Below, in pieces: positions 1 to 64,000 of a DNA stretch of 64,000 bases. The notes below the pieces were generated by a model. The model did not search any database. It was not told the DNA's origin and worked only from the letters and a program-made list of their open reading frames with translations. Both the position numbers and the translations under genes were made by a program. Source of the stretch: Sycon ciliatum. Its lineage: Eukaryota; Porifera; Calcarea; Leucosolenida; Sycettidae. The stretch is taken from NCBI RefSeq assembly GCF_964019385.1, contig NC_088650.1:24633711-24697710 (forward strand), in the 5' to 3' direction. How positions within the stretch are numbered: the first letter of the stretch is position 1; every line of letters begins with the position of its first letter.

Positions 1-64
1 AAAATCACACTTGGGAACTCTTGCTTGAGCTGATTGCTCTCACTGGTGGGTTTGTTAGTCAGCT

Positions 65-137
65 GCCTCCTTAGCGCAGTAGGCAGCGCGTCAGTCTCAT
101 AATCTGAAGGTCGTGAGTTCGATCCTCACAGGGGGCA
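65..137 (+). tRNA. tRNA-Met (CAT), elongator type
   Basis: A complete 73-nt cloverleaf reads on the plus strand. The seven-pair acceptor stem (GCCTCCT with AGGGGGC, one T-G wobble) is followed by a D arm, an anticodon loop CTCATAA with anticodon CAT, and a T arm with GTGAG/CTCAC around TTCGATC. The discriminator base is A. The internal promoter boxes A and B are intact. A T-rich stretch just after the gene (about 140-162) can serve as the RNA polymerase III terminator. The TTCGA T-loop and the G1-C72 pair fit the elongator rather than the initiator tRNA. It should be functional. Confidence 0.95.
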
Positions 138-200
138 CTTTCTTTTTTACTTTTTTTTTAAGAAATCTGTTTGTTCTAAAGCACACACCTAGTACCTGGC

Positions 201-413
201 TACTCTAATTTCACAAATTTTCGGTGTACTTTTATTTTCGGTACTTTCGGTGCATCTGCTTCATACCTAAAATTTCAATACACCGAACAAACACTAACAC
301 ACATAATCCAATAGGGAACAGCTTCCCTGTACCGGAAATTTCTGTTCACCTAACCTGGCCTTTTGCCCTCATACCGAAAATATTGAGCACCGAAAATTTC
401 TGAAATTAGAGTA
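201..413. repeat. MITE with 26-28 bp terminal inverted repeats
   Basis: The left end TACTCTAATTTC plus CAAATTTTCGGTG is mirrored at the right end as CACCGAAAATTTCTG plus AAATTAGAGTA. The two arms differ at one or two bases and enclose about 160 bp of AT-rich DNA without an open frame. The ends begin and finish with TA, as expected for Tc1/mariner-type non-autonomous elements. The superfamily is inferred from the ends only. Confidence 0.6.
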
Positions 414-898
414 TATCAAACGAAAGTACGAGGTGTCGCAGCGCAGCCTCTGCTCGGGCAGGGCGCATGGCAACGTTACTTAACGGTATCTCATTGAAGA
501 CTGAATTCATTGTATGCTTGCTGCTATGCCTTGTTTTGCTATTTCTATTGATAACAGATCCTGCAGCATACATGACGGTGTGTCCTCTAGTTCGGAGCTT
601 GCTAGCCACACAGCTGATCTTCTGGCAGCGCTGGAAGCAGTTGAAGATGGCCGAATGCATGCAGGAGCTGCGGATAACCTGCGACACACTATCTACGTTG
701 GCTAAGGTCAGTTGCACCAGACGGCAATGCTTTCTCAGGCTTCTGGACAACGTATTTGTTTATCACTCAGAAGCATGTCGACGGTGACATCAGCCGTAGT
801 GTTACTGTGTAATTGATGAACACTGCCGCCCAGTGCCATCCCAGTAGTGAACTGTGGTTAGGATAGTTTGTCATCCTGTGTGGCATGGACATGGAAAT
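414..898. other. No supported gene
   Basis: Open frames of 60-114 codons overlap on both strands here. None has a recognisable domain or a convincing splice structure, so no gene is called. One of them (467-787, plus strand) begins with a hydrophobic stretch, but that alone is weak evidence. Confidence 0.4.
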
Positions 899-900
899 TA

Positions 901-1042
901 CAATACTGCTCTATGAAATCCGATCAAGCGAGTCAATGCCACGTCAGGCACTGTGCAGCCCTAGACCTGTGTACGCTGGGACTGTGAACTGATGCAGGGC
1001 GCAAACTTGACTCACACGATCGGATTTCATTGAGCAGCCCTG
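901..1042. repeat. Mariner-like MITE, family 1, short copy
   Basis: The termini CAATACTGCTC and GAGCAGCCCTG are inverted and flanked on both sides by TA. The inverted arms continue inward through ATGAAATCCGATC and its complement. The same family occurs at 3216-3502. Its 142-bp length and lack of coding capacity mark it as a non-autonomous element. The TA duplication is the Tc1/mariner signature. Confidence 0.7.
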
Positions 1043-1197
1043 TATCTCGATGATCCCGGCATTCTGAACATTGCTACAAGTATATCGGTCTTAAAACTAG
1101 TGGCGCAACAAATACCAAAATCCAGTATTCGAATGTTCCATTTTGTTATCGAACAAGGTGACATTTTATATAGAGGCCTTGCTTGATAGGGTTAACA

Positions 1198-1773
1198 TGT
1201 TTTCGAAGTCGACAGCATGTAATTGTTGCAAGACGGAGGACGCACTGGCAACTGGTTTATGGTTGTAGCTGTGTTGCCACACCTGCCGACATGTCAGTAG
1301 CCTGCCGATTTGTGGGGCCTGTCACGACCTGCCGACAATTGACCGTCTCCTGCCGACAACAGCCGTGAAAGTGTCCAAACTTGACCTTTGTGCAAGGTTT
1401 AGAAGTCATGGTCCAGAATTTTGGCTTTTACTGCTCATTACGAGTGTTTCCATAGCTCTCTCTTACAATACAAACATCAGCTGTCTGGGGGAAATCGTGT
1501 GCACTGTAGAATCCCGCTGGTGGGTTTGTACAACGAAGCTTGGCGATGTTCGAACATGGCCTAGGCTTATGCGCGGGTGGGTTTATTCGCTGGATTCTAC
1601 GATATATTAGGGTTACTATGAGAGGGGGGGGGGGGGTCCGGGGGCAAAGCCCCCGGATGATGCATTTTATTTTTTTCAGTCTACTGATATTTGGCTATAA
1701 TGATGTGGCAACACTGTTGTAGTCAGGAGCACTGCGTTCTCCGCCTTGTAATGTGCTGTCGACTTCGAAAACA
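1198..1773. repeat. TIR element with internal CTGCCGAC repeats
   Basis: The arm TTTTCGAAGTCGACAGCAT at about 1199-1218 is mirrored near 1753-1773, ending in GTCGACTTCGAAAACA. Outside the arms, a direct repeat close to ACAAGGTGAYATTTT lies at about 1153 and 1771. Between 1282 and 1366 the octamer CTGCCGAC occurs several times. A G-run followed by GTCCGGGGGC lies near 1625-1655. The limits and the superfamily are uncertain. Confidence 0.45.
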
Positions 1774-3215
1774 AGGTGATATTTTGTACAATGTACCATG
1801 CAGTTGAAAACAGGCTTTGAAACCATCGGCCTGCCAAGGATGGATGGACGTTATGCTCGTGGTCACATTTGGTACATACGAGGGATTACGAGCCTATGTG
1901 AGCATGCAGTACATGGCCATCGGGCTCACGCTGATTGTTCGAATCTTTTTATGCTTGTGAGTTGGAAGTAGTCAGTAGCTGTGACTCAAGATTTCATGCT
2001 GAAATCTATCATCTGACAACAAGTATAAGTCATCGTCTTCAAGTACCTGGACATCCGATGATGATTGGCCTTTGAATAATAAAGGCGAGACACCCCTAGC
2101 CGACTACCTTAGTAGATGTAAACAAATTTCTGCCTGCTGCTGCTGCTGCTGCTGCTGCCACCACCACAGTCGCCGCTTCCTGTTGCTGGTGGCGGTGGTG
2201 TTATCGTTGTCGTCGTTGTTGTCACAAATCGTTGCTCTTGCTGCTACTGCTGCTGCTATTGCCGTTGCTATGTTCATTGCTGACACTCGTCTTGTTCTTT
2301 CTCTTTGTTGCCACAGTTGTCTGTATGTTGTTTTGTTGTAACTTCCTTTGTTTGTTGATGACTGCAGGCTAACTGGGTTCCCAAGCAGTTGCTTCACGGT
2401 GCTAGTATTCTTCCACTTATCTCGCCGGCGGACGTTCATTCGATTGTCTCCGCGACGTGGACGTATCTTCGGGTATGTACAATTGTACATACATGCACTG
2501 GATATGGAAATTGAATCTTGCGTGTCCGCAAATCTACTGTAAAGTGAGAAACTTTCGCTAGAGATTAAATCTCGCTATTTTCGCGTCCATCACACATCCG
2601 CGGATATAAATCGCCGCAAACTGCTCTGTACATTGACTGTAGACAGTAACAGATCCAACTGAAGAGATAATATTGCGAAGGTTTCTCGTCGTGAACCAGG
2701 ACAATTCTTAAAAAATCAGAAGCTGCACGCTGCGAAAGATTTCGCTGTACAATAGTTTTTAAAAAGGATGCATTTCCATTTCCTTGTTGAGCACCAAATT
2801 CTGGTGACAAATTCTGGTGATCTTGGTCATTGTTATGTTCCATTGCCGAAAGGCGCTCCTGCCGCTGTGTGTACTCTACTGTTACTAACCAGTGAGTTGG
2901 CTATTGTGCTCCTGCTTTTTCTTTGTTTATAAGAAGAAAAGAGGACGAAAGAGCTACAAGTTATGCTATAAGTATCCACTAACACCACCAGTTACTTTAC
3001 AATCAGCTCATGTGATAACATTGCACGACACATAAATTAATCCTTGGCTCTGCACCCAAGTCTAACTGTACACACCTGATGAGCTTTTCTTTGTTTGTGT
3101 GTCGTCTCTCAGGCCACTTGGGACTCCAGACAGGCAGGTGAGTGAAGCTAGCTATGAGTACAATCAGCAGGCGCGCGATGCTCTTTAGCAGGTTCTCTCG
3201 TTTTGTTTTGATGTA

Positions 3216-3502
3216 CAGTGCTGCTCAATGAAATCCGATCAAGCGAGTGAATGCCACGCGGCCGGGCGCCGTGCCGCCCTAGGCCTGGCAACACTAGGAT
3301 GTGACACTGGTGCAGGGTGCACACTACGCACACTTGATTCACGCCATCGGACCTCATTGAGCAACAGAGGAATACTTGCAGCTGTGGCGTGTAGCAGTGC
3401 TGCAAGTTTGCGCCCTGCACCAGTTCACGTCCCTGTGTTCGGATATCTAGGGCTGTCCAGCGCTACTGGACTCACGCCATCGGATTTCTTTGAGCAGTAC
3501 TG
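3216..3502. repeat. Mariner-like MITE, family 1, dimer-like copy
   Basis: The ends CAGTGCTGCTCAATGAAATC and its near complement finishing GAGCAGTACTG are flanked by TA. An extra internal end, CATTGAGCAACAG, lies at about 3357-3369. The element therefore looks like a 142-bp unit joined to a second half-unit in inverse order. The termini are shared with the copy at 901-1042. Confidence 0.65.
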
Positions 3503-3658
3503 TAGCAGCATGATGCTAAAGGCTATTAAAAGCCCTGTTGTTTAGGTTTGGTCCTAATGCCGGCTTGATCTTCTTGAATGTACTGCGATGATGAAATCAC
3601 ATCATTGTGAGAGACACTGTCGTCTGTAGTTGTGAATGCTGTCATGACCACAGTGTTG

Positions 3659-4082
3659 CAGGCCCGTCGCACCGACTTTGGAGGTGGGGCGGCCATGGAA
3701 GGGGGTCCGGGGGTCATCCCGCGGAAAAATTTCAAAAATTGAAGTCAATTGCAAGCATTTCCGGGTATTTGGTGCCATTTCAGTGTACGGTAACTACAAT
3801 GAAAGTCTTTTTGATTCTGCAACAAACAAAGAAGACGCTACGATCGGGGACAAACATTACCCTCCCCGGGAAAAAATTCAAAAATTGAAGCCAATTGCAA
3901 GCATTTCCAGGCTGGCATTTGGTGCTATTTCAGTGTATCTGCAACAAACCACGATCGGGGACGAGGATTTGTCACGTTTGCGCTAAGCTGCGATCATTGT
4001 GCTTTGTTGTAATGTGCTCCAAAAAAAAAAAAAAAACCGGCCGAAAAAGTGGGGCGGCCTCAGCCCGGCTGTGACGGCCTTG
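3659..4082. repeat. CAGG-ended TIR element, copy 1 (GGGGCGGCC family)
   Basis: This element shares long stretches with 47062-47512: a GGGGCGGCC-rich left end, two tandem sub-repeats containing AAAATTGAAGCCAATTGCAA, an A-run and a right end with GTGGGGCGGCC. The left end CAGGCCCGTC and right end GACGGCCTTG are inverted. A 5-6 bp duplication close to TGTTG flanks it. No transposase frame is present, so it is non-autonomous. Confidence 0.6.
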
Positions 4083-4238
4083 CTGTTGTGATGACAGAGT
4101 GAGAGTTGTTGCTGGTTGTTGCTGTTTAGCTTTATAGTATCAGTACTTCACCATAGGCACATGCAAAATCTGCCTTCTCACCGGGCGTATTGCCACAGTT
4201 CTGGCAAAATGATGAAGCTGGTTAGTACTTTTAATGGA

Positions 4239-4240
<2 letters not shown>

Positions 4241-4319
<79 letters not shown>
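4241..4319 (+). repeat. (CTG)26 trinucleotide microsatellite
   Basis: About 26 uninterrupted CTG/CAG units. All reading frames across it give homopolymer proteins (Leu, Ala, Cys, Gln or Ser), which are artefacts. It lies outside any called gene. Confidence 0.95.
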
Positions 4320-5752
4320 ATGTCCTGTGTCTGTACTGTATTGCACTCACTGTAGCTGACCAAAGCAGTACGGTTGCGCACCTGAAGACGCTCACCGCTA
4401 CGCTGACCGGCATTGCTGCTGACAACATGGACAAAGTCGGTCACTTCTACCACCTGCTCAGCTGACCGCGGTTTCACCATTGACCCGTGTTTGTGTCCGT
4501 GTTCCACTGCTACTGCTACCGCTACTGCTACTGTTGCTACTGCTTTCGTGTGTTTCTTTGCCCACCGTTTCTATCAGCTTTACTCCGCCGTATTGAAACA
4601 AGTCTCCACAGTCCTTGTCAACATTGCGTGTCGTGTGAAGCGACATTTTTAACGCTTGTTTCAATAGATGGCGAATACCCTTTCTGGGTGCTGTCACTTG
4701 TACCGGGTAGTTGAAGTTAATTTTATTGATGTTCTGTAATCTCCGCGGTCACTCTCTATCCCCGTACATTGTTCCCCCCCCCCTGCTATCTTTGATGTCT
4801 GATCGTTGAAGATGTGCCACCCCGTCAGTTACCGGATCGAAGTGTGTTCTAGCAAACCGGGGCCCTGGGAGTCCATCATGTGTCACTGAGTCGGTGTGCC
4901 TGGGGTGAACTGTTACCTACTTCATAGCATTGATGCGTTTGCACTATGCTATTGTCACCATGCAAAGCCTGGTACATGTATGTGCTCGGGGCAAGGTCGT
5001 TTCCTTCTGTTACAGTGTTAGTGATCTCGTGTATTTGTTGGCATGAGTGCTTATCACAATAATATCAGGTTGACAGCTATGCAGAGTATACCAGAATTAA
5101 TTATGCATGAATCAAAATGCATACGATCATGATCATGGGCATACAGGTAGTCATTGGTGGGGGTGCTGCAGTGGCAGGGTTTTGTACGACTCCCTAGCGG
5201 CCTAGGAGGCTAGGTCCTGGTGATAGCTGGCATGTTTGAGTGGAACTATGAGTGACTCATACTACTGAATTGTGTAATGATACTAATCTATTGCCAGTAG
5301 TCCAGAAAGGCAGAATGGTGGTCTCCCAGCTCTCTTCCTGAGTTCTCTACTGAGTAGATACGGTCTATAACGAGTAACCGTGTCACACCGACTCTTGTTC
5401 CCTCTCCTCGAAGAGATAGAATAATCTACTCCTGAGGAAAGCCACATCGTGACCGACACCTTCCGGAAGTGTGAACATCCGATCAGCTGTGGCCTGCTCA
5501 GCGCTCGCTATCATGGTTATCTGGAAGAGTGCAAGGCTTTGGCTCGAGTCGCTACATCAGTCAAGCTCTGGCAGCTAGCTACACGGATTTACCGTAGCTA
5601 GGGCGTTGAGTCTACCGGCGTCATCCCACAACTAGTTTGAAAAGAACAAAGACGAATAAAGTTACAAGCAATGTTTGTGAGTGACATATTTCAAGCTTTG
5701 TCCTGGCTCATGGCATGATTTCAGTGGAGCTACAGAGTACAGTAGAAAAGCC
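4320..5752. other. Intergenic, upstream of the mucin-like gene
   Basis: No coding exon or repeat pair was recognised. A C-run lies near 4776. The promoter and 5' untranslated region of the mucin-like gene should lie in the right part, but no TATA box or other core element stands out. Confidence 0.4.
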
Positions 5753-8700
5753 ATGAAGGCTGCCGTGTGTGTCCTACCTGCTTTACTGGTGCTGCTCGTG
5801 CTTGGAGAGGCGGCAGGTGTCCGCCAGGAGAGAGGTAATGTGAATCTGAAGTTCTTGTATGTCTGAACGTTACTCAGTACTTGTGGAATAGACATGACAG
5901 CATGCAGTAATCGCTTGGTCCGGGACAAACTCTGCTGTTACGTACTGGCGAAATGCTCCACATACGCACGGCATTAGGCTGAAGCTAGGGATATCTTTGT
6001 GTCCTGAAGTATTGTGGTTGTCAGAAGTTGGCGAGAGGTCGAGTAAATCTATTGTGTCAACGATTTGTGCCCTGCTTGACTCCAGATAGTACAGATCATG
6101 TTGTACGTGTATAGACGTAGCTGCGAAGTGCAAGACAAGAGAGACTCCTGACGTCTGTAGACTGTGTAGTGTAGCTAGCTTTTAGACATTTTGGTTCTCC
6201 AAGTGCAGACTACAGTCATGCAGTACATCTACATGGACATGTACGTAGTCATTAGATCATACATGTACAGTGTATCTGGCTCATAGAGTCATACTTGTAC
6301 TGTCATAGCCTGTATCACGGGCTGTGTGGTACAGAGTCTGGTACAGTGGTAGTGGCAGCATACCACCGGATGGCTTGCAGTTACGTAATACTGTAGATCT
6401 GGGTGATTGTCGCAGCCTGGCATTAATTGCTGCATGGAGTGTTGGCGACAACCAGAACACATAACGTTCCCATACCTAAACTGACTCCTGACTCGTGACG
6501 GGTACACAATACCTGTAGTTGCATATGCAAGCCACACATAATTCCTGTTTGAAAAGTTTACTGTGTACGATAATGCTACCGTACTTCCCCACAATTTTGC
6601 TACAAAAAAGAATTTTTGCCGTGTGAACATATTCGGGTAGAAGCTCATGCGCTATACATGTATGTGCAATAAAGGTTTGTCTGTGTCCTAAACAACGGTG
6701 TTGTCACAATGCTTAGCAGTATATTCAGCTCCCGGGTGTTTCACCAAATAGTGTTCACATAATCATAATCGCGTGTCAGGACATAAGCACCCCCCCCCCC
6801 CCAATTATAAGCGCATATGATATAATTACGTGCGGAAGTACGGCAAGAAGAAGGGCACACTTCAGGTCCTTCTTAGTGTCATGCCCTGCGTAGATAGTAC
6901 TACTTACCAATACCACTATAGTACTGCACACATTCACTATCAGCCTGTCACCTACCTCTACCGCGGCTCTTCATCAATGTTCTCTTCCTTTTGATTAGGA
7001 TAGGGTTACCTCTTCTGTCGCCGGACCTAGACTATCCATTACCATAGAACTGTCGTCTATTGTCTCTGTTGCCGGTCCGCTGTTCTGCTGTTCCGCTTAG
7101 TTGCTCCGATTCATGATTAGCATAAGCTTCAATACTTAGATACATTACTCTTTGCTGAGTTTAGCACAGCTCACTACTCGTTCGCTGCTGCCTGCTCGAT
7201 CCTTCCCTTCGTAGCCGCTCGCATAGGTTTCAGCTAGTATAAGTTCGCTGACTTAGCCAGATATCGAGGAGTCTTGGATTAGTCTTGTTTGAGTCTTGTA
7301 TGAGTCTTGTATTAGTCTTATTCTCTTTTATAGCTTTCTTGACTTTCTTTATAGGAGTTCCGCTACCGCTCAAGCGGACTTGTCCGCTTGAGCCGGTTTG
7401 GCCTTTGACTTTGTAGTTTATTACTGTTCCTTTGTTCCTTTACTATATCGGACCTGAGGGCTCCGCCACCCTGACTTCTCTCTGTGCTTTGGGTCTGAGG
7501 TACGCCTGAGTGGAACTACCAAGAGGCGCACATATACTTTGTGCAAACGGGCTTGGGATAACTAACACGTAGGGACGATCAGCCAGCCACGACATTAGTA
7601 TTATGGCAGTTTTGTCTCTGAGGAACTGTTTACTGTGAGCCCTGGGTAGTCTGAATGTAGCCCGTGACAGTGTGTAACACTCCACTCACCCGTCAACCAC
7701 AGTCAGACTGAGTTTAGCCACGGGGTTTAGTCATAACAGTTTGAATGCCAATCAAACTCTCACGTAGTTGTGTAACTGAAGGGCAGTCTGTGTGGACACG
7801 GTCAAAGTGGCAACCGAAATACAAGCCAGTGAAAGTAGTAGTCGGGATAATACCAAGAACTCACTGGGTGTCTCTTTGACAAGGGCCTTCCGTCACACTT
7901 TTAAAGTGGCTCGTTTGTGTTCATGTTACAGGTATGGTCACGATATTTCTTCCAAAAATAGTTTTTGAAGTACAACCTTCTGTACACAGACAGTGTTGTG
8001 ATCATTATGAATATTCTATCATCCTGTCATCAATTTTCAGATTAGGTGTGGGTGGGGTTTTGCCATAATAGCTTGTGCAACTGCCTGCGCAACCTCTATC
8101 CAGTGCTGCGATGGCAGAGCTTCACATCACGTGACATGGTTCAATAGGTTACACTCGCAAACAGTGCGAACTTTGAAAGTGACCACAGGGGAGTTGTACC
8201 CAAAGCAGGGATGCGTACAATCGTGTATCTATCATGCACAGGGCCAGGGTGCAACATTAATAGTGTGTACGAGTTCGTCACGTGATGTGAAGTTTTGCGG
8301 TCGCAGACTCGTTTCCAGAGTTGCAAACTCTTGGGGCTATGAACTCCTGGTTTAGTAACAAGGCTGGTTGAATATTTTTATGGCCATTTGCCCATTGCAG
8401 TTATGAGTGAAATACAGACCGATGTCCACTCTCAGCACTTAGTCTCTTTCTCCCCCCATTCATGTCCCGGCCAGGCCTTACAGTCTCTCATTTCTTGGTG
8501 CTGACCGCTTTAATGCACTACCCGCTATCATTCGACCCCAGCGTACTTTGCCTGCTTTTCGGGCTAGCTGCTCACAATTTCTCCTTGGGCACCCTGTAAG
8601 AAGGCCATAGGCCTGTTGGGTATACCCAAGTAAAATAATAAATACTACTACTACTACTACTACACTTGCCAACAGATCTCGTAGATTGCCTTACGTACGG

Positions 8701-11700
8701 GTGTGAGGTCGAGCGGCCTTCGGCTCTGCAAGTGTGCACTGGTCCAGATTTCACCTGTCTCCTTTTTACTTGTATCAACTTGAATCAATAGTATAGTGTA
8801 AACATTTTTTTTCTTTTCTGATGTCAGCACAGAGGCTTGTATGTGAATATCCCATGCCCACTTGACTTTGGTGACATGTGTTGCACAGTTTCTGACAGAA
8901 CTTGTGACATGTGGACTCTGTGAAACCTGGCTTCCGTGTCATTACATTGCATGTGCATGTAAGGGTGTATGCCTGTGCCTTCATCCGATGGTATTACAGT
9001 CAAACCTGTCTTAAAGTCGACCACTCAAGGGACCTTACGAATGTGGTCTCAGTGTACAGATGGTCTCTCTAGTCTTTATCCTGGATCATTTGACTGGAAA
9101 TGACACCCACCGGTCCTACTTGTACCGTTGGTGGTCCTCTAACGCATGTGGTCACCTTTAAGGCTTACCAGAGCGGTCGCCTTGACATGTTTCACTGTGT
9201 GTTGTTGCTACTGTTGTTGTTGTGCAGGTATTGCTGTGCTGGCTGCGTTGCCGGTGCTCTCACACCGAGCACACCGAACGGACGATGTGGAGGACGCTGG
9301 CCATCCGACCGATAAGCTTCGCAACACATCACCGAGTACTGATGGTGCAGCTGCAGGGCCCAAGACAACGGACAGTGTTGCTCAGTTAGAAGAAGAAGCA
9401 GCAGCACCAACTCCTGCCTCCTCCTCTGCACCCACGGCAGTGGAGCTGAGTGCAGTGAGTGCACCGGTCATACAGGCAACCAGTACATCCAGTGCACCGT
9501 CTGCTAATCAACTGACCAATGTGCTAGCCCACACTGGCGTGGCTACTGTCGTCGGCAACAACAGCAGCAGCAGTGCTGTTGTGGCGGATACCTCTGTTGT
9601 GTCCACCGTAGCGCAGACTCTAACCGCCAACCGCACACCTGTTCAGGTTACTGCTAGCAGTGGGACAGGCGCAACTAGCTCTGTATCACAACCATACACA
9701 AGTGGCAGCAGTGACGTCGCCACCATCAGTGTCAGCAGCCCTGCTTCGAGCTCTAACAGCGCTGCTGCCGACTCTGACGGTGTTGCTGCCAGCTCTAACA
9801 GCACTATCAGTAGTACGGGAAGCAACAGTGCAGTGAACTCTGCTACCATTAATACTATTGGCACGCTTGCACCCGACACTGCCGACGGTACACCGGCTGC
9901 AACCCATGTACCGCAGTCCGAATCCTTCACAGTCGTAACCAGCCATGTGCACCAATCGCATGGGAACGGAGCTACACCCAACATGACTGCTTCAGTACCG
10001 GCCAGGTTGCCCGCATTGGCTTTGAGCGACGCCACACATTCAACACTGGTGTCAAACAATAAGACATCATCACAGGCCACTGTGAAGACTCCTGAAGCTG
10101 ATCCAGTGCAGTTGGGAACGACTAGCAGCTACGCAGCAGTAGCCAGGGCAACACTTGGAAACCGTTTGAATGGCAGCAGTGCGACTACGAGCACGGTAGA
10201 TCATGTTGAACCACTCACAGTATTCACGACAAACTCCACTAGAGCTGCTGCTAGTCCAGGTAATATGCCCACTGCAACTAGTAGGCCATCAACAACTGCA
10301 GCCAGCGATGTAGCTCGCTCATCCAGCTCTGATGGGGGAATAGCAGCAACGGGCATTACGTCAGCTACCCGGTCTTTATCAGCCACCAGCAGTTCAAATG
10401 CTGTTCAGCATGTTCCGGTCACTGTTAATCACAGCATGTTGAACTTGTCGAGTTCTTCTGCATCGGTGTCTACACATGGTGATCTCGCCAACAGCAATGT
10501 CAGTGGGCATGTCACTATCTCTACTCCCAGGGTGCATACGAACAAGACCATTACTACATCCTCATCTGCTGGTGTGACTAAGCAGCCAATCATAGCAGTG
10601 AGCGTCGAGGACAGCACCACATCTCCCAGTACTGCAGCTATCCTGACCGGTACAGCAGAGGCTGCCAAACCCGTTGCTAGCTCAGTGTCACGCCAATCTA
10701 ATATGACTAGTGTGGAAGCAAGTACTAGTGCAGCGAGCAACCCAACAAGCAGCTCTTCTCCAGCAGCAGTGAGCACATTCAGCACCGACAGCTCTGTTCA
10801 TGTAACTGCTATGCCAGTGATTAGTGCAGAGCTTACTAATGCCATGCCCTCCTCACACACTGCAGCTGCCAGTGCTGCCCCTATCTCCACTGCTACTAAT
10901 ACTACACCGGCAATGGCAACAGAGCCTTCTAATGTCCCAGGTGCTGCTACCGCGTTGACTTCCCCTGCAGGAACCGACAGAGCGACTGAGCGCTTGACTT
11001 CTACCGTTGAAAGTGAAATCCCTGCGGCTGCTCTCCAGACGTTGCCACACTATCGCACAGGCGTAGTTGAACATACCACACCCGTAGCTTCTTCTACCCT
11101 GCCTCCGATGGAGACGGTAGAGGCAACCGCCCCAGAGAGTACTTCTCCCCAGAGTGCCACTCCTGTGCAGCTCAGTTCAGGCGTTGACAATCTGCACCGT
11201 GTATCAACAGCGGATTCGCACACACTGAGGACATCAACACTCTCCAAGGCATCCAGGGTAGTGACCAGTACAGCGCGGAGTGGTATGGATGGCACAACAG
11301 CCATACCCAGTGACAGGGTTCTGGCCACTTCTATTCCTGCTAATGTACATACTGGCCAGAGCTTGGCCATTGCTCAATCATCCAGTGCCAGTACCAGTGC
11401 TGCCGCTGTCTTGTCTAGTGGGGCAGCAGCCACGACTGTTGCTCTGCACACTGCTAGTGCTACACAGCGTGCTGTAGTATCAAGTAGTGACAGGTCGTAC
11501 GCCACTGGCATACCCACTACCGCTCCACTGCACACAGACAGCATGTCCACTGCTGCTCTACTAGACACTGACAGTACATCCAATGCTGTTCCACTGCATA
11601 CAGACAGCATGTCCAGTACTTCTCCACTGAATACCGACAGCATGTCCACCACTGCTCCACTGCACACAGACAGCATGTCCACCACTGCTCCACTGCATAC

Positions 11701-12934
11701 AGACAGCATGTCCAGTACTTCTCCACTGAATACCGACAGCATGTCCACCACTGCTCCACTGCACACAGACAGCATGTCCACCACTGCTCCACTGCATACA
11801 GACAGCATGTCCAGTACTTCTCCACTGAATACCGACAGCATGTCCACCACTGCTCCACTGCACACAGACAGCATGTCCACCACTGCTCCACCGCACACCG
11901 ACAGCATGTCCACCACTGCTCCACCGCACACCGACAGCATGTCCACCACTGCTCCACCGCACACCAGCAGCTCTGCATGGACACTAACTGGCAGCAGCGA
12001 CAGAACTGGCTCTAGCAGTACAGCTGCCATGACAACACCGACCATCATGGCTATTCACACCATGTTGCATTCAGTAAGCAGCAGACATAGATCAAGCAGT
12101 ATGGCTACTGAAGCAGGGAAAACCCCTGCCACCTCTATTGCTACTGCTACCACCACCACCACCAGCAGCAGCAGCAGCAGCAGCAGAGCCTCGGGTGATC
12201 TGGAGATGAGCACTCGTACAAGTAGTGTGTCCAGGAGCAGGCACACCGCCACCACCACCAGCACTACGCTGCCCGGTGCACGGCACAAGGGTGTCACCGA
12301 TCATCTGAGCACAGGTGATGTGGTACCGGTGGAGCAGGTCACTTCTACTGACCGTTCGCGTGCCACCCCTGTGTCCAGTCACCGGCAGGTAGGCAACATT
12401 GCGGACTCCACAGGCTCACGCAGCCCTCCGCCCGTGTCCAGTCATCATGGAGTAGGCGACATTGCCGACTCTTTTCCGGTAACACCGGGTATCCACTCGC
12501 CGGTTCTGTCGGCGTTTGCAAGTAGCACCACTGTCACTGAGGAGCACACTGCAGCAGAGTACCAGCCGTCAGCAAACAGCAGTACTGCTACTGCCAACGT
12601 CAGTACACTGATCCCGCCGGGACCTCCACCGCCGTCCGGTTACTCCACAATGCAGATGGCCATCACCTACATCTACTGTGCTGTTGTGTTTTTGATGGTG
12701 GCCGGTGCCGTGAGCTCCTACTACTATTACAAGCGTCGTCCTCCCCACCGGCCACTCTCCGACTCACTTCTCATGACCAACGTTCAGGATTTGGAGGATG
12801 AGGAAGAAGTTGAGGTCTATTCTCGCCGCCCACTGAATTCCTACCCCAGCTGGTTTTCATCTCTGGGCCGTGGCCGTGGCCGCGGTGGTCGCCCTCCATC
12901 GTCGTATCGACCTCTCTGCAATGACGATGTGTGA
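5753..12934 (+). CDS. Mucin-like Ser/Thr/Ala-rich single-pass membrane protein (two exons)
   Basis: Exon 1 is 5753-5834 and exon 2 is 9228-12934. The donor GAGAG|GTAATG and the acceptor TTGTGCAG join in frame (phase 1) to give 1,262 residues. Exon 1 encodes a signal peptide starting MKAAVCVLPALLVLLVLG. The ectodomain is almost wholly Ser, Thr, Ala and Val with many NxS/T sites, so heavy O- and N-glycosylation is expected. Thirteen 11-residue repeats lie at about residues 794-936. A transmembrane helix (about 1171-1192, ITYIYCAVVFLMVAGAV) is followed by KRR and a 68-residue cytoplasmic tail with an acidic DLEDEEEVEV stretch, a GRGRGRGG stretch and the C terminus NDDV. An unspliced start at 9146 would also keep the frame, but that part lies in a MITE. 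No family was recognised beyond mucin-like. It is probably a cell-surface glycoprotein. Confidence 0.7.
7368..7393. repeat. Perfect hairpin, 12-bp arms
   Basis: GCTCAAGCGGAC and GTCCGCTTGAGC are perfect complements around a TT spacer. It lies inside the mucin-gene intron. A loose 11-bp repeat around GAGTCTTGTAT sits just upstream (about 7269-7322). No T-run follows, so it is not a terminator-like structure. Confidence 0.7.
8458..8665 (+). pseudogene. LINE 3' end: reverse-transcriptase C-terminus plus tail
   Basis: The plus strand reads GADRFNALPAIIRPQRTLPA and continues AFRASCSQFLLGHP before a TAG stop at 8608-8610. This matches the conserved C-terminal pattern of many LINE ORF2 proteins. 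A short 3' untranslated stretch and an (ACT)n tail near 8642-8663 follow. The rest of the element is missing, as expected for a 5'-truncated insertion. It lies in the mucin-gene intron, in the sense direction. Confidence 0.7.
8997..9197. repeat. Mariner-like MITE, CAGTCAAACCTGTC family, copy 1
   Basis: The left end CAGTCAAACCTGTCTTAAAG follows a TA. The right end GACATGTTTCACTG is its degenerate inverse. The interior (GTCGACC, CTCAAGGGACC, ACTGGAAAT) matches the copy at 20195-20357 throughout. It ends 30 bp before the splice acceptor of mucin exon 2. It contains the ATG at 9146 that would open an unspliced reading frame. Confidence 0.75.
11525..11953 (+). repeat. Coding tandem repeat, 33-bp unit in 99-bp higher-order blocks
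   Basis: Thirteen 33-bp units each encode a variant of PLHTDSMSTTA. In the middle, three-unit blocks (SSTS-PLNTD, STTA-PLHTD, STTA-PLHTD) recur three times as a 99-bp higher-order repeat. The last units share a changed form, PPHTD. It is part of the mucin-like ectodomain. Near identity at DNA level implies recent unequal exchange. Confidence 0.95.
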
Positions 12935-14519
12935 ATTAGGTGAGTGTGGCTTGATGTGTGCTTGCACGAGCATGTGTTGTCACAATCAGAGTGTTGTGAC
13001 AATCAGAGTGTTGAGCAGCTTGATTGCAGTGCTAATGAACAGTCAGTTTACAGTAGTGATTGGGGCCAGGCAGCATTTTCTGTGAACAATCAGTCAGGTT
13101 GAAGTTTCCACTACCCAATGGCAGACTAGCCCGCACAACAGTACAACGTGTTGCCAATTGGTGACCCTACCCTGCGCCGCGCTAGCGCTTTGCGCTACGT
13201 GACAAGAGGCGGCTGGGCCGTCCTGTTGAATGTGCTGCGTGGCTACCTGTGTGCTATTTGATGCTGGACCTGTGTGATAACACTCGGCACATGGAACACA
13301 GGACCGTTCAGTACCGAGGAGTACAGAAGCGACTGATGTCATGACATCAAGGTCGTTGACCCGCCACCCTGTCCTTGAGTTACTGTTGATCCTGATCTGA
13401 GCGTCCTATGCTGCAGCAGACCAGCGCGGCTGGCTATTGCATCACACTGCTCACCACTGCCACTGCTCACCACTGCCACTGCTCACCACTGCCACTGCCT
13501 GCGCCAGTGCCACTGTACCTGTAATACCTGGTGGTCTAGAACCAGTCAGACACTGAATGACAGTGGGAAAGCTGCCTCATACTTTAAAAACACGTGTGGG
13601 CATGCAACATGGCTTCCCTCCGGGTGACTGAGACACACCATTATGGCTGGACCCCCCCCCCCCACGATGTCTCCTTACTAGCTATGATATAGCGTCCCTC
13701 CGTAACAAGCATCAAAGTGTTGTCACCGCTGTGTTCAACTAACATTTTCGTATTTCCCTATACTTGACTCGCTTATATCACCTTACCATCAGTCCCTTTG
13801 CCCGTCCCGCCAAGCCGGTGATTTCATTTTTGTGATACGAGTCCCGGCGTATTTCACATTACCCTGGCTCAGTCTGTGTGGGAACTCTTGAAGCTTCCCT
13901 GCAGCAGCAGCAGCAGCAGCAGCAGCCCTGTCATTGTTTCAATCTTTAGTTTGATATACTAGTATTTTTCCTGGTCTTGCCTCAAGCTTTGCAGCAGCAC
14001 GCTTTTCCTCTAAGAAGCTTGTATGCCAAACTGCATTTTATATCAACTCACACAGCTTTTTTTTAGTAGACTGTCCTGTTATCAGGACTGCTATTTATCG
14101 ACTCTGCTGGCGCATTTTGCCAGTTTCTTTGCCTTCGACAAATGGATACTGCACTGCAGCTGTTGACTCTGTGGCCAGCCACTTTTGTATCAATTTGAGT
14201 AGGGGTGTCACGGTTATCTGAAACTGATGCATATGGGGGATGCATATGGGGGATGCATTGCATATGGGGAGTAGTAAAATGGAAAATACTACAGTAGATA
14301 CCAAGCATTTGACTACTCCCTGGTTGCATGCTACTGCTACATTCTGTAGTACCGCTGCATGGTATTCGGAGAGTACATGAAGTGAGAAACCTGATGATTG
14401 GCGACCATATCTGGTACAGAATTACTAGTGCACTGGTGATCCCAGTGTCTGCTCCAGCGCCGGGTGAGCCGGGTAATCCACCCGGTTGGGCGGCGCTTGG
14501 ACCCGGTTGAAAATATAGT

Positions 14520-14541
14520 ACCGGGTCACCTGTGACCCGGT
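14520..14541. repeat. Perfect palindrome ACCGGGTCAC / GTGACCCGGT
   Basis: Two 10-bp arms are separated by CT. The palindrome sits in a cluster of CACCCGG and ACCCGGT motifs that recur about 240 bp downstream (14778-14832). These may be the arms of an old inverted-repeat element. Function unknown. Confidence 0.6.
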
Positions 14542-15831
14542 TGGTACTTTACACTTTCGAACTTTGAAAGGACTGACTACATGGCTTGTATGTGTCAGAT
14601 ACTTCTTCTTCTTTCGTAATTTTCTAATTCCTGTCCTCTCTTTTCTAAATGCGGCTTATCCATTCGCCTTTGTATCATTAGGCCTAGTTCCCGTTTATTG
14701 TCCGAATTAAAATAAACCAACCAACCAGTTTTAATTTTAAGCATGTGACTCGATTGGTGAGACAGCGCCAGGTACATGTGTACCCGGTTCCGACCCGGTT
14801 GAAATGGTTGCGCCAGGTACACGTGCACCCGGCTGTCCTACAATCCTAGAGCAGACACTGGATCCGTGAGTAAAATCGCTGCAAATCGCTAAAATAAAAC
14901 GTCGCTAACCGGATGACAATGGGAAAACGCTAAAATTAAAAGAAATGTCATCAAAACGCTCGATAAACCCGTTCTCAAAGTACTAAAACTCACTACTACT
15001 AGTACCGTGAGTACTGCTCACGTGACTTTCATGCCGTGGAATGTCTCAGCTCATGAGCTCAGTACCCCTATTGCCTATTGCAGTATTCATGGTATTGGCC
15101 CTAGCCTAGGCTAGCCCTCTGGAGGTCGACGTACCGGTCCCGCTCAAACGTTTCTGTTTTTCTCGGTGCGATTATGGTTTTCGTGGCACGCGACCCAATC
15201 ACCATGGTCACTTTCCTTTGCGCTAAGCGGCTTCGTGCGAACGCACCCGGATATAATCGTATTGAGTCTGGCCACGTAGATCTAGATCTACACCTCGCCG
15301 AAGGCGAAGTGTCACTTCACGCATTTCACGGGTGATTTCCGCGCATTCGTGGAAGGAAGCCGTCTTTAAAGCTTTCCAAGTCTTGGAACAAAACACTTTG
15401 GAAGTCTTGGATTCAGCTAGACTCAGTTCTTGTCAGCTGCTGCCACTTATTATTAGTTTCTCACGTTGAAGAGCTCGGTGAATGACGGCTGCGTTGTAGG
15501 AGGAAACTTCAAAGCAGCTGCAGAGCATGGCTGACTCAGTGCCAGACGCTGGCTGGGGTCAGGCGCTACCTACCAATAACTGCATTGAATCTGTACTACA
15601 ATAAGTAGTTGAACTTAGAAGTTGCGACTTCGGCGGTAACACTAATAGTCATGAAGTTGATTGTTCCAACTAGGAAGACACGCAAAGTTCTTGCCGAACT
15701 TGACATTTGACTGACTCACGACTGCCATCCGGAGCACACGAGGAGCACGTCGCACCTTCCTCTCGGCAAACCTGCAAGAACGCACCACTCCCTGCTCAAT
15801 ACACAGTCACGGTTTCGGGGAATAATTGGAT

Positions 15832-15860
15832 GTGATCCTCTTAGTTGGTAAGAGGATCAC
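15832..15860. repeat. Hairpin, 12-bp perfect arms
   Basis: GTGATCCTCTTA and TAAGAGGATCAC are perfect complements around a 5-nt loop. No gene is adjacent. It lies just after a relic of the 45-kb foldback family. Confidence 0.6.
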
Positions 15861-16873
15861 ACTGTGATCGGCTGATGTGCAAAGACGAACCAGAGCTATC
15901 ATCGACGACCGACAGCCACAGGCCACGTAGAGAGCAGCCCAACGGAGACACCACCTTTGACTCGGCAGCGCAGTGAGCAAGATAATGGCGAACACAAGCT
16001 CGCCTTATTTCCGCGGTGAAGCTACACACTCACTGCCAGTAAGAGCCCCATAAGTTAGTTACATGTATATCAAAAGACTAAGATAGAGAAAGTATCATAA
16101 TGGCTTGTTAGTAGGCCTGGTGTTTCCTCCGCTCAGTATCTTTTCAGCAGTTCCGGGAATCCCTGCATTGCATATCGTGACTATTGTCCATTCACACTGC
16201 TCAGACTACTGTGCGCTGCACTGAAGGTAATGTTCTGACAAGAGTCGGCAAGCTTTCTGATCCTCGCTTTGCTGGGCTAACTGAGGCAGTGAAGAAAGAG
16301 ACGCGCATACTCGTATGACCGCAAAGTACCCCAGTCACGGTACAGGCGGTGCCCCCCCCCCCCCCCCTTTCCTGGTTGGCATGAGCGTCGGTCAACTGTT
16401 CATTGCACCTTTCCCTGCGCTCGATGTGAGCCAGTCCTGCTCTTGGCCCTGGTCCTGGATGCAGCGCTTGAGCTCCTCACCACCAGCTGTCGCGGTATAA
16501 TTATGTCTGCCCTTGTTCTAGATTGCTACTTCGTCTTCAGAGTTGGTCCAGCCGGAGCAAGTCCCAGCAAGTAATACACATGTTATTAAAATAGTGGGAT
16601 GGGTGATGACTGATAGCCAGCAATGGCAATACAGGAGATGTGGCACAATGCAAAGAGAAACCAGGCTGGAAGAGCGCCTACAAGGGGATAGGCTATGGAG
16701 TATAGACTGATAATACTATTCAACTGAGACCGTGAGCTGTGTAGCAGTGAATGTGATGTATTGCAACACTTTCCCCCCAGTACGGTGTTGATTGTGCATG
16801 GCAGCATGCTGGTGTGAGATCCCTGAGCTCATGCTCAGCGATTGAACACTGGTAAAAATATGATTTTCTTCTT

Positions 16874-16913
16874 CACAAAGGCACACAATGAAAACAAATT
16901 GTGTGCCTTTGTG
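16874..16913. repeat. Hairpin, 16-bp perfect arms
   Basis: CACAAAGGCACACAAT and its exact complement enclose an 8-nt loop (GAAAACAA). It could be a miniature remnant of a TIR element or encode a short hairpin RNA. No flanking duplication was seen. Confidence 0.65.
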
Positions 16914-17316
16914 TACGCCGCTCTGCCTGAATCAGGCATTGAGCACTCTTGCAGAACCAAAGCATATTGCCTCAGTGATTTTCTTCTTCTTCTATTTTTG
17001 TGTCGTATCAATTGTTGCAGTATGCATTGATGTGTGAGGGAGATCTTAGCTGCCTCTACAGTCATAAGTCCTTGGCCCGTGTGTGTAAAGTAGTCCCGGC
17101 CCGCCTTCTAGTATGACCAAGAGTACATAACCCGGAGAGTACGTGACCCCCGGGTTATGTTCTCTCCATTCCGGGTCATATACTCTTCGTATTTTACGAC
17201 TCTCTGCTTCGTATGATCATCGGTCTGAAGTTACAACCCCCCCCCCCCCCCGGATCACTTTTGAGGAGGTGTTGAAAGTATCTTCGTGCTGTGTCCTGCC
17301 CAGACAGACTGTATGT

Positions 17317-17612
17317 AAAAAGGACCAAAGGAACTACAAGTTACACCATAATGTCCACTAACACCACCAGTTACTAAACAATCAGCTCGTGCGATAACAT
17401 TGCACGACACTGACCGACGGTACTGACGTTCTACAACTAACTGGCTAACAGCTCAAGCACATCTTGGATGCGCACTCCAGCAGCCTTCCAACTTGGAAGG
17501 TTCTAAGTTATAGAAATAACATAAGGAGAGTAATGTTATCGCATGAGTGGATTGTAAACTGGTGGTGTTAGTGGACATTACAGTGTAAATTGTAGTTCCT
17601 TGGTCCTTTTTA
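17317..17612. repeat. TIR element with about 85-bp arms
   Basis: The left arm starts AAAAAGGACCAAAGGAACTA and runs through GTCCACTAACACCACCAGTT to GATAACATT. The right arm is its imperfect complement. A half-copy of the arm is present at about 2935-3030. No coding capacity is seen. The superfamily was not recognised. Confidence 0.65.
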
Positions 17613-19107
17613 CTTTTTATAATCCTTGGCTCTCCATCCGAGTTCATGACTGTATGTAACACTGACTTTGTCAGTTTGAGCACTCGGGCAAGGTACGTTC
17701 GGGCCTGATTTAAATCTGGCTTTGGAAATTTTATTTTCATTGCAATCAGGAGTTCACAAAGAATGAAACAGCATGCTGTCCGCAGATTGAGTGACTGTAT
17801 GTAACATACGTTTTACATACATTGTATTAGTATAGTGCACTACAAGTATAATAAGGATCAAGTGCGCCTGCAGTGTGCAGTGCATGCCCTTCACTAGTCA
17901 GCACACTTACAGTAGAGTGTTTTGGTTTAGTGACTGTGTTCTGGTGCTAGTACCCGGAGAGGGCGGGGTGGACGATTATTTTGCATTTAAAGTGGGATGT
18001 ATACATGCATATCCATCAACGGTGGCCGTCCAAGTTTTAGTGGTGTAAGTAATACTAATAGTTATGCCAGGTTCCACCAGCCCTATGACTGCACTCAGTT
18101 TGTGAATCATCTTTTATGCAGGGCTGGTAATCACTCACGGTGTGTATCGCCACGGGATGTTTGCTTTTGTTTTGTTTCACTTCGGTAACCCGACAGTACA
18201 GTCATGCACTACTAAACAAATGAAGGTACAATAGACAGAAAGAGGAGTGTAAGATTGAAGTGAACTTGCCTGCGAAGCTGAATGCCAGGATAATGATGTA
18301 TCCATCCCATTCTTAGCATCCATCACTCAAGCCACGGACAAGTCAAATCGTCCATGCAGGTAGGTGGTAATGGGCTTGGTAGCTTCCTGCAATGATGACC
18401 CCAATCAGTTAATTTAAGCTCAGCTGTGATTCGAGAGGAGTTAAGCTAACCAGGGGCGGAGCCCACTAAATAGGAAAGGTAAATAAAATGGATGACAAAA
18501 AAGGAACTCGGACAAAGAATTCATGTACCTTACCGGTAGTTTCCACTACTACTTCAAGTATAATTTACCTGCCAAGATCGAATGCGAAATATTGATCCAA
18601 TGAAAAACGGTCTATATTTGTGTCAATACCTCTTGTAGAAAAAGAGCAGTTACGACCGGGCTAAAAGGCATACATACAGCGAATGAATTGGTACTTGACT
18701 TCTGTGCCTAGAGAGCCGGCGGAGACAGCAGACAATACACTGCGAGTCCCTGGGAATACAGCTGCAAAGGCGAAACAATACAGGGTAGCTGCGAAATCTA
18801 ATCGGTTCAGGAAAGCTGAGTACCAACGCAAGCAACAGTACTACGGTACTATTTACAACACCACATCTCATCATGTTGCAAGTTTCCAGTGTCAGGTACG
18901 GTTCTATTCAGCCACTAGAAAAGTCAGTGGAGAGGCAACTTTGAGTGAAACGGGAACCACGACTTGGTTGTTCCTTCTTATAGCGCCCTTCACATCTAAA
19001 CGACCAGATGAACTCTGGTTACACAGCCAGGCCAGGCAGGTGTGTGCTGCGGCTCCTTTGCTGCCACGTCACATTTACAATCAGCAGCCAGGAAGATCAC
19101 GTGCAGC
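17613..19107. other. Intergenic, downstream of tetraspanin A
   Basis: This region is the 3' flank of tetraspanin A, which is read leftward. An open frame on the opposite strand (18683-19111) has no recognisable domain. No canonical polyadenylation hexamer in the sense of tetraspanin A was noticed. Confidence 0.35.
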
Positions 19108-22100
19108 CTAGGCCAGATCCAGCAGAAAGTTGATCTGATCCACCAAGTGGCAGGCCATTAGAATCACAACGACCTGAACAAGAACGATTTTCGAGCACAT
19201 AGAAAAAAGAATTTGCTGAACTCAGCCAATCTGACCAGTCTTGCTTGATTCTGTGCAAACTGTCACCTAAGCAGAGTTGAGTGCAGTGGGTTGAGTTCTG
19301 TTCAATTGTAGAGTGAACAAACACATTAAATTTTCACAATACTCTTCAATACATGCCTATCATAATTATGACAATATCCTGCGCAAGTGGTTGCATAGCA
19401 AAGTTCTCAATCAGAATGCTTACACCGGTGTTCACAAATCAGTCGGGCAACCACGTCCCGCAGCCTTCGTCACCGCCTTGGTCACCCCTGCCCGGCACGA
19501 GCATGCATTATACATGTGGACATCTAGCTACCGGCTTACCTCGAGGAAGAGAAGGCCGAACGCAATTCCTCCGACTAGAACATAGTTATCCTTCACCCAC
19601 TTGAGAGCCGCATCGCCACAACCTTCTTCGTAGATAATTTCTGATCTGTTAAACTGAAACGGACGTAGGGAAGACGGCAGGGGCTCAATGGATATACCAG
19701 GGCTATCATGCTTGGTAGCCATCATCACTAACTGGATCAAGTTATGAACTGGAAATTGCTCACTATTGCAACCAGACAGCGCTAAATGCATAACACACAA
19801 CTCATCCTCCATGCCCTCTCCTCCCCAATGAAAGAAGACAAGAACTTCAAGAAACTTACAATTGAGGGCCACTTGGCTTGCTCAGCTACTGGCATCTCAG
19901 GATATGCAAACACCTTATAACCACACTGAGAATCTGTCTGAGACTGTCAAACATCAAACACAGCCGGAAGAAACCAAGCATGATGGTATTAAACTGAATG
20001 ATTTATTGAGCGCAAACAGTAAGAGGCAGATTTCTCATTGCTGTTTTCTGATGATCGCTTAGTGCGTGAAACTCGGAGTTAAAACACTTTCTCTGTCCTC
20101 TTATTGTTTGAACCAGCTCTGCCTCTCGGTATTGAGCACTCTCTTGGACAGCCTTGAACCTCTCTGATTTATTGAGCGCATATGCAGTAGAATATATGCG
20201 GCGATCACCTGCCTTAGAGGACCACTACAAATAGGACCAAGGGATACTAAATACTATTTCCAGTCAACCATGACCCTGGACAAGGAGACCATCGGTACAC
20301 AGTGACCACATTTTGAAGGTCCCTTGAGCGGTCGCCTTAGACAGGTTTCTCTGTAGCTGCTGATACCTTCCAATCACAGTACATTGATCATGGTAATGTA
20401 GTAAATGTACCCTTTTTATATCCCTGATATAACACTGTTTTGAAAAGCACTAAACAAAATCCCACATTCAAACCGACATCTGAAAACGAGGTATGATCAA
20501 TATCTATTGTGGTCTGTGTAGTATTGTAGCCATTCAATGAAAAGTAGCTGGTAGTACACCAGCAGTCACGGTATGCGGCACTGCTCACGTTTGTCCTGCA
20601 GCAGGATGGCGGTACTCCGCAACTGCTTATCAGGTCGCTGAACAGCTCCTCGGTGCAGTTGAAGTAGCGGTTGTTCTTGAGCCAGTCGCGCGGCGTGTCC
20701 GCGCCACAGCACTTCAACTGAAGACAACAACACAACACACAGAGGAACACAGAGAATTTCGACAAGCAGGACACGCACGGCTAATGACAAGATAGCACAT
20801 ACGTCGTCTCCTTGTGAGAAGGCACCATTGCCTGTTTGGTTGAACGACTACTTCGAAGTATAAATAAAGCACAACATGACATGCAATACCGTAAAGTCGT
20901 GGATAAAAGCCGGGTTTGCAGACAAGCACATCGCGGATAGAAGCCTGAAAATCAAACGGGTCAATGCATATAAGCCTGTCGCGCGTAGAAGCCTGGCTTC
21001 TATGCAAGCGCGGATCGGCCGATGTGCATACAAGCCTGGCAAAAATATCAGTGGTGCCAAGAGTACATGAAAACCAGAGTGTGCAGCTCGGATGGGTGGC
21101 TGTCACGGCGAAATTCCGTGATTACATCATTTTAGTGATGTAGTGCGTACAAGCAGGATTCAAGCAGGTCTCTTTCTGCACAACTGCAGCTCAGTTGTAC
21201 GCACTACGCCATTTCCCGCCTCAGATCTGGGCCAAATATGATGTAATCACGGAATTTCGCCGTGACAGACACCCATAGCAGAAAAGGCCCCAAGCTGCAC
21301 ACTCTGGTTTTTATGTACTCTTGGTGGTGCATATAAGCATGGTTTGCATTGAAGCCTGATGCAGAAAGCGGCTTATGTGCTTATAAGCCCTACGGCTTTT
21401 ATCCGCGACTTCACGGTATCTACATTATTGTCCCGTTCAGAGCATCAGCCATCGGGCAGTGTAGTACAATCATGGTGGTCATTGTCATTGCAGCAATAGC
21501 TACTGAAGGCGAAGAGAGGCCGGTACAACTAAACAACGGTTACAGAGAAGGATACACCAGACAGATGAGCACAAGGAGTAGGAAGAGCAACATGAGAAGA
21601 ATGAAAGCAGCCGATTGCACATCAAGAACTCATGTACAAGCATGGGTGAGATCAGGAGGGTGGTGTTGTGAGGGTGCAAGTGTGAAATCAACCCAATGGC
21701 ACGCTGCTCTCGGTAATGATTTGTGCTGCCGACTTATAAGGGGCCCGGTCACACTGAGGGAACAATCTTCAGATTATAAACCGGGGATAATTTTGTTACT
21801 TTTTATCACGATCTCAATGGATGTGTAAAATGAAAATGATCTCACCCACACAAGTTATTTTTTTATTTTTTTGTCACCATTCGCTTCTGGCACCCCGCTC
21901 CTGGGCCAGAGCTGCATCAGCACAGCCTCTAGAGTATCGCTCCACTTCAAACCGGAAAAAAAAAAAAAAAAGGAAACTTGTCGCGAACCATGTACATACC
22001 CTTTACATAAACCACTCGAAGCAGACCATATTTTCCTTAGTGCCCAATTTTCTTGTGAATCAAGACTGAAGAATATTTACAAGGGGGGAGCGATAATATA

Positions 22101-23835
22101 GGTGAGTCGGAGTGTATGCCTGTAGCAGTAGTGTGCCGTGAAAGTGTCTTGCGTACAGCGTCAGCAGAAATATACAAGCGATAAATATACAAACGCATCG
22201 AAATAAGCTCCCAAGGAGTAGCGAAGAATCAAAGAGAAGCAAGAAGAGCACCAAGTTGTGGAACTAAAACAGCTCCACGTGCATGTAGCTGAAAAGGTGA
22301 CACATAAAGATACGCACGGTGCAACGAGTCCAACTGTGAGCATGAAAATGGATAGTGAAGGCCATCAAAGATGCCGATAGTCGTACACACAGTCCGTGTT
22401 GGATGTCGGTGCGTGTGCAAGCCAAGGTGCATGGGTTCAAACTGAATCAAAGGGTGCCCAGAATTGAACCTTAGAAATGCAACGAAATGCAAAGTGAAAA
22501 AGGGGTGTCACAAAGGGATGCGAGTGATTGAACGTACAAATCATGCACTGAACAAGGATACATGTATACGTAGCTGTGAATTCTTGGTTATATACATGCA
22601 TTGTGCTCGTGACTACGAATAAATCCGATCGCATTCGCGACAAAACTCAAAGAAATCCAGTGGAAGCCACGGATGATTATAAGCTTCTTCGGAAAGCGTG
22701 GCCTCGAGCTGATTTTCATCGGGTGGATTACTAATGTCAAATCTCCCGCTTAGCGGCAAATATCCATGGTAGCCACGGATTTTTTTTCCATTTTTCCCTC
22801 AATGTGACTGGCCCCTAACCAACAAACTACGATGCTACTTTACCCATGGCGTTTTCACACTTACATTCATCTGCACGCCTTCCACAGTATCATCCAGGTC
22901 GGTCTGCATATTGGTGGTGTGGTACTGTTTGATAGCATCAAGCATGACACTCTTTGTACGCTTGATAAACTGTACAGGGAACACACAGAACGGACAACGC
23001 TATCATATCATGGGAAACACGTGGATAACGCTGTACGGAGAACAGGTCTCCAGCTGCAAGTAGGAAAGACTAGAGCACTCCTATTTTAGGTGCACATATA
23101 TGTACGTAACGCCAAGGGTACATGAAACCAATAGCGTGCAGCTTCAGACTTTTTCTGCATGGGTGTGTGTCACGGCAAACTTCCACGATTACATCATACT
23201 TGTATTTGGTGCAGATCTGAGGCGGGAAGGGGCGTAATGCGTATAGCTGAGCTGCAGTTGTGCAGAAAGTGACCGGCTTGGACACACTTCATAACTAAAA
23301 TGATGTTATTACGGAATTTCGTCGTGACAGCAACCCACCAGAGCTGCACACTCTGGATTTCATGTACTCTTGGTAATGCGTACAGTTAGCTGTCATGGAT
23401 CGCTTTTACAAGAGATTAACACGGACAAGCAAACACTCAAATGGTGTGAGGGTCTACTTCTTGATGTCTTGAAAGTACTTGGAAATGGAAAACAAAATTT
23501 AATGTTATTCATAAAGGAGAGCAGCAAGAGACTCCCCCACACCCACCCACACCCATCTAATACTACATACTTGCTGATCTGGCACTGGTGAATGATCCAG
23601 TCCCAGTCCGGGGCGAGAGGGTAAGAGAATTCTAGTGAATGAGAAGTGAGGAGATCATGAGAACTTATTGTACAGTACTTTCTTTGCATCGTCATGCCAA
23701 CACCCCCCCCCCCCCCCTGTGAGTGTGGCAGTGTAGTATGCCCTTGCCTATCTGCACTTCACGACGAACCAGTTATCTGCAATGTACTGAACGTAAGTGG
23801 TCTATTGAGGAACCCACAAGCATTTGCTGCACTGG

Positions 23836-23912
<77 letters not shown>

Positions 23913-25594
23913 ACCGTCACTGTGTGTATGTGTGTGCGTGTCCCATATGGTGCAGTGGTATGTGCAGCGATTTCCAGTCGATAGGTTGCGGGTTCGATTC
24001 CCGACGATTATGGTCACACACGTCTTTCTTCTCTTTCTCAGACTCTTCCTGACTTTTCTTTCATTCTCCTGGGTGGTTACCAACAGCCAGTGCATGCCGG
24101 AGTATGTGGTGTGACGTGTGTGCGGGAAAAAATAAATAAAAAAGACCAAAAAGTAGGGATTCACTGGCCAGAAAAAGCCACTTCATAGCTGTGTGGTGTA
24201 GACCAGGCTGAATAGTGGCGGTCAATTCTTCAGCCTTGCAAGCTGTTGAATGGTGCAATCCCAGCATAAGTTGCTATGGCTTCTGCTGTAGCATCGCTAT
24301 CATCGCCTCCGGCGATGGGCGTCCAATGGTCCAATGGTGTGTGTGTGCGTGTGTAGCTCGCATGGGGCACGGGGGCACGTGCACCCCCTTAAAATGTCGA
24401 CCTACTCTAGGTTCAGCATGCACATAATGCCCATGAATGACATGCACCAGCCATCCTACACATATGCGGCTGTGCACCCACCCCCCCCCCCCCCTCCTAA
24501 AGGGGGACCAGCTACACCCCTGGAGAGAGAGGGAGAGGGGGGGGGGGGTAAACAATTACATTGTGCCGAATACTATGATGCATGTCCATGCACTACTAGT
24601 CTAATGTGACTCACTTCATCCTGTAGCAGGAAGGCTGCAAGGCCGACACCAACCTCCAGAATGACAATGACCAGCACCAAATAGCCATACTGGGAGCACA
24701 GGGCAAGCACACAACACACCACAAGCAATATTTTAAAGCCTTGGATGACCGGCTAAGTAAGCTAGACCCGCACCAAGCCAGACACTGAGCCTTGAAACTG
24801 AAGGTGGTGCACATTCAGCAAAGTTTTGCAACATTGTAAAGAGTCCGTAACCAAGACCAAGCAATGACGTGGCGGGCCAGTTCATGCCACGTTGTTGCTT
24901 TCATTAACTACGGTAATTTGATTGCATACCCCTGCACTCATGCACTCGAAGCCCAAATCTCTCAAATCAGCAACCCCATTCTCTCCGGATACGCTGAACT
25001 GTTCCACCGAGATGCCTAAATTCTATGAGGATTAACTTACTTACATCCAAAAGTAGGCTTCAAACCCCAAAGAAAGAGTGGCTTTCGACAGTTTTAAGGT
25101 TGGACTCGGTGGGAACTTACTATTTTCAGCATACATTTTCTGCAAATGAAGTTCATGTTGCATCATTAACTTTTAATGAAGGCAGGGCAACATGCAGCCG
25201 GACCATACGTTAGACACAAAGATCACAGTTGCATAATCTTATATCTTGGTTATCAACTCTTGACAACATCTAGGATTTAACAGTAGTGGATGGACTCGGT
25301 CAGGGGAACTTACCGTTTTCAGCATGCACTTGTTCTCCCTGAGAGCCCCGACTGATCCAAAGAATCCGATGAAAAACATGGTAGCGCCGATAGCGATGAA
25401 CCACACGCCCGGGTTGAGAATCAAGCTGGTCACGTCGAAGGTGACCTTCTGTAGAACCAGGGCATAGGCACCGATTCCGATTGCCAACCCTCCGCTTAGC
25501 TGCAGGAAATCATGAAAAGCCGCATACAGAGGCAGAACACACACACACACACATACACACATATACACACACGCAAACACACACACACGCACGT

Positions 25595-25642
<48 letters not shown>

Positions 25643-25652
25643 GCGCGCACAC

Positions 25653-25697
<45 letters not shown>

Positions 25698-28600
25698 CAC
25701 ACGCACACACACACACATACGCGCGCACACACACACATATACACACGGTATGACATTGTGTCAGAGTATAGTCTCAGTATGTACAGCACCTACAGACCTG
25801 GCATGAACTGCCAAGGTCAAGGTGAGAATTATCTACATGTGTGTACCGTAGTATCTTGTATAAAAGCCTGTTTTGAATACAAGCCTGGTTCAGTTTCGAG
25901 ATGCACTGTCGGCACATAAGCCTGGTTTTAATGTTGGCATGCTTGTACATGGAAACACCTGTCTTGTATAGAAGCCTGTCTCAAATAGAAGCCTGCAAAA
26001 TTTCCCAAGAAAAGTCATATAGCGCCGCGGCTTTTATACATGACTTTACCGTATATGCAGACTGACCTCGTATCGGCTCAACTGAGAACACTTCTAAATT
26101 CTACTATTTTTCATCCTTTCACTGCTCTCCACTGCAGGCAAAAAAAAAGAATTAGCAGGGCACACTCGGAGTTGAACCAAGGACCTCTCGATCTGCAGTC
26201 GAATGCTCTACCACTGAGCTATATGCCCTCCACATGGTTTTATGGCACAACAGAAAGCATAACCAACACAACCTACATGTGGTTTAGGGTGACTCTGTTA
26301 GGATTTTAGATTTTCTTCTCCGGTAGAATTATCCGGCTTGTTTCTCCTTCCTCATGCAGAAACAACAAGAGTTCAGCTACTTTTTTTATAGTGGATATCA
26401 AAACAGCCATAATGCCTAATAAGTAATAACAATGGACCCACTGTGAATAGAATTTTAAAGAAAAGAAAGAAAAAAGTACAGGCTGGGCACCAGGGACCAA
26501 ATAAGGCACACGACACACGTTATGAGACCACCATCGTTCCCTCGACACGAGTCACATCGTACTACGAGAGCCGCCCAAAGCCCTCCGAACAGCTGTCAGG
26601 AGGGTCCCGCACAAAGTGTTGTGCACTATATTTGGGCAACGTAAAGAGTGGATGCTCCTCTGACTCTATTGCCAAGTGGTGTACAAGACGAGAAATACAA
26701 GTGATAAAATGCTCAGTCTCCGAAACCAAGTACTTTGGAGTGGCATTCGCCCACGTCGTCATTCCGGTGGAACACAAGGAAGCAGCCCTCGGCCCAGATT
26801 TCTGGCCTCCAGAGGTCACGGCAAGAGAATGGCACTTTAAGCAGGACAGGATCACCTCTGACCACGGTTCAAATCAGTAAACATGTCTTCTCTAAATCCA
26901 CTCGCACCACCGTTCACCCCCAGATCACATCCTTGTTCACCACTTCCCAACCCTCTTCCCCGTCTCTTACTTGGCCACATCAACATAAATATGCAGCCTG
27001 CGCAACAAAGTTTTCATCATTAAGAAACTCATTGCTCATAATGCCCTATACATACTCGCAGTCACTGAGACCTGGATGGATTCCAGTGTATCGGATGAGG
27101 AATTAGCAATTATAGGTTTTACATTATTTCGATGTGATCGACCATGTAAGGTCCAATGTTCTTGTACAAGTGGCCAACCGTGTCAGAAAAGAGGAGGAGT
27201 TGCCTTTTACAGCCTTAACGAAGTGAAGACACTAGATCATTTTCTACAGAACTTTTGCACGCTCTATTTATATTAAAATGACGACAAATTGACTATATCC
27301 CTATAACCCCTCCTTTTTGAAAATGTATTTCACCAATAAAATAAGGCTTGGAATTTTTTAAACATGAAATAGAGCCTTGTCGCGCCTTGACTTTGATTTT
27401 GTGTTTCTCATTTTGTTGCAATCACTACTTATCCATGCCGGTTCCTTTTTTCTTCTCCTCCCCTTCTCCCTTCCTTGCCGTGGCTGGCTAACACCCTCTC
27501 TCTCTTTGTATTGGCCGGTGTTCTCACTGTGCTATGAGATGCTGTAATAAATAAATAATAAATAAATAAATACGACCGACTTGCCCCTTCTGTTCATGAC
27601 TTGCCCCGCTCTAGTAATGGTTCATGAATCCGCCCAGTCCACATTCCTTCTCCGTTTCTCTCCTGTTTTCTTTCCTTTCAGTTGCATCTTCCTTTCTGCT
27701 CTGTTTTACTTTCTCTTTTCGTTCGTCCCTCTTGATATTTGTACTTTGTACTGTTGAGGCAACGAAGTGAAGTAATACAAACCAAACCAAAGGATATTGC
27801 GGAAAAGGTGAGATAGGAAAAAGAAAGAAAAAGAAAACGGAAGGATTTCACCTCACAATCCGAACATAACTTGGAGCCAATTAATAACGGGCTCAGGTGC
27901 GGAAAGTTCCAATGAGGGGAAGGGACGGCCAAGAAGATGTGCACGAGCTATGTCCCTCGGCAACAAAGAATGTCGAACATTACGGGATGATAATGCCGAG
28001 ACTAGTAAGACCATTGGACAAACCGGTCTAACTACAACTCGAAAACGCAAGGCAACAGACCGCCCAACTAAAATACTTGGGAGGCTTCGTGGCACATCCC
28101 TTCCCCTCATAGGAACTTTCCGCACCTGAGCCTTCAAAGTTGGAAGGTTGTTGGTGTGCGCTTCATAGATGTGTTGGAGCTAGGTGTCAGGTCGTCGAAT
28201 GTCTCAATATCCTTGTCAGTTTCGTGCCTTGTTGTCGCACTATCTGACTGTATATTATCTCGTTACCTTGGTTACGTTGGTGGACTGTTAGTCATAACTA
28301 GTAACTTATAGGTCCTTTTCTCTTTCCATATTACTATTGGCTCAACATCCGAGTTTTCATTATGCTGTAAATACAGTAAGGTCTTGTATAAAAGCCGCGG
28401 CTTCTATGACTTTCTTGGTGAAATTTTGCAGGCTTCTATATGAGACAGGCTTCTATACAAGACAGGTATTTCTATGTATGTCAACACTAAAACCAGGCTT
28501 ATGTGTGATTTGATGGGCCCAAAACTGCGGCTTCTATTCAAGTGCGGCTTTTATACAAGACTTTACGGTAATAACGATAATAAAGCGGTATGCTGTGCTT

Positions 28601-29681
28601 CACAGTGCTTGGTATAATTCTAGCCTGATCGTTCTCCGGCGCTCCGTTCTCCGGCGCCCGACACTACTGCAGCACGTTATTTTCGGTGCAATCTTAATTT
28701 CGGTAGAGAAACCAGAACTTAGGCTACACCTGAAATGCACTAGAGTACACACTGTATGTTGATGGTAGGCTGGTCACCTACAGTCTACATTATTAAACAA
28801 AAACCAAAAAAATCATTACACCTGAAACCTGGCAGGTCCCTGACACCGAAATTTTAATACACATCATACAGGTTATACAGTGACCATGGTGACCGATACA
28901 GTGACCATGGTGACCGAATCGGAAACAAAAATGCAACGGACAGATCGTAAGTAACATAGTTTGCTCCTGGTCCAATGCGCAGACAGTATTCATTTTTGCT
29001 CCTGGTCCAATGGGATACAGACTGTCAGTTACTGCCGATTTCTTCAGATAGCACAAAAGCTGGACCTTGGTCACTTTTCTGTTTCGAGCCTCTCTCTAAG
29101 TTTCCCATCCATTTGCTTAACAATCCGTCTAATGGACAAAATATTGACAGGCGTCACATCAATGAAACTCAACATCAACATTACATTGCCAATACCAGCA
29201 CACGGCAGAGTCCAGCACTCTAGTAAAAAATACAAGACTGTACGCAGATTAACTCGCTACCAGCACCAGCAGATGTGCTACTGCCTCTGCCCTTTGCGCC
29301 CTGGCAGTATGGAGAGATACATAACAATCATGTCGTGCAATCCAGACTGACACGATAGTCGGCAGGCGTCACTCAGAGCAGTGCACAACCACTGCAGCAC
29401 TAGTACTACTACTGAAGCCAAAACTGCCTCAAACAAGACTCGCAGACGCTCGCCACTTACACTAGAACAAACAGACTCTCGAGATACGCCAGTGTACACG
29501 AATGTAGCGAGGTGTAGATCAATGCAGCACCACGACCCGGACCGTCACTTACCCAGAGTAAAAGATTGAGCAGGAAGAGGACATACTTAGCGCATGGCGA
29601 GACCTCTTTGCCTTTCAGGTAGTTGTGATTGGCGAAACTCCTCCTTCGCTGCATCCCTTTCTGCTGCTGCCCTGACGGCAT
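19108..29681 (-). CDS. Tetraspanin A, TspanC8 subfamily (8 exons)
   Basis: Exons on the minus strand: 29681-29553, 25499-25314, 24689-24615, 22969-22865, 20717-20589, 19943-19860, 19653-19540 and 19173-19108. All borders are GT/AG and all introns phase 0. The product has 295 residues. It has a basic N-terminus and four membrane helices, with RENKCMLKT between helices 2 and 3. The large extracellular loop has eight cysteines: CCGAD, FNCTEE, SSCGVP, SCC, SQCGYK and EEGCGD. Eight loop cysteines define the TspanC8 group (Tspan5, 10, 14, 15, 17, 33), whose known role is to escort and regulate the protease ADAM10. N-glycosylation sites NCT and NRS are visible. The last exon completes helix 4 and ends in NFLLDLA. 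Tetraspanin B upstream is its tandem paralogue. Confidence 0.93.
20195..20357 (-). repeat. Mariner-like MITE, CAGTCAAACCTGTC family, copy 2
   Basis: Read on the minus strand, it begins CAGAGAAACCTGTCTAAGG and follows the copy at 8997-9197 almost to its far end, including CTCAAGGGACCTT and GACTGGAAATA. It lies in intron 5 of tetraspanin A. Confidence 0.65.
20887..21418. repeat. TACCGTAAAGTC-ended MITE with a nested insertion
   Basis: The ends TACCGTAAAGTCGTGGATAA and its near complement (TTATCCGCGACTTCACGGTA) enclose about 530 bp. Half of that is a separate CCAAGAG-type element at 21057-21324 flanked by TGGTG. Related MITEs lie at 25844-26053 and 28372-28570. Located in intron 4 of tetraspanin A. 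Confidence 0.75.
21057..21324. mobile_element. CCAAGAG-type TIR element, 268 bp
   Basis: The element starts CCAAGAGTACATGAAAACCA and ends with the matching inverse finishing ATGTACTCTTGG. The arms extend about 75 bp through CACGGCGAAATTCCGTGATT. A perfect 5-bp duplication, TGGTG, flanks it on both sides. It is inserted inside the MITE 20887-21418. It has no open frame and is non-autonomous. Confidence 0.85.
23112..23373. mobile_element. CCAAGAG-type TIR element, 262 bp
   Basis: A homologue of 21057-21324, sharing its arms and interior (GATTACATCAT, CAGATCTGAGGCGGGAA, GCTGCACACTCTGG). Its flanks TAACG and TAATG agree at four of five bases, as for an old 5-bp duplication. It lies in intron 3 of tetraspanin A. 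Confidence 0.8.
23837..23911 (+). repeat. (TG)37 microsatellite
   Basis: An uninterrupted TG tract of about 75 bp, followed 30 bp later by the start of a SINE. Located in intron 3 of tetraspanin A. Confidence 0.95.
23941..24264 (+). mobile_element. tRNA-Gly-derived SINE, copy 1
   Basis: The head carries polymerase III boxes: A-like TGGTGCAGTGG and B-like GGTTCGATTCC. It is followed by a T/C-rich segment, GGGTGGTTACCAAC, GCCAGTGCATGCCGGAG, an A-rich linker and a tail with GGGATTCACTGGCCAGAAAA and AGACCAGGCT. The same modules, in the same order, occur at 48708-49083. The anticodon arm has lost a base compared with copy 2. In intron 3 of tetraspanin A, antisense to the gene. Confidence 0.85.
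25536..25746 (+). repeat. (CA)n compound microsatellite
   Basis: About 210 bp of CA repeats with interspersed TA, CG and GCGCGC steps. A unit around ATACGCGCGCACACACACAT is repeated, so part of the tract has duplicated. It begins some 40 bp before exon 2 of tetraspanin A, close to its splice acceptor. Confidence 0.9.
25844..26053. repeat. TACCGTA-ended MITE, 210 bp
   Basis: The left end TACCGTAGTATCTTGTATAA and right end (TTATACATGACTTTACCGTA) are near inverses. The interior has short repeats of AAGCCTG. It belongs to the family of 28372-28570 and 20887-21418. Confidence 0.7.
26157..26228 (-). tRNA. tRNA-Cys (GCA)
   Basis: On the minus strand a 72-nt cloverleaf begins GGGCATATAGCTCAGTGG. 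Its anticodon loop CTGCAGA gives anticodon GCA. The T arm contains GGTTCAACTCC, and the acceptor closes as TGTGCCC with discriminator T. The internal boxes A and B are intact, and a run of nine T residues follows in the gene's sense (A-run at about 26140-26148). It sits inside intron 1 of tetraspanin A in the same orientation and is probably an independent polymerase III gene. Confidence 0.95.
26540..27276 (+). pseudogene. Decayed LINE: ORF1-like domain and AP-endonuclease start
   Basis: The first part (about 26560-26855) contains CALYLGNV, IAKWCTRREIQV and GPDFWPPEVTAREWHFK. This is the pattern of the RRM-like domain found upstream of the endonuclease in CR1/L2-type elements. After stop codons, the same strand reads LYILAVTETWMDSSVSDEE, then GFTLFRCDR and KRGGVAFYS (about 27000-27230). 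These are the conserved start of the apurinic endonuclease domain. Frameshifts and stops separate the parts and the reverse transcriptase is absent. It lies in intron 1 of tetraspanin A, antisense to it. Confidence 0.75.
27360..27800 (+). repeat. Probable LINE 3' tails
   Basis: A T/C-rich stretch ends in repeated AATAAATA units at 27545-27571. A second stretch ends GGCAACGAAGTGAAGTAATA followed by ACAAACCAAACC near 27790. Both look like 3' untranslated ends with simple tails. No protein remnant was seen, so this is an inference. Confidence 0.4.
27890..28132. repeat. TIR element, 38-bp arms
   Basis: GGCTCAGGTGCGGAAAGTTC at the left and its exact inverse at the right continue inward to ATGAGGGGAAGGGA with a single mismatch. 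The element is 243 bp, with no clear flanking duplication. In intron 1 of tetraspanin A. Confidence 0.75.
28372..28570. repeat. Mariner-like MITE, TACCGTAAAGTC family
   Basis: The left end TACAGTAAGGTCTTGTATAA and the right end (TTATACAAGACTTTACGGTA) form 27-bp inverted repeats with two mismatches and TA at both borders. The interior contains repeated GCTTCTAT and GCGGCTT motifs. Confidence 0.75.
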
Positions 29682-30390
29682 CTTGCCTCCGCGACTAGCT
29701 AGCCGAACTGACGGAAGAGCTTAGGAATAGCTTCGGACCGGCTACACGCCTAGGCTATGATGGCGCAGTCGGAACTGGATTTTTTTCAAGCAACGCAGCT
29801 ACGGTCAAATACCGGGCAAGGAGAGCGTCTGAAGTACCTAGAGTCACCGGCTGCTGCAGAGACCGACCGGGCAGATTCTGCCGTTCTGGACTGAAGCGAA
29901 AAACGCACGCACTGGAGAGTGATAGACCGCTTCTCGCGAAGTCTTCCTGCTGAACAATTTTGAGCTGACACCCAGATCGTGACAGAACGACGGGAGAATC
30001 ATGAAAAAGGAAAAGTAACGTTTGAATGGGCCTCGACTACTCACTCAGTAGTACTACAGTCTACACTCCACTCTCCAGTCTCCAGTGCGGTACAGACAGA
30101 CTCGTATCGGTGACACTGAAACAGTGAAAGAGCTAGAGCACAGACTCGTCGCTGCCAGTGCTGGCAGTGCTGGGCCAGTGCTAGCTGGCTGCAGCTCCGA
30201 GTCCTACACTACAGCCTACATAATCATTGTACTTTGTAGGCTACACAGATGCTACACACTCAGTCTCAGACCAGTACATGTACTGGCACTGGCAGTAGGC
30301 AGTGCCAGTAGCACCTCCGAGTCGAGTAGAGGCTCCGACCTAGTACCTGGACTTGTCACAGTTGTGCGCCTGGTATCCAGGTATCTACGA

Positions 30391-30470
30391 GGGAGTCGTG
30401 GTATTTTACGACTCGGCCTGGTCTCAGGCCAGGGAGTCGTAAAATACGGTTCCGTATTATTACGACTCCC
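30391..30470. repeat. GGGAGTCGTA inverted-repeat cluster
   Basis: GGGAGTCGTGGTATTTTACG and two further copies of GGGAGTCGTA or its inverse TACGACTCCC lie in alternating orientation. A similar mini-palindrome (AGGGAGTCGTA and TACGACTCCCT) lies at about 47551-47578. They may be collapsed TIR elements. Confidence 0.55.
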
Positions 30471-31401
30471 ATGGGCTACAGCTGCATGATGACAGTCGTG
30501 TATGATGTACATGCACTTATATCTTTAGCTACGCTGCAGCGCTGACAAGTGACAGTCGGTATCCATCTTTTGTAGTCCGTCGCCACAAAGCTGTCGCATT
30601 ATGTCAACAATGCAACGACTTACTTTTCACCGTGACGTCGGACGGAAGTGAGAGAGGTGTGTTTGGTCCATCCTCCTCCAGAGGAGTCATGTGACATGAC
30701 TGTATTACATGTACCATGATTACTGTATACAGTAGTACTTTGGTTGTGACTGTCGTTCGACCTTCTGCTGTTCCCCTACATACATGTCAATTTTAGGTAC
30801 AGGTCCTGTCAGAGTGTCAAGTGGACCCGTCACACGTCAGGCGAGATGCTGAGAGATAACCAAAAGAGGAGTGCCACTGCCAGTGCTAGCAGCAACACCG
30901 CCCAGACCTTTGTAGACTCTACCGTCACCACTGGCACTGCACTGCTCACAGGTCTGGCCTGTGCCTGTGGTGTGTGAGGTCCGGACAACCTATATTGCAC
31001 ATGTACAATGTCATGTAGCCTCGGAATTGTGGAATTGTAGCTACACGTACTTCAAGGAATAATTTAGTACAAACACATGAGGGTGATACTGGGTGATACT
31101 GGTACTTGGCAACTGATGTCGCTATAGGGCATCGCTTGTTTAGACAGCGGAAGCTACAGTCACTAGTTCTAGCCCAGTGAATCTATGAAGTATGATAGTT
31201 GATACAATTATGTACATGACTTTGTACATGTGTCTGAAGATTTGGCAACTTTTACTTCACGCCTGCTCCTGACTCTTGCGCTATGAATATACCCTCAGAA
31301 TTTCCCACCTTGCTCCCCCTTATGTTCAGGCTGCCCGTTTTGGAGCCATCAGTTGCCTGATGATCTTAGTAATACGTGAAATTCAGAGTTGTGACACAGC
31401 T

Positions 31402-31405
<4 letters not shown>

Positions 31406-31451
<46 letters not shown>
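31406..31451 (+). repeat. (CT)23 microsatellite
   Basis: An uninterrupted CT tract of about 46 bp, upstream of tetraspanin A. No associated gene. Confidence 0.95.
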
Positions 31452-31456
<5 letters not shown>

Positions 31457-32593
31457 TATATGTGTTTGTAATACTACGGTCAGCACTACCACTGTACCAG
31501 GTCGGAAATATTGAAGCAATTCCAGAACATCGACCAATTTTCAGCCCTTTTGTTTCACTGACTAACGTTAGCCCCTTACCCACGAACACGCGCATGAACG
31601 CAAATGAAATGGACAAGACTGTCCTGTACATGTACATGTACATACATGTACATGGTATTATTATACATGTATAACCCAATACTAGTTCAAAACTAGTATA
31701 TTCACCTTGTGTCATGCTGTCAATCTAACAATATGTACATACATGTACATGTACATGTATGTACATTGCATAGTGTATATACAGTGATCCATCCAGTGAT
31801 AGTCATTCTCAATGAAATTAAAATAATGAAATTGGAACAGAGCAGGCAGATTGTGTACTTGCTTCGACCTGGCCTAGAGCGAAGATCACAAAGTAGCAAA
31901 CATTGAGCTCCAAAGTAAACAAGTCGTAAATGTTTAATACCGGCCGTCACCACTGAGATACGAGCAGTAAGCTCCATACATGTGTTGAAATGCGTAATAT
32001 TTTCTCTCGTAATGAAAATTTCAAAAACTTGCGCTACAAAAGCTGGGCCATGTGCACAATAAGCATCGCATTCGTGTTATTTAACTTATTTTCACTTCAT
32101 CCAGTCGCACTTGTATAGAAATAGGGTAGCCAGTCTGAGATCAGTTGTCAAATAGAAAATATGCAATATCTTGAGCTGTACAAACATGCATCCTTTGCCC
32201 CCTTTTCTCTAAGGGATGCTCAAACATGTGTAACGTTAGTCTGTGAGTCTGTCACACGGCGCTCAATCGGGCAAGAGAGGAAGAAGGTATATGCAGTATT
32301 CTGCACATAACACATAGCGGTTATCTTTACTTTTGTGGAGGAGGGGTGAGAGATAACAAACTACTTGAAGTAGGTTGAATGCATTGGAACATTATATACA
32401 GATGTAGCCTAGTTTGCTCTCTAATTACACTGCAGCATTGGTGATTGTAACAGTATGCATCACCAAATCCAGTCCTGATTCAGCTGATATTGAACTCCAT
32501 TATGTACTTGATCTGGTCCACCATGTAGATAGCAAGGCATATACCAAAAATCTAATAGCAAAGAACATAAGCAGACATCGCCAAGAGAAAGAG

Positions 32594-32597
<4 letters not shown>

Positions 32598-32679
<82 letters not shown>

Positions 32680-32714
32680 TAGCGAGATATATATATATAT
32701 ATATATAGATTGAG

Positions 32715-32790
<76 letters not shown>

Positions 32791-32796
32791 AAGAGC
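32598..32796 (+). repeat. Compound (GA)n-(GACA)n-(TA)n-(GA)n microsatellite
   Basis: A 68-bp GA tract passes into GACA units, two separate TA tracts and a second GA tract. Purine runs alternate with alternating AT, giving a roughly symmetrical block of 200 bp. Confidence 0.95.
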
Positions 32797-33984
32797 AAGA
32801 TGAATTGGCGAATCTCTCCATTTTTAGTGTCTGCTGCAGATCAATTAAGCCACTGTGCAATTTTTCCACGATTGCCTCTCACCCATATTCTGGCACAAGG
32901 TCCACGTTAACATCACATATTCTTTAACAATATTGACCGGACCACACAGCAGTACCATGAAATCACTGGCACACGACGTTACAAGTGAAACTCTCTTAAT
33001 ACGGAATCTTACCATGATGAGCGTAATACGGGCAAACGAGTTTTCAACCAAAATCGGACACCTTTTCGGACGCCTAATAAATGTTCAAAGTTGTCTCGTG
33101 TAGTGAGATGACATACATGTGTTCACCGTTACCACTTCACAGTGTAGTCAGCCTTGTCGCTAACACTTTTCTTACACACGCATGCAGTGCAATCTTTGTA
33201 ATTGTTTTTGTAGAAATTGGTAGGGTTCTTTTTTTCTCGATAGGTTTTGGACAGAGGATGAATTTTGGATGATAATATAATATTTTTTAGAGAAAAAAGG
33301 AAAGGGCACATGGAAGCATTATTGCAAGATCCGATATGCCACGAACGTACATTTATGGGACCTGGTTTTAAAGACCACCTGGATTAAACAACCGCTTTTG
33401 CTTGCACAGTGGATTTGGCAGCACTGGGAGTACATGTAGTTGAAACTTACAGTTATGGCAACGCTGGAATTAGATTACAAGTTGTATCAATAGAAATAAA
33501 CTGACTCACACAACGAGCGAATCATGAGTGAAAAAATGAGGTCATACGAAACCGAGCCATGATTAACTCGGAATACCGGTCATTGAGGCCAAACAAAAAC
33601 AGTCAGCAACTCGTTCTGTGTTCATTTTGGAGTCTGCCAAGGCCACCCAGTCTATTACTGGCATACCTGTTGTCTTGAAGCTGACACTCCCCGCTATGTG
33701 TAACAATACAAGTACATTGTAAGTTGGTCAGGATTCCACAGGCTGAGAGTGCAACTCCATATCTTCAACCACTGTTTTGACTCATCATGCAGCACAGTGG
33801 AATCAGTTGAAATAATATTACGTGTAAGCTTGTGATCAAGTTCCTCTGTGACAAGAATTCAATAACACTGAGAAAAGGACTCAGTACATTTCAGGCTCTC
33901 CAACATCATCCCGTACACATCATGCAGCATAGTGGAATTAGTTGTAATATCATACTTTTAAAGTTTGTGATCCTGTCGACTCAC

Positions 33985-36900
33985 CTGAATAACAAGAATA
34001 CCGACGGCCACTCCGCCAAGGAGAATGTAGTTGTCCTTCACCCACTTGATGACTGCATCGGCGCAGCCGCCTACATTGATGATGTCTTCGCGGTGCGCCT
34101 AGCAACACAAGCATGCAGTACAGATATCATCATATTAAGTTATTGCATGCAGTGTACACATGACCTAATCGCAGTGACCCTCTTTAAAAGTTATTGCGGC
34201 CACTAAATTGCGTGCGTGCCGTCACACAGATCCCCACCACGCACAGATCAAGCCATTGCGCTACGATTCATGCTCTGCTACACAGACTCTGTGGTCAAGT
34301 GAACATTGAGGGCAATCATAATACTCAGTAGCCGCTTCAATTCGGATACAAACCACACTTCATGTACACTGACTTTGAAATAGGGGTGAAACGGCTCCAT
34401 GTTTTTCATGTTCGGGTACCCGAATGCCAGCATAGTTTCCCACGGTTCGGGTATCGGTTCCATGCACTCTTTTCAGCTCCAGACCGACCAAATGCGTCCG
34501 TGACAATTATTATCAAGTTAGGGGTCGTCCACAATTATCGAACTTTTTTCACGAAACGAAATAATTTCGTTATGGGGTGGGAGGGGGTTGACCAATTTCG
34601 TTTCAGAAAACATTGATACATGTACATGTACATAGGAGCAGTTACACACTTGCAACTTTTGTTGTATTATGCATGCATATGTCAAACTTTTTTACGTTCT
34701 GAGGGGGAGGGAGGGAGGGGTTGGGTCTAAACTAAAATAATTCGTTTGGTGAAAAACGTTCGATATTTGCGGACGGCCCCTTAGAAAACATTTTTACGAG
34801 CAAGAGCGAGACATCGGAGAGTCCATGTGCGAAGAAGGTACTCGTAGTGACCAGGATCGATAGGAGAACCCTTTGGAAGGGCGGTGATCATAAGGTAAGA
34901 AATCTTGAGTAGACTTGGCGTGTACATGTATTTGTACGAGAACGAGATTTTTCGAGTTTCGGTTCGAAATTTGACGGAACGGGTACCCGATTCTTTTCAG
35001 CTGGTGGTTCCAAAACCGGTTCCTTACCCGAACCATTTCACCCCTACTTTAAAACCATCAGCACATCCATTCTGGGCATCAATGCATGCTACACAAGGAA
35101 GTGGACGCGCGTGCTCCAGTGTTCAGAGCGGCCATCTTCTTCGCAAAATATTGCCGATGTCCGCGGCGACATCTTAGTTCGACTTTTGTCTCTCACTCAG
35201 GAATCCGACTAGGTGGTTGGAGGTGACAGCATAGCAAATGTCCAATGGCCCTCAGTGTCGGTTCCCACAGCCCTATGTGCGACACTGACTCATGTTGCTG
35301 CCTGGTGCTCACGAGTGACACACATCCAGCCACGATGCTTGTTTCATGGCCTTGTAAAATATATAACCAATGGAAATCACCATCGTTAAACCAATCGTTA
35401 CATGGATGGTTAGCCGATAGACAAAAAATGCTGTGGTTGTTTCACCCCTGATGACTAGTGTCGGGAGTTGCCCAGCCCTAGCATCCCAAGCACTGCTCTG
35501 TGCACTTGAAAGTGCCACTATCTGCATTCTGGAGGTTGAATTTCATTGGCCAGTTCTTCTCTGTACTGATAAAAAAACCCAAAAAACACGTCTTCTACTT
35601 TGAAGCACATGTCAGGGTGGTGTGTAGGTGGCCATGTTGGAGTGCTAGAAATCTTAGAACAGTGCCCACGGTAGAGCTATTATCTATGCATTAGTGTGAT
35701 CAGGAGCGTGATGTTGCCGCGAGGGTGCAAGCCTAGTGTCAAATCAACCCAATGACACGCTGCCCTCGGTAATGATTTGTGTTGCCACCCCCCCCCCCCA
35801 CACACACACACCCCACACCCCCCCCCCCCCCACACCCCCCCCCCCCCACACCCCCCCCCCCACACACACACACACACCCCACCACCCCCCCCCCCCCCCC
35901 CCAGCACAAGTACACTGTTAGTTTAGAGTGTGAACAGAGCTGTGAAGTGATTAAACCTATAATTAACTCACATTCACATCATGGTTTATACATACTGGTC
36001 AAGTGCCACTACATTATCATGTAACAAGTCCAGTCAAAACCTAATAAGACGCACCCACAAGGGAACACGGTAAGAGTACTTCATAGCCAAAGTACACCCA
36101 CTACACCCGCACAGCAATCAAGTGTGACAATTTGTTTCATCAACTGCAAAAAGTACGTACTACACAATAGTACGCCTTACACCCTGTACACACTAAGCGG
36201 TTTTGAGTGTACGCGGAATTGCTCCTGTGTCAGTCGACGTACTTACCATTGGCCAAAGCGCCTGCTCACTTTCCGGCATGCCGGTGTATGGATAGATCTT
36301 GTAGCCGCACTGAGTGTTAGTCATGCTCTGACGTAGCGCACACGCACATAGGGAAGAGAAGAGGCCAATAGAACACGACTAGTATGTTGTCATGCCAATG
36401 GACATCAAGCTTGAATTGATAAAAGTAATTGACGCCTGTGCTTAGCAATCACCCCTGTGGGGCGAGCAGAGAGCCAGTCTTTCCAGACAGGTTCGTCATG
36501 ATTATCATACTGCAGTTTAAAAATCTTGAGCTAACTTGGCGGAACTGATCTATTTCCGACTCCACCACATGCGCTCTCTGGCCAACCTGATTCAACACGG
36601 CCGCTGCATGACTCATCAAAGTTGTTGTAATCATTGGCATACAAGTAAATCATTCCTTCATACCGCTGTTTCAGGAATGCAGAGATAATCATCAGTGAAG
36701 GTCATAACTTTTCTGATCAACTCCATGGCAGCTAGCCCAAGTCCAAATTTTCTACCGTTATATTCTCTTTTAAAACACACAGATTGTTTGTCCAATTGCA
36801 TGATGTCAATCCCTAAGGGCAGTGAATTCACGTACATGTACGTGTATTAGTGGAGTTTTACTACAATACCCTGCAGTGTCCTGGAAGTTGGAGCCTTACC

Positions 36901-39900
36901 CCATTCTTGCAGCATGCTGGTGGCACACCGCAGCCAGTCAGCAGCTTGTCAAACGTCTCCTCTGTGCAGTTGTAGTAGCGATTGTTCGAGAACCAATCTC
37001 GGAAACTCGTTGCTCCACAGCAAGCAAACTACGCGATGAGGGAGAAAAGAAACGCGAATGCCAAGAAGTTAAAATTGTTTAACCCTGAAGATGGGCCATG
37101 CCCGCGGATTGGGCGAAGACGGAAAGACATTGGCAGCACAGAGATCATGTGATGTGAATGTTGAGACTGCTGAGTGATGTGTAACTGGTTAAAGGATGTG
37201 GATTCTTAGCCCTTTCCGCGCCTTTGCTGGAGTAGCGGTATGGCCCAATTATCACCAGGCAAAACGTTAAAATAGTACATAGCCAGTGCCCGGTTTTCTG
37301 CCTCGCATTGCATGCCACGTGCGGTTACGGTCTCCCAGTGCCTTCAGGGACGCCTACATTTTTTCCCCAGAGCCGATATGGATACTCTGGCTGGCTTAGC
37401 AAGCCCCTCACAATCCAGTCAATGGCCACAGGTAGTGTGTGCCGCCCAGCTCATATCACAGGAGCCATCTTTCCTACCGACATGCTACTCTTCTCTCAGG
37501 GTAGCATTCATGCCTGGATGCTACTTGTGGAATGCTTAATAATGGACACTGTGCACCGTTGCATGTTATTAGATAGTGTTGGTTGAAGAGATGGAAAGGC
37601 ACCGGGTGATTTAAGTAAGTGCTGATCTGGAGTGACATCTAATGTTCAGTTTACTCACATTGATTTGCACTGCCTCAGTAGCATCATCCAGGTCAGTCTG
37701 CATATTGGTGGTGTGGTACTGCTGCAGGGCCTCTGTCATCTTTTCTTGGGTCAGCTCGGTCACCTGGGACACACACACAAGAGGCCATAGCAACAGTCAG
37801 AGAGTGTATTAGCACTAGAACCAAGACCTGGCAACACAAGATTGTCACTACGATCTCATCTTGTAGGGAGACCGTGCACCACTCTGTCTTCATGCCGCCA
37901 TCAACTCTATTCACGTAGCGTGGATGATCGGAAGCCACACTCTATGCATGGTTCTCAAAATAGCTTTAAACTTTCGAACAGAACGGAAACCCATGCCCTA
38001 AAATTCAGGGACCACCTGCACCTTTAAGACAGCGGCCAACACCGGTGCACTGCAGAATTGAGGGACCGTGTCACAATACCCCACAGGTTCCGTATAGCCG
38101 AGTGCATGTGCATATTCCCAATGGCGATTAGGCATCATGTAGGCACGGCAAGCACATCACGGCAAAAAGTGATAAAAAAGCAATGATAATATGCCCAGAA
38201 ATGAAGGGTGGGAGGGCAGGGACACTGGTGAGACTCCTAAACTGACTGAAGAAGTCAGGAAAAGAAGCGACAATAAAGAACACACCAGATACCATATTTG
38301 CAACTGAAAATATTGCGCGAGAAATACAACGTCCCAACAGCAGTCCACACAATAACAGTGGAACTCTAGAGTGTACTCTGATAAGACATACCCTCTCTTA
38401 GCACGGACATTGTCTGGAGCACGGGTGTATTGATCCATACCGAAAAAAAAAATTATGTTCTGCGTACATTCACTACACCACCAGCACCAGCACCAGCACC
38501 GTTGTGCTGTGTGCTGCTGCTCATAACCTTCTTCTATCTGAAGCATGCTGTGATAAGAAGAACTTTGGCCACTAAGTACGCATTCCTGCTGCCCATATGG
38601 GTAAGTATTATCAGAGTTCTACCATACCTTATCCTGTAAGAGGAATGCCGCCACGCCACCAGCAATCTCGAGCAATAATATGATGCCGAGAGTGAAGCCA
38701 AACTGCAGTGGGCGCATAGAAAGAAGACAGGCCGGCCGACTTACTGGTTGCATTACTTCTATTAAATGCTGACCTTGCTACAGCCTGTACGTACATGTAG
38801 CAATAACCGTAATATCATGTTTGCGTGTGGAGTGCGTGTGCGAGGGCTACATAGAGGCACGCGTTCGCTGGTATAGACATCTCAGGGCTACATAGAGGCA
38901 CGCGTTCGCTGGTATAGACATCTCAACTGTTCTCGTACGTACGTGCCATGTGCTTGTACTAGGAAGTGCACTACAGTCAACTTTGCGCATAACGACACAC
39001 GACGGCGCATGAGAAAAGTGTCCCTTTCCCCGAAGTCTCATTATGTATTACAGTTAGATGGGACTTTTCCGCTCTGGGCATGGAACTTCTGTCATTATTC
39101 GCGAATTGTCGTTTTATCCGTAGTCGTTATTAGCGAAGTTGACTTTACATGAGCATTAATTTTGTTCTGAATAACTGGGCCCATTTTGCACCCCCTCCCT
39201 CATCATCACCCCCACCCCGGAATAAAGCATAAACAAAATTCACAAAGCGAGCTGATTGACTTACGACTTTCAGCAGGCACACATTCTCCCGCAGGGCGCC
39301 GATGCATCCGCAGAATCCAACGAAGAACATGATGGTGCCGACGGCGATGAGGAGAATGGCAGGGTCCGTGGACCAGCCGGACAAGGTCTGCCAGTCATTC
39401 TGAAGCAGTCTAGCGTATATGCCTACGCCCAATATGGCACCTCCACACAGCTGTACAGGCATGAGTACAATGGAAAACGAACACAAAAGGCTGTCAAGTG
39501 TCAGTGGAACCTGGGCCAATCGGCGGTGATCCAAGGCAACAAGTCAAGAGTTGCAAACTATACCACTACCTTCAAAACTTGTAGACAGTGTAGAAGCTAT
39601 CTTGCACCATCAAAACTTGTAGACAGTGTAGAAGCTACCTTGCACCATCAAAAGATCCCATCTCATGGATAAAGGAAAGCTGCACTCGCTACACGACCCA
39701 TTCCATCGTTTACACAGCTACATGACCTATTCCATGGTTTACACAGCTACACGACCTATTCCATGGTTTACACAGCTACATGTAGGACTGCGCAGCCCCC
39801 CCCCCCCCCACACACACACATGCATGCATGCATGCCTTTACATGTACGTACATACTCATTTTTGCATTGGGCAGGTTGATTTGTAGTTACAGCAACAATC

Positions 39901-42900
39901 ATCCACAGGGTTCTGGCCAGGTCAAAATAGTAGGGGGGGGGGGGGGGGGCAGGCACGGAAAACATTTACCCCGTATCCCATTTTCCACTTTCCAATAATT
40001 AGTAATAGGTTTTTCATTTGACCTGACGAGACACAGCACGCACAGTTCACCAGTACCTTCTCTATACAATAGCATTATTCAGCTTAACCCCTTCATTCAA
40101 CAACTGCTTCTCCTCTGATGAGTTCCCCGTCATCTTTATGGAACGAAACAAGACTTGTCAGGAGTAATACTACTTGCCGCATGGAGTGTGACTGGTGAAC
40201 TGTTCGTGCTGTGGTCTGCAAGCGTCGTGTAGTCTCGTCGGGTCAAATGAAAAACCTATTACTACTATTTGACGGACCTATGGAAGATGGCAACAAAGAA
40301 TTTCCAATAATTATTGTCTTGCCACGCCAAATGCAAGGTATGGGGCGAATCCCCGACTTCGCCCCAAACAAATGTGCCTTTATGAACCATCTAATACTAC
40401 AAGTAGTAGTGACTTTCGACTGCACTTTCATTGAATTGCATGAAATACACGAAAATCGGAAAATGAGTAGGGGGGGGGGGGGGGCATTTTTTCACAGGCG
40501 CTGCGCCTCCCTTCACCCCCTTTGGCTAGAACCCTGATCCAGTTGTCTCTATTTCATGAGTCAAGACTGTGCAGGACGGGATTGTGCACTACAGTGCAGC
40601 CCATCATTGCAATGCGGTCAGACCTCGCTTATCCGGTCCTCTTTTATCCAAATCCCTCGCCATCCGGAAGAAAACCGTTGGCTATCGATTTACAGCATAT
40701 GTCATGCATAGCGTTACACACAGCACGTGTGTTCGATTATCCAGTTCCCTCGTTTTAAACGAGGTGTGAGTGTACTGGCTTTGCGAATCCACTCAGGTGT
40801 GTATTAGTGTAGTGATAAGGCGGCAGTGCAATCATGTACGTAGGAGCAGTGCAATCATGTACGTAGGAGCAATACCATGCACACTGCTGCTAGCTCTGGT
40901 GGCTTCCTTCCTCTTTTACCAGGGAGTAGTACAATACCATTGTATTGTACTACTCCCTGCTCTTTACAGGGCCGGCGCCACTGGTACGGCCATGGCCGTA
41001 CCAAAAAAAAAAAAAAAGTCGGTCCACGTGGAACGTCCAAAACCGGGGAGAAAAAGTCTCGATGTATGAATTTGTACAGGGAGTCGCCCAGATTGCAGGA
41101 TTTGCCGTCTAAATTCCAATTTTTTTCTGGCGGAGGACCCCCAGACCAGTGGCGTGCACCGAGTCTTGAAAGGGGGGTTTCTAGAGTTGGTAAATTTTTT
41201 ATGGAGACCCACTGTATAATATTATGTATTTGTGCACATGCGCATCCCCTGGACATCCCGTCGAAGATAACGGCGAGGGCTAGGGAGGAGGGAGGGGGGG
41301 GGGGGGGGCTCAAGATTAGGGGTGCAGGGCACCAATGAACACTGGTGCTGATGAGATGCGGGGCTCGTCCAACTGCTTTCACCAGGATCATGCCGGCACA
41401 AATGCGTCTGAGCATGAGAGGGAACCAGGTACAGGGGTAGAAAGGACAGAAATAAGAGTAAGGCCACCCTTTCTTTTTTCGTTGTTTAACGTCCGCGCCC
41501 GCGTACCTTTTTGCCTCCGACCGGAAAAAAAACAAGAAAGTAGTAGTACCAATAATATGCGAAGTTGTAAATACATGATTGTGTAGTTTCACAGTGTGCC
41601 GATCATGACCTTAAACTTATAATCTTGCCTCCCGAGCATGCCTTTGTCTTGTGTTCTTTTTCTTTTTTTTGTTGGCTTTTAAATATCGTACGGTGTGTGC
41701 CCTAGTAAAAATCCAGATGTAATGAATTCATGACATGCTAACTCCATGCTATGTACATGTACCTGTTTTGTTGGATTCATCAGGCATGTGCTCCAATGTA
41801 CCATCAAAGAGTGTTGTTCTATGCCTGCAAGTGCCGTTAGACCCAGAACTATTGTATATATCACATGCTTTACTGGTCAAAATGTTTGATTGGGATTTCC
41901 AGTTTTTGGAATGGGCTTTTGTTTTTTTTCCGCCCTCCCGCGTACCTTTTCGCGAAAAAAAGGACGTTAAACAATGAATTAACAAAGGGTGGCCTAATGA
42001 GGAATGGAGGGAGGGGACGATGTTGCATGGAAATATTGGTACATGTATAACCGGTAAATAGGATAAAACGGGTTACCTTTTACATACCAGCACTTCAAAA
42101 AGCATTTGCAAAGAGGGTGCAAAAGTCAATGTACTCGATACATGTTTGTCATATTGAACACGTAAAATTAGTTTGATAGGCCTAGCCGCCCAGGCTACAC
42201 TACAGTCTATAAGACTAAGTATAACACTGTGTCTATGGTACTTCACTATTCCACACCAGGCATGTTTGTTTCATCAAAACACTGCTTACATTCGACGGAT
42301 CTTTCTTTCTGTTCTTATGACGAAGTTTTCAGCATGTATTGGCAATGTTCCACATGATTTCAATAAAGAGTTATGGGCCTTGCTTCGATGGAAGTTCGCG
42401 GAAGAAAAGCGAAGCCCCGCGCCCTTGAGTCGCGGCCGGAGCAGCGCTTCGTTCTGAAGCAGCGCAAGTGGATCATGGACGCACAGTCATATTTACGTCT
42501 TCCAGTCGACAACGTTTTTGACGAACATCTCTGCTGCGCACATGAGCGAGAAACGAAAGGCTGTGGAGATCTTGATTTGAGTCAACAGTTTGGAAGGAGA
42601 TTATCGTCAATCATATCCTTGAACTGACTTGCATCGCGCGTGCTTGACTCAAATTTCGAGACAGAACGGATTTCTTGAACGTCATCGCTAATCCAGGAGC
42701 GAACCAGAGCTAGAGATCGATCTCTCTGTCGCTACTCTCCACTGAAGAAAGAGAGAATAATGTATTTTGAACTGCTTGCAAAGCAACTCTCTCTCACTTA
42801 GAAATAAGGACATAGTCACTGTACTGTAAACTGCCCGTCGATCGACGCGTATGCAGGATAACCAATCCAGTAGGCACGCTTTTCCTTTGGCAAGATTGCC

Positions 42901-43865
42901 CGAAAAAAGGTGGTTTCCAGACACCAAAAAACTCATACGGTGCACGCGCCTGCAGACCCCCCTTAAAGATGGCCCTTCGGCCGCACCGCGTACCGCTCCG
43001 CGGAAGCTGCCTCCGGCCTTGCTCTAACAGTGATATCTGTACATGTATGTCATAAACCTTTGTAAGTCTCAGAAAGCTGCTGATCCGCGGGTGCATGCAT
43101 GACTACAACTCACAACTCCCTTGAATCGCCACCAACAGCATAATGGTTCTGAACAAAAGCAAAGAGAGCCTCCGATTGCTGCACAGCGCACTAAAATGTG
43201 ACCAACACACGCGTGCATGCAGCTGCATTTCAAAGACATGCAGACCTACATCGTGCTCATCACGTAACCATGGTAACGCCGGTTATCTGTTGCATGCAGT
43301 AACTGTTAGTGTTTGGGTGTCCGTCTCTTGCCTTGGCGTTTTGCTACGGGGAACACCTGCCCTCTGGACCTGCGTGTCCTGCGCCCACTAGAATCGATTT
43401 ATAGCAGCTTTGCACAACCACAAAACAAAACACAAGGAACGATCGACGACTCTCTACTCAATATACGAGGACACGAATATGTCAAACATTCGTCCGTATG
43501 TATCAAGTCTTGCTCCCATTCTGCGGCTCGGTTATCTAGCGAAATTTTGCGTTGTCTGCAGTGTGCTTTCCTACGGAAGAAGCGCACTTTGTACTTGTAA
43601 ACGGCCGGTACACAACTGACTAGCTATTCGCTGAAAGCGGACCTAAGACCTATAGCAATACTATTCGCAGAGCCATTCTGCAGCTGACGAGCACACAACA
43701 TCCATTGCCACATACCCAGAACACGAGATTGAAGAGGAACAGCGAATACTTGACGCACTTGGACACATCATGACCCTCGATCTTATAGCTGCGCTTCTTG
43801 AAGCTGAAGTTGCGCTTCACCTGGCGACCTGACTTTTCATCCGGATGTGCCGTGCGGCCTCCCAT
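33985..43865 (-). CDS. Tetraspanin B, TspanC8 subfamily (7 exons found, 3' end not located)
   Basis: Exons on the minus strand: 43865-43716, 39450-39265, 38702-38628, 37763-37659, 37028-36900, 36327-36247 and 34098-33985. All borders are GT/AG and phase 0. They encode 280 residues. Exon lengths match tetraspanin A in the five exons from the second to the fifth and the seventh (62, 25, 35, 43 and 38 codons). The product starts MGGRTAHPDEKSGRQVKRNF. The membrane helices, RENVCLLKV loop and eight extracellular-loop cysteines (ACCGA, YNCTEE, GCGVP, ACC, TQCGYK, GGCAD) are all present, again marking TspanC8. The coding ends in helix 4 (GVAVGILVIQ) at a good donor, GTGAGT. The equivalent of the final 21-residue exon of A was not recognised downstream. 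By family it should partner ADAM10-like proteases. Confidence 0.9.
34381..35046. mobile_element. hAT-like non-autonomous element, 666 bp
   Basis: The ends TAGGGGTGAAACGG and (inverted) CCATTTCACCCCTA differ at one base. The flanks CTTTGAAA and CTTTAAAA form an 8-bp duplication with one mismatch, the hAT signature. Subterminal GTTCGGGTACCCG and GGGTACCCGATTC repeats are visible. A second element (34519-34782) is nested inside. In intron 6 of tetraspanin B; no transposase frame. Confidence 0.8.
34519..34782. mobile_element. Nested hAT-like MITE, TAGGGGTCGTCC ends
   Basis: The left end TAGGGGTCGTCCACAATTAT and right end ATTTGCGGACGGCCCCTT are inverted with a few mismatches. The interior is AT-rich with GAAATAATTTCG motifs and a G-rich block. 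It sits inside the 34381-35046 element. Confidence 0.6.
35788..35903 (+). repeat. C-run/CA low-complexity block
   Basis: About 115 bp of poly-C broken by short CACACA stretches. Frames over it are artefacts. In intron 6 of tetraspanin B. Confidence 0.9.
38843..38924 (+). repeat. 41-bp tandem duplication
   Basis: Two identical copies of a 41-bp unit beginning AGGGCTACATAGAGGCACGC. Recent, since no base differs. In intron 2 of tetraspanin B. Confidence 0.9.
39572..39775 (+). repeat. Two neighbouring minisatellites
   Basis: A 38-bp unit starting TCAAAACTTGTAGACAGTG occurs twice (39572-39647). A 29-bp unit starting CTACACGACCCATTCCAT occurs three times (39689-39775). Both are in intron 1 of tetraspanin B, just upstream of exon 2. 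Confidence 0.85.
39906..40536. mobile_element. CAGGGTTCT-ended hAT-like element, 631 bp
   Basis: The left end CAGGGTTCTGGCCAGG and right end (inverse of CAGGGTTCTAGCCAAA) fit the CAGGG ends of hAT elements. ATCCA lies directly outside both ends, a possible 5-bp duplication. Long G-runs lie just inside each end. A related left-end fragment lies at 56251-56480. No transposase. Confidence 0.7.
40920..40959. repeat. Perfect hairpin, 18-bp arms
   Basis: CAGGGAGTAGTACAATAC and its exact inverse enclose CATT. It lies just before the CAGGG end at 40967. It may be a solo pair of transposon ends. Confidence 0.75.
40967..43021. mobile_element. Possible hAT-like element, about 2 kb
   Basis: The left end CAGGGCCGGCGCCA and the right end (inverse CAAGGCCGGAGGCA) are similar inverted termini. 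Inside are an A-run after a GGTACGGCCATGGCCGTACC palindrome, a GTTTAACGTCC inverted pair (41474 and 41962) and CGCGTACCTTTT repeats. No transposase was recognised. The two ends might instead belong to separate insertions. Confidence 0.35.
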
Positions 43866-44509
43866 ACTCTGCGATCGGTGCCGGCAAATACGCCGAAACA
43901 ATTGCAATAACTACTCTCTTCCTCTGCAAATCGAGTGCGAATGACAAAACTCCGGAGGGTGAGAAGTTCACCAGGACTTCAGCGTCAATGACTCTGTAAC
44001 GAGTCTGACTACGATTGGAGAGACTGTACTTCTACCAGTAGTGGTAGATGTAGTAGACGTAGCTACTGATTGCCAAGTATTTCTGTCCACTTCGGTACAC
44101 ACATACTTTGCATTTAGGCAGAGATAATAACCTAACGCCAGTAACGGCCAGAAGCATGAAAATGGGCTGAGAAGATCTCGGGATTAGGACCTACCTCCTG
44201 TCGCGCGTGGCCTGCCACTACTGGTAGATCTACACTACATGTACTAGTAATAATTATTGTACTTTGTAGTGGAGTCCGCAGCGTCTGTTGTAGTGACGTG
44301 CCAGCATGGGTGTGACCTGCTGCCGCAGTGGCAATCCTTCCAAATCGTTATGCAGATCTACAGACCTGACTCATGAGTTTTGTGATGCCACGGCTGTGGA
44401 GTCGAGTGTAGTCTGCCACTGCTGCAGCCACTCACCATGCTCACTGGAGAGAGAATGAGATACATACAATGATACAGGCTAGGTCTGCTACAACTAGTAC
44501 AAGTAATTA
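43866..44509. other. Upstream region of tetraspanin B
   Basis: The promoter and 5' untranslated region of tetraspanin B should lie here. No TATA box or other motif stands out, and no gene is seen. Confidence 0.35.
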
Positions 44510-45010
44510 TTGTGGAGGAGCATGCGCGGCTTGATGTAGCGCGGTCAGTGGTTTGTGGGGCAGTAGTTTTGAGCGTACTTTACTTGATACCGGTATACTT
44601 GATATACGGGTTTTTAATCCTCATGCACGCTCAAATAGATCTGCAACACACACCGCTGTCTATCGGCGCCATGGAAAAGAAAAGCGACGATGCTATGAAG
44701 AGAGAGAGTGAGAGAGGTGGAGCACGCGACGTTCATGCCTGTTGTGCGGTCGGCAAGTGGCGGCATGGGAAGGGCGGCGACATCACTCTATCGCCGAATC
44801 GCGTTATTGAGAGCGGAAAGGAGGAAGGACCAGTACTCCCACGTAATATCTTACATCAGATGCCGTCTCTCATTTGCCCTGTTGCGATCATGCATCAGGT
44901 GTTTGCGGGGTTCACGGGGTCTTTTCCGTGAGCGATCGGTTCGGCATCCGGAGTCTGCTAGCTGAGCTGGTTGTTGCTGAGGCCCAGGTTGCTCGCATGT
45001 GAGAATCTAT
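44510..45010 (+). pseudogene. Non-LTR retrotransposon C-terminus (restriction-like endonuclease), copy 2
   Basis: Read on the plus strand in shifting frames, this gives EEHARLDVARS, RVFNPHARSNRSA, REVEHATFMPVVRSASGGMG and SLYRRIALL. These match, in order, the C-terminal domain at 54430-54785. RLDV...VRVFNP corresponds to the PD-(D/E)xK-like endonuclease of R2/R4/NeSL-type elements. Frameshifts and an apparent internal duplication (LDTGILDIR region) show decay. Upstream domains are missing. Confidence 0.75.
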
Positions 45011-45090
45011 AAATAATTGCAGCAGATTATTTTTATTACTTGTATAAATACTGTACGAAGTAGTGGTTGCGACTTCGGCGATAATTTGTA

Positions 45091-45533
45091 AGAAAGGGTT
45101 TGCTCCCCACACCGGAGCTCGCGCTATTCCGCCGACTTTACTTGACACTTGACTGACTCACGACTGCCATCCAGAGCATCACAGGAGCGACACTGACTCA
45201 CGCTGCTATCTGGTGTTCACGAGGTGTTTGTCGCGCTGGAAGCGGAGCGTCTCTGTAAGTTTGTATCCCTGGTGATGTTTGTGCCTGGAGAGCACTATAT
45301 AAGTGGTGCTCTTCAGGCACAATCTTCCTCAGCCTACTCAAGCTCAACTGATGAGGGGTGAATTCCCCGAAACACTGTGTATTGAGCAGGGAGTGGTGCT
45401 TTCTTGCAGGTTTGCCGAGTCGAAGGTTCGATGGACTTCTCGTGTGCTCTGGATGGCAGTCGTGAGTCAGTCAAGTGTCAAGTAAAGTCGGCGGAATAGC
45501 GCGAGCTCCGGTGTGGGGAGCAAACCCTTTCTT
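45091..45533. mobile_element. Foldback element with 88-bp identical arms
   Basis: The left arm 45091-45178 (starting AGAAAGGGTTTGCTCCCCAC) and the right arm 45446-45533 are exact inverse complements. Just outside, CTTGTATAAATACTG occurs in direct orientation on both sides (about 45040 and 45531). At the centre, TATATAAG (45296) lies between GTGCCTGGAGAGCAC and GTGCTCTTCAGGCAC. Related decayed sequence lies at about 15610-15810, 35240-35330 and 62470-62515. No coding frame. Confidence 0.8.
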
Positions 45534-45729
45534 GTATAAATACTGGACATGGATATTGAATTAAACTGTACTCAGTGACTTTTTACATTTTACAGGCCAC
45601 GTTTTATTATTATTATTATTATTGTAAAGCTTTCCTTTTGATCTTGTCTCTTATTGGTGTGACCTTTCCACAATATTGTGTTGCATTGTCAAAAAGTGTA
45701 GTCTGCCATGCAAGGTCCACTAGACTGGT

Positions 45730-46810
45730 GCCAGCTGGCAGTAGGGTCCAGCGGATTCTGCCGGCAGAAAAATTGGCAGAATTCGGTACTTTTTCTGGTA
45801 AGTTTCATGCATGTTTGGTATGTGGATAAAGAAATGGAGCAGAATTCTAGGAATTGCCCGCCATAAGGTTTGTATGGTTCTGCCAATTTTTCTGCTTTTC
45901 GAGCAGAATCCGCCGGTCCCTAACCCTCACCCTTCGAATAATCAGCTCATCTCTCCCGTAGCTCCACTTCTCCTTCCATCATGACCGAACATCAACTATA
46001 CATCAATTTAGAGCAATATCGATAGCCTGCCAGTCATATCATGTCTGCTAGAATCCAGAGGTCATGACTTTGTTTAAACATGCATAATGTACAAATGTAA
46101 TGTACACGGAGTTTTGCGGACTACCCGCCACTATCTCGTCCGCCCCGGGATACCTGATGAAGGCTGATTCACTCGCATCTTCTGCTACATGTACTGTGTC
46201 AGTGTGAGAAAGAACTTTGAAGAAGACGAGTTCGAGCATACAATACTGTATTGCCATGATTTCTACCCTGCTTTTCATTGAAAACACTATCCGCATAACC
46301 TCCGAACCCTTTTAACCTTTACCATGCAGACCACCAGCACTGATCAGGTGCATTGTACACAATGGTATAGCCTACATACTAGAACTGTGGTATAATCGTG
46401 TAGTTATGCTCCTACCTCCGAGAGGATGCCAAATTATGCTCTAAATTTTCAACCACCAAATTATGCCAATAATTATGCCGGCATAATCCGCCGGTGCCTA
46501 CCCCACACCTGGCAGCCATCATAATGTACGTGTTCAGCATTCCCGGACCAGTGTCCAGAGACGGTGAGTCTGCCAGTGGGGCGTTGTGTATTCTACCCAG
46601 CAGTAGGCCTTTGCGGATAATGCCGGCAGTAAAACTGGCAGAATTCGGTACTTTTCTGGTAAGTTTTATGCATGTTTGGTATGTGGATAAAGAAATGGAG
46701 CAGAATTCGAGAAATTGCCCGTCATAAGGTTTGTATGGTTCTGCCAATTTCACTGCTTTTCGAGCAGAATCTGCCACCTTTTCGAGCATTATCCGCCAAT
46801 GCCTACGGCC
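45730..46810. repeat. Cluster of TAGGCACCGGCGGATTATGC-type elements
   Basis: Three pieces lie side by side. One MITE (about 45741-45925) has TAGGGTCC...GGTCCCTA ends. A middle part (about 45905-46505) is the inverse of the element at 52391-53341. A second MITE (about 46602-46803) is closely similar to the first, sharing GGCAGAATTCGGTACTTTT and GGATAAAGAAATGGAGCAGA. This suggests one larger element with duplicated flanks or repeated insertion. Confidence 0.65.
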
Positions 46811-47061
46811 CGGGCCAGCAGGTCAGAGGCTCTAGTCTAGGCCTGTAGTGTCGAGGCCCAGGTCTCCTACTCAAACTGTCAAAGAAATGTCACGTGTTCA
46901 GGAAAGAGTAAAACAAGGGTATATCGAAGGAAACAAAGAAAAGAAGCAGACACAGCGAAAGTCCAGGGGCTGTTATGCCCCATCAGTGTAGTGAGTGTAT
47001 CGCCATAGGATGCTGGGCTGCTGGCCTTGTGGAAAAACAGGGAGGAAAACCGCACGCCGTG

Positions 47062-47512
47062 CAGGCGCGTCGGAACGACTTTGGAGGTGGGGCGGCCATG
47101 GAAGGGGGGTCCGGGGGTCCTCCCCCGGGAAAAAATTTCGAAAATTAAAGCCAATTGCAAGCATTTCCGGGCATTTGGTGCCATTTCAGTGTACGGTAAC
47201 TACAATGAAAGACTTTTGATTCTGCAAAAAACCAAGAAGATGCTACGATCGGGGACAAACATTACCCTCCCCCGGGAAAAAAATTCAAAAATTGAAGCCA
47301 ATTGCAAGCATTCCCAGGCATTTGGTGCCATTTCAGTGTACATGGCCTTTTGATTCTGCAACAAACCACGATCGGGGACAAGGATTTGCCACGTTTGCGC
47401 TGAGATCATCGCGCTTTGTTGCAGTGTGCTAAAAAAAAAAAAAAAAAAAAAAAACGGCCGAAAAAGTGGGGCGGCCATGGCCGCCCCGGCAGGTGCGGTT
47501 CCGACGCCCTTG
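47062..47512. mobile_element. CAGG-ended TIR element, copy 2 (GGGGCGGCC family)
   Basis: The ends CAGGCGCGTCGGAAC and (inverse) CAAGGGCGTCGGAAC are flanked on both sides by CCGTG, a perfect 5-bp duplication. The interior is homologous to 3659-4082, including the tandem AAATTGAAGCCAATTGCAAG sub-repeats and the A-run. No transposase. Confidence 0.8.
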
Positions 47513-48707
47513 CCGTGGTAGTGGAGGGACAGAACGAGTGTTTCTAACCAGGGAGTCGTATAGACCCTACGACTCCCTGTTTCTAAACAACGGCTTGCCC
47601 AGAGTGGCTAGCCAACGGCAAAGCTATACCTAGGCGCGTCCATCAAGCCATTTTGCCGTATGCCACCCACGTTTTCACAATCGCTACAGCAGCTACATGT
47701 ACCGTACCGGTAAGCAGGCAACATCGGGATTTAGGAATAGAATGTTTACGGCAAGAAATGGCTTCCCATTATGGATACAACGATACAACGATACAACGAT
47801 AAAAATCAGTTGACCTTGCACGTACATGTATAGCGCTAATTCTCGTCTCCCAGTGTGATTCAGGCTTTCGCGGATGTCTCCACGGCAGAGGCACTAACTG
47901 TCTTGAAGAACAGATCCGTGATGTCTCTCCAACCTCAGTGTTCTGTCATGCACTTCGACGAGTGACGGTTGTGCAATGCACTACATAGCTATCTCTCACC
48001 GTCTCAGTTTATTTTCGATATGGAATTATCCTAGGCGAGCAGAGGCAGCCCGAAGCATCGGGACGCTCCAACCCGTGAACAGCTCTACTGTTAGCTCTCA
48101 CATGGGTAGGTTCTGTCAGCCGATAGGATGACAAAATCATCCCATGCTTGTGATGATGGATGGGCATTTCCAGTGCCCAGCCACAGGAGAGATTATCCTG
48201 GGCTTGAAGTACAGTGCATGGTGGCAAGTCACTATGCCACGCATTGCTACTCTGTCTCGTCATTCTGAGCGTCCGCTTACCTCGGACTGGGAGCCTTGCC
48301 ATGGCAGTAGAAGTCGTGACTGACTCCAAAGCGTCCTTGACAGTACATCGGCCGGTGCACGAGCGTCCCACATCACCAACAGCCTGGATCTCCACGCACT
48401 ACAGATGCCTTCCGCTACCTGGGATGTCAGGTTATGACCGATGCTCGGAGCACATTCGATGTATCCCGGCGAGTCGCTACTGCCTTAGGTACGTTTTTCA
48501 GCCTGAAAGAGACCATTTTCTGCAATGATGATTTCCACATCGGTGCAAAAGGAGTGGTATATGGCGTCACGGTCCTTGCCACCGGTCACCCTGCTCCATG
48601 GCTTAGAGAGACAGAGGGAAGTACGGAAGCTCGAGCCACATAGCCGGACACGGCAGTGGCACATGTAGATCTACAATGTACATGTACAAGGAAGGACGGA
48701 AGATGTG
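47513..48707. other. No supported gene
   Basis: A short GGGAGTCGTA palindrome is at 47551-47578 and ATACAACG repeats are near 47774-47800. Open frames of about 100-128 codons overlap on both strands at 48009-48530. No domain was recognised. Confidence 0.4.
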
Positions 48708-49083
48708 TCCCATATGGTGCAGTGGTATGTGCAGTCGATTTCCAATCGAGAGGTTGCGGGTTCAATTCCCGACGATTATGGTCACACACGTCTTTCTTCT
48801 CTTTCTCATTCTCCTAGCTCTTCTTTCATTCTCGATCTCCTGGGTGGTCACTGGTTACCAACCGCCAGTGCATGCCGGAGCATGTGATGTGGTGTGTGCA
48901 TAAAAAATGAAGAAAGAATGTAAAAAAATGAAAAAATGAATAGTGAAAGGGATTCACTGGCCAGAAAAAGCTGCCTCAATCAGGCTGAATCAGCCGTGCG
49001 CGTGTGGCACCATGGCGTAGACCAGGCTAAAATTATTAGTGGCTGTCAATTCATCAGCCAAGCTGTTGCATGGTGTAATCCAG
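48708..49083 (+). mobile_element. tRNA-Gly-derived SINE, copy 2
   Basis: The head folds as a tRNA: the anticodon loop TTTCCAA with TCGA/TCGA stem gives anticodon TCC. The A-like box TGGTGCAGTGG and B-like box GGTTCAATTCC are in place, and a weak acceptor stem starts CCATA. The body modules GTCACACACGTCTTTCTTCT, GCCAGTGCATGCCGGAG and GGGATTCACTGGCCAGAAAA are shared with 23941-24264. It is 52 bp longer than copy 1, mainly in the A-rich linker and tail. Confidence 0.85.
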
Positions 49084-49792
49084 TGATGACCACAGGCGGA
49101 CGCTTGATCTCGCGGCAGAGAAGGGTGCCTTTCCCTCTCGTGATGGCTTTCGTACGGGCGAAGATCTCCTTTTTGCCTTGTTCGGGGCCTTTGGGCAATG
49201 GTTGCCAGTTGTTTGCGTGGTCACCGTCGGTACCCGCCTCGATATCTGTCTGGTTCGGCTGTGCTAGCGGCTTCTGAAAGGGCCAACTGTGCACTATGCA
49301 TGTACAGTTTCTATGGTTAAATATAATTTATTATACTTATTTATAGCTGCGAAGCATTTATACCATGATAATGAGCTTCATTTTAACTTTTGTATTTACA
49401 TGTATACTGCACCTTGGTGCTACACATCGTTACGCACAGTGTACAATAGGTAGTGATGTCAGAGAGACGCTACATACATGTACATGCACAGTACATGTAG
49501 CTATTCTAACACCACATGGAACAGTCCCAACATGATTGTACATGTACATGATTGTATAACATGATAATGCATACAAATCCCCATCTACTGAGTCTGTAGT
49601 AGCGCGCAGTCAGTGCCAGTCACCTAAGTCCTTAGTTTCGGTGGAAGTTCGATTGTCTGAGGAAGGGAGCGTCTCGGACCAAGATCGGATTTATGTCAGA
49701 GAGGGAACAGCTCTGACTTCTGACTTTGACTTTGACTCTGACAGTGGCAGAGCAGCGAGTGTCTTCCTCTACTAGTACATGTGCTAAACATG

Positions 49793-50370
49793 TAGTTGGT
49801 TGACACTAACAAGGTGGAGGACAGTCACACCGTGTTTGGAAACAGTGACCTTTCTACAGCCATCCACGGTTGGTAGAGCCCCGGTCTGTTGAGACCATCT
49901 GAACCGTATGGGTCTTAGACCCGGTTCTGACCCTCTTTATTCCAGGGGAGTTTTTTTATAGACTTCTCCTAACGTCAGTCGTGTATCTGTGATCGCTCCG
50001 GCCTGGATGTCTTCTTGATAGTCATAAAAAATAGTAGCTATTTTTTTAACCTGAATTGTTTTTTCTTCCAACTTCTTCCCATGGGCCATCACTGATACCA
50101 TGGCGTCCCTCTCTCAGCCCGTCAGCTGACAGCAGTCACTGTCACCACCATGACACTGTCGTGAGAAGGTGCTCTCTGTAGACAAGGTTGGTGATGTCCT
50201 GACGCGGCTATGGCATTAGGCATGGGTTCAGATGGTCTCAACAAACAGACCGGGGCTAGTCTACCAACCGTGGATGGTTGTAGTAAGGTCACTGTTTCCG
50301 AACACGGTGTCCTCCACCTCCAACTACCTACAAGTCCTTGTTACTGTCAGTACATGCTGTCAACCAACTA
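49793..50370. mobile_element. Foldback element with about 115-bp arms
   Basis: The left arm starts TAGTTGGTTGACACTAACAA. Both arms carry GGTGGAGGACA, GGAAACAGTGACCTT, CCATCCACGGTTGGTAGA, GCCCCGGTCTGTT and GAGACCATCTGAACC. The right arm contains small insertions. The middle is T-rich without a frame. No flanking duplication was recognised. Confidence 0.75.
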
Positions 50371-50720
50371 CTACTACCGTAAAGTACCGCCAGAGCGCCC
50401 CGTCTCGCGAGAGCGCCCCACCTTGATTTTACAGCCAGAGAAAGGAAAATCGTATGGCAGAGTGCTACGAAGTTTGTACGATGTAAGAAGCTTAGTACGT
50501 ATAGTGTACTAAGGTCACACTTGGCAGGTTTTTGTGTGGAGCTTGTGTCCGCTCGAAGGTACGGATTGACTGCAAAACGTGCTGTATGTGTACAAGGTTC
50601 TTCCCGTATGTCACGTGATTGTCGCCTTGGAGTTGACCAATGACAGATCAAACAGCGCAGGCTGGAAAGCGCGGTCCTGCCTGCTCAAATTTCAATTTCA
50701 AAGATCAAAGGTGATGGAAC

Positions 50721-50880
50721 TGGATCCACTGCCCGTCGTCAAGTGACGACGGGCAGGAACGGATTCCACTGCCCGTCGTCAAGTGACGACGGGCAGGAAC
50801 GGATTCCACTGCCCGTCGTCAAGTGACGACGGGCAGGAACGGATTCCACTGCCCGTCGTCACTTGACGACGGGCAGGAAC
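50721..50880. repeat. Array of four 40-bp units, each containing a perfect palindrome
   Basis: Units at 50721-50760, 50761-50800, 50801-50840 and 50841-50880 are almost identical. Each holds CTGCCCGTCGTCA, a 2-nt spacer and TGACGACGGGCAG. The spacer is AG in the first three units and CT in the fourth. A degenerate fifth unit (GGATTCAACTGGCCGG) follows. The arms can form four adjacent 13-bp hairpins or cruciforms. The array ends about 130 bp before a small open frame at 51012. Confidence 0.95.
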
Positions 50881-51011
50881 GGATTCAACTGGCCGGCATG
50901 GCCGTCGCCGGGCAGTAGCCACTGGACTGACTCTACTTCAAGGTCTTTCATTGGTTACTAATAAAATAACTAAAGCAGAAGAGCGACTGTTTGCAACCAC
51001 AACTGTCATCA

Positions 51012-51259
51012 TGGCGCTCCAACATTTGATCTGGAACTGGGAGAAAAGAATCCCCTTTGTTGAACGATATTGTCGATGCGAATGAGCTCCTCCGAAAAGT
51101 TGAGGAAGAGACTGAAACTTTTATTGCGGAGTCGCTCGCGAAGGAGATCTTGGACGAGCCGGATGAGCCTCAACCAAAGCGCGCAATGCTCAGCAACCTG
51201 CAGGATCCGCGCAATTTGCCGAGGTTTCCGATCAAGACGTGTAGTGGGAAAAATCCGTA
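51012..51259 (+). other. Possible small coding exon or decayed gene
   Basis: The plus strand from 51030 to 51257 reads an acidic, coding-like peptide including ELLRKVEEETETFIAESLAK and EILDEPDEPQPKRA before a stop. An ATG at 51012 opens MALQHLIWNWEKRIPFVERY in a neighbouring frame, so a frameshift or an unseen splice would be needed to join them. Upstream there is ATTGG (inverted CCAAT) and an AATAAAATA stretch. No family was recognised. It could be a decayed transposon gene. Confidence 0.25.
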
Positions 51260-51639
51260 GGAACAGAACAGTCAGAATGCCCGATGCCCAGTCGACAATG
51301 TCAATGGCCGCGCGAGAAAAAAAAGCACTATGGACTACTACAAAAAACTGTACCAGAAAACAATCACAAAACACAATGCAGGTGTGTCTGTCATGTATCT
51401 CTTTATTTGGCTTGGGTGCACACGGGAAACACGTTCCAGTCACTCATACTCGGCCAGTACCGCTGTTCATCCAGCCCTTGCCGCTATCGCGGCGCGGGCT
51501 GGATTCCGCGGTACTGGCCTCGTACTCGTGCAGGAACATGTACATGTCGTATGACCTACAGACAGCAGACCACCTCCACAATACGACCACGAAAGGATGA
51601 GATGGTGGGGCGCTCTGGCGGTACTTTACGGTACTAGTA

Positions 51640-51674
51640 CCAAGAGTACATAACCCATGGTTATGTACTCTTGC
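51640..51674. mobile_element. 35-bp minimal CCAAGAG-type element
   Basis: CCAAGAGTACATAACC and GGTTATGTACTCTTGC are inverted arms around CAT. TAGTA flanks both sides as a perfect 5-bp duplication. It consists of little more than two transposon ends back to back. Confidence 0.8.
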
Positions 51675-52203
51675 TAGTACATGTACTGTACATCATTTTA
51701 ATATTTTTTTGTTTGAACAAAAACAAGGTTTATCTACATGACATTGTACAATCAGTCATGCAATACTAGTACTACACTAGTACTAGTAGTACTAGTAGTA
51801 TATAATTATAGTGTCACTCGACTCTACTATACTGTACAGACTAGTACGTACTACATGTATTATGATTGTAGCCAGTGCAGCGGCTAAATTTTATTTTTCA
51901 AGGAAACCCTTCCGAAAAGTATCAATCGATTCAGCATGGCAACTAAACTTACTTGAACCGTGCCGCAAAGTCTCAGCTGATTTGGAGTCATGATAAGGAT
52001 GCCATGGCGATTTGAAGATTGAAAACCTCTGTTTTGTTTGTCAAGATCCGACTCAAGAAGATCTAGAGAAAGGCTAGGCCATGAATGCATGATTCATGCC
52101 CACAAAATATTGGTGACAAATGGCACAGCCCGGCCCGTAGCCGTAGGCGTAGCGACGCCACGTAGATGGATCTACATGTACCAGATCTACAGTACGACTC
52201 GTA

Positions 52204-53499
52204 CCAAGAGTACAAAACCCCCCAGAGTGTGCAACGCCTGATCCAGCTCTACTCTGCAAAAAAGTCTGCATAGGGTCTTGGTCGAGCGGAATCGGATCTT
52301 TGCGTCATAATACCGTACACATCTGAGGGGAACCCGGGGAGTCGCGGGTACTCTTGGATCAAAAACAATGGTGCCCTGCCTCGAGACCGGTAGGCACCGG
52401 CGGATTATGCCGGCATAATTATTTGGTGGTTGAAAATTTGGAGCATAATTTGGCATCCTTTCGGAGGTAGGAGCATAACTGCATGATTGTATCACAGTTC
52501 TAGTATGTAGGCTACACAATTGTGAACAGTGCACCTCATCAGTGCTGGTGGTCTGCATGGTAAAGGGTTCGGAGGTCATGCAGCCTAGATAGTGTTTTCA
52601 ATGAAAAGCAGGGTAGAAATCATGGAAATACATTTTGTGTGCTCGAACTCGTCTTCTCAAAGTTCTTTCTCACCCTGATACATGTACATGTAGCGGAAGA
52701 TGCGAGTGAATCAGCCTTTATCAGGTATCCCGGGGCGGACGAGAAAGTGGTGGGTAGTCCGCAAAACTCCGCGTACTTGTACACTATGCTTGTTACGAAG
52801 TCATGACGTCTGGATCTTAGCAGCTATGACTGTGCAGGCTATGGGTATTGCTCTAATAATTAAACAAATTTAGGTATAGTTGATGTTTGGTAATGATGGA
52901 AGGAGAACTGGAGCTACGGGAGAGATGAGCTGATTATGAGAATTCGCAGGGTTAGGCTGACATCGGTTGGACGAGTATGACGATTACGAAGACAGTTGAA
53001 CATGACAGTTTTGAAAGGTAAGGAAAAATCTTTCAAAGCAAAAGACTCGTTGAAGTCAACTAATGAATAGAAGAAGTAATGTTTTCTCTTTTCCAGGTTG
53101 ATCTCTAGTATGCATGGACACCTTGGTATGGGGAAACTCATGACATGTATTTCGTTGTACTTATGGCCACTTGCAAGTACGAAAAATGCACAATTTTCCG
53201 AACTTTGAGGCTCCATAAACACAACAAAGTGAATATGTATCCCCGCGTGCCAAACCATAATATGAGAATTTTGCGAGCATAATGCGAGAATCCATGAAAG
53301 CATAATTCCCTGATTTCGCGGGCATAATCCGCCGGTGCCTAGAGACCGGCCTTGCGCTGGTGTGAAGTGTACGCATGACATCAGAAGATCCGATTCCGCT
53401 CGACCAAGACCCTATGCAGAGTAGAGCAAGACCCTACACAGAGCTGGATCGGCGTTGCACACTCCAGACTCTTATATCTGGGGGGTTATGTACTCTTGG
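52204..53499. mobile_element. CCAAGAG-type TIR element, 1.3 kb, with nested insertion
   Basis: The ends CCAAGAGTACAAAACCCCCC and (inverse) CCAAGAGTACATAACCCCCC continue as arms of about 115 bp sharing GAGTGTGCAACGCC, GATCCAGCTC and GGTCGAGCGGAATCGGATCT. Most of the interior is a separate 951-bp element (52391-53341). The immediate flanks TCGTA and TAGAT do not match. No transposase was recognised. Confidence 0.8.
52391..53341. mobile_element. hAT-type non-autonomous element nested in the CCAAGAG element
   Basis: The ends TAGGCACCGGCGGATTATGC and (inverse) TAGGCACCGGCGGATTATGC match exactly over 20 bp. GAGACCGG lies on both sides as a perfect 8-bp duplication, which fits hAT transposition. 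Part of the interior is present in inverse orientation at 45905-46505. No transposase frame. Confidence 0.88.
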
Positions 53500-54901
53500 T
53501 AGATCTACTACCAATACCACTGTCCGTATTTTCGACGGCACAGGTGTCACCATCCAACCCGATGGTGCAAGATACCTCGGCGCTGCAATCGGCACGCCAG
53601 CCTTTGTCACCAGCTACCTGCAGCAGAAGGTTGAGGAGTGGAGCACACAAGTTCACCGCCTTAGCCAGTATGCTATCACTGAGCCGCAAGCAGCCTACTC
53701 AGCGTATGTGTACGGCCTGCAGAGCAAATGGACTTTTCTCTGTAGGGCACAACCTGGTATGGCTGAGCACCTAGCTCCGCTTGATGCTGCTATCACCAAC
53801 ACCTTCATTCCAGCTCTCCTAGGTCAATGCTGAGGAGCGCACCCTGATAGCATTGCCATGTCGCTTTGGAGGTCTTGGCATACCTCATCCGTCGTCCCGG
53901 GCCGAACAGCACCAGTCCTCCCTTGACATCACTGCCTCCCTCACCTGCCGTGTTCTCGCCCAAGATCCAGTTCTTGGCACGGCCATCCATGATGTTCGCG
54001 CTGCCAAGAAGCGCGTGATGGCGACAGCCGGGGAGTCAATTCGCGCAGCAGCCCAGGCCTTCTCTTCCTCCGCCAGTTCAGAGCTGCAGCGAGTGATCGC
54101 TCTGGCTTCGGAACCGGGTGCCTCAAGCTGGCTCACGTGCCGACCCCTTCAACGCCATGGCTTCACCCTGACGAAGTCGGAGTTTCGGGATGCTGTTTGC
54201 CTTCGCTTCAACTGGCTGCCGGTCCGGCTACCATCACTGTGTGCGTGTGGGCAGCAGTTCACTGTGTCTCACTCCCTCTCGTGTCCGACGGGTGGATTTC
54301 CGTCCATTCGTCACAACGAGGTGAGGGACCTCACTGCTCGTCTGCTCAGGCGGGTGGCCCATCAGGTGGCAGTTGAGCCACACCTCCAGCCACTCTCCGG
54401 AGAGCAACTCCGTTATCGCACTGCTATTGCTGACGACCAGGCACGCCTAGACGTCGTGGCTAGTGGCATTTGGGGAGGACGGTTCGAACGCACCTACATT
54501 GATGTACGGGTATTCAACCCCCATGCGTCTTCGAACCGTTCCAACTCACTTGCTGCTACCTATGTCCGTCATGAAAAGGCTAAGCGTCGTGCGTATGAGC
54601 AGCGCCTGAGGGAGGTGGAGCATTCCAGCTTTGTCCCCGCCATCTTCTCGACCACCGGAGGCATGGGAAAGCATGGTGCTTCGCTCTACAAACGCATCGC
54701 CTCTCTCCTCGCTGCCAAGACTGGGGAGCCATACAGCATCACCCTAGCTGCCATCCGCTGCCAGATTGGCTGGTCCGTTCAGCGCTGATGTGCTTGCGTG
54801 GTGCACGCAAGGCATTCTTACCAGCAATGGCCTCAGACTCGGCAGCGCTTGTTGTTGCTGAAGCAAGAATCTCAGCTTGAGGCTTACATTATTATTATTA
54901 G
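53500..54901 (+). pseudogene. 5'-truncated non-LTR retrotransposon with restriction-like endonuclease, copy 1
   Basis: From 53512 the frame reads the end of a reverse transcriptase, including DGTGVTIQPDGARYLGAAIG. A one-base frameshift near 53823 follows. The next frame continues ERTLIALPCRFGGLGIPHPS to the stop at 54786-54788. It has a CxC...H...C zinc motif (CACGQQFTVSHSLSC) with RHNEVRD. It also has ADDQARLDVV and ERTYIDVRVFNP, a PD-(D/E)xK-like endonuclease core. That domain order is known from R2/R4/NeSL-type elements; the clade is not assigned. A 100-bp 3' stretch ends in (ATT)4. It starts directly at the end of the CCAAGAG element. Related copy at 44510. Confidence 0.85.
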
Positions 54902-55676
54902 GCCAAACTAAAGAAGGTGTGTGGTTCGACTAACATGGACATTTTTTTTACGGGCGGGCGGGCGGATTTTTTTTTTTTTAATATATTTTTTAGTACATGT
55001 AAATACACTGTACTGAGCTTTAGACACCCAGTACATCGGCATTGTTACGCAGTGTTATGCCATACATGTTGTATAAAGGGACCAATACCACTGTCACTGA
55101 CTGTACCACATCTATGTCACTATGGGCCGTACGGCGTGTGGACTGTCACCTGACTCTACTCTGTGCGCATGCGGAGACTGCGGACTGCGGCGCGGACTGC
55201 GGAGTGCATACCTAGTACCTGGTAATCATGGTAATAATTATAAATATCGACTGCGCGCGCCGCCAAAAAAAGCCACATGACAGCCTAGGTCCTGAGCTGA
55301 TTGGCCAGTTCAAACATGAAGGTATCACATCCGGTTCCCGCGGTCGCAACTGAGCAAACGACCAGCACAAAGCACACAGATTTTGCAGACTGCACGCACT
55401 GCACTGACTGGCGCAACACTGAGTCTGCACTAGCGCCTAAGTAAGATGCCGCCCCAGCTGAATGCAACGGCAACGGCTATCTAATCGAGTCACGCCGAGC
55501 ACCACTACAACCGTGCACTAGCACTTCTTTTTCACACTGCAAACAGAAACAGGTCTTGCTCTCACTTCTTGGTGTGGATTTCGGGTGGCTGCTTGCAGAA
55601 GTTCTTCACTTGCTTCTTGTGAGCCATACGCGATTGATCCCAGATCTAACCTTCATATATCTCAAGATCTCAAAAA
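54902..55676. promoter_or_regulatory. Probable promoter and 5' region of the alpha-tubulin gene
   Basis: This is the interval upstream of the tubulin start codon. It has a G/C-richer part at 55140-55480 with CATCCGGTTCCC (ETS-like core) near 55329 and no clear TATA box. The transcription start is not fixed. Confidence 0.35.
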
Positions 55677-57490
55677 ATGGTGAGGAAACTTTCATTTGGA
55701 GCGATAATGTGGGCGGCATATGTGCCATCTTGCATTCCTTGCTGCAAACAAACGCGTTTGTTTTGAGCCGTCTGATTCCGACTTTGAACCTTCTCGCCTT
55801 CTCTTGTGGTGTGCATGTGTGCATTTGGGGCATGCTGTCACTTCAATGTCCAGCGTGAGGTAATTTCGATCCATGTTGGGCAGGCAGGTTGCCAAATGGG
55901 CAATGCCTGCTGGGAGCTGTACTGCTTGGAGCACGGCATACAGCCTGATGGCATCATGCCTGGTGATGAGTCCGTGGGCAAAGAAGACGACTCCTACAAC
56001 ACCTTCTTCAGCGAAACTGGTGGCGGTCGGCATGTCCCGAGAGCGGTCTTCGTGGATCTGGAAGAGACCGTGATAGGTATGGACAGCTTGTGGCTTTGGT
56101 TCTGGTCGCGGGTCACTAGTGTACATCATGACTTTCATGTCAAACTATGTTTTTTTTCTATTGCTGAAGAGTAGATGTACATAATTGTATAATGTACTTT
56201 CACCTCGGGGTCATTCAGTAGATTTGTGGATGTAAAGCGTATACTCGAAGCAGGGTTCTAGCCAGGTAAAAATAGTGTGTGTGTGGGGGGGGGGGGGGGG
56301 CAAGGGAAACATTTACCCTGTAATCCACATTTTCTCCATTTTCCCAAACTGTCTTGCGACACAAAATGTGCAAGTGTGCCTTTATGAGCCCTCTGTTAGT
56401 GACTATCGACTGCATTTTTCGTTGCCTGAAACAACACAAAAATCGACAAAAGAGTGTGTGGGGGGGGGGGTGTGCAGTCAATAATACATACATGTACATG
56501 TGTGTACGCACTTCCTCATCGTGCATATTGAAGCTGTGCGCCAGTCAAGACCCTACTACGAGGGTTGGAAGCAGACGTTATGGGATAGATTGGCGCAATG
56601 AAAACGTACAGTAGTATCAAGCGCACATAATACTGAAAGAGTGTGCAACTCCGTCTGACTTTGCCGGCATGTTATGGCGTGTGCCAGCAGCAAAACCTCG
56701 CATCATGGTGCGTTGGTTGTTCTTGTACTTATCCACGCGTGCATGAACATCGGGCTGCAGCAGAATTTCCAGGCTAGGGATGGAGGGATGGAGCGGGAGA
56801 ATGGTAAATATGGCAAGGTGCTGGTGTATGATCTCCAGATTGCATTGCCCTCTCTGTCATGCCCGTTTCACCAGGATCTCTCCCTTTGCCAAAGTCATTC
56901 AGTGGTTGTATACCGATTGATTCTGATCCCATTTTTTGTTCTGGTAATTTCTTGTGCTCTTTTTTTCCTACGTCAGATGAGATTCGGCGTGGCGCATACC
57001 GCTCCTTGTTCCACCCGAATCAACTGATCACTGGCCAAGAGGATGCGGCAAACAACTATGCGCGTGGCCATTACACCGTGGGCCGCATCAAGATTGACGA
57101 GACCCTGGACAACATCAGGAGAATTGTACGCCCAGTGGTTTGTGTGCCGTTCCATGCATACCGTCGCTGTTCTGTGCAGCGCAGGCTGTGCTCTTTGTTT
57201 GGTGTGGCAGGGTGTTTCCTGGGCAGTTTCCGACTTTGTTACATGTGACTTACTGCCAGGAATTGTTCACCGCAAGAAGGATTACACCTGATGGGGCAGT
57301 GGTATTTAGGGCTTGTGTCCAGGAACTCACAGAATGCATGGTAGAGAATATATTGTTGCTCACGCTTGGTCATCTGTTCTATTCCCGTGGCTGCACTGTC
57401 AATTCATTGAGATCTTTCTCACCCCGGTGTGTGCTTGCAACAGCTCATTTGACTACTTGTTCTTATGTTTGCACTGGTGTGGCTTGCTGC

Positions 57491-57522
<32 letters not shown>

Positions 57523-59897
57523 TGTGTGTGTGTGTGTGTGTGTGCGCTCGCGCGAGTGATTTCGTTTCACCCTGCTAACATACTATTGTACTTAATGAAT
57601 ATTGCTGTGCTCAGGCCGACAACTGCAGTGGCTTGCAGGGTTTCCTCATCTTCCACTCGTTTGGCGGTGGCACCGGCTCAGGGTTTGCTTCTCTGCTGAT
57701 GGAACGCCTCTCCGTTGATTACGGCAAGAAGTCAAAGCTGGAGTTTGCCGTCTATCCTGCACCACAGGTCAGTTGACTCTAACTGACAAGTGAGATGTAC
57801 ATGCAGCTGCTAAAGTCAGATAGACTTGCGGTTTCAAATTTATTGGTTATTTCTAGATTAGAACTGCGTCGGTTTTCATCAAACCTTTGAGGTGCGTCCA
57901 CCAACAACTTGCATGAGCTGCCACTGAGAGCACTGTCCCCGAGCTTGCTTGTGACAAAGTTGTGCCCAGGTAACAGAGGAGGATACTCAGTCTGCAATGA
58001 TCTAGAAATTGGTGCACGTGCTTTCATATTGTGTCCAACTAGTACGTTACGCCTCAGGGGAAAGAAAACTGAAAGGTCAAATCCAATGCTTGCTAGCGTG
58101 TGGTGGCCCACACTGCTTGAAGCATCATCCATCACATTTGGTCTGGCGGTCATTGGATGTTCTGTTCTGATTGAGCGGAGTGCTGTCCTCGTTGTTTCTG
58201 GTGCTAGATTTCATCAGCCGTCGTTGAGCCGTACAACACCGTGTTGACAACGCACACCACGCTCGAGCATTCCGACTGTGCATTCATGGTGGACAACGAG
58301 GCTATCTACGACATCTGCAAGAGGGAGCTAGGCGTTGATCGTCCCAGCTACTCGCATCTGAACCGCCTGATCGCCCAGGTGGTGTCCTCCATCACGGGTA
58401 AGGCATGATGCGGTGCACGTGGTAGTACTCTGCAGTTGTGAGACTCAGCAGTGTTGCATGGAAAACACTTATACTCAGGCCGGGTGTCGGACACGCCATG
58501 GTCACTACGATATTGACCGTACCACTCTTTGTCCCGGGTACAGGTCTACACTCGTTAGTAGACAATCCGAGGTTCAATTGTTTGTCTTATAACGAGTATT
58601 CTCTACTACCGTATTATCTCTAATATAAGCACGGTCCTTTATTTTTTCAATGTACCTCCGCCCCGTGCTATTAATGGAGACGTTCCTTTATTGGATACTG
58701 TTCCATTATTATTTCAACCTGATTTCAGAGGCTTGTTGCCATGCCAAATTCATGTCAGACACACACATTTTAGGGTTTTTTCGCCGCCACATAATAATGA
58801 ATTTACACAGTGTGCTTATAATGGAGACTGAGCACTTTATTTTTTGAATGCCGCCCCAAGGTGTTCTATTATTGGAGACTGTGCTTATATTAGAGATAAT
58901 ACGGTATCCGGACTTGTATGTACACTTCTCGGGCGCCAGGGATTTTTGGACCGGTGTCTACTAATAAGGTTTGTCTTGTACCCGATGTCGTACTAACGAG
59001 AGTAGACCTGTACCCTGTGAATCAAATGAAATGCATCGATATGGGCTCTAACTTCCGAAATATTTCAGAGGAGCCACCCCAACCCCGTGAGTAAATTGTA
59101 CAAGGTCATTTAACCCTTTACTGTCCGATTAAAATGTATACAAGCCCACGCAACCACAAAATCTGAAACTAAAATTAGACGTAACTTTGGTTTGAATTTG
59201 ACGATTTCCACGATCTTGGGCATCCTGGAAAGGTCTTGACGAGACGAACGCATTGAGCCCACACTCGGCGCCACAGGATGCACTGGTCCAGCGCTGCAAG
59301 CCAGGGAACGCGCAAAAGCGCTGAGCTCACGCTCGAGATCGAACTCAATCCACCATGTCACCCCTGTTGCTCGTATCGAGCTCAAATATTTTCGTAGAGA
59401 CTCCCGGGAACCTACTTTTGAATTTGAATCGGTGTAGCCTTGCCAACAGGTGACGTAAACAGGGAAAATCCCAGCCGTCGACATGCGCGTCGCGCTCTGA
59501 ACGCACATTTCCCGGGACCAGAATTACGAGTGCGATAACTCAGCAGCCGCACTTCGTATCGCTTCGGGAATTGTTCGAGGCGACAGCTGAGACTTTTCTC
59601 TTCGACCTACATATTTCGATCTCTCCAAAAGACCTAGATTTGAGCAAGTTACGATAATTTCAAAATGCCTACCCCATCGATCCCATTGGATCGATGCTTG
59701 TATGTACGGACAGTAAAGGGTTAATCAGCGCTTTGCAAGCTCTGTCATTGTACATGTATTTGCACTGTTTTTGCTGCGTGATTCAACACGTGGTTTCTGG
59801 GCTGTTCACGTAACTTTGTATTGTCCAGTCTATTTGCGCAGTAGAACATGTGCGTATTAGAATACGAGGGATAGTAAAACACGCAAGTTTGCGCTCG

Positions 59898-59949
<52 letters not shown>

Positions 59950-61307
59950 CGCGCTCTCACATTTGTGTGTGTGCATATTAATTGATGTGCGTATCTGTGC
60001 ACGCTGTTGTTGTAATGCTCAGCATCATTGCGATTCGATGGTGCCCTGAACGTTGATCTGACCGAGTTCCAGACTAACCTCGTTCCATACCCGCGCATCC
60101 ACTTCCCGCTCGTTTCGTATGCGCCGATCATCAGCCCCGAGAAAGCAATGCACGAGAATATGTCAATCTACGACTTGTCCAAGAGCTGCTTTGAGGGCAA
60201 CAACCACATGGTGAAGTGCGACCCACGTCACGGCAAGTACATGTCCTGTTGCTTGCTGTACCGCGGCGATGTTGTGCCCAAGGACGTCAACGATGCGATC
60301 ACCAGGATCAAGGGCCAGCGGAACATTCAGTTTGTTGACTGGTGCCCCACAGGCTTCAAGGTGAGCGGCGCTGGCACTCCAGAGCCACATGTCATTAGCA
60401 CGAGTACCTGTATGGCTTCCTCAATAGGGTGAAGATTACTAGTATGCTGCCGACTTGGAACTGTGTTCACCGTTTCCGTTGAAGTACTGGGAGAGCACCT
60501 CACCACTTGGACTCCCTTTGTGGCCGTGTTTCGGAGAGGAACGGACGGGTTGGTCCTCTGTGTAGCATCAGAAGTTCCACACAAGAACAGTAGACCCTGT
60601 GTTACCCTAGTACACTCCAGCTCTTACACAGTATTGACCTTTAATAGTAGCACTGATTTCCCTCAAGTATGCTCACCATAATATGCTAGGGATGCAGTGA
60701 ATGCATACAAGTGCAGGAGTCCATGGTAATATCCCCGAATTCTGACTAAATTGCTTTGAAATCATACTTTCTGCTGTTCTCCATGGAACCAGCCAGGTGA
60801 CCACCAGCAATTAGAAAAATATGCACAGATTATTCCAGGGAAATTCCCGATTATGCCCGAAACATGCAACACCCTGATGTTTCCAGAGTTTGTGCCAGCA
60901 CAGCCTATCGAGAAATAGGGTGATCTGACGGTACTTCACCGCAATGCTGGAAAGCGCGGTGCTTGCTTTTAAGTTGGCGAATATGCCTTTGTGTACATGT
61001 GTAGGTTGGAATCAACTACCAGGCAGCAACCGCTGTGGAGGGCAGTGAGCTGGCTCGAACAAAGAGGTCGGTGTGCATGCTGTCCAACACGACCGCCATT
61101 GCCGAAGCGTGGCAGCGCGTTGATCACAAGTTCGACCTGATGTACGCCAAGCGTGCCTTTGTCCACTGGTACGTCGGCGAAGGCATGGAAGAAGGAGAGT
61201 TCAGCGAGGCACGCGAGGACTTGGCTGCGCTGGAGAAGGACTACGAAGAGGTGGGCAGCGATACTGCTGCTGCGGACGGCGACGATGATGCTGACGCAGA
61301 GTACTAG
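55677..61307 (+). CDS. TUBA: Alpha-tubulin (7 exons, 452 residues), divergent isoform
   Basis: Exons: 55677-55679 (ATG only), 55854-56076, 56977-57125, 57615-57767, 58208-58397, 60023-60360 and 61005-61307, all with GT/AG introns. An ATG-only first exon is common in alpha-tubulin genes. The protein binds GTP and forms microtubules with beta-tubulin. GGGTGSG is at 142-148 and the catalytic glutamate is at 254 (DLTEFQTN). The C terminus is EY, so detyrosination is possible. Numbering agrees with the standard protein. It is unusual in several places: residue 40 is Glu instead of the acetylated Lys ([11 protein letters not shown]), 112-125 reads [12 protein letters not shown], 357-372 reads [16 protein letters not shown], and the tail [14 protein letters not shown] is aspartate-rich. 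The frame is intact, so it should be functional. Confidence 0.97.
56251..56480 (+). repeat. Fragment of the CAGGGTTCT hAT-like element
   Basis: CAGGGTTCTAGCCAGG is followed by a G-run, GGAAAACATTTACCC-like sequence and TGTGCCTTTATGA, as in the element at 39906-40536. The far end is not present. It lies in intron 2 of the tubulin gene. Confidence 0.5.
57488..57545 (+). repeat. (CTG)9-(ATG)-(TG)n microsatellite
   Basis: About nine CTG units run into ATG units and a TG tract. It is inside tubulin intron 3, some 70 bp before exon 4. Confidence 0.9.
58536..59015. mobile_element. GGGTACAGGTCTAC-ended MITE (outer element)
   Basis: GGGTACAGGTCTACACTCGT at the left and its near inverse (ACGAGAGTAGACCTGTACCC) at the right enclose 480 bp. 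Most of that is a second element (58607-58906). A decayed copy of the end lies near 63463-63485. Located in tubulin intron 5. Confidence 0.7.
58607..58906. mobile_element. TACCGTATTATC-ended MITE nested in the outer element
   Basis: The 26-bp ends, starting TACCGTATTATCTCTAATAT, are perfect inverses. They enclose about 250 bp with repeated ATTATTGGAGAC-like motifs. TA borders suggest a Tc1/mariner-type element. Located in tubulin intron 5. Confidence 0.85.
59114..59720. mobile_element. piggyBac-like MITE, 607 bp
   Basis: CCCTTTACTGTCCG and its exact inverse CGGACAGTAAAGGG are each bordered by TTAA. TTAA target duplication and a CCC start are the piggyBac signature. Subterminal TACAAGC and GCTTGTA form a second inverted pair. 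No transposase frame was recognised. Located in tubulin intron 5. Confidence 0.88.
59897..59945 (+). repeat. (TG)n microsatellite
   Basis: About 24 TG units in tubulin intron 5, about 75 bp before exon 6. Confidence 0.95.
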
Positions 61308-62618
61308 AGTTGCACTGGCAGGTGTCCTGTGCGCTTGGCTGCTCGCCTGTAGCCCTGTAGGGAATTATGTGTGCGGTGCGTTATGTACTAATGATGCATG
61401 TTCCGAGGGCTGAGGCAAGCGCAGCCGTTGAGTGCATTCCAGGAGCGCTCGTACACAGCACACAGCTGAACTTGTGTCATCCTATGAGTACATCTGGAGA
61501 CGATCTGCTCTTCCAGCAACATACCACCGCGTGCCTGCACACACACACGCACGCACTTTTTTTTAGTTTGTTTGCTTTTGCGCGTGCCTCGTTTTCTCCC
61601 TCAGCGCTCTCATACGGACCGCTGGCATCTGGCAGAGATTTAGAATCACCACCGACTGCCAAGCGCTGATTTCTCCCTTTCTACCTGTTCTACCACCCCT
61701 GCCTGGACTAGCCTGTTCTACCCCTGCCTGACTAGCCTTTGCACATTTTTTAGACAATATACCTGACTTATGAGCAGTTATGACCAGCGGACATATTCTA
61801 GGGACCAATTATGATTTATTTTGCCAACTGCATGTAACTCTGCTAAACAGGAGACTAAAGCCTACAGTCAGTTTCAAAAAGATTAGCAATCCTGGCGATC
61901 GCCCGGGGAGTTTGCCGTTTTACCGTATGCGCGCTCGAGAGCTGGCTGGAAAAACTCACTGTGAACTCGAAGAAATAATCCGCGCGAAAGCATGAAAAAT
62001 GATAACTCACTCACGTTGGTACATGTACGTCTGGTTTACAACAAACGAGTTCTTCCTCGTATCGACATGGAGTCAGAGAGGACATGTCGAAAGTGTGGTA
62101 AATGTTGACGAGCGGGATGGGTCCCAATTCGTTTCGTGCCCAATTTCTTTGAGCTGCGATGCAATTTACTCTCACGATGTGACGAAAACGACATCGACAC
62201 AGACTCATTCCCAAGGACATGACTTGGCAAAGCTATCCGTGGGACTTCGACGACATTTTGAGAAAAGCAGACACCTGTGAAAGCTGATAGAAGACGGCGT
62301 TGACTCCTAAATTCAAATAAATTGGCGATCTTGAAATACTGAAATACATGTAATTCTCAAAGAGAAAACGATTGATCGATGTGCCGTTGAATTCAACAAC
62401 ACTAGCTGCAGCGCAATGACTTCCGTGTTCACTCACACCGTTTCAGTGTTGTGGGTGTGTTCACATGGCGTGAAGCAGTCAAGTGTCAGTAAGTTCGGCA
62501 GGAAACGCGAGCTCCAACAACAACAAGTCGTTTGGCGCAGCCACCTTCTTTGGCTTGTACTTTTTGTACCAGCGTGACCACCAAAACTATGAAAAAAAAG
62601 TTTGACTTGAAGATAGTT
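61308..62618. other. Downstream flank of alpha-tubulin
   Basis: It contains the 3' untranslated region; no polyadenylation hexamer lies close to the stop codon (the first AATAAA seen is near 62319). A short relic of the 45-kb foldback element lies at 62470-62515 (CAGTCAAGTGTCAGTAA). No gene recognised. Confidence 0.4.
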
Positions 62619-62674
62619 TGGGATTTGAACTCACAACTTCATGGCCAGCAGACAGCATTCATAACCACAAGGCC
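62619..62674 (-). repeat. tRNA-like sequence, possible SINE head
   Basis: On the minus strand, an A-like box TGGCCTTGTGGTT is followed after about 30 bp by a B-like box GAGTTCAAATCCC. No complete cloverleaf could be folded by eye. The flanking text (ACCTGGCCGAAAT) recurs inside the element at 63512-63907. Confidence 0.45.
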
Positions 62675-63511
62675 AAAAAGGAAAGGATAAATCGTGGGTT
62701 TTGATAAAAAATCGATACTGACATCCAGGGCAAATTGTAAACCATGGGAAAAGGCCGGAAACCTGGCCGAAATTCTGAATCCTTAACGGCTGGTCCAATT
62801 GTTCCGAAACCTTCACAGAACAATTTGCCGTGTCCTAACAAGCCATTCTATGTACTTTGTTGTCCAAATTTCCCTTATCTTCGTACTTTTTAGGACCAAA
62901 ACCTGATTGCTAATCTTTTTGGTACTGATAAGTGATATAGTGCAATGAGTTTTCCCCTTCTAATAGTAATACTGGTGATTTTCCAATGCGAAACAAAGAA
63001 AAAAAGATAAGAAGATAGCTACTGGTACGTGTGAATCGGGTGTGTCTGTGACTTTATGCGCGAGTATAAGTAATGTGAGTACACGGACTTGCGTCCCTAC
63101 CCTAGGGTGATCTGTACTCAGACTGTAGTTCTCTGCCTTATAGTTATAGTTATACTGAAGTAGTTTACAACTAAGTGTTACTTGTTGCATAGTGTTCGCT
63201 TATCGATATATCCCCGGTCGCAGTGACCTCGTCTCGGAGTGTTGATGGCTGGGGCTTGGTTGTGCGCAAATCACACACGACTATTGTCCATGTTATCAAG
63301 ACAAGAGTACATCACACCCCCCCCCCCATGTACTCTTCATGTTACGAAGTGATTTGCTCGCACATCCCCCACGCGAATAGGAGGCTATGCGTTCAGAACG
63401 CGACCGAGCCCCGGAGAAGAGAGAGAGTGTAAAACTAAAAGTGTGCATAAAGTCATAAACTCCAGGTCTACCCTCGTAGACAACCTCGGGGGTTTGATTT
63501 GGTTACTACTA

Positions 63512-63907
63512 CAGTCCATTCATAAAAAAATGGGTCCTGGCTCTGGCGAGCTCCCGTATTTGGCGATTTTTCGTGATTTCATCGTACACAGTGCAGTGCT
63601 GCGAACTTTGAAATTTGAAAAAGGGTCCAAAAAGGGTGCCTGAACTGGGGTTCGAACCGCAGAATGCACTGTTGCAGGCGGGGTCAAACGGCCTGGATTT
63701 TGATGGTTTTTCCCAATTCAGTGCTTTTGGGGCAAAACCTGGCCGAAATCCTATTCTTGCTATGGCTTGCTTTTTGGACAAAAAAACTTCAGAAACATAA
63801 TTGGAAGAGGATTCCATATGGGATTGCAGAAAAAAATTCTAAAAAAACTCAACGTTTGACCCATTTATGGCCAAAAGCTAGAAGTTCATTTTTTTCTGAA
63901 TGGACTG
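63512..63907. mobile_element. Mariner-like MITE, CAGTCCATTCA ends, 396 bp
   Basis: CAGTCCATTCATAAAAAAAT and its inverse (one mismatch) are flanked by TA. Inside is GGGGTTCGAACCGCAG, resembling a tRNA T-arm, and ACCTGGCCGAAAT shared with 62.7 kb. No transposase frame. Confidence 0.8.
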
Positions 63908-64000
63908 TAAGTACTAGTAATTAATGTCATAATAACCATGATAACCGCCTAGGTGGTCATCATAACACTACAATGCCTACCACATCGATGATCTTTGCTC

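Follow-up and report, generated by a model that had tools for sequence, protein, structure and literature searches.

A minisatellite in the genome of the sponge Sycon ciliatum, carried within a putative non-autonomous transposon-like element, probably owes the flipped spacer of its fourth unit to template switching during replication. The minisatellite has a 40-bp unit and, with a degenerate fifth unit, spans positions 50716-50915 of the window, as the whole 64-kb stretch of DNA analysed is called here; Tandem Repeats Finder reports a period of 40 and 4.5 copies with 95% matches at 50716-50895. Four 28-nt palindromes lie within it, each with perfectly complementary 13-nt arms around a 2-nt spacer, and the spacers read, in order, AG, AG, AG and CT. 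Palindromes 1-3 do not differ from one another, and palindrome 4 reads letter for letter as the reverse complement of palindrome 1. A preliminary description of this DNA had already given the spacer as AG in three units and CT in the fourth, which was verified letter by letter, and had pointed out that CT is the outcome of flipping the whole 28-bp palindrome, which the exact reverse complementarity of palindromes 1 and 4 bears out. It had also described four exact 40-bp units; the four perfect 13+2+13 palindromes are there, but the linker before the first of them reads GGAACTGGATCC in place of GGAACGGATTCC. Terminal inverted repeats around the array, the degenerate fifth unit and many unrelated hairpins in the window are features beyond that description.

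The array and the putative element around it

The features of the array and of the putative element are as follows, in order of position.

50372..50376, plus strand: TACTA, possible target-site duplication at the left; exact 5-bp match to 51632-51636, weak
50377..50401 (50369-50401 if extended), plus strand: left terminal inverted repeat, 25 nt perfect
50406..50419, plus strand: inner part of the left terminal inverted repeat, present a second time in direct orientation as CGCGAGAGCGCCCC (repeat family D4, 93% identity)
50716..50728, plus strand: variant linker before palindrome 1
50729..50756, no strand: palindrome 1, 13+AG+13
50769..50796, no strand: palindrome 2, 13+AG+13
50809..50836, no strand: palindrome 3, 13+AG+13
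50849..50876, no strand: palindrome 4, 13+CT+13, exact reverse complement of palindromes 1-3
about 50876-50915, plus strand: degenerate fifth unit, imperfect hairpin
51030..51257, plus strand: stop-to-stop frame of 76 codons with 0 Pfam families, possible gene relic or chance
51425..51545, no strand: long imperfect second hairpin of the element, RNA folding z-score -9.35
51607..51631 (to 51639 if extended), minus strand: right terminal inverted repeat, 25 nt perfect
51632..51636, plus strand: TACTA, possible target-site duplication at the right

Among palindromes 1-4 every letter outside the unit 4 spacer agrees. The linkers after palindromes 1, 2 and 3 are identical and keep a single orientation, which restricts the inversion to the palindrome core. 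Since the arms are palindromic and the linkers are not inverted, the inverted segment would measure 2 to 28 nt and be centred between 50862 and 50863. A larger inversion across units was also considered and ruled out, as the linkers after palindromes 1-3 all point one way. The fifth unit has lost its palindrome core and is too diverged there to polarise the change between AG and CT; its core is predicted to form an imperfect hairpin of -9.8 kcal/mol. We infer, by majority only, that AG is the ancestral state of the spacer.

The palindromes of the array are not due to chance, and hairpins are common throughout the 64-kb window. The window holds 17 perfect hairpin loci (not all independent, since some are simple-looking ATGTAC repeats, as at 31629 and 31733, or have a common motif), compared to 0 to 3 (1.1 on average) across 12 dinucleotide shuffles. 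A hairpin locus was defined by arms of at least 10 and a loop of at most 12, and low-complexity loci were removed alike from the window and the shuffles. The array accounts for 3 of the 17 loci, as its units 3 and 4 count together as a single longer inverted repeat, and the total becomes 15 if the array is counted once. Its 13-nt arm has eight exact matches in the window, all eight of them inside the array; allowing up to 3 mismatches raises the matches in the window to 17, versus 12.75 expected. A kinship of the array with the GGGAGTCGTA-type hairpins of the window was dropped, as only the letters GTCGT are in common by eye.

From its sequence, the array probably sits within a non-autonomous DNA transposon-like element at about 50377-51631. 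This 1255-nt segment is bounded by a perfect 25-nt inverted repeat, and the array starts 339 nt from its left end. In extended form the inverted repeat (50369-50401 and 51607-51639) covers 33 nt at 97% identity with one mismatch, at a BLAST E of 1.9e-9. Terminal inverted repeats such as these (25 nt perfect, 33 nt at 97%) are expected of a MITE-like transposon, and such an element is also required to lack an intact transposase; none was found, with 0 of 12 scanned frames reaching the Pfam curated cut-off. Stop-to-stop frames of at least 40 codons touching the element number 22; the scan covered 12, one of which was read from its first ATG, and the remaining 10 have at most 68 codons. The best match below threshold was to EBNA-3, at 15.1 bits where the cut-off is 24.4, and is taken as chance. 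The second hairpin of the element, at 51425-51545, reaches -70 kcal/mol as RNA and contains an inverted match (51429-51541) at 74%.

Directly outside both 25-nt repeats stands an exact TACTA, though the same letters can also be read as part of the extended inverted repeat, and the surroundings are rich in TACTA and TAGTA, which makes the target-site duplication ambiguous. Another candidate duplication, CCAAC/CCAAG outside the 33-nt repeat, was dropped, as CCAAGAGTACA at 51640 begins another motif, one that occurs seven times in the window. Without the array, the element has a CpG ratio of 1.00, compared to 0.72 for the window, likewise without the array. Among stretches of the same length, 3 of 58 that do not overlap and 120 of 2425 sliding ones reach that ratio, and with 3/58 stretches reaching it, CpG enrichment was judged weak as support for the boundaries.

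BLAST found no second copy of the whole element within the 64-kb window. The array pattern had no match in viral contigs or in prokaryote genome contigs, the terminal inverted repeat pattern had none in viral contigs, and 50340-51700 had none by blastn in plasmids or phages; these collections hold few eukaryotes and may lack the genome to which the window belongs, so the searches are little evidence on repetitiveness, the property that would tell most about a transposon. The window itself is eukaryotic and of nuclear type. Its matches to protein families include the tetraspanin family on the minus strand, over the Pfam cut-off of 32.1 at 39148-39543 (50.8 bits) and under it at 20391-20780 (18.4 bits), and tubulin on the plus strand at 55806-56174 and 60016-60429, both over the cut-off. 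Rfam at gathering scores finds only two tRNAs in the window, and GC per 2 kb ranges from 0.40 to 0.54.

Origin of the CT spacer

Folded as DNA, a single unit is predicted to form a 12-bp stem of -15.0 kcal/mol with an AG or a CT spacer alike. Neighbouring units can also pair with each other. For units 1+2, in which AG faces AG as a mismatch, the predicted energy is -35.6 kcal/mol, also as DNA; for units 3+4, in which AG faces CT, it is -41.2 kcal/mol, which is 5.6 kcal/mol more stable. Units 3 and 4 have 28-nt arms that complement each other perfectly, and the predicted fold of the two runs through 27 continuous pairs, then a 2-nt bulge and 4 more linker pairs. When the whole array is folded, unit 1 pairs with 2 and 3 with 4, both in the centroid and in the minimum-energy structure, whose frequency is only 0.0072.

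As a history for the array, the 40-bp quasipalindromic unit would have multiplied head to tail via slippage or unequal exchange. When a replication fork passed the array, the nascent strand may have switched template briefly at a hairpin, copied the complementary strand and switched back, which would put CT for AG in unit 4 and leave the arms untouched. The switch could have taken place within unit 4, as a loop inversion. Alternatively, and this is the favoured route, it could have run across the longer stem of units 3 and 4, removing the sole mismatch of their 28-nt arms. Since AG faces CT in that stem, the CT spacer fits such a correction of a quasipalindrome between units as well as it fits a loop inversion; the two routes have the same product, and the sequence cannot separate them.

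Taking AG as ancestral by majority, the derived stretch is the reverse complement of the ancestral one and the arms are kept, as expected of a template-switch flip. Set against a template switch is that two letters differ, the smallest footprint that a switch can leave. Inversion or strand switching had been proposed in the preliminary description, and as the simplest account of an exact flip from AG to CT the proposal stands, qualified by how minimal a two-letter footprint is; the route between units goes beyond that description. The inversion reading is supported, and its mechanism is an already known one.

Other explanations of the spacer are each considerably less probable. The one that survives best, though unlikely, invokes an ordinary tandem double substitution or a pair of point mutations, with the reverse complement arising by coincidence and without any inversion. 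The difference is indeed of two letters only, and any change of the spacer leaves the arms intact, which makes the perfection of the arms alone uninformative on the spacer. However, the change must strike both spacer letters within one unit, and only one in nine double changes fits; the chance of an exact spacer flip in one unit is 0.0028 for one random tandem double substitution and 3.5e-5 for two random substitutions in 4 x 40 sites, values computed after the pattern was seen and thus a guide only. Palindromes 1-4 also show no other letter difference.

It is slightly less probable still that the palindromes are sites for a dimeric protein, such as a transposase or a transcription factor, kept by selection; as the protein would read the arms only, the spacer would be free to vary. 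The identical arms of four units and the regular 40-bp period agree with this, as do the word ATTGG and a short ATG frame downstream. Identical arms are, however, expected anyway from recent tandem duplication, the core is lost in the fifth unit, and none of the 12 scanned frames of the element is at the Pfam curated cut-off. The exact arm is absent elsewhere in the 64-kb window, which is weak evidence. The binding-site proposal of the preliminary description thus finds no support within the window, where the exact arm occurs only in the array. Its inverted CCAAT box is present as ATTGG at 50950-50954, but a 5-letter word is often expected by chance; its small open frame downstream may be the first downstream ATG frame, at 51011, which has 24 codons only, a chance size, or one of two longer frames further on, at 51070-51600 (176 aa, TTG start) and 51284-51637 (117 aa, ATG). 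These two reach towards or into the right inverted repeat, and neither matches a Pfam family. In tests confined to the 64-kb window there is no evidence of a regulatory role, and the array is taken as a by-product of repeat expansion within a mobile element, presumably without a function for the host.

Improbable too is a route by way of a cruciform, which after extrusion would be cut and rejoined and would invert the 28-bp palindrome in place without copying. Each unit is predicted to form a 12-bp stem, the product would be identical, and available excerpts of a study of a chloroplast spacer describe palindrome-associated inversions as frequent (PMC2903610). On the other side, this route would require a very short palindrome to be broken and ligated in a coordinated way, none of which template switching needs. 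Cruciform cutting and rejoining and template switching are processes that the letters alone cannot separate. Least probable of all is an assembly, PCR or sequencing artefact: the 160-bp near-identical array may be mis-joined, library preparation is also open to template switching promoted by hairpins, and the artefact would share the geometry of the biological event, but the array is only about 200 bp and its flanks have no long match elsewhere in the window, so paired short reads and long reads should span it, and it seems unlikely that a consensus would err in exactly two complementary letters.

Published cases and the value of the array

Ripley 1982 is reportedly cited for short-range template-switch mutation at hairpins, and Kelchner and Wendel 1996 are said to be cited for palindrome-associated small inversions of chloroplast spacers. 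In the available excerpts of a study of rRNA genes, 69 mutation clusters are compatible with loop inversion at perfectly pairing hairpins, an enrichment relative to simulation (Table 1 of PMC8794818), while loop inversion with a compensatory change has 6 cases and is not significant; Monttinen and Loytynoja 2022 there call loop-altering events rare. Excerpts of another study report the conversion of near-perfect into perfect inverted repeats, with only two differing letters in many cases, and its own method puts many such events in a non-significant class (PMC7954356). As far as these excerpts go, the Sycon array is like the hairpin template-switch cases of both studies in that the arms are perfect and the spacer is reverse-complemented or a near-perfect repeat is perfected. 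It is unlike them in that the footprint stands in one of four tandem copies, with sister units that may record the other state.

The chloroplast spacer inversions offer a second comparison, with palindrome-flanked loops in both orientations and frequent inversions in the text available (PMC2903610). There, as here, an inverted repeat has its loop in both orientations, but the trnH-psbA loops excerpted measure about 25-27 bp, their arms are 18 bp or longer and a single locus is involved, whereas the spacer here is of 2 nt, in a tandem array in nuclear-type sequence. As for the element, Drosophila foldback elements of the Tetris type are similar, in the excerpts at hand, in being apparently non-autonomous, with terminal inverted repeats, and in carrying tandem repeats (PMC4079207). 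The Tetris repeats are of about 220 bp and lie within the terminal inverted repeats, whereas the 40-bp palindromic unit here is internal to short ones. Repetitive hairpin-forming elements of sponge mitochondria also resemble the array, as excerpted, in their recurrent hairpins in intergenic DNA (PMC2800124), but those are mitochondrial, whereas the window is nuclear-type, with tetraspanin and tubulin gene parts. Among the excerpts available on palindromic MITE minisatellites, on elements with terminal inverted repeats and internal repeats, and on cruciform or dyad-symmetry satellites, no comparable array is named. No occurrence of the arm sequence was found in the literature.

Alone, one two-letter flip is what a known mutation process ordinarily leaves behind, and the array is a further example of a known mutation type. 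The least ordinary aspect is the combination, a tandem array with sister units perhaps unflipped in a hairpin-rich stretch. If the flip is biological, a tandem palindrome array would be a compact natural assay, since sister units may keep the unflipped state and no outgroup would be needed to count template-switch events. In that case this host would also be a good one for measuring such events, given the excess of perfect hairpins in the window. One could go further and suppose that template switching at hairpins is unusually frequent in the host genome, with hairpins arising, becoming perfect and flipping continually and arrays recording the flips in the spacers of their units, but this is a doubtful speculation.

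Other repeats in the window

Adjoining the right end of the element is a hairpin with 15-bp perfect arms (51641-51673) between CTAGTA direct repeats (51634-51639 and 51674-51679). This stretch, 51634-51679, resembles a tiny insertion, and its arm CCAAGAGTACA recurs in the window. On both strands together, the motif is found at 17117, 21057, 21314, 23363, 51640, 52204 and 53489, and CCAGAGTGTGCA comes next in four of the seven. It heads a 101-nt inverted repeat (21057-21157 and 23273-23373, 88%), and for that reason CCAAGAGTACA could mark the terminus of a family of DNA transposons.

Hairpins at 14267-14320, 30429-30473, 40920-40959 and 47549-47579 have outer arms of GGGAGT[AC]GTA and differ in their inner arms and loops, possibly forming a family; two are perfect, the one at 14267 was scored imperfect and the one at 30429 is bulged by eye. 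With up to 3 mismatches, CCAGGGAGTCGTA has 22 matches against 12.3 expected. At 45090-45533, 89-nt perfectly matched inverted repeats stand 266 nt apart, perhaps as a young foldback or MITE-like element. Two consecutive open frames at 53366-54785 give the by-eye impression of the end of a LINE-type retrotransposon, with 0 Pfam matches. Lastly, a 1263-codon open stretch at 9143-12931, rich in S, T and A, combines coding repeats of 33 bp with a possible membrane segment close to its end and looks mucin-like by eye.
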